A stretch of DNA of 28,093 nt, taken from IMG/VR virus record IMGVR_UViG_3300010151_000105, positions 1 to 28,093 of that record; one strand, 5' to 3'. The position numbers and the translations under genes are program-made. The DNA comes from a virus. The notes below the pieces were generated by a model. It made no database searches. It had not been told where the DNA came from and worked only from the letters and a program-made list of their open reading frames with translations. Of this stretch, positions 1-28,093 are shown piece after piece (within the stretch, counting starts at the first letter, position 1; every line of letters begins with the position of its first letter).

Positions 1-2
1 AA

Positions 3-119
3 TTTGTTGAAGCAGGTGATACTGTATTAATTGATCCCCGTACAGAGGCGGTTCGTTCTACTATAGAGGACTGTAATTATTTATTAATACAAGAATTCCA
101 AGTATTAGGTACATTTTAA
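3..119 (+). CDS. GroES-like co-chaperonin, 3' end (partial)
   Basis: Only the last 38 codons are in the window; the gene starts upstream. The visible part reads VEAGDTVLIDPRTEAV followed by a segment ending in YLLIQEFQVLGTF. This matches the C-terminal half of the GroES/gp31 fold: the V-x-x-GD-x-V beta strand, then the final 'Y-lI-x-E-x-x-vL' strand. GroES-type proteins cap the GroEL chamber, and phages such as T4 carry their own (gp31) to fold the major capsid protein. Placement just upstream of the packaging and head genes fits that role, but capsid folding here is inference. The mobile loop that contacts GroEL lies outside the window. The stop TAA (117-119) overlaps the next ATG by one base (TAATG), implying translational coupling. 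Confidence 0.72.
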   Translation, partial: FVEAGDTVLIDPRTEAVRSTIEDCNYLLIQEFQVLGTF

Positions 120-382
120 TGGAAGTAATTGGAACAGTAACTATTAGCTTAGGAGACTTCACTAAACTTAAAGAGGAGTATCCTAAAGTTAATATAATTC
201 GCAATAATCTACATGCAGCGTCTAAAGAAATAGAAGTATTTCTATCTTTTATATGTACACGTGAGGATATAGAACCTTATGTAATTGAATATAATAACCA
301 AGCAAAGAACTCTAAGATAAAGATTGTAGATGGAAAAGCAAAAATTGAATTTAATGAAAAAATTAACGATAACCGCAAATAA
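119..382 (+). CDS. Hypothetical phage protein, 87 aa
   Basis: I do not recognise this protein. It starts with the ATG inside the TAATG overlap with the GroES-like gene. The product is small, mixed alpha/beta in appearance and lysine/glutamate-rich, with an N-terminal strand (MEVIGTVTISLGDF) and a C-terminal beta-like segment (KIKIVDGKAKIEF). It has no signal peptide, membrane segment or cysteine motif. The next gene's likely start lies inside its last ten codons, so the two are probably co-translated. Its position among small genes between a chaperonin and the terminase suggests an accessory role, but no function can be assigned. Confidence 0.7.
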   Translation: MEVIGTVTISLGDFTKLKEEYPKVNIIRNNLHAASKEIEVFLSFICTREDIEPYVIEYNNQAKNSKIKIVDGKAKIEFNEKINDNRK

Positions 383-677
383 TACAATAAAGGCTCTTCA
401 AATCTGGAATGGCATTTTTGACTTAACTATGATGGAATTAGAGGTATTATCCTCTTTATTAGACACATCTTTAGATACAGATATTAATTTATGTAGTGCA
501 TCTAATAAAAAAAGAGTAGCTAAACTACTTAAAGTAGATGATTATAGAACATTAAATAACTATGTTAAGAGATTAAAGGATAAGGGAGCTATATTATATG
601 AGAATAAAAAGTATAGAATTAACTCTATATTAGACATTAAAACAAATAAAGTTGAAATTAATATCAGACGCAACTGA
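354..677 (+). CDS. Small winged-helix-like DNA-binding protein
   Basis: About 107 residues from the ATG at 354 (MKKLTITANN...). An in-frame ATG at 330 would add eight residues but overlap the upstream gene more, so I prefer 354. The middle reads LTMMELEVLSSLLD, then KKRVAKLLKVDDYRTLNNYVKRLKDKG, then AILYENKKYRI. That is the helix, helix, recognition helix, beta-wing order of MarR-like or replication-initiator winged-helix domains: the 'LNNYVKRLKDKG' segment is the putative recognition helix and 'AILYENKKYRI' the wing. It probably binds DNA, as a small regulator or packaging/replication helper. It overlaps the 119-382 gene by 29 bases and ends in TGA. Confidence 0.6.
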   Translation: MKKLTITANNTIKALQIWNGIFDLTMMELEVLSSLLDTSLDTDINLCSASNKKRVAKLLKVDDYRTLNNYVKRLKDKGAILYENKKYRINSILDIKTNKVEINIRRN

Positions 678-684
678 TCTATTT

Positions 685-813
685 ATGATTTTTATATATC
701 CTTATAATGAAGATATATATTTTACGATTTATCAATCTTATGATGGAACATGTGTGCGTATAGATATGCAAAATACAAAATATGAAGAAGACAGAAACAC
801 GATCTTTCCTTAA
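685..813 (+). CDS. Small ORF, 42 aa, overlapping the zinc-binding gene
   Basis: An ATG at 685 opens a 42-codon frame ending at TAA 811-813. It begins MIFIYPYNEDIYFTIYQSYD and ends in DRNTIFP. It fills an otherwise unexplained gap of about 100 bases in a region where every other base is coding, and it overlaps the next start (782) by 32 bases, an arrangement seen repeatedly nearby. The product is rich in Tyr, Ile and Phe and looks like a short beta hairpin; I recognise no family. It may be a real small gene or a chance frame. A conserved homologue in a related phage would decide. Confidence 0.4.
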   Translation: MIFIYPYNEDIYFTIYQSYDGTCVRIDMQNTKYEEDRNTIFP

Positions 814-1156
814 AATGCTTAAGACCTTTGCTGAAGAGTCTGTACAGTTTTTAAAAGAAGGGGCTCCGATATGCACAGAAGAACAATATGAAGAAAGAAT
901 GTCTTTGTGTATAGAATGTGAGCACTACAAACAAAATAGTTCATGTAATTTATGTGGGTGTCATATGCCAGTAAAAGCTAAATGGCAGACATCAAAATGT
1001 CCTGATGATCCACCTAAATGGAATAAGTTAACGATGAATGCAGATGAGAAATCTTTAAGAGCTAAATTAGAAGATAAGGAATATAAAGCAGAAATAGAAA
1101 TTTATAAAAAACACCAAGCTAGTTTAAGGAGTGTAGAGGAGCGTGCTAAAGAATAA
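782..1156 (+). CDS. Cys-rich, probable zinc-binding phage protein
   Basis: A 124-residue protein with six clustered cysteines: C43-x2-C46, C55-x2-C58-x-C60 and C73, followed by P74 and W80. The pattern (CIEC...CNLCGCHM...K..KCP...W) resembles small zinc-ribbon proteins common in phages and bacteria whose exact role is not established. The N-terminal 30 residues (FLKMLKTFAEESVQFLKEG) and the C-terminal 40 residues, rich in K and E, are predicted helices, so the metal-binding knot sits between two helical arms. It could act as a nucleic-acid or protein adaptor. It overlaps the next gene by 14 bases. Metal binding is inferred from cysteine spacing only. Confidence 0.65.
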   Translation: MKKTETRSFLKMLKTFAEESVQFLKEGAPICTEEQYEERMSLCIECEHYKQNSSCNLCGCHMPVKAKWQTSKCPDDPPKWNKLTMNADEKSLRAKLEDKEYKAEIEIYKKHQASLRSVEERAKE

Positions 1157-1382
1157 AAAAGATATAATATACTCTTTAGCTAATAAGTATGAACTTTCTA
1201 TTGATATTATTGAAAGAGTTGTAACATATCAATTTAAATTCGTTACTGATATAATGGCGAAAGGAAAATTTGAAACAATAAGATTACCATATTTTGGTAA
1301 GTTCTCAGTTAATAAGAATAGAGTTAATTATATAACTAAGTTAAAAAATGAAGCTAACAAAGGATCTATTAACAATAGTTGA
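1143..1382 (+). CDS. HU/IHF-like DNA-binding protein (GTG start)
   Basis: A 79-residue protein starting at GTG 1143, inside the end of the zinc-binding gene; no ATG occurs near the expected N-terminus. Its layout follows the HU/IHF fold: two N-terminal helices (about residues 4-40, including LANKYELSIDIIERVVTYQ), then the diagnostic strand 'IRLPYFGKFSV' at about 46-56, matching HU's 'i.GFGtF', followed by basic residues. The DNA-contacting arm is shorter than in typical 90-residue HU, so it may be a reduced form. Phages of Bacteroidota, including crAss-like ones, are known to carry IHF/HU-like proteins. Likely roles are genome bending in packaging or replication. Its stop lies 35 bases inside the following gene. 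Confidence 0.6.
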   Translation: MLKNKKDIIYSLANKYELSIDIIERVVTYQFKFVTDIMAKGKFETIRLPYFGKFSVNKNRVNYITKLKNEANKGSINNS

Positions 1383-1863
1383 TAACAAAGCTATACCATC
1401 TGCGTATGCTAAGACTGTATTAGAATTCAAAGATTTGGATGCTAGGTCTCTAGCATATGTATACTTTATGATAGATTATAGATCTCCATATGCAGTTTAT
1501 GAGTGGATTCAACGTAAAGATGAGGTAAAAAATAGTATATTTGCCAAGAAATGGAAAGAAACATCTAAGGTTAAAGCAGCTTGTGAAAAGTATGCAGAGC
1601 TAACTGAAACCTCAGCAGTTAAGTTATTAAAGGCTGCTAGAGAATCTATTATAAAACTAGAAAAATATTTTAGAGATATAGATTTAACTTTAATGGATGA
1701 TAATGGTAAACCTATATTTCATGCTAAAGATTTAATAAATAATCTAGAAAAGATGGGTAAAGTAGTTGATGGATTAAGTAGATTAGAGGATATAGTTAGA
1801 AAAGAAGAACAAGCTGCTAATAGTAATAGAGGTGGAGTAGAAGTAAATAAATATAGTATGTAA
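1348..1863 (+). CDS. Possible terminase small subunit
   Basis: A mostly helical 171-residue protein located two genes upstream of the large terminase, where small terminases usually lie. I see no decisive motif. It has a compact N-terminal helical region (residues about 1-60, DARSLAYVYFMIDYRSPYA) that could hold a DNA-binding domain, then long amphipathic helices (about 70-115 and 125-155, with NLEKMGKVVDGLSRLEDIVR) suited to oligomerisation. Small terminases form rings that recognise phage DNA and regulate the large subunit; size and helix content fit. The call rests on position and architecture, so it could be another packaging helper. Start and stop are coupled to both neighbours (35-base overlap upstream, TAATG downstream). 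Confidence 0.42.
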   Translation: MKLTKDLLTIVDNKAIPSAYAKTVLEFKDLDARSLAYVYFMIDYRSPYAVYEWIQRKDEVKNSIFAKKWKETSKVKAACEKYAELTETSAVKLLKAARESIIKLEKYFRDIDLTLMDDNGKPIFHAKDLINNLEKMGKVVDGLSRLEDIVRKEEQAANSNRGGVEVNKYSM

Positions 1864-2162
1864 TGGAAGAATGGCAAGAAAAACATAAAGAATATGAAGA
1901 AGATTTAGAACTTTACGGTACTGCAATGAATAATGCATATCATCTAATAACTAGAAAAAGAACTTTAGATGATATTTATTATGAGTTAGAGGATGGGAAT
2001 AAAATTACTTTTCCTTTACCATTTAATCCAATGGAAGAAGATGGTAGAACACCTGATATGATTGATATTCTTATAGAGTATTTTACATCAACTGAAGAAT
2101 ATGAAAAGTGCTCAGAACTAGTAAAGATTAAAGAAAAATGTCAGAAAAGTTCAAAAACATAG
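1863..2162 (+). CDS. Small acidic protein upstream of large terminase
   Basis: 99 residues, starting at the ATG of a TAATG overlap and ending 25 bases inside the large terminase gene. The protein is acidic and tyrosine-rich (N-terminus MEEWQEKHKEYEEDLELYG), with a probable long first helix, a short beta-like segment (YYELEDGNKITFPLPFNP) and a C-terminal helix (YEKCSELVKIKEK). I recognise no family. Being locked between the small-subunit candidate and the large terminase suggests a packaging-related accessory, but that is context only. Confidence 0.65.
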   Translation: MEEWQEKHKEYEEDLELYGTAMNNAYHLITRKRTLDDIYYELEDGNKITFPLPFNPMEEDGRTPDMIDILIEYFTSTEEYEKCSELVKIKEKCQKSSKT

Positions 2163-4108
2163 ATAGGATAAGGCCTGCGGCCAAATTCTTTGAAGAACAT
2201 GGTTATTATACAGATGCTTTACCTAATACTAAAAATTATTATGATTTTTGGGATGAAGAAGCTAAAAGGTGTATGTATGGATACGAAATAGATGAATTAT
2301 ATGTTACAGGATTTCATTACTTTTATTTAAATTATTGTCCTATTGATAGAGCGGTAGATGAGGTATTACCAGATGGTACAATTCAATCTAAACGTGAAAG
2401 AACCTTTCCTGCTTTTTATGATGGAGATTGGGAATACTTTCAAGAAATAGATAAAGCTAGATCAGAGAATAGGCATATGATTGTGCTTAAAGCTAGGCGT
2501 AAAGGATACTCTTATAAAGCAGGATCTATGTTAGCTCGTAATTATTTCTTTGTTAAAAATTCAAAAAACTTTGTGTTTGCAGGACAAAAAGAATATTTAA
2601 TTGGAGATGGACTTTTATCTAAAGCGTGGGAGTTTTTATCATTTATAGATGATAATACAGCATGGGCTCAACCTAGATTAAGGGACAGAGAAATGAGTAA
2701 AATGTCTGGATATAAAAAGAAAGTTAATGGTATTGAAATAGAAATGGGTATGAAATCTCAGATAATGGGGGTATCTTTAAAGGATGCTCCAGACAAAGTA
2801 AGGGGAAAGGCAGGTGAATTAGTTTTCTTTGAAGAGGCAGGATCTTTTCCAGGATTATTAAAAGCATGGGAGGTAACAATGCCTACTATGAGACAAGGGG
2901 CAAAGACATTAGGTATGATGATAGCGTTTGGTACAGGTGGTACAGAAGGTGCTGATTTTGAAGCTATGGAAGAAATATTTTATAATCCAGCTGCATATGA
3001 TTGTATGGATTATGAAAATGAATGGGATGCTGGAGCTTTAGGAACAAGATGCGGATATTTTATTCCAATACAAAAGAATTTAGATGGGTTTATAGATGGT
3101 AATGGTAACTCACAAGCGGAAGAAGCAATAGAATATGAAATAGAAATGAGGGAAAAGAAGAAAGGTGCTGCAGATGCAAAATCATTAGATCAATACATCG
3201 CAGAACACCCATTCTCCCCTCAAGAAGCTACTTTACAAATTACATCTAATTTATTTGATGTAGCATCTTTACAAGAACATTATAATAACCTGAAAGCCAA
3301 TAACTTACATACTAAAGGTACTCCAGGTAGCTTATATTATAAAAAAGAACAAGTAGAATTTAAACCTGATTATGATTTAAGACCTGTTTTAAAATTTCCA
3401 CATAGGAAAGATGATAATAATACTGGATGTGTAGTTATATATGAATCACCTTATAGAAATAAGGAAAATATTACACCGCATAATTTATATGTAATATGTC
3501 ATGACCCTTACGGACAGAATCAATCAGCTGACTCATCATCATTAGGTGCTGCATATGTATTAAAGAGGCCTAATAATTTATCACAGCCAGATGATATAAT
3601 TGTAGCATCTTATGTAGGTAGACCTGCAACTCAAGATGATTATAATCGTAATCTTTTTATGTTAGCAGATTATTATAACGCTAAGATAGGATTTGAGAAT
3701 GATCGTGGAGAGATAATAGCTTACGCAAAAAGATATAGAAAGTTGCATAAATTGCAACCAGAATTTGAAATGTTAGACAAGAAAGAATTGCAGTCTAGAC
3801 GTGTTAGAAGGACATATGGTATGCATATGACAGAAGCAAGGAAACAACAAGGTGAGATATATATAAGGGATTGGTTAAATTCATTGAGAGGAGTAGACGT
3901 AGATGGAAAAAAATTACTAAATTTGCAAAAGATCTATGACCCAGCATTAATACAAGAATTAACTAAATTCAATCATAAAGGAAACTTTGATAGAGTTATG
4001 GCGTTAATGATCGGTATGTATCATACTAGAGAATTATATAATGCTGAGGTAACAGATTTATATCAAGATAGAGCTCTTGATGAATTTTTTGATAGACAAA
4101 TATTTTAA
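2138..4108 (+). CDS. terL: Terminase large subunit (ATPase/nuclease)
   Basis: The 656-residue DNA-packaging motor, with an N-terminal ATPase and C-terminal RNase H-like nuclease. The adenine/Walker A region is at about 114-126 (MIVLKARRKGYSY). Residues 222-235 (RGKAGELVFFEEAG) hold the conserved Arg-Gly and the Walker B strand with catalytic E232/E233. The coupling motif is AFGTGGT at about 263-269. The nuclease acidic residues are likely D456 (in ICHDPYG), E520/D522 (in GFENDRG) and D618 (in GNFDRVMALM). The motor docks on the portal, translocates DNA using ATP and cuts it at head-full or specific sites. The P-loop is atypical: ARRKGYS in place of the usual RxxGKS/T. Length is normal. The start overlaps the previous gene by 25 bases, and the portal begins two bases after the stop. 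Confidence 0.93.
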   Translation: MSEKFKNIDRIRPAAKFFEEHGYYTDALPNTKNYYDFWDEEAKRCMYGYEIDELYVTGFHYFYLNYCPIDRAVDEVLPDGTIQSKRERTFPAFYDGDWEYFQEIDKARSENRHMIVLKARRKGYSYKAGSMLARNYFFVKNSKNFVFAGQKEYLIGDGLLSKAWEFLSFIDDNTAWAQPRLRDREMSKMSGYKKKVNGIEIEMGMKSQIMGVSLKDAPDKVRGKAGELVFFEEAGSFPGLLKAWEVTMPTMRQGAKTLGMMIAFGTGGTEGADFEAMEEIFYNPAAYDCMDYENEWDAGALGTRCGYFIPIQKNLDGFIDGNGNSQAEEAIEYEIEMREKKKGAADAKSLDQYIAEHPFSPQEATLQITSNLFDVASLQEHYNNLKANNLHTKGTPGSLYYKKEQVEFKPDYDLRPVLKFPHRKDDNNTGCVVIYESPYRNKENITPHNLYVICHDPYGQNQSADSSSLGAAYVLKRPNNLSQPDDIIVASYVGRPATQDDYNRNLFMLADYYNAKIGFENDRGEIIAYAKRYRKLHKLQPEFEMLDKKELQSRRVRRTYGMHMTEARKQQGEIYIRDWLNSLRGVDVDGKKLLNLQKIYDPALIQELTKFNHKGNFDRVMALMIGMYHTRELYNAEVTDLYQDRALDEFFDRQIF

Positions 4109-4110
4109 TT

Positions 4111-6444
4111 ATGGCAATAGACTTTACACAGACACATCATAGTATACCAAAACAAAAAATACCAACCTCTAAAAAAACACAGAAATGGGGAGAAGAATGT
4201 ATAGAGGCTTATATTAGTTTATCAGATATTGGTGGATTTGGTTCCCGCAGAGGCGACATTCAACAATTATATGACTTTTATAATGGTCATATATTAGAGG
4301 ATGATTATCATTACGTTTTAAAACCATATGGTAAAGCAAGACGTAACTTCCCTTCCAAGATCAGAAATTATCCTATTATCAAACCTGTCGTAGATCTATT
4401 ATTAGGAGAAAAATCTAAAAGACCTCTTAATTATACGGTAGCTGTTGCTAATGCGGATACCATTTCCCAAAAAGAAGAAATAAGAAAACAAAAAGTAATG
4501 CAAATTATGCAACAACGATTTGTTAATCAACTTAATCAAATGGGGCAACAAACAGGAAGCCCTTCACAAGAGACAGAGATGCCTCAACATGTAGTTGACA
4601 TGTTTAATGCAAGTTATGTAGATCAAAGAGCAATCATAGGACAGAATAGTATTAGTTATTTGATGTATAAAGAGAATATATATGATAAATTTCAAAAGTT
4701 ATGGTTTCACTTCTTAGTGTCAGGAGAAGCTTATAGTCATAGAGGGGTAAGAAATAAAGAACCATTTTATGATATTATTAATCCTTTGGACGTAGATTAT
4801 GATAAAGATCCAGATGTAGAGTTAATAGAAGATGGAGACTGGGCTTTAATCAGAAAAGATGCGCATGTAAGTACTATAGTAGATACATATAGAGAGAATT
4901 TAACGGATGCTCAAATTGATCAATTAGAATCTCCAGAAGTATTTGATGACGGCTCATTCTTAATACATTCTGTTAATCCATCTAATGATAGAGTAAGGGG
5001 AGGAAGGTCAAGACTTATTGAATGTGTAACAGTATACTGGAAAAGTATTTCTAGAGTAGGTTTTTTATCTTATCCTGACCCAAATACAGGTGATATAGAA
5101 ACAATAGAAGTTCCAGACGGTTATAAATTACCGTCCGCATTAAAACAACAAGGCGCAGTATTAGATTGGGGATGGATACCAGAAGTGTGGGAAGGGACAA
5201 AAATTGGAGAAAAAATATTTTGTAAAATAGGAAAGTTAAGAAATCAAAGAAGGTCTATGGATAATCCATCTGTATGTAAATTACCTGTTAATGGAATTAA
5301 ATATTCAGAGATTAATTCAGATAATATATCATTAGTTAAATTAGGACTACCATATCAGATAAATTATAATATATATAAATATAGATTAGAAGTAGCTATT
5401 GCTAAATCTAAAGATATTATTGCTCAGTTTGATATTAATATGATTCCTAAAAAATGGGATATGGATAAGTTTATGTATTATATTGATGCCACTGGTATTG
5501 CATGGGTAGATTATAATAAAGAAGGAATGCAATTGAATCCGCAACATCAAACTGTTATGGATTTATCTATTAGAACTATAGAGCAATATGTTGTTTTATT
5601 AGATTCTATATTAGGAGAGTGGGAAAGATTATCAGGAGTTAATAGACAAAGACAAGGTGCTATTGGTCAGTATGAAGGTAAAGGAACATCACAACAAGCT
5701 ATAATGCAATCATCTCATATTACTGAAGATTACTTTAGAAAAATATCTATGCTTGAAGCTAGTGATTTACAAGCTATGTTAGATTATTCAAAGATAGCAT
5801 GGGTAGATGGGAAGAAAACTTCTTTTATACAACCTGATGGTGCTGTAGAATTTTTAACTGTTGATCCAATACAACATATGGAATCAGAGTATGGTATCTT
5901 TATAACAGATGCTGGAGCAGATATTGAAAAGAAACAGAAAGTAGAAATGTTAGCACAAGCTATGATTCAGAATGGAGTGCCTGCGTCTATTGTTGCAGAA
6001 GCTATAGATAGTGATAGTTTTACAAAAATCAAAGATAAAATTGGTAAGGCTGAAGCTATGAGACAAAAATTAGAACAAGCTCAACAAGAAGCTCAAAACC
6101 AAATAGCTCAACAGCAAAATGAGATAGCACAACAAAAAATGCAATATGATTCAGATCAAAGAGAGAAAGATAGAATGACTCAAATCGAAGTGGCTATAAT
6201 TAATGCTCAAGCTAATGACCAAGAACAACAAATGAAGATTGCTTTAGAGGCTGCAGAAATACAGCGTAAACAACAAGTAGATAAAGAAAATATTAAAGTT
6301 GATAGAGAAAAAATTAAAGCAAACGTTCAAATGAATAAAGAGGACAATCAAACAGATCTAACAATAGCTAATGCTAAAAATAAAGTTGAAGATAAAAAGA
6401 TTAAGGCAATGGTAAAAGTAAAGAAAAATAATGGGTCTAAATAA
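4111..6444 (+). CDS. Portal protein
   Basis: A 777-residue protein directly after the large terminase, the usual place for the portal. The N-terminal region (about 35-110: LSDIGGFGSRRGDIQQLYDFYNG, then YPIIKPVVDLLLGEKSKRPL) matches large podophage-type portals, including those of crAss-like phages, where a conserved 'P.v..lvGe...rp' segment follows the first helices. The middle (about 180-600) holds the clip, stem and wing regions; 'RLSGVNRQRQGAIGQYEGKGTSQQA' near 505-530 is typical of portals. From about 640 to the end the chain is one long Gln/Glu/Lys-rich coiled coil, probably the barrel facing the capsid interior. Twelve copies should form the ring through which DNA enters and leaves. It overlaps the next gene by 14 bases. 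Confidence 0.85.
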   Translation: MAIDFTQTHHSIPKQKIPTSKKTQKWGEECIEAYISLSDIGGFGSRRGDIQQLYDFYNGHILEDDYHYVLKPYGKARRNFPSKIRNYPIIKPVVDLLLGEKSKRPLNYTVAVANADTISQKEEIRKQKVMQIMQQRFVNQLNQMGQQTGSPSQETEMPQHVVDMFNASYVDQRAIIGQNSISYLMYKENIYDKFQKLWFHFLVSGEAYSHRGVRNKEPFYDIINPLDVDYDKDPDVELIEDGDWALIRKDAHVSTIVDTYRENLTDAQIDQLESPEVFDDGSFLIHSVNPSNDRVRGGRSRLIECVTVYWKSISRVGFLSYPDPNTGDIETIEVPDGYKLPSALKQQGAVLDWGWIPEVWEGTKIGEKIFCKIGKLRNQRRSMDNPSVCKLPVNGIKYSEINSDNISLVKLGLPYQINYNIYKYRLEVAIAKSKDIIAQFDINMIPKKWDMDKFMYYIDATGIAWVDYNKEGMQLNPQHQTVMDLSIRTIEQYVVLLDSILGEWERLSGVNRQRQGAIGQYEGKGTSQQAIMQSSHITEDYFRKISMLEASDLQAMLDYSKIAWVDGKKTSFIQPDGAVEFLTVDPIQHMESEYGIFITDAGADIEKKQKVEMLAQAMIQNGVPASIVAEAIDSDSFTKIKDKIGKAEAMRQKLEQAQQEAQNQIAQQQNEIAQQKMQYDSDQREKDRMTQIEVAIINAQANDQEQQMKIALEAAEIQRKQQVDKENIKVDREKIKANVQMNKEDNQTDLTIANAKNKVEDKKIKAMVKVKKNNGSK

Positions 6445-9400
6445 TAGTCAGAAATCTAAAATAATACGAATTGCTAAAGCGGAAGACTATCAAGGAGATT
6501 ATACAGATCTATTTAAACAAGCGGAAAAGGATAAGATATTTGACGGGGAAGACGATATAAAAACATATAAAGAAGGTGGAGTGAGAAAATATGGAGCTGG
6601 AGGAGAAAATGATCCAAATGATCCATTTAATCCAAATGATCCAAATGATCCACCTGATCCGCAAACTGGAGATCCTAATACTTCTACTGGTGGAGGTAGT
6701 AGTGGAGGTAGTAGTGGAGGAACTTATTCTGGAGGGCAACCTGGGTGGATGCAAAATGCAGGAGATTTTATTTTGGATAATATAGGAATGCCTATATTGC
6801 AATACGGTAGTAGTAATATGTTAGGAACTGGTGATATTACTACAGCACTGGATAGATATAATGCAGCGGATGCTAAAGGAGGTATGTGGGGAGCAGGTAA
6901 ACAGTTTTTTGGAGACATAGCTAAACAACAGTTAAAAAATACAGTAACAGGAAGTCTATGGGGAGGGCCAGGAAAAGCCCTAGGTCAATGGGGATTACCT
7001 AAGTTACCTGGAGGTAAATGGCTTGCTGGTAAAATTGGTTGGAGAGATGGTGGATTTAAATATGGAGATGGAGGTGGAATAGATGAATCACAAAATAAAC
7101 CAGATGATTCTTATTTAAAAGAAGATTTTAAACCTAGTATTAAGTCTTTACTTATAAATAAAACTCCTCACACTTTTAAAGACATTTCTAATTTTCATAC
7201 ATCGACACATACTGTTGAACCTAATTCACGTGCTATTATAAGATTTTTAACGGATGAAAAATATAAACCTTTACAAGCTCCTGCAGAGTCGGCTCAATAT
7301 CAAACTAAAAATAATGGGCCTATAAAAATGAGTCATGGTGGGCTACACCCAGAGACAGATAAAAATCAATATTCTAATAATGTATTTAATAAACTTCCAT
7401 GGGATAATTGGCAAGAACATGGATTAGATGATTGGAGTCATATAGAAACTTGGGATGAGGCATATAACGCTGCAAAGAAATGGGCTGTTCATACTGATAA
7501 AAAAGATTATCAATTTACTTGGAAGGGCCAACATAAAAACGTAGATTATGCTGGTACACCAGAACAAGAGCTAAAAACATACGGTGTAAATGACGGTAAA
7601 GGAAATATTATACATAGAACTAATGAGGAAACAATAGCAGTGAATAAATATGATTGGGGTGAAGATTCTAGATACCCACCCTCTCATATAGCGTCTTATA
7701 ATATAAAAAATCCTACGCTTTTTATAGATTGGGCTTCTTTTAAAAAGAGTGGAACATCTCCAACTTTTAGTAAAACAGCAAGAGGTAACTACACACAAAA
7801 AGGAACTCAAACAATGGTTTTTAATGTTGATCAACAACAATATTTAAAAACTCATCTTAAACTTCAGAGTTTAACTGCTAAAGAATTAAAAGATCAAGGA
7901 GTTCTTGGAGGAACAATTTATAAAACTACAAAAGGTAAAAAAATTAAAGATTGGGCAGGTTTTTATGAAGCAATACAAACAGAAGATATTGAAGGTGTTG
8001 AAGCTTATAATTTCTTAACTAATAATTGCGCTGATGTTACAGCAGATGGGTTTGCTTTAGATTTAAATGGTAAAAAAGTTTGTAAAGTTTTAGGGTTAGT
8101 AGATAGTCCAACTAAAGTTTTAGATGCTATTAAATTAAAATTTCCAACAATGGATATATCTGGTAGAGATAAATCTGCATATTATTTATTATATAGGAAA
8201 TATGAAGACTTACTACATAGTAATAACTATGATGAGGTTCTACGGAATTCTTGGCGATTAGTTAATGGTAATGATAAACAAAGATCAATTGGGATTTTAC
8301 AAGAAGCTTTAAAAGGAAAAGGATATAAATTACCTAAATCTACTACAAAATTAGGAAATGTTGATCAAATATGGGGACCTGAAACTAAAAAAGCGTTAGA
8401 ACAATGGGAGAAAGATTCTGGATATTGGAATAGAACTGAGAAAATAAAAATGCATGAAGGTGGTATAGGTAATCCAGGAGATATAGGTTATATAGCTGAG
8501 CATTCACATTATAACTCAGAGGGTGAGGAGTTTGAATGGGCGGACTATTTAAATTCACAAGGAGACAGATACGTTTCTCAATCTAAAGGCCACGAGAGGA
8601 CAGAACTTATTGATAGAAGTGATTCTTATATTTCATTACAACAGTCACTTATAGCAAACGGATATGACATAGAATTAAGCGGTAGTATGAACACACAAAC
8701 AAAAGAAGCTTTACATAAGAATGGAGAAGAAAATTTAACTCATTTACCTGTATGGAATACAGATTGGAAACTAGATGAAGTTGGTTGTACTAGTGAAACA
8801 TGTGGAGCGCAAGTTACTGATATGATAATGATGTTATATGGCTATGACGGGATAATAAATTCCAGAAAAGATGCAGGAGCTGCTGATAGTTGGTTTAGGG
8901 AAGGGTACATGCTAGATAATGGAGGTCAAAGTATATGGTCTCAAAAAGCTAGAGGAACTTATGATGACGAGGGTAATATTGAATCAGGAAATATAAATTT
9001 TCCTCCTATGGAAGTGTGGAAAGATTTTATGGTAGGAGATGTCGTACATCTACAAGCTGCTGGATTTAGAGATATGGGGAACTTTAGTAAGGAAAAAAGA
9101 AAGGCGGGAGAAGCCAAAGGATATAGCACATCTTATAATACTAGTGTAGGACATTCAGGACTTATAATTGGTAGAGATTCATCAACAGGTATACCTTTAG
9201 TTATGCACGGTGTGGGTGGAGATATGTTTGTGGAAAGATTAGATAAAATAGATTGGCATGGAAGTAACGATGCGCGTGCTTACGTTAACGGTACAGAGAT
9301 AGATAGAACTCAGGAGTATGTTATACAAGGAGTAACTAGGCCTGCTGGGTTAGTAAATAATCCAAACGCTATACCTAATTATAGCGCTTTAGCTCCTTTT

Positions 9401-11029
9401 GCAGAAAAAGAGAATAAATATATTTTAAACCAAATTTCGTTCAATGAAGATTATCAAAACACACTATCAGAAGAAGAATTAAAGACAACAAACTTTTTTG
9501 AGCAATATATAAATGGATATATAAGTTTTGAGTCCGATATATATGGCGGTGTTTATAGTAATAGAATGCCCGATACCTATCTACTTAATGAGGAAACTAT
9601 ACAGGAAGTGTATTATAGCAAGTATGGGCGGGATAAACTCCAAGAGGAGGAAAAAGCGTATAATACAATATCTTACGGTTATGGGGCACAGCTTTCACAG
9701 TATACAAAAAATGGAAAGATTTATTCTCGTGAGGGCGGAGACGAGTATATAACTCAAGATAATATTACATCTATAATTAGTGATCAAGCTGATTTAGCTA
9801 TCGTCCAAAGAAATTCTCCTATTACAAGAATCTCTAACGTTACTATGTTTAATGAAAAGGAAGTCGCTCATGCTGCATCTATGGTATATGGAACTTTTAT
9901 GAGAGAGACTGGAGATATTGGTATAATAAGTAATGTTCAAGAAGGATTAATTAAAACTTGGATGAAGGAGCATTTTTCCCCTGAGACTAATGCACAAATA
10001 GCAGCTTTTAAAAATCTTGATATTACTTTTGATGAAAATAAATTTGTTACCGAAACCCAGGAACACCCTTTTGCCCCCCTGAGTTTAAGATTGCTTCGTG
10101 GTGCATGGTCTGCAACAAATTTAAATGAGGGGTCATATATGTCTAATGCTTTATCACCTCCTAGTGAAGGAATTATGCGTATAAAAGTTCCTTATCAAAT
10201 TTTTGATGCGGACGGAATGCCAGATGGAGAAGAAAATAAAGGTAAATTAAATCAATTAGGAATATGGTATGCAAAGATGGGATTAATTCAAGAAGATGAG
10301 GACGGTAATTGGATACATAGTTTAGGTTCTGGAGATAATCTGCTAACTGGTATTCCTGGTGACCGTGGTATGGCTAATTCTATTGATGCAGCTATATTAT
10401 TTTATTTACATAATAAGCATAAACTAAGACAGGATAAAAGATATAATTTAGAGGACGATACGTTTGATGGAGTGCCTGCAGATTATATAGCAATACAAAT
10501 GCATAATAATCCTAATTATGACAGGATAGCACAGGGAGGAAAGACTCCTTTAGAGTGGAGTCAAGAAGCTTTTAGAACATATTCTAATTTTGCAATTTCT
10601 CATTCAGCTCAAGTTAATATTAATAGTTATAAGTTTAAGAAAGCTTTAGAGGAAAGAGGTGAATATACGAGTTCTAATCCAGAAGGATACATATTTGAGA
10701 AAAGTGGTCCGACTATGACTACAGAGAATAAATCTGAAGACGATTGGAAGTTTATGCAAAGTAGAACTACTGACGTTGTAAATAAGTATGGTAATGTAAA
10801 TATAACATCTGATTTTTTCTCTAAATCAAATAAATATAAAAACAAAATAATAGATCAATTGCAAAAACTAAGTTCAGATAAAGGATGGCAGCAAGCAGCG
10901 ATAATGATAGATAAATTAAAGTATGGAGAATCACTTAAGGTAAAACATCCTAATTTTTCAAATCAAAAGATTATGGAAATGATTGACGAACACTTTCAAG
11001 TTGTACAACCTCCTTCAAAAATAGAATAA
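6431..11029 (+). CDS. Giant multidomain virion peptidoglycan-active protein
   Basis: A 1532-residue protein between portal and scaffold. Order: short helical head (1-50); Asp-Pro-Asn repeats (about 60-78) and a Gly/Ser linker (about 87-101); a Gly-rich amphipathic segment (110-205); a region with an 'NNCADVT' motif at C533 that may be a degenerate cysteine-peptidase-like fold; a peptidoglycan-binding-1-like repeat at about 617-660 (ILQEALKGKGY...WGPETKKAL); a second, weaker one at about 731-762 (LQQSLIANGYD...NTQTKEAL); then a papain-like NlpC/P60 or CHAP-type domain with candidate C791 (or C786) and H908 (VGHSGLIIG). Near 1072-1087, 'EEEKAYNTISYGYGAQL' recalls lysozyme 'TiGYG' motifs, though weakly. 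Short K-x-x-x-GG motifs (near 50, 213, 302 and 677) separate the blocks. It probably travels in the virion and locally opens the cell wall at infection; that role is inferred. Confidence 0.72.
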   Translation: MGLNNSQKSKIIRIAKAEDYQGDYTDLFKQAEKDKIFDGEDDIKTYKEGGVRKYGAGGENDPNDPFNPNDPNDPPDPQTGDPNTSTGGGSSGGSSGGTYSGGQPGWMQNAGDFILDNIGMPILQYGSSNMLGTGDITTALDRYNAADAKGGMWGAGKQFFGDIAKQQLKNTVTGSLWGGPGKALGQWGLPKLPGGKWLAGKIGWRDGGFKYGDGGGIDESQNKPDDSYLKEDFKPSIKSLLINKTPHTFKDISNFHTSTHTVEPNSRAIIRFLTDEKYKPLQAPAESAQYQTKNNGPIKMSHGGLHPETDKNQYSNNVFNKLPWDNWQEHGLDDWSHIETWDEAYNAAKKWAVHTDKKDYQFTWKGQHKNVDYAGTPEQELKTYGVNDGKGNIIHRTNEETIAVNKYDWGEDSRYPPSHIASYNIKNPTLFIDWASFKKSGTSPTFSKTARGNYTQKGTQTMVFNVDQQQYLKTHLKLQSLTAKELKDQGVLGGTIYKTTKGKKIKDWAGFYEAIQTEDIEGVEAYNFLTNNCADVTADGFALDLNGKKVCKVLGLVDSPTKVLDAIKLKFPTMDISGRDKSAYYLLYRKYEDLLHSNNYDEVLRNSWRLVNGNDKQRSIGILQEALKGKGYKLPKSTTKLGNVDQIWGPETKKALEQWEKDSGYWNRTEKIKMHEGGIGNPGDIGYIAEHSHYNSEGEEFEWADYLNSQGDRYVSQSKGHERTELIDRSDSYISLQQSLIANGYDIELSGSMNTQTKEALHKNGEENLTHLPVWNTDWKLDEVGCTSETCGAQVTDMIMMLYGYDGIINSRKDAGAADSWFREGYMLDNGGQSIWSQKARGTYDDEGNIESGNINFPPMEVWKDFMVGDVVHLQAAGFRDMGNFSKEKRKAGEAKGYSTSYNTSVGHSGLIIGRDSSTGIPLVMHGVGGDMFVERLDKIDWHGSNDARAYVNGTEIDRTQEYVIQGVTRPAGLVNNPNAIPNYSALAPFAEKENKYILNQISFNEDYQNTLSEEELKTTNFFEQYINGYISFESDIYGGVYSNRMPDTYLLNEETIQEVYYSKYGRDKLQEEEKAYNTISYGYGAQLSQYTKNGKIYSREGGDEYITQDNITSIISDQADLAIVQRNSPITRISNVTMFNEKEVAHAASMVYGTFMRETGDIGIISNVQEGLIKTWMKEHFSPETNAQIAAFKNLDITFDENKFVTETQEHPFAPLSLRLLRGAWSATNLNEGSYMSNALSPPSEGIMRIKVPYQIFDADGMPDGEENKGKLNQLGIWYAKMGLIQEDEDGNWIHSLGSGDNLLTGIPGDRGMANSIDAAILFYLHNKHKLRQDKRYNLEDDTFDGVPADYIAIQMHNNPNYDRIAQGGKTPLEWSQEAFRTYSNFAISHSAQVNINSYKFKKALEERGEYTSSNPEGYIFEKSGPTMTTENKSEDDWKFMQSRTTDVVNKYGNVNITSDFFSKSNKYKNKIIDQLQKLSSDKGWQQAAIMIDKLKYGESLKVKHPNFSNQKIMEMIDEHFQVVQPPSKIE
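6610..6735 (+). repeat. In-frame tandem repeats: Asp-Pro-Asn and Gly-Gly-Ser codons
   Basis: Two adjacent low-complexity tracts lie inside the giant 6431 gene. From about 6610 a 9-base unit (close to AATGATCCA) recurs, encoding NDP/NPN/DPP. From about 6688 a unit like GGTAGTAGTGGA recurs, encoding GGGSSGGSSGG. They form a flexible hinge between the N-terminal head and the rest of the protein. The repeats also keep other frames open on both strands; those frames look like by-products. Copy number could vary between related genomes by slippage. Confidence 0.8.
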
Positions 11030-11093
11030 AGTGGTATATAATAAAAGGTAAAGTAAAAAAAATAAAAAACACAAATAAATAGAATATTAATCA

Positions 11094-11101
11094 TAAATTT
11101 G
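11094..11101 (+). promoter_or_regulatory. Candidate Bacteroidota -7 promoter element before scaffold/capsid genes
   Basis: TAAATTTG matches the Bacteroidota primary-sigma -7 consensus TAnnTTTG exactly and lies 17 bases before the ATG at 11119, in an 89-base A-rich intergenic gap. I see no clear -33 TTG at the expected distance. A transcript from here would have a very short, A-rich, unstructured leader. An isolated 8-base match in AT-rich DNA can arise by chance. Confidence 0.4.
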
Positions 11102-11118
11102 CATAAAAATAAATAGAT

Positions 11119-12231
11119 ATGGCAGACGAAAACAAGTTAAAATTAGAAGATATCACATTTGATGATTTCATAGGTGATGGTCTCACGGCTGAATTAAAAG
11201 AAGAAGCAAGTAACGAAGCAGTCGTAGAAACAAAAAAAGAAGCTACAGAGGAAGATATTAAAGATGCTTCCAAAGAACTCGATACTGATGTAGATGATAA
11301 AGTTGAAGAGGAAAAAGAAGTAGTAAGTAAAAAGAAAATCAAAACTCAGCCTAGAATTGAAGAGGAGGAAGAAGAGGAAGAGATTGATGACACTGTAGTA
11401 AATGAAGTTCTTTCTCAATTAGGATATGAATTTCCTGATGAAGAGTTTGAAGATGATACTGACGGGTTGGTAAAGTTAGCTAAAGCTGTTGGAACTAAAA
11501 TGGCGGAAGATCAACTTGATGGATTATTTCAAGCTTATCCAGAGATTCAAAAACATTTAGATTATGTTTTAAATGGAGGTAAATCTGAAGATTGGATGAA
11601 GTCAAGTATTCAAATAACTGACTTTGAAAATATACAAGTTAATGAGAATGATCTAAGAACACAAAAAGCTGTTCTTGGAGAATACTTTAAACTTAAAGGA
11701 CATGATGCGGAATTTATAAATGAATTATTAGATGATTATATAGAATCTGATAAGTTATATAATAAAGCGGTAAAAGCAAAGACAGCCCTTAATCAGTATT
11801 ATAGTAAAGAAAGAGATACGAGATTAGAACAACAGAAACGTGAACAAATAGCTAACCAACAAAAACAAAGAGAGTTTTGGGATGAAATTAATGAGACTAT
11901 TCAAACTTCTAAAGATTTTGCTGGTATTACAGTTCAAGAAAAAGATAAAAACAAATTCTTTGATTATTTAAGTAAACCTGATAGTAATGGTATAACTGAG
12001 AGGGAGAAATCTCATAAAGAGTCCTCTCAAGATGTTAAACTAGCTATAGATTATTTAATGTTCAAAGGATTTAATTTGAAAGATATTATCGCAGCTAAAG
12101 CAAAGACGTCTAACGCTAAGAGTTTGCGAAAAAAGATTAAATCAAGTAGTTCAGTGAAAGGTACTCCTCGCCCTAAAAGGAAAGGAGGATTTGATATTGA
12201 AGCACTAGATTTAAACCTGGGTAACCTATAA
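11119..12231 (+). CDS. Probable capsid scaffold/assembly protein
   Basis: A 370-residue protein immediately upstream of the major capsid gene, the standard scaffold position. The N-terminal 130 residues are very acidic and probably disordered (a run of eight Glu at about 80-90), the middle is helical with a likely coiled coil (about 190-275, rich in Q, K, E and R), and the tail is strongly basic (SLRKKIKSSSSVKGTPRPKRKGG, about 334-356). A helical body with a basic C-terminal tail is the common scaffold design, where the tail contacts the capsid protein. Scaffolds fill the procapsid and are expelled or cleaved. I cannot see a protease domain. An internal head or cargo protein is the alternative. 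A candidate promoter precedes it. Confidence 0.6.
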   Translation: MADENKLKLEDITFDDFIGDGLTAELKEEASNEAVVETKKEATEEDIKDASKELDTDVDDKVEEEKEVVSKKKIKTQPRIEEEEEEEEIDDTVVNEVLSQLGYEFPDEEFEDDTDGLVKLAKAVGTKMAEDQLDGLFQAYPEIQKHLDYVLNGGKSEDWMKSSIQITDFENIQVNENDLRTQKAVLGEYFKLKGHDAEFINELLDDYIESDKLYNKAVKAKTALNQYYSKERDTRLEQQKREQIANQQKQREFWDEINETIQTSKDFAGITVQEKDKNKFFDYLSKPDSNGITEREKSHKESSQDVKLAIDYLMFKGFNLKDIIAAKAKTSNAKSLRKKIKSSSSVKGTPRPKRKGGFDIEALDLNLGNL

Positions 12232-12237
12232 AGCGCG

Positions 12238-12264
12238 AAAGGAGCTTGGTTATCATAACCCTTT
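12238..12264 (+). promoter_or_regulatory. Small hairpin in the major capsid leader
   Basis: The 48-base gap before the capsid gene can fold as AAAGG (12238-12242) with CCTTT (12260-12264), closing over GTTA (12249-12252) and TAAC (12256-12259) with a three-base loop and a one-sided bulge. The remaining leader to the ATG at 12280 is A-rich and unstructured. No T-tract follows, so it looks more like a leader or RNA-stability element than a terminator. Confidence 0.3.
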
Positions 12265-12279
12265 AAATTTAAAATAAAA

Positions 12280-13716
12280 ATGCAAGTATTAAAAACTTAT
12301 TACAATGATGCGCAGATGACTGATACTAATTCATTAGTTAATGCGTTATTGGAAAAGCCAGCAGAGCTTTCTCCAATCATCACACATCTTGCAGGGAAAG
12401 ACGATAGAAAATTTCCGTTAACTATGTTAACAGAAGGGGTTGGTAATTCTAAGTCCATTGATAGATGGGAATATGAATACCGAGTTAAATCTCATACTAT
12501 CAACACTCGTCCTCTCGCTGCTGCAAATGCTGGTTCTAACCTAGGTTTAGGTGGAGCAACATTTACTTTAACATTTCCAGATAAATGGTTCATATTCCCT
12601 TATACATTGATTTCACAATCAGGTGTACAAGCAAGAATTATGGCTGAGCCTAAGGCAGCTGGAAGTAACTATGTCTACACGCTGCAATTAGTAGATCCAG
12701 ATTCAACGGCTTCATTACCTGCGGGTGATCACGCTTTAGGTGCAATTTGGGGTCAATTATATGCTAACGTTGGGGTTGACTTCTCTAGAGGTAATGCTTC
12801 TAATTGGAGTACACCAGGTATGGTAAGAAACAAAATTGGTACTGTTAGAAAATCTTATCACTTCGCAGGAAATGCTAAGAACTACGTTGCTGAGTTTGCT
12901 TTACCTACTAAAGGTGGAAAAACTACCAAAATGTGGATGGATTATGAAGAGTACTTACACATGTTATCTTTTAAAGAAGAATGTGAATTACTTTATTGGT
13001 ACGGAGAAAAAACTTATGGTAATGATGGTATAGTAAACATGACTGATGAGAATGGGCAACCAGTAATCACAGGTCCTGGATTATTACAACAAATTATCAA
13101 TAAGGACACTTACTCTACTTTAACTGAAACTAAATTAACAAATCTTATCGGAGATTTATTTTACGGTATGACTGATGCAAGTAATAAAAGCATTACATTG
13201 TTTACTGGTATTGGTGGAGCAAGAGAATTTGACAATGCGTTAAAGAACTACCAAGGCGGTTTCCCTACTGGTGCTGGTACACCTTGGACAGTAAATGCAG
13301 ATAGTAAATTTATTACTGGATCAGGACGTTCTTTAGGAATGACTGGTTACTTTACAAGTTATGACCATATTGATGGACATACAGTAAATGTGGTTAAACA
13401 TCCAATGTTTGATCATGGTCCTGTAGCTCAAGCAAGATCTAAGCATCCTGTGACTGGCTACTCTTTAGAATCATATAGAATGGTATTTGTTGACACATCT
13501 AATTATGATGGTCAAGCGAATATTCAAATGATTAACAAGAAAGGACGTGAGTACTTAAGATGGGCAGTTGCGGGTTCTGTTGTTCCAACAGGCTTCGGAT
13601 CAAGTGATCTACGAGCTTCTGACATTGATGGTGCAAGTGTACATATGTTAAAAACAGCAGGTATCGTTCTTAAAAGATTTGATACTTCTATTGATTTAGA
13701 ATGTGTTAAAGCATAG
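12280..13716 (+). CDS. Major capsid protein
   Basis: A 478-residue protein after the scaffold candidate. It has the size and composition of an HK97-fold capsid protein from large Bacteroidota podophages: few cysteines, many Gly/Thr/Asn, and an N-terminal arm (MQVLKTYYNDAQMTDTNSLV) leading into a segment where the E-loop would lie (WEYEYRVKSHTINTRPL, about 68-84). The C-terminal part (MVFVDTSNYDGQANIQM, then REYLRWAVAGSVVP, about 406-445) resembles the A-domain strands and the W-x-V-x-G loop seen in such proteins. It should form the icosahedral shell. The gene is isolated, with a structured leader upstream and strong hairpins downstream, as expected for a highly expressed cistron. Identity rests on position, size and remembered sequence character, not an alignment. 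Confidence 0.8.
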   Translation: MQVLKTYYNDAQMTDTNSLVNALLEKPAELSPIITHLAGKDDRKFPLTMLTEGVGNSKSIDRWEYEYRVKSHTINTRPLAAANAGSNLGLGGATFTLTFPDKWFIFPYTLISQSGVQARIMAEPKAAGSNYVYTLQLVDPDSTASLPAGDHALGAIWGQLYANVGVDFSRGNASNWSTPGMVRNKIGTVRKSYHFAGNAKNYVAEFALPTKGGKTTKMWMDYEEYLHMLSFKEECELLYWYGEKTYGNDGIVNMTDENGQPVITGPGLLQQIINKDTYSTLTETKLTNLIGDLFYGMTDASNKSITLFTGIGGAREFDNALKNYQGGFPTGAGTPWTVNADSKFITGSGRSLGMTGYFTSYDHIDGHTVNVVKHPMFDHGPVAQARSKHPVTGYSLESYRMVFVDTSNYDGQANIQMINKKGREYLRWAVAGSVVPTGFGSSDLRASDIDGASVHMLKTAGIVLKRFDTSIDLECVKA

Positions 13717-13761
13717 TATACGTTTAGATGAACGGCGTTAACTAACGTTTTCGTAGTCTAT
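13713..13761 (+). other. Imperfect extended inverted repeat after the capsid gene
   Basis: ATAGTATACG (13713-13722) pairs with CGTAGTCTAT (13752-13761) at eight of ten positions; inside it AACG can pair with CGTT, or CGTTA (13736-13740) with TAACG (13743-13747). It begins at the capsid stop codon and is followed by a T-run (13770-13775). It could be the first part of a double terminator or protect the 3' end of the capsid mRNA. Confidence 0.4.
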
Positions 13762-13776
13762 ATATCTAGTTTTTTG

Positions 13777-13812
13777 TAGGATTGAGGGGGTGTAAAAACC
13801 CCCACTATCCTA
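13777..13812 (+). terminator. Strong hairpin, probable terminator after major capsid gene
   Basis: TAGGAT (13777-13782) pairs with ATCCTA (13807-13812) and the inner GGGGGT (13786-13791) with ACCCCC (13798-13803) around a six-base loop (GTAAAA); a three-base internal loop separates the two stems. The GC-rich core is very unusual in this AT-rich DNA. Only a modest T-rich stretch (TATTTATATA) follows, so it may be a partial terminator or 3'-end stabiliser that raises capsid mRNA over downstream genes. Confidence 0.65.
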
Positions 13813-13896
13813 TTTATATAAAGAAAGTAAGGCCTAGTATTCTTATAAGCCTGAAAGGAAATTTAACTTAATTAATAATTTTAAAAGAACATAAAA

Positions 13897-14709
13897 ATGG
13901 GAAAAAGAAAAATAGTAATTCTGCGTAAAGAACCTACAGGGTTTTTACCTAAGTCAGTTAGAGCAGAATCAAGAATGTATATCAGTAGTGTCTATATGAA
14001 TAGACAACCTTTAAAAGGAGTAACTGCTGAAGAATCAAAGAAATACTTAAATGGTATTTTAGATGTAGGTCCGGAACATGTAGATTGGCCTAAACATGAA
14101 AAATTATATTGGACAAACATGTCTATTATGGTACCATTTGGAGGAGTAGAATTAAATATTTCTACCTCAACAGATGGAGAGCCTGAAGATATTGAAGACT
14201 GGTTAAGATACAAATGGATATTAAAACATCCTCATGTAGGTTTAAATAAAGAAGAAATGATTGGTGATATTAAAAAGAGATTTTTTATTCAAGATACTCA
14301 AAGAGATTTAAGACAAGCGAATAATAAAATTCAACTTTTAAAAGATGCTGATAAAGAGTTTATAAAATTATCAGATAATAAATCAGATATGAGAAGAGTT
14401 TATCGTTTACTAGCAAATGATAATCCTGATAGGTTAACTGATTTAGAAATTGAGAATAGACTTTATTCTTTAAAAAGCGATAAACCTAGTAGATTCATTA
14501 GGATCTCTCAAGATAAGCATTTAAAAATGAAATCGGAAATTGAAGAAATGATAAGTGCGGAAATTTTAAGAAAGATAGGAAATCAAATTATTTATCAAGA
14601 TGATATTCTTGGAGATACATTACGAGATACAGTTATCCATCTTAGTGATAAAAAGAACTCAGGGAAATTAACAACTTTGAGGGCTAAATTAAAAGAAGCA
14701 TATATATAG
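13897..14709 (+). CDS. Unrecognised head/connector-region protein, 270 aa
   Basis: Lies between the major capsid gene and the connector-like gene, so a head-related role is likely, but I recognise no family. The N-terminal third looks beta-rich, with a basic start (MGKRKIVILRKEP) and segments such as LYWTNMSIMVPFGGVELNIS (about 70-89). The remainder (about 100-270) is charged and helical, including a long segment around 135-180. Stop TAG (14707-14709) shares its G with the GTG start of the next gene. The 5' coding region contains a nine-base-pair hairpin. Possible roles are head completion, an internal head protein or packaging accessory. Confidence 0.7.
   Translation: MGKRKIVILRKEPTGFLPKSVRAESRMYISSVYMNRQPLKGVTAEESKKYLNGILDVGPEHVDWPKHEKLYWTNMSIMVPFGGVELNISTSTDGEPEDIEDWLRYKWILKHPHVGLNKEEMIGDIKKRFFIQDTQRDLRQANNKIQLLKDADKEFIKLSDNKSDMRRVYRLLANDNPDRLTDLEIENRLYSLKSDKPSRFIRISQDKHLKMKSEIEEMISAEILRKIGNQIIYQDDILGDTLRDTVIHLSDKKNSGKLTTLRAKLKEAYI
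13925..13948 (+). other. Start-proximal hairpin, +29 from ATG 13897
   Basis: GTAAA-G-AACC (13925-13934) pairs with GGTTTTTAC (13940-13948) through nine base pairs with one bulged G and a five-base loop (TACAG). It lies inside the coding sequence, about 29 bases after the start codon. It may influence initiation on this SD-less message, or be incidental. Confidence 0.4.
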
Positions 14710-15869
14710 TGAATATATCAGAAATGCATATATCAGTACAGCATGGGGTTGACAAGATCAACTCCATGCACTCTGATATTCTTCTTCCAGAAGAAATAGA
14801 TCTAGAATTAAATAAAAATATTTTAAGATTTATTAATACTAGATTTAATCCTAGAGGTAATAGATATCAAAAAGGTTTTGAGATGTCTCAAAAACGTATT
14901 GATGATTTAAGATCTTTAATTGTAGAACAAAGTATGCCTACTATATATAAAGGGCATGTGTTTGATAATACATGGATAGATGCATCATTTTTACCAATTG
15001 ATTATTTATATTTAATTAATATGAAATCATTAGTAAGGCAAGATAAATGTAAAAAACTCTGTTGGGCTGAGGCAACAGCTCAAATGAGACCAATAGAGTT
15101 TATACTAGATGTTGATATACTTCATCATACTCTACCAAATAGTTTTACTTCACATTTTGGAGCATTTATTGGTTATGAACCAGCAAATAGTACAGGATCA
15201 CCGCCGCTAACTCCTATAACAACTCCATACGCAGGAATATATGATACAGCATCAGCCCTTAAATCATTTCTTTTATATTCGGGCAATTGGTTGGTGCCAG
15301 GAATGTCTATTATGAACCTTAACACTGGTATTAATAAAGTTGTTGTTACTTTTCCAATAGGATTTAATCTGCAGGTCAATTTTTTAGGAATACTATGGAA
15401 TAATGGAACAGGCTCAACTGCAATGGATGCTAGTGAGACAGATGATGCAGGTGGTAATGCAACTCCTAGCTCTTTAGTTTTTGATTCAAATGCATATTGG
15501 GCTGCAAAAAGAACTCCTTGTGATGATCAAGATTTTACTCAGACAGTAGGAATTAATGAGTTTGCTCAACATGATGATATATATAAGCTATTACAAGACC
15601 CTTTTAATAAAACAAAATATAAATCTCCTTTATTTACAATGAAGGAAAATTACGTTGAAATCTATACTGATGACACATTTATAGTACAAGACATTAAAAT
15701 TACGTACTTAAGAAAACCTGAAACAGTAGATAACGGCAATAGTATAAACTGCGACCTACCAGATCATACACATCAAGAAATTGTGGATATGACAGTAAGT
15801 ACAATTTTAGAGGAACTATCAGATCCTCGATATCAAAGTAGTAATATAGAGATATTAAAATCTGAATAG
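14709..15869 (+). CDS. Head-tail connector / virion stabilisation-like protein (GTG start)
   Basis: 386 residues, starting at GTG 14709 in a TAGTG overlap. The N-terminal region (MNISEMHISVQHGVDKINS, then LLPEEIDLELNKNILRFI, then FEMSQKRIDDLRSLI) is a helical bundle that I associate with the connector/adaptor proteins next to the capsid gene in Bacteroidota podophages, related in role to P22 gp4-type stabilisation proteins. A beta-rich central insertion follows (about 95-300, Gly/Thr/Ser-rich near 235-255), and the end returns to a conserved-looking strand and helix (DIKITYLRKPETVD, then DHTHQEIVDMTVSTILEEL). Such proteins form a ring below the portal that closes the head and receives the tail. 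A long RNA hairpin lies in the first 70 bases. Confidence 0.6.
   Translation: MNISEMHISVQHGVDKINSMHSDILLPEEIDLELNKNILRFINTRFNPRGNRYQKGFEMSQKRIDDLRSLIVEQSMPTIYKGHVFDNTWIDASFLPIDYLYLINMKSLVRQDKCKKLCWAEATAQMRPIEFILDVDILHHTLPNSFTSHFGAFIGYEPANSTGSPPLTPITTPYAGIYDTASALKSFLLYSGNWLVPGMSIMNLNTGINKVVVTFPIGFNLQVNFLGILWNNGTGSTAMDASETDDAGGNATPSSLVFDSNAYWAAKRTPCDDQDFTQTVGINEFAQHDDIYKLLQDPFNKTKYKSPLFTMKENYVEIYTDDTFIVQDIKITYLRKPETVDNGNSINCDLPDHTHQEIVDMTVSTILEELSDPRYQSSNIEILKSE
14730..14779 (+). other. Long start-proximal hairpin in the connector gene
   Basis: The outer stem ATATCAG (14730-14736) pairs with CTGATAT (14773-14779). The inner 12-base stem GCATGGGGTTGA (14741-14752) pairs with TCAACTCCATGC (14758-14769), with one G-U wobble and a five-base loop CAAGA. 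A small internal loop separates them, giving 19 base pairs in 50 bases, beginning 21 bases after the GTG start that is coupled to the previous stop. It is one of the most stable structures I can find by eye here. It may tune re-initiation or be an mRNA processing site. Confidence 0.6.
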
Positions 15870-15903
15870 TAAAATAATTATTAACCATTAAAAAAATAAT
15901 AAA

Positions 15904-16926
15904 ATGGCAAAATTAACATTTATAGATGGCGCAGCCTCAGCAACAACTACTTATGCAATGAACATAAACTCAGCGTTTGCAGGAGGTACCGTCGGAAATA
16001 TAGGAATGTGGGTAACTGAACCTGGTACTACAACTGTAACGGGAGACCACTTAGACGGAATTTCTCCTGAATTCTTTTTAGACAATGCTGGTGGGCAACT
16101 TGATTACACCATTTGTCCAGATGTATTTCAAATTACTCAACAAACTACAAGCGGTTATCCGTATGCTTCTCCTTTAATTGAGAAAAGTAGAGTAAAAAGA
16201 GTTACTCATACTACGTATTTAGCTAGTGCAAAAGCAACTACTGGAAACAGAACTATTAATAACGCTTCAGCATTAAATAGTGCTACTTGGGGTATTAAAA
16301 TTGTGAAGTTATCTGGATACAGTGATTACAATGAATTTTTAAACCCAACAGGAGAATATGACGACAGAGTTGGAGCAGTTAGAAGTTATGAGTTTGTATC
16401 TGACGCTACTGGTACTGTAGCTGAAATCGCTACTGGTTTAGTAGCTGCAATTAATGCAGATTCTGGAGCTTGGGTAACTGCAGCTAATGCAGGTGCTGGT
16501 GAGATTCAAATTACAGCTAAAGATAATGGTACTGCTTTTAAAGTTATTGATACTAGTACTACAACTATGACGTATGCGTCTGGTACTTTAGTAGGTAACT
16601 TTGGATTTACTGAAGGTGTAGGTAATGGATTTCAAGCGGTAGAAGCTGAAAAGAAATCTTTACACCACAGAGGTGCTCACCACAATAGAATGTACTTCGC
16701 TGATTCAGTTGAGCAATTTGCATCTGCATCTAAAACTTATGACATTTTCACAATTGAATGTGACGGTGGAGTAAGACAAGATGCTACAAACGCAAAAGAC
16801 GATTTAATTATTGAGCTTTGGGTTCCATCAGGATATACAGATGGTGGAGGTATTATGAATGACTTCTGGGGTCCAGCGACTTCAACTACAACAGCAGGAG
16901 ATACTATGGTATTATACCAAAAGTAG
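15904..16926 (+). CDS. Virion structural protein, 340 aa (possible tail or decoration protein)
   Basis: A Gly/Thr/Ala-rich, beta-looking protein following the connector gene after a 34-base A-rich gap. Residues about 160-215 (TGTVAEIATGLVAAINAD, then GEIQITAKDNGTAFKV) form the 'iA..L..aIna...vtA....i.iTAk..G' segment that recurs in phage tail tube, sheath and surface proteins. The C-terminal part (KTYDIFTIECDGGVRQDA, then DDLIIELWVPSG) looks like further strands. It is probably an abundant virion protein; a tail tube, ring or capsid decoration protein are all possible. No tape-measure gene is visible here, so tail type cannot be settled. A terminator-like hairpin follows 20 bases after the stop. 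Confidence 0.55.
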   Translation: MAKLTFIDGAASATTTYAMNINSAFAGGTVGNIGMWVTEPGTTTVTGDHLDGISPEFFLDNAGGQLDYTICPDVFQITQQTTSGYPYASPLIEKSRVKRVTHTTYLASAKATTGNRTINNASALNSATWGIKIVKLSGYSDYNEFLNPTGEYDDRVGAVRSYEFVSDATGTVAEIATGLVAAINADSGAWVTAANAGAGEIQITAKDNGTAFKVIDTSTTTMTYASGTLVGNFGFTEGVGNGFQAVEAEKKSLHHRGAHHNRMYFADSVEQFASASKTYDIFTIECDGGVRQDATNAKDDLIIELWVPSGYTDGGGIMNDFWGPATSTTTAGDTMVLYQK

Positions 16927-16945
16927 TATTAAATTAATATGAGAA

Positions 16946-16972
16946 TTAGGGGTGAAAATCCCCTAGTTTTTA
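16946..16972 (+). terminator. Terminator-like hairpin with T-rich tail
   Basis: TAGGGG (16947-16952) and CCCCTA (16960-16965) form a perfect six-base stem with a seven-base loop, followed by a T-rich stretch (GTTTTTATATTTTTG, 16966-16980). It follows the 340-residue virion gene and has the form of an intrinsic terminator. Its tail runs directly into a candidate promoter element. Confidence 0.65.
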
Positions 16973-16980
16973 TATTTTTG
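16973..16980 (+). promoter_or_regulatory. Candidate Bacteroidota -7 promoter element before the 17004 gene
   Basis: TATTTTTG matches TAnnTTTG exactly, 23 bases before the ATG at 17004, and sits in the T-tract of the preceding terminator. No clear -33 TTG is visible. It would start a transcript for the adhesin module, separating its expression from the head genes. Confidence 0.4.
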
Positions 16981-17003
16981 TAACATTTAAAAACTTAAAA
17001 ATT

Positions 17004-17549
17004 ATGGCTTTAACGGCAACTATAGCAGCAGATTGTAAAACAATGACGATTGCGGGAGGTGCGAATTATTCAAATGCAGAAATTGATATATATTGGAATG
17101 ATGTAACGATTACATCTATACCAAGAGAACTAACTAACCCTTTTAACCCAATTCTTAATTTAACAGCTGCAGGAGATCTCGTTCTATCTCTTAGTAATTT
17201 CATAGATGATACAGGAGCAGCTGCTACCACATATACTCATTTTAATGGGATATTTAAATTTGTAATAACAACTAATTCTGGAGTATTTGAAATAGGTGCA
17301 GTAGGTATGTGTGATATTAATTGTTGTTTAGCTGCGAAAACAAAAGACTTATTAAAATGCAAGTGTACAGAATGTAAAGAATGTGCATCTATACTTGCAG
17401 ATATAGCAAAGATATTTTTATTACTTAATGGCGCTAAAACAAATGTAGCAGGATGCGTTCAAACTACTACTTTATATGAAAAATCTATAGACGAGTATTT
17501 GAAAGCTAAAGAGATGTGTGGCACTAAAAATTGTAATTGCGACTGTTAA
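17004..17549 (+). CDS. Cys-rich small virion-associated protein, 181 aa
   Basis: The N-terminal 100 residues are a Thr/Asn-rich beta region (MALTATIAADCKTMTIAGG, then GIFKFVITTNSGVFEIGAV). The C-terminal 80 residues hold nearly all the cysteines: C103, C107-C108, C119-x-C121-x2-C124-x2-C127, C151 and C172, C177, C179, C181. Between them a short hydrophobic helix (ILADIAKIFLLLNGA, about 130-144) looks like a packing helix rather than a membrane span. The pattern could bind metal or form disulfides. It sits 13 bases upstream of the giant adhesin gene, whose product is also Cys-rich, so it may be a partner or assembly factor. I recall similar small proteins in other Bacteroidota phages but know no function. 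Confidence 0.65.
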   Translation: MALTATIAADCKTMTIAGGANYSNAEIDIYWNDVTITSIPRELTNPFNPILNLTAAGDLVLSLSNFIDDTGAAATTYTHFNGIFKFVITTNSGVFEIGAVGMCDINCCLAAKTKDLLKCKCTECKECASILADIAKIFLLLNGAKTNVAGCVQTTTLYEKSIDEYLKAKEMCGTKNCNCDC

Positions 17550-17562
17550 ATTAAATTAAACT

Positions 17563-20500
17563 ATGGCTTGGAATCCTTCCCTACCTCCGTCGCAAACAAC
17601 GACGGATCGTTTTCACTCAGACTTTGATGGTTTAAGGTTTGCATTAGTTAAACTAGATAATTTTAGTTTACATATGAAGAAACCTACATGGACTTGTGGT
17701 GTTCAGAATACTGGATGGGCAGCAGGATTTAGATGGGGTACTCATAGTTCATTTAGAGGATATGAGGAAGCAAGTACCGGCGCTTTATTATCTGGCTCTC
17801 TTGGGTCGTCTTGCGTATTGGGATCTCCACTTGGGTGGAGTTCACAAATATCGTATACCTCTAGCTCATGTTTACCTTTTATTTATGGGTCAACTACCTT
17901 TTTAGCAGAGCAATCTTGTTGTGAGCCAGAATTTGGTTATACTTCAATGATAGGTTGTGAATCTGGATGGGAAGTAGGATTGGCAAATAATTTGGGGTTC
18001 AATTGTCCGTCAACTAACCCAGTAGGTTGTGGTGGATATTCGTATAATGGGGCCCACTGCTGTCATTGTTATGAATGTAGAAGAGGGTCAAACTTAACAA
18101 CATGTTCGCCTAGTTCTTTTAATCCCCCAGGATCAACACCTGTGATGTATTCCACCCATTCAACACAAAATATACATGGTATAAGTAATCTCGCTGCTGG
18201 AATTTGGGGTTGGGGTAATGCGGGTGCTTGTGGTGGTGGTTCTACTGTAGTTGCTGAAGGTAAAGGTGCTTATAATGATACTATATGGATGCAATATACT
18301 GGGGGTCCATTATTATGGGGATCTCCTATACAACCTGATGGTAACGATAATAAGAGTTATTATGGTATAGGAATGACTATGCAAGATATTACTACTGATT
18401 GTAGTTATGTTTATAAAGAACATCCAACAAATACAACTCCAATAGGAATAAATGGCCCAGACAATGGGAGTGGAGGATGTGATGTAGGAAATGTTATATG
18501 GCCAGATCCTGATCTTGATGCACAGGGAAAAAATAGGGCAGAGAATTTATCTTATTATGCTATTATATTATTTCCTACAATCCCAAATCAAACGTACGGT
18601 AGTGTCTTATCTGATGAATATAAATTTAAGCTTCATATGGATATGCGTAGTGAGGCTTGGAAAAAAATAATAGGCCCAGCATGGCCAGTATCTTATTATG
18701 GATCGAGCGCATACTCAAGTTCTGGTGGTAATGCATATACCTTTAGTTCGTGGAACGGATCTAACAGTACTTCGTTCTGTACAAATGAGACTGGAGAATT
18801 AGGATGGTATTTAGCTCAATCTAATACAGGTATGATGCATCACATGACAGGTACAGGAGGCGTGGTTGAAGACAGGGCGTATGGAGGTATTATGGATGGT
18901 GAATTTATAACTCTTGATGATCCGTGGTGGTCGGGTGACGGTACTAGTTATAATAATCCTTGGGGTGTTGAATTATTAAGCGCCCTTCAAAAACATATGA
19001 TTAGAGAATCTTGTTATCAGAGGCTTGATACATCATTACAACCATCTAATAAGAATGTTACTATACTAATCACTAAAACACCAGCCGCTGCTCCAAGTTA
19101 TAATAAATTACAGGCTGAATTAGCCATGTTTGCCGCAGGTGAAACAAACGAACAACTTAGTTTATTTACTGATAATCCTTATTTTAATCTACATGTAACA
19201 TCAGGAGGAGGTGCCGGCCAAACAATAGTTTTTAGAGATGTTGCAACAGGTATACAAGATAATAGATATGGCGGAGAAAATGCACCGCCATATGAGGAAA
19301 TGGGCAGCTTTCAGTCGGGTTTAGGTAGTGATGATCAAACTACCCCAATACGATCAGAATCACAAGGTATGACAATTTCTGCTGAATTAGTTAAAGATTG
19401 GGAATCTTATATATTTGGTTCTTCTGGTTTTAGTTGGTCTGATGTTAAGGTTCATACTTTAAGAACTGTAGATTGGGATTCATACATGGCAAATACTGGA
19501 GGCGGTGGTTCAACCTCTTCTTTTCCAAACCTAATGAGCCCCACAGGAGTTATACAAGGAAATTTTTATGAACTTGATGCAAGAGTATATTTAGGACTTC
19601 CTGATGGTGCATTTGAAAATAGAATGGTTAAACATTTATATGGAGATGCAACAGATGATGCTGGATGTGTAGGGGATGTGCACGGCAAAAAACCTATAAT
19701 GGGATATGGAGGACATGGTAATGTTATATCTAGTAGTAATTTAAGTACTATTTCTGCAAATGGTGGTTGGGTTGATAATCAATATGCTTATCATTTTATT
19801 GGACTAAAAGCAGTTTTTACGCCAACAACAGTTGCTTATTTTAACTTCCCAAACGGCGATAGTCATCCAGAAGTTCTTTGTTCTCCAACAAATTTATTCC
19901 AATATAATACTTCAATTCCAAATACTAATTGCACATATGTAGATCATTCTACTGGTAATTATATATGGCCAGATACTACTAATAGTAATTGGACTTTTGA
20001 ATCTGCTTATGGAGTAGGTCCTCAATATACTAATCATTCTGTTAATTCCAAAAATCAATGGGCTATTTGTACAGGTAATGGTATGGTTTATAATACAACA
20101 CCAGACACCTCCCAGCAACCTATTTTAACTGCACAAGTTGCCGATTGTCCTGTATGTGATACGGGGAATGGAGTTGTAAATGTAGTACTAACTAATATCG
20201 ATGCAAGTGGAGTAGAAATTGATGATATATCCTTTTCTCCTGCTGCCACAACCAGTCCTATCACTCCTACTGGAAATTTGGGGACAATTTATGCATCAAC
20301 TACTTGGAGTTTTTTTATTGGTGTAGGTACTTATACTGTAACTGTCGTAACTGTAAATCATGGTACTTATACGTCCTCCTTTACCATGCCTAATTGTGAG
20401 CAAATTTCTTTTAATCTTGATTCAGTTGTCGTAGGTGCTGCCGTTACATGTACTTCTCCTGGGGGGTTCCGAGGTAAATTTGATGCTTCAAATTTAACAG

Positions 20501-23500
20501 GAACAACTATATCTAATTGTGGTGGTTTACAATGGACAGTCTGGGAATGGGATGTAACAAATAGTACTTGGATATTTCATTCTGCAGGCCATCCATTTAA
20601 ATCTTCTGTAATTAATTTTGGTATTCCTGGTTCTGGTGTACCAATTTTTGGAGCTAACCACATTAATAATCCTGGGGCAACTGTAAATAATAAAGAATTC
20701 CTTATGCCAGGTATAAGTGGTGGTACATATAGAGTCACTTTAACTAATAGGTGGTATTTAGTAGATGCAAATGAAGTCTGGGCAGATTTTGATTTAGTAG
20801 GATGTTATGACCATGTTGATATAGTAATGCCTTCAACTGTTCTTAATGCAACAGTAACTCATACAAGTCACCCAGTATGTAATAGTAGTGACAGAGAAGA
20901 GAATTTTACAAATTGTTATAATACTACTACTAATACTGGATATATAACCAATTGCTCTGGTCTTACTCCTTCTAATATGGGTGAATTTGATATTGACATC
21001 ACTGGAATAGCGTATGGGCTTTTTACAATAGATCATATTAATCCTTGTGGCCTTACATATACATCATCAGTTGCTATATATGGTGGGACAGCTACTTATG
21101 GATCTTCATCAGGTAATACATTTCAGGCTGGTTGCAACCATCCTTCCGGTCCAATCAGTCCTGGAACACACATAATAAATATGACTGATGCAGCTGGATG
21201 TACTACTTCAGTTTCTATAACTATTAACGAACCTGGTCCAATGATAAAAAATGCGAGCACTACCCAAACTCATGCTCTATGTTCTGGTGGAAACGGGTCT
21301 TTAAGTGGATTAGTAGTAGATACGACGATGTCATGCGCCAGTATGCAATATGCTGTAACACTTGGCTCAGTAGGAAACTCTACTTGGACCAATACTGATG
21401 TTTGGGATCTTACTCCTGATATAATACAAGGATGGCAATCTAGTTCAACTTTTAATTTACCTGCTGGAACATATCGTATATGGGCAAGAAATTCATGTGG
21501 ATGTTTATTTAGAGATGTTCAAATGACTATTGAGGGAGGAGGCACTTTAGCAAGTACTATAGCAGTTACAAACCCAGGATGTTCTGGAGGTATAGCAAGT
21601 ATAACTGTTTCAGCAAGTGGAGGTACTGGTCCTTATACATATGATTGGACAACAGTAACTACAGGAACTTCTGGAGTTGCTGATCCACTTTTTGTAGCAC
21701 CAGCAACTAGTTCAAACTCATTTACACAAGCTGTACCAGGAGGTACTTATGATTATGAATGCCTTGTGCAAGATGCTAATGGCTGCACACAAACTCTTAC
21801 AGCTTCAACAATTGCAGGAGCTCCTTTAACTCTAACAGCAGTAGTATCTTCAATAAGTTGTGCAGGTGGAAGTAATGGAGCTATAGATACAACAGTAACT
21901 GGAGGTATAGGTCCTTATACTTACGCTTGGTCTGGCAGTTCGTCAGCGACTAGTGCAGATTTAACTAGTTTAGGTGTAGGTACATACACTGTATTGGTAA
22001 CAGACAGTACGCCAGGAACTCCTTGTACTACTACAGGTTCATGGACAATAGCATCTACAGGAGGATCAGAGGCATGGGTAGACATTAATCAATATGCTTG
22101 GTCTGGATATAATACTCCTTATGGAGACTCTATTACACAATCAACAGCTAATGATAATACATATGGAATGTATGGAGGACCTACATGTCCAGGAGATAGT
22201 GATGGAACAATAAGATTAATGCTTGATGATTCTACTCCAGTAGTAGGAGCATCTTTTCCATTTGAAGTATGGTTAAGTAATGATGGTGGAGCAACTTATT
22301 ATCAAGCCACAGATAATTCAGGAGTTAATTTAAGTGTCCTAACTACAGATTTAGTTACTACAGGAACAGGTATAGTAGCTTCAACAAGTGCAGTTTATGA
22401 TCCACAAACAGCTTCAGGTACAGTTGATTATTTTGAAATAACTGGAAATTCAGATAAATGGAATCCAGGAGGAGGTGCTGTAGTATTACCATTTACTGAA
22501 AATAGTACTTGGCATGTTAAATTAATAGAAACTGGAGTTTCAGCATGTTCATATGAATTTAGTACTACAATATTACCTTCAGACTATAGAAATGTATATA
22601 ATCAACTAGCTACTACACAACCAACATGTTGCGGGTGTAGTTCTTATGGAGCTTCTATTGGTACTAATGTATGTAATGGTGAAATAGATAATACACCTAT
22701 TAGAGGAACATATGAAGATCATACAAATACTAATTATACATATTTATGGACATATGCTACTTTAGCATCTACTTGTAGTGTACCAGGGCATAACAATACA
22801 AATACACAATGGAGTAATATAACTACACAAGATTTAACAGCTGAATGGCCAGGAATCTATACTGTAGTAGTAACTGATAGTTGTGGAGGAACTGATACAG
22901 ACACAGAAACACTTAATGATCCTATAGTTTATATAGATGATATTACTTGGGTTCCACCTCAATGTGCGGGGTGTTGTACAGGAACTCTTACTATTACAGC
23001 ACATGGAGGTAATGGAACTTTAGAAGTATCATTAAATAATGGTATCTCATTTACGCCTATAACTAGTCCTCATACATTTACAAATATGTGTGGAGGTATA
23101 AATAGTATATGGGTTAAGGATGGGTCGTCATGTGTAGTAGAGTATTTTGCAGATCCAAATGATGTGAATATATTATCTTCTTACGATGATAATTGTTTTG
23201 CAAATGCAAACACTTCAAGTATAATAAGTACTTCAGGAAGTTGGATTCCTACATATAATAACCCTAATTTAGGAGTTGCTACAGCGAATGCATTTACAGA
23301 ATCTTCTTCAACTAAAATAGAATTAATACCTGTATCTGATTTTTCAGTTGCTAATGCGTGTATAATTAGTCATAATATTATACCGGGAGATACTAATGGA
23401 GAAATAAGACTTACAATAACAGGTGGTACTGCTCCTTATGAAATAGGTATTGTTGCTCAAGCAGGCCCTTTCTATACACCTAGTATTCCTATGAATCCTT

Positions 23501-25236
23501 GTTATGGTATAGGACCTCTAACAACTACTTCTCCATGTTTATATACTGGAGATCCTATTAGTAATTATGGCCCAAGTTTAGATACAGCAACAGTTATGAC
23601 TTATGCTCCATGGGGTGGAGGCGCAAGTAATTCGGTGTCTTCATCGACAGCTATTACTACAAGTTTATTAGATATAAGATTCTCTAATGTTAGTGTTTCT
23701 AGAGATTTAGGATATGGAGCCCTCGGTGCAGAATATATATTCTATGTTAGAGATGCTCATGGATGTTATCAAACAACACATGTAGGAATGGATAATGGGA
23801 TATTTGGAGTTATATCTATATATGGAGCAATGAATTGTGATTGTGTTTGTCCTATTGGATATGTTTATGACGAAGATTCAGAAGAGTGTGTAACTAGTGT
23901 TGCTTCACCAGCTCAACCTAATACAACAACTGGATACTGGACATTAGTTAAAAACCTATATACAGCACAAATTACACCATCAAAATGGCAGCAGAATGGG
24001 TGTAGTTTATATGGAGTATGGACTGGAGCTGCGGTTGATTATACTCAAAGTATTGTTATAAATACTAATGACTTGCCTTTATTAAAAGATATAATTACTA
24101 ATGCAAATACAGGCCCTAATCATATATATAGGTCTACTTCTGGAATTACCCAAATAGGAGTAGATTTAGGTATATGGAATACTTTGGCAACTACAAGTTA
24201 TATTAATGATAGGGTAAAAGATATAGCTATATGGTTAGATCAAGGATCCCCAATAACTCCTCCAGCTATACCTGTAGGAGAATGGATAGGATGTATAACA
24301 GAAATTAATTTTCAATTTAATACACCAGCAGTTATAGCATTATGTTCTGACTCTAAGATGAGAATGAAAGTTGATGGAATTGTTTGGATTGATATGGCGG
24401 CAGATGAAAATACACTTACTACATATACATCTAATTATCAGTATTTCAATCTATTCCCAATATCATTGCCAGGAGGTTTACATACTATCTCTTTTGAAGT
24501 TTATAGTACTACGTCCGATGCAATGATGGCATTTGAAGTATATATAAATCAAGATGCTGCAACAAATAATTATTTTATTGGAGATATTCTTGGGGGGTCG
24601 TTCAGTGCAGCGAACCTTCAATCGTGGATACTACAAGATGCAAATAATGAAGATTTAAGTAGTAAATCTTGGGATACAAAAGAAATACAATTAGGTACTA
24701 CGTATGGGTATTCTTGTACAGAAGTAACAGATGCGGTAAGTTATTCTTCAGGAGCTTTATTTTGTATACAAGATGCAACAGCTCCTTGTGAAGTTCCATT
24801 AGATTGTGGGTATTGTTTAGATAGTAACGGCGTGCCTCAACCTCAATGGACTAAAAAAGGACCTTGTGTAAACGCAAACGACGGAGGAGTCCCTACTCCA
24901 GCATTATTAGGAAATGTTTGGGTAACAGATTATTCTGAATTATCTGATTTAGTAGAATGTCCTGGAGCATTAGCTAATACAGCTTATGCTAGAATAATGG
25001 GAGCCTTAGCAACTAGAGCTTTAGATATAAGACAAATATGGATGACTATAATCATTAGACATTTATTACACAATCTAAATGCTTGTATGACATTATCAGA
25101 TATACAAGACTTGTTTACAGGCTTTTTAGATGATGTATGTCCAACATGTGACACAGATGTAGATTTAACTCCAGCACAAATGGAAGCATTAACTTCTATT
25201 TTCACACTTAATACGAACTCAAATTTTGACTTTTAA
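17563..25236 (+). CDS. Giant SprB-module adhesin / receptor-binding virion protein
   Basis: A 2557-residue protein. Residues 1 to about 850 are Gly/Ser/Asn/Trp-rich with many cysteines and no recognised domain. From about 862 to 2050 there are about nine Ig-like modules, each opening with a Cys-Gly/Asp-rich strand (near C862, C1106, C1240, C1340, C1433, C1542, C1689, C1801, C1933). The best, at about 1340-1515, show the SprB-repeat pattern: GGTGPYTYDW, GGIGPYTYAWSG, then VGTYTVLVTDS or 'DANGCTQT'. An EGF-like Cys cluster follows (CDCVCPIGYVYDEDSEEC, from C2092), then a PA14-like beta region (about 2240-2335: CSDSKMRMKVDGIVW, LPGGLHTISFEVY). It is probably the long host-binding fibre or spike. 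SprB-type modules are known from Bacteroidota gliding and surface adhesins. I see no signal peptide, consistent with virion assembly in the cytoplasm. Confidence 0.72.
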   Translation: MAWNPSLPPSQTTTDRFHSDFDGLRFALVKLDNFSLHMKKPTWTCGVQNTGWAAGFRWGTHSSFRGYEEASTGALLSGSLGSSCVLGSPLGWSSQISYTSSSCLPFIYGSTTFLAEQSCCEPEFGYTSMIGCESGWEVGLANNLGFNCPSTNPVGCGGYSYNGAHCCHCYECRRGSNLTTCSPSSFNPPGSTPVMYSTHSTQNIHGISNLAAGIWGWGNAGACGGGSTVVAEGKGAYNDTIWMQYTGGPLLWGSPIQPDGNDNKSYYGIGMTMQDITTDCSYVYKEHPTNTTPIGINGPDNGSGGCDVGNVIWPDPDLDAQGKNRAENLSYYAIILFPTIPNQTYGSVLSDEYKFKLHMDMRSEAWKKIIGPAWPVSYYGSSAYSSSGGNAYTFSSWNGSNSTSFCTNETGELGWYLAQSNTGMMHHMTGTGGVVEDRAYGGIMDGEFITLDDPWWSGDGTSYNNPWGVELLSALQKHMIRESCYQRLDTSLQPSNKNVTILITKTPAAAPSYNKLQAELAMFAAGETNEQLSLFTDNPYFNLHVTSGGGAGQTIVFRDVATGIQDNRYGGENAPPYEEMGSFQSGLGSDDQTTPIRSESQGMTISAELVKDWESYIFGSSGFSWSDVKVHTLRTVDWDSYMANTGGGGSTSSFPNLMSPTGVIQGNFYELDARVYLGLPDGAFENRMVKHLYGDATDDAGCVGDVHGKKPIMGYGGHGNVISSSNLSTISANGGWVDNQYAYHFIGLKAVFTPTTVAYFNFPNGDSHPEVLCSPTNLFQYNTSIPNTNCTYVDHSTGNYIWPDTTNSNWTFESAYGVGPQYTNHSVNSKNQWAICTGNGMVYNTTPDTSQQPILTAQVADCPVCDTGNGVVNVVLTNIDASGVEIDDISFSPAATTSPITPTGNLGTIYASTTWSFFIGVGTYTVTVVTVNHGTYTSSFTMPNCEQISFNLDSVVVGAAVTCTSPGGFRGKFDASNLTGTTISNCGGLQWTVWEWDVTNSTWIFHSAGHPFKSSVINFGIPGSGVPIFGANHINNPGATVNNKEFLMPGISGGTYRVTLTNRWYLVDANEVWADFDLVGCYDHVDIVMPSTVLNATVTHTSHPVCNSSDREENFTNCYNTTTNTGYITNCSGLTPSNMGEFDIDITGIAYGLFTIDHINPCGLTYTSSVAIYGGTATYGSSSGNTFQAGCNHPSGPISPGTHIINMTDAAGCTTSVSITINEPGPMIKNASTTQTHALCSGGNGSLSGLVVDTTMSCASMQYAVTLGSVGNSTWTNTDVWDLTPDIIQGWQSSSTFNLPAGTYRIWARNSCGCLFRDVQMTIEGGGTLASTIAVTNPGCSGGIASITVSASGGTGPYTYDWTTVTTGTSGVADPLFVAPATSSNSFTQAVPGGTYDYECLVQDANGCTQTLTASTIAGAPLTLTAVVSSISCAGGSNGAIDTTVTGGIGPYTYAWSGSSSATSADLTSLGVGTYTVLVTDSTPGTPCTTTGSWTIASTGGSEAWVDINQYAWSGYNTPYGDSITQSTANDNTYGMYGGPTCPGDSDGTIRLMLDDSTPVVGASFPFEVWLSNDGGATYYQATDNSGVNLSVLTTDLVTTGTGIVASTSAVYDPQTASGTVDYFEITGNSDKWNPGGGAVVLPFTENSTWHVKLIETGVSACSYEFSTTILPSDYRNVYNQLATTQPTCCGCSSYGASIGTNVCNGEIDNTPIRGTYEDHTNTNYTYLWTYATLASTCSVPGHNNTNTQWSNITTQDLTAEWPGIYTVVVTDSCGGTDTDTETLNDPIVYIDDITWVPPQCAGCCTGTLTITAHGGNGTLEVSLNNGISFTPITSPHTFTNMCGGINSIWVKDGSSCVVEYFADPNDVNILSSYDDNCFANANTSSIISTSGSWIPTYNNPNLGVATANAFTESSSTKIELIPVSDFSVANACIISHNIIPGDTNGEIRLTITGGTAPYEIGIVAQAGPFYTPSIPMNPCYGIGPLTTTSPCLYTGDPISNYGPSLDTATVMTYAPWGGGASNSVSSSTAITTSLLDIRFSNVSVSRDLGYGALGAEYIFYVRDAHGCYQTTHVGMDNGIFGVISIYGAMNCDCVCPIGYVYDEDSEECVTSVASPAQPNTTTGYWTLVKNLYTAQITPSKWQQNGCSLYGVWTGAAVDYTQSIVINTNDLPLLKDIITNANTGPNHIYRSTSGITQIGVDLGIWNTLATTSYINDRVKDIAIWLDQGSPITPPAIPVGEWIGCITEINFQFNTPAVIALCSDSKMRMKVDGIVWIDMAADENTLTTYTSNYQYFNLFPISLPGGLHTISFEVYSTTSDAMMAFEVYINQDAATNNYFIGDILGGSFSAANLQSWILQDANNEDLSSKSWDTKEIQLGTTYGYSCTEVTDAVSYSSGALFCIQDATAPCEVPLDCGYCLDSNGVPQPQWTKKGPCVNANDGGVPTPALLGNVWVTDYSELSDLVECPGALANTAYARIMGALATRALDIRQIWMTIIIRHLLHNLNACMTLSDIQDLFTGFLDDVCPTCDTDVDLTPAQMEALTSIFTLNTNSNFDF
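17586..17606 (+). other. Start-proximal GC-rich hairpin, +24 in the adhesin gene
   Basis: TCCGTCG (17586-17592) pairs perfectly with CGACGGA (17600-17606) around a seven-base loop (CAAACAA). Five of seven pairs are G-C, notable in AT-rich DNA. It begins 23 bases after the start of the largest gene. Confidence 0.45.
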
Positions 25237-25247
25237 AATATAAAATT

Positions 25248-26549
25248 ATGGCTATAAAAGTAAATTCTTTAACAACTAAAAATATTTCAGTAGTATCTGA
25301 TGCTTCAAATGAATATTTATATATAACTAATGCATTATCTAGAACAGATAGTAAAATACCTTTAAATAATTTAATAACTACATTTGAATCTGTAGGTACT
25401 GGAAAAAGCTTAGTATCGACAGCTACATCTCTTAATAGACATGTTATAAAATCATTAGAGCAGGATGCTTCAGGGATTATAACAGTAGGAGCTGGAAGTT
25501 CAGTAATAACTGTTGGTATAGATCAAACACAGATAGATTTATCAAAATGTAAAAATACAACTACTCCTTTTTTATCGACTATTAATTTAACAACTAATGT
25601 AGGAGCAACTGTATTACCTACTGCAAATGGAGGAACTAATAAAAGCTCTGCTTATGTTGTTGGAGATATAGTTTATGCTTCAGCAACTGATACATTAGCT
25701 GGATTAGCAGATATAGCTACAGGAAATGCTTTAATCTCTGGCGGTATAGGAGTTGCTCCGTCGTGGGGTAAAATAGCTTTAGGTACACATGTTAGTGGAA
25801 CATTAAGTGTAGGTAATGGTGGAACTGGAGCAACTAGTCATACTTCAAAAGGTGTATTACTAGGTAATAATACAGGAGCTGTTACAACGACTAATGCAGG
25901 AGGAACTAACGGAACAGTATTAATTGGTAATGCTTCTGGTAGCCCACAATTTGGTGCTATTACATCTCCTGATAGTACAATAACATTTACAACTGGAGCT
26001 GGTGCTTTAGGATTATCTACAAAAATTACTACTTTAGAAAATGCTTCAGGAACAGCAGGATTAGTATGTGACAGTTCAGGAAATTTAATATCACAAGCTG
26101 ATGCTACTTTAGCTTATAAAAGACCTATAGTAAATGTAGCTTCTGGTACATATAATCCAACAGCAGCTCAATCAGGAAGTATATTTACATTAAACTTAGC
26201 AGGAGGTATAACAGTAACTTTACCAGCTGCGGCTGCAGGATTAACTTATGAATTTCATATAGGTACTACATTTAGTGGCACATTAACTATTAATGCGGCT
26301 AGTTCAGCAGATACTCTTCAAGGAGCTATTTATATGGGAACTGGACTAGTTAAAAATGATTCAGCTGATAATACAGATAATCATGGTTATGCTTCACCAG
26401 CTGCAGCAGATCATCAATATGTAGCTGATGCAGATACAAAAGGAAGATTACTTGGAACAAGATTAAAATACACTGCAATAACTGATGCTATTTGGTTAGT
26501 TGAAGGATTTGCAATAACTGACGGGGCGATTGCAACCCCTTGGACATAG
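25248..26549 (+). CDS. Tail-fibre-like protein, 433 aa
   Basis: A Gly/Thr/Ala-rich fibre. The N-terminal 100 residues (MAIKVNSLTTKNISVVSDAS) look like a virion-attachment domain. The middle repeats the 'NGGTG/NGGTN' motifs typical of phage fibre shafts (ANGGTNKSSAY at about 127-137, VGNGGTGATSHTSKGVLLGN at about 188-207, then GNASGSPQFGAI). The C-terminal domain (about 300-433) is a separate beta fold (GGITVTLPAAAAGLTYEFHI, SGTLTINAASSADTLQGAI) like the terminal domains of several marine and gut phage fibres or decoration proteins. It begins 11 bases after the giant adhesin, so the two are co-transcribed, and probably takes part in host attachment. A hairpin plus a candidate promoter follow the stop. 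Confidence 0.68.
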   Translation: MAIKVNSLTTKNISVVSDASNEYLYITNALSRTDSKIPLNNLITTFESVGTGKSLVSTATSLNRHVIKSLEQDASGIITVGAGSSVITVGIDQTQIDLSKCKNTTTPFLSTINLTTNVGATVLPTANGGTNKSSAYVVGDIVYASATDTLAGLADIATGNALISGGIGVAPSWGKIALGTHVSGTLSVGNGGTGATSHTSKGVLLGNNTGAVTTTNAGGTNGTVLIGNASGSPQFGAITSPDSTITFTTGAGALGLSTKITTLENASGTAGLVCDSSGNLISQADATLAYKRPIVNVASGTYNPTAAQSGSIFTLNLAGGITVTLPAAAAGLTYEFHIGTTFSGTLTINAASSADTLQGAIYMGTGLVKNDSADNTDNHGYASPAAADHQYVADADTKGRLLGTRLKYTAITDAIWLVEGFAITDGAIATPWT

Positions 26550-26571
26550 GATATAAAATATTTTTTATATC
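26550..26571 (+). terminator. AT-rich perfect hairpin after the fibre gene
   Basis: GATATAAAA (26550-26558) and TTTTATATC (26563-26571) form a perfect nine-base inverted repeat with a four-base loop (TATT), starting at the base after the TAG stop. The stem is AT-only apart from one G-C pair and is followed only by TTTG, so it is a weak terminator at best; it overlaps a candidate promoter and could instead be an operator. Confidence 0.45.
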
Positions 26572-26575
26572 TTTG
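26568..26575 (+). promoter_or_regulatory. Candidate Bacteroidota -7 promoter element before the 26611 gene
   Basis: TATCTTTG matches TAnnTTTG, 35 bases before the ATG at 26611. A TTG lies upstream at 26540-26542, 25 bases away, slightly longer than the usual spacing of about 19-23. The element overlaps the right arm of the inverted repeat at 26550-26571, so hairpin and promoter are intertwined. Confidence 0.45.
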
Positions 26576-26610
26576 CGAAAATTAATTATTAATAAAAAAC
26601 ATTATAGACA

Positions 26611-27024
26611 ATGGCAAAAACAGAACAGTACGTTAAACGTGATCTAGTAAATTTGATGCAAGGATTACTACAAGTAGAGAATTTAAAGGGTGTTAAATTT
26701 GCTCTTACAAATTCAGCAAACAAAGAAATAATATCTAATGCATTAAGAGATATTGAAGAAAAAGCTATTCCGACTAAGGAATTTCAAGAATTATCTGCAC
26801 AGATGCAACAATTTGATATGAATGCAGATATGGATAAAATTAAAGCTAAAGAAGAAGAACCAGAAAATGTAAAGATTATTGAAGAAAGAAAAGCTCAAAT
26901 GGCTGAGATAGATAAACTTTTAGAGGAATCTGTAGAACTTGAATTAAAGACACTATCAGAATCTCAATTACCAAAGGATATTAATCTAAAGCAATTGGAT
27001 GCAATTAAATTAATAGTAAAATAA
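26611..27024 (+). CDS. Helical late protein, 137 aa, unknown function
   Basis: A charged, almost wholly helical protein (high K, E, Q and L) with no cysteine and no membrane segment. The N-terminal part (VKRDLVNLMQGLLQVENLKGVKFALTNSANKEIIS) resembles a globular helical region; residues about 45-120 look like coiled coil (KIKAKEEEPENVKIIEERKAQMAEIDKLLEE). Location after the fibre gene and its coiled-coil character would suit a fibre-assembly chaperone or a small virion component, but I recognise no family. A candidate promoter lies upstream. The A-rich leader lacks a Shine-Dalgarno sequence. Confidence 0.7.
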   Translation: MAKTEQYVKRDLVNLMQGLLQVENLKGVKFALTNSANKEIISNALRDIEEKAIPTKEFQELSAQMQQFDMNADMDKIKAKEEEPENVKIIEERKAQMAEIDKLLEESVELELKTLSESQLPKDINLKQLDAIKLIVK

Positions 27025-27030
27025 TAAACT

Positions 27031-27384
27031 ATGCCAAATTTCGCACATAATACTGATGAACCCTTGGTTAAAAAACCAGGGGAGACAAGGAATACTACTG
27101 AACAATTATTAGCTGCTCCTTACGGAATGCAGGGAGCTACTATTATAACAACTCTTGGAGCAGAACATGCAGTTCAAGGTTATTGTATAGTAGCTATATT
27201 AGATGATACAGTATTAGATGTTTCTAATTGTGATACTAACTGGAGAGAAGATATAAATGCAGGTGGTGGAAACCCTTCAGGAGAATTAGTAACTGATATA
27301 ACCTTACCCGTTGGAATTCCTTTTTATGGAGATTTTACAAGGATATTTTTAATAAGTGGTAGAGTTATAGTATATAGTAAGTAA
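27031..27384 (+). CDS. Small beta-rich late virion protein, 117 aa
   Basis: Starts six bases after the previous stop. The sequence is mostly short beta strands: TIITTLGAEHAVQGYCIVAILDD, then TDITLPVGIPFYGDFTRIFLISGRVIVYSK. The final pattern, 'LP.G...yG.FT.i.L.SG.vi.Y', recurs in small proteins encoded near fibre genes of many Bacteroidota phages, from my memory of such proteins; their precise role is not known to me. It may be a fibre-tip, decoration or head-fibre component. A strong hairpin lies 30 bases into the coding sequence. Confidence 0.65.
   Translation: MPNFAHNTDEPLVKKPGETRNTTEQLLAAPYGMQGATIITTLGAEHAVQGYCIVAILDDTVLDVSNCDTNWREDINAGGGNPSGELVTDITLPVGIPFYGDFTRIFLISGRVIVYSK
27061..27082 (+). 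other. Start-proximal hairpin, +30 from ATG 27031
   Basis: CCCTTGGTT (27061-27069) pairs with AACCAGGGG (27074-27082): nine pairs with one T-G wobble and a four-base loop AAAA. The GC content is high for this genome. It lies at the same distance from the start codon as the hairpin in the 13897 gene. Confidence 0.5.
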
Positions 27385-27385
27385 A

Positions 27386-27649
27386 ATGAGTCCTATACAT
27401 AATATAGGCCTTGGTACAATTAGATGGCAGCCTCAATGGGTTAGTCCAAATTTAAGTGCGATGGACTGTTTCTTTGAGCCTTGTAACTTAGCACCTGCTA
27501 CGCAATTAATGCCAAAGGATGTTATTGTAGATTATTGTGACACATTTGATTTAGATAGTAATAGTGATATAATGCCAGAGGTTAGCCCTGTAGCCTCTGG
27601 GCATTTTGAAATAGATAGTAACGGTGATATAATGCCAGAAGCGGTTTAA
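27386..27649 (+). CDS. Small late protein with tandem DSN-DIMPE repeat, 87 aa
   Basis: Begins one base after the preceding stop. The N-terminal half (MSPIHNIGLGTIRWQPQWVS) and the middle, with three cysteines (CFFEPCNL, VDYCDTF), are not recognised. The C-terminal third contains two copies of a nine- to ten-residue unit, LDSNSDIMPE and IDSNGDIMPE, exactly 20 residues (60 bases) apart, ending right after the second copy (EAV). The acidic 'D.N.D' pattern could bind calcium as an EF-hand-like or dockerin-like loop, but this is speculation from composition. A 10-base-pair hairpin sits between the two copies. Probably a small virion or fibre accessory protein. Confidence 0.6.
   Translation: MSPIHNIGLGTIRWQPQWVSPNLSAMDCFFEPCNLAPATQLMPKDVIVDYCDTFDLDSNSDIMPEVSPVASGHFEIDSNGDIMPEAV
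27392..27408 (+). other. Short hairpin at +6 of the 27386 gene
   Basis: CCTATA (27392-27397) and TATAGG (27403-27408) form a perfect six-base stem with a five-base loop (CATAA), starting six bases after the ATG. Weaker than the other start-proximal hairpins. Confidence 0.3.
27552..27640 (+). repeat. Tandem 29-base coding repeat, 60-base period
   Basis: Two copies, 27552-27580 and 27612-27640, differ only at a few bases (for example TAATAG versus TAACGG) and are offset by exactly 60 bases, keeping frame. They encode DSN-S/G-DIMPE. The spacer holds an inverted repeat (27575-27600). Confidence 0.85.
27575..27600 (+). other. 10-bp hairpin between the two repeat copies
   Basis: CCAGAGGTTA (27575-27584) pairs with TAGCCTCTGG (27591-27600): ten pairs with one T-G wobble and a six-base loop (GCCCTG). 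It lies in coding sequence and has no T-tract, so it is not an obvious terminator. Confidence 0.55.
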
Positions 27650-27661
27650 AGAACAATAATA

Positions 27662-27868
27662 ATGAAAGAAATACTGCAGCTTATAGAAGGATATGGATTA
27701 CCATTAATATTGTTACTAGGGGCATTATACGCTTTATATAGGTTTTTAGTTTTTAGTTTATATGAGGTTAAGAATCAATTTTCTCGCCATCACGAAAGAG
27801 CTGCTGATAACATGGAAGAGATGAAAAAGAAAGTAGATATAATCTTAGAATATATAAGAAAAAAATAG
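27662..27868 (+). CDS. One-helix membrane protein, holin or lysis-accessory candidate
   Basis: A 68-residue protein with one clear hydrophobic segment (about 12-31: GLPLILLLGALYALYRFLVF), preceded by a short acidic amphipathic stretch and followed by a charged helix (NQFSRHHERAADNMEEMKKKVDIILEYIRKK). Small single-span phage proteins with a charged cytoplasmic tail near the end of the late region are often holins or partners of the lysis genes. No endolysin gene is adjacent within the window, so lysis is only a possibility; a virion-associated membrane-active peptide is another. It starts 12 bases after the previous stop. Confidence 0.5.
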   Translation: MKEILQLIEGYGLPLILLLGALYALYRFLVFSLYEVKNQFSRHHERAADNMEEMKKKVDIILEYIRKK

Positions 27869-27871
27869 GAT

Positions 27872-28093
27872 ATGGCAACAAAGAAATTAGTACCAAGAGC
27901 AAATGATGAAGGTGGGATAGGAACATCTGCTAAAACATGGGGAGACTCATGGTTAAAGAATTTAACTTTAACTGGATTAGTTACAGATGCCTCATTAACA
28001 AGTATTTTAGTTGAAACTGGGGGTTTAATTAAAAAGAGACCTTTATCTGGACTACTTAATTTACAAAGTTTAGATGAGGGAGTTAGTTTAACA
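27872..28093 (+). CDS. Tail-fibre-like protein, 5' end (partial)
   Basis: An ATG at 27872, three bases after the preceding TAG, opens a frame that stays open to the window edge (74 codons). It begins MATKKLVPRANDEGGIGTSA, then KTWGDSWLKNLTLTGLVTD. The 'lvPR...EGGiG...KtWG..wl..l.l.G' pattern is typical of the N-terminal virion-attachment part of phage fibre proteins of marine and Bacteroidota phages. The receptor-binding part lies beyond the window. With the 25248 gene it would give this phage at least two fibre-like proteins in addition to the SprB-type adhesin. Confidence 0.6.
   Translation, partial: MATKKLVPRANDEGGIGTSAKTWGDSWLKNLTLTGLVTDASLTSILVETGGLIKKRPLSGLLNLQSLDEGVSLT

Follow-up and report, generated by a model that had tools for sequence, protein, structure and literature searches.

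A conserved gene slot of crAss-like phages encodes giant candidate virion adhesins with Bacteroidota-type repeats and a common C-terminal domain

Introduction

Why would a phage genome encode a giant protein with repeats of a type used on the surface of Bacteroidota, and what would such a protein do? Host recognition by crAss-like phages outside the gut is, to our knowledge, largely unknown. Tandem BACON repeats have been described near the tail genes of crAss-like phages, and a host origin was proposed for at least some of these modules (PMC6949934). The locus studied here raises the same question for another repeat, SprB. It lies in the 28-kb virus record IMGVR_UViG_3300010151_000105, which was analyzed over its whole length and is referred to below as the window; coordinates are those of its plus strand unless another contig is named. 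Between positions 17563 and 25236, the window contains one unbroken frame of 2557 codons, which an initial annotation had read as a phage receptor-binding protein with SprB modules in its middle. We call its product the slot protein, after the constant place that its gene occupies.

Results

The source phage is crAss-like, as judged from the sequences of its terminase, portal, and capsid genes. The terminase large subunit (2138..4108) matched PHROG 6681 at 2e-136 and aligned over its whole length with those of human-gut crAss-like phages at about 40% identity. The major capsid protein (MCP; 12280..13716) matched PHROG 11589 at 1e-87 and shared 33% identity over 94% with crAss-like capsid proteins, and the portal matched a PHROG portal family at 4e-114. 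The window phage thus has the homologous terminase, portal, and capsid protein that mark Crassvirales. A 93-kb IMG/VR contig encodes an identical 2557-aa protein, together with proteins that look fiber-like by eye, an endolysin, virion-protein homologs, a 1691-aa virion protein (PHROG 15100 match and weak match to crAss-like records), and a 4432-aa ORF. The smaller proteins of this contig match virion families and, like the 1691-aa protein, are at most candidates for ring or muzzle tail proteins of the crAss001 kind; the gene content fits a crAss-like virion, the structure of which has been solved for crAss001 (PMC10172136). The 4432-aa ORF, at 58001-71298 of the IMG/VR contig of L005 (locus L089), probably encodes a crAss-like cargo protein. 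The window also contains a second fast-changing giant gene (6431-11029), encoding a 1532-aa protein with a peptidoglycan-binding domain that varies strongly in length and sequence among these phages (28-48% identity or less). The tail expected for such a crAss-like phage is short and non-contractile. A 340-aa protein of the window (15904-16926) has a weak tail-sheath profile match, at 6.5e-7 over 66 residues.

The slot protein (17563..25236) has homologs in further phages with 38-60% identity over the full length. A search of the whole protein against 50,697 phage records gave no match at all, and neither did an NCBIfam search. Its C-terminal half matched five IMG/VR contigs and had no relative in a genome collection of 84,980 species. 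The variable N-terminal part, residues 1-855 (17563..20127), shows 14-50% identity between phages, and no family was detected in it by searches of Pfam and the PDB, including a search of the PDB with an N-terminal profile. The N-terminus (MAWNPSLPPSQTTTDRFHSDF) is by eye without a hydrophobic stretch. No Por_Secre_tail or CHU_C hit, either of which would indicate a type IX secretion system (T9SS) sorting domain, was obtained at an E value of ≤1 in the window protein; in one of its relatives, CHU_C gave no better than 0.14.

A Pfam search, which the initial annotation had proposed as a check, identified SprB (PF13573) in the slot protein with an E value of 1.4e-14 (53.8 bits versus a cutoff of 28), and the match was present in all five aligned phages. 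Individually, two stretches were above the cutoff (21556-21663 and 21835-21939), and two further stretches were partial and below it (22948-23043 and 23386-23442). We cut the module region by eye into ten segments and compared their profiles pairwise. The core SprB module, residues 1419-1500 (21817..22062; Pfam stretch with 46.8 bits), whose best bacterial matches are Bacteroidota, was tied to four segments at E values of <1e-4. These are residues 1086-1224 (20818..21234; 6e-7), residues 1328-1418 (21544..21816; 8e-12), which hold the other Pfam stretch above the cutoff, residues 1681-1790 (22603..22932; 2e-9), and residues 1890-2085 (23230..23817; 6e-5), which include the partial stretch at 23386-23442. 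Three more segments were related to the core module more weakly (0.001-0.006), and two were without support. The mean score was 19.6 for module-module pairs versus 11.3 for module-control pairs. SprB modules thus lie in the middle of the protein, as initially annotated, but the number given there, about nine, appears too high: profile comparisons point to five clear modules, with eight as an upper estimate.

The regions flanking the modules fit their first description less well. Residues 1-800, described as part of a Cys-rich N-terminal third, contain 21 Cys (2.6%), which is no more than the whole protein (78 Cys, 3.1%); the Cys are concentrated at residues 101-200, where there are 11. Neither the EGF-like nor the PA14-like C-terminal region was recovered, as Pfam EGF and PA14 gave no hit at an E value of ≤1 in any of the five members. 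The segment taken for EGF-like, residues 2087-2112 (23821..23898), has a visible short CxCxC...C cluster at residues ∼2092-2109, with Cys kept in the five phages, and the segment taken for PA14-like, residues 2120-2360 (23920..24642), is conserved in the SprB-type proteins. AlphaFold, run on 1200-aa halves with five-sequence alignments, yielded unusable models (mean pLDDT of 36 and 28). The profile of the C-terminal half matched, at the SprB module, solved phage Ig-like domains with E values of 3-4e-4, namely, the decoration proteins 5lxk (3e-4) and 8zvi and the neck whiskers gp24 (9occ). These profile matches lend indirect support to an Ig fold of the SprB modules.

Iterated profiles were used to annotate about 100 related loci. 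On sufficiently long contigs, the gene order was MCP-270-386-340-181-slot-433, with as exceptions an occasional extra small ORF, a split slot, or a neighbor missed by the profile. Synteny in related contigs identifies a 181-aa Cys-rich protein (17004..17549) as the constant upstream neighbor and a 433-aa protein (25248..26549) as the constant downstream neighbor; the latter is without family match and was judged fiber-like from repeats in its sequence only. An SprB-type protein occupies the slot in eight contigs besides the window. It measures 2250-2744 aa in the window phage and four others, and L205, L206 (near-identical), L209, and L210 are also of the SprB type with the same neighbors. Ten further phages have at this position either a single protein or a pair, measuring 316-2838 aa (some are truncated where the contig stops) and built of another repeat, GCTDPxAxNYNPxATxDDGSC (CTDP/DDGSC, or CTDP type). 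The split slots, in L101 (at 1156 and 3421) and L105 (at 6354 and 5031), consist of two adjacent genes of 753 and 438/439 aa. In Bacteroidota, the CTDP repeat was found in 5 of 17 sampled genomes and in 9 of 9 genomes of one order; its carriers include one protein with a T9SS sorting domain and Omp28-family proteins, in which the repeat comes after an apparent lipoprotein signal. The repeat is not confined to phages of Bacteroidota, since it has further matches in marine cyanophages: in S-CAM4 and ACG-2014j, CTDP/DDGSC-type repeats hit features whose annotation is virion structural protein or OmpA/MotB. In the terminase phylogeny, phages of the SprB type occur in two places, a single clade being rejected (p-AU of 0.01), and the slot may have changed type twice, by two gains or by a gain and a loss.

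The two body types share a C-terminal domain. We built a profile from the C-terminal ∼110 residues of the SprB-type proteins and searched it against 1330 ORFs of the loci. Among nonmembers, it matched best the C-terminal end of the slot protein of L099 (0.0012), followed by a 102-aa gene that comes immediately after the slot gene of L098 (0.02). Once these hits were added, the slot proteins of L101, L105, L103, L097, L100, and L102 came next (1e-9 to 0.003), and the remaining ORFs scored 0.23 and worse. In L101 and L105, the domain sits in the second gene of the split slot. When the C-terminal domains of the two body types were aligned by hhalign, the E value was 1.2e-5 and the score was 34.6, whereas none of 200 column shuffles scored above 24.1; this value is post hoc, since an insert was cut out of the alignment beforehand, which does not apply to the first-round profile search. 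Together, these searches indicate that a conserved helical CxxC domain of ∼75 residues (residues 2455-2530; 24925..25152) is common to SprB and CTDP slot proteins. The 181-aa upstream neighbor, the C-terminus of which is also Cys-rich, looked by eye like a homolog of this domain, which hhalign did not support (P of 0.51). In L098, the domain forms a separate 102-aa gene (6773-7081, minus strand) directly after the gene of the 2838-aa slot protein (7094-15610, minus strand).

We then located the change within the slot by comparing the window phage with its nearest relative. Their terminases are 94% identical and their MCPs 95% identical, whereas identity between their slot proteins is 50% in residues 1-860, 39% in residues 861-1320, 81% in the SprB pair, about 70% in residues 1501-2440, and 85% in the C-terminal 117 residues. 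The SprB half is the better conserved one and is colinear across the five phages. Host-range evolution by module shuffling had been considered plausible in the initial annotation; that the SprB modules are steady and colinear argues against it. It is whole bodies that have been replaced in the slot, with the C-terminal domain retained.

To trace the SprB modules, we compared them with bacterial genomes. Among the best 80 genome loci matching the module, 79 were from Bacteroidota, with identity of up to 58%, and one was from a metagenome-assembled genome (MAG) labeled Deltaproteobacteria. In the order that includes Mesonia, 47 of 60 genomes had SprB, compared with none of 14 control genomes. 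SprB was found in 2 of 16 genomes of another order, one of them the MAG itself; because only 1 of 15 order-mates of the MAG had a match, and a weak one, its SprB probably reflects misbinning. In a tree of 150 modules, a check that the initial annotation had proposed, phage copies branched among host copies, but with 82 columns the tree was poorly resolved and most of its forks were open. Grouping the five orthologous SprB modules as one clade gave a p-AU of 0.075. The description of the modules as host-type, in a phage protein whose gene lies in a structural, fiber-like cluster, is nevertheless borne out by the genome matches, and the modules likely came from hosts. Beyond the crAss-like group, SprB-like modules are found in many other IMG/VR contigs (viral loci L195-L271), some of which exceed 200 kb. 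A terminase of the window kind was found in 7 of 39 tested IMG/VR contigs with SprB-like modules.

Discussion

We propose that the slot protein is a virion adhesin anchored by its C-terminus, with a stalk of host-type modules and a body that has been replaced in some lineages, and we give this reading, drawn from sequence comparisons, a probability of roughly 0.55. The product of the slot ORF would sit on the surface of the crAss-like virion and most likely serve as a host-binding appendage. As the C-terminal end is the one kept in both slot types, we take it to be where the protein attaches to the virion, most likely through the ∼75-residue helical CxxC domain. The stalk would consist of the SprB/Ig-like modules together with the conserved region that follows, and the variable N-terminal ∼1300 residues would point outward and contact the host. 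The stalk modules, of a type used in Bacteroidota surface proteins, were probably acquired from hosts, and related phages carrying the CTDP/DDGSC repeat in the same slot would have swapped whole bodies in some lineages while keeping the C-terminal domain. Large size with one variable and one conserved end would be as expected of an adhesin. We infer the orientation, the anchoring, and the direction of transfer, as well as virion location and receptor binding, the last two on the basis of the gene neighborhood, the modular architecture, the unequal conservation along the protein, and the example of BACON. No homology to the tail fibers of crAss001 was detectable in the slot protein. More tentatively, and at somewhat less than even odds, these phages may possess an adhesin cassette in which whole bodies of Bacteroidota repeats are exchanged between phage lineages on a common C-terminal socket.

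Other functions would account for part of the data. The slot protein could be a head fiber or a Hoc-like head decoration that sticks the virion to host surfaces or glycans without receptor choice. Its Ig-like domain is indeed related to those of Hoc and pb10, as PHROG 2973 ("Hoc-like head decoration") was matched at 1.9e-7 (best value of 6.4e-15; three of five members) and the PDB matches at the module, with 5lxk at 3e-4, include decoration proteins. The gene is also close to the capsid gene, and crAss001 has head fibers with Ig-like domains (PMC10136315). However, all these matches are limited to Ig-like modules, which are common to many kinds of proteins, 2557 aa is very large for a head fiber, and the next downstream genes are fiber-like, if by eye only; we consider this function possible but less likely. 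The initial annotation raised another role, in which the SprB modules mimic the SprB gliding adhesin layer of the host or dock to it through like-like contacts with the gliding machinery. This is a fair idea in light of the literature, since gliding-motility genes influence how flavobacterial phages adsorb, with SprB and RemA as possible receptors (PMC13288928, PMC7345892), and SprB modules are present. The protein nevertheless has two to about eight modules, whereas the host loci that were matched usually have at least 10, sister phages have CTDP repeats without SprB in the same slot, and there is no evidence of SprB-SprB contacts. Moreover, the SprB part is conserved, while host pressure would be expected to diversify a receptor contact. 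We regard such docking as highly improbable.

The direction of transfer can be questioned as well. The SprB modules could belong to an old phage lineage of Ig-like domains, with host SprB sharing its descent or hosts having taken modules from phages. At least 143 SprB-like stretches in other IMG/VR contigs, virus-only clusters in the module tree, and the profile matches to solved phage Ig-like domains speak for such a history. Against it, the core modules lie among host modules and not with the large virus-only cluster, the module matches only one record of the annotated phage collection, and the majority of genomes of one host order carry SprB, many of them with tens of copies. We rate a phage origin as quite unlikely. 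Host DNA or a chimeric assembly has a practically negligible chance of being the source of the ORF: SprB and CTDP repeats are a typical feature of Bacteroidota genomes, but a second IMG/VR contig carries the identical ORF, synteny extends to diverged contigs, and the C-terminal half is without relatives in the genome collection.

The preferred reading, a C-terminally anchored adhesin, has its closest precedent in the BACON protein of crAssphage (gp64) and related gut phages, which is likewise a large crAss-like protein near tail genes with Bacteroidota-type Ig-like modules (PMC6949934). The modules differ, being BACON there and SprB or CTDP in the slot proteins, which, unlike BACON proteins, combine a fixed slot, an exchangeable body, and a common C-terminal domain. 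Their conserved end is C-terminal, whereas the C-terminus is poorly conserved in cluster 1 BACON proteins (PMC6949934). With the SprB gliding adhesin of Flavobacterium and other SprB-repeat T9SS proteins, the slot protein shares the repeat (PF13573), but it is without a T9SS sorting domain and an apparent signal peptide, and it has few modules and other flanking domains. Hoc-like and T5 pb10-type decoration proteins and phage neck whiskers also have an Ig-like domain, with a sequence relation detectable at the module; they are small, and the relation covers the module only. Gut crAss-like phages have Ig-like domain adhesins, which we liken to the slot protein by description and which were tested for binding to mammalian epithelium (PMC13370021). 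We found no report of SprB repeats in phage proteins in the open-access full-text literature, although one may exist. Recruitment of Ig-like modules of the Bacteroidota surface by crAss-like phages is already known from BACON; the fixed slot, the exchangeable body, and the common C-terminal domain are new.

Our results extend the BACON precedent to two further repeat families of the Bacteroidota surface type, which appear to have been recruited and replaced as whole bodies. If the adhesin cassette exists, a phage would be able to switch its host-type surface arm in one step. At the slot, a likely host-binding protein can be searched for in a constant position, with the conserved domain as a candidate anchor, and this offers a route to the variable host-interaction genes of uncultured phages.
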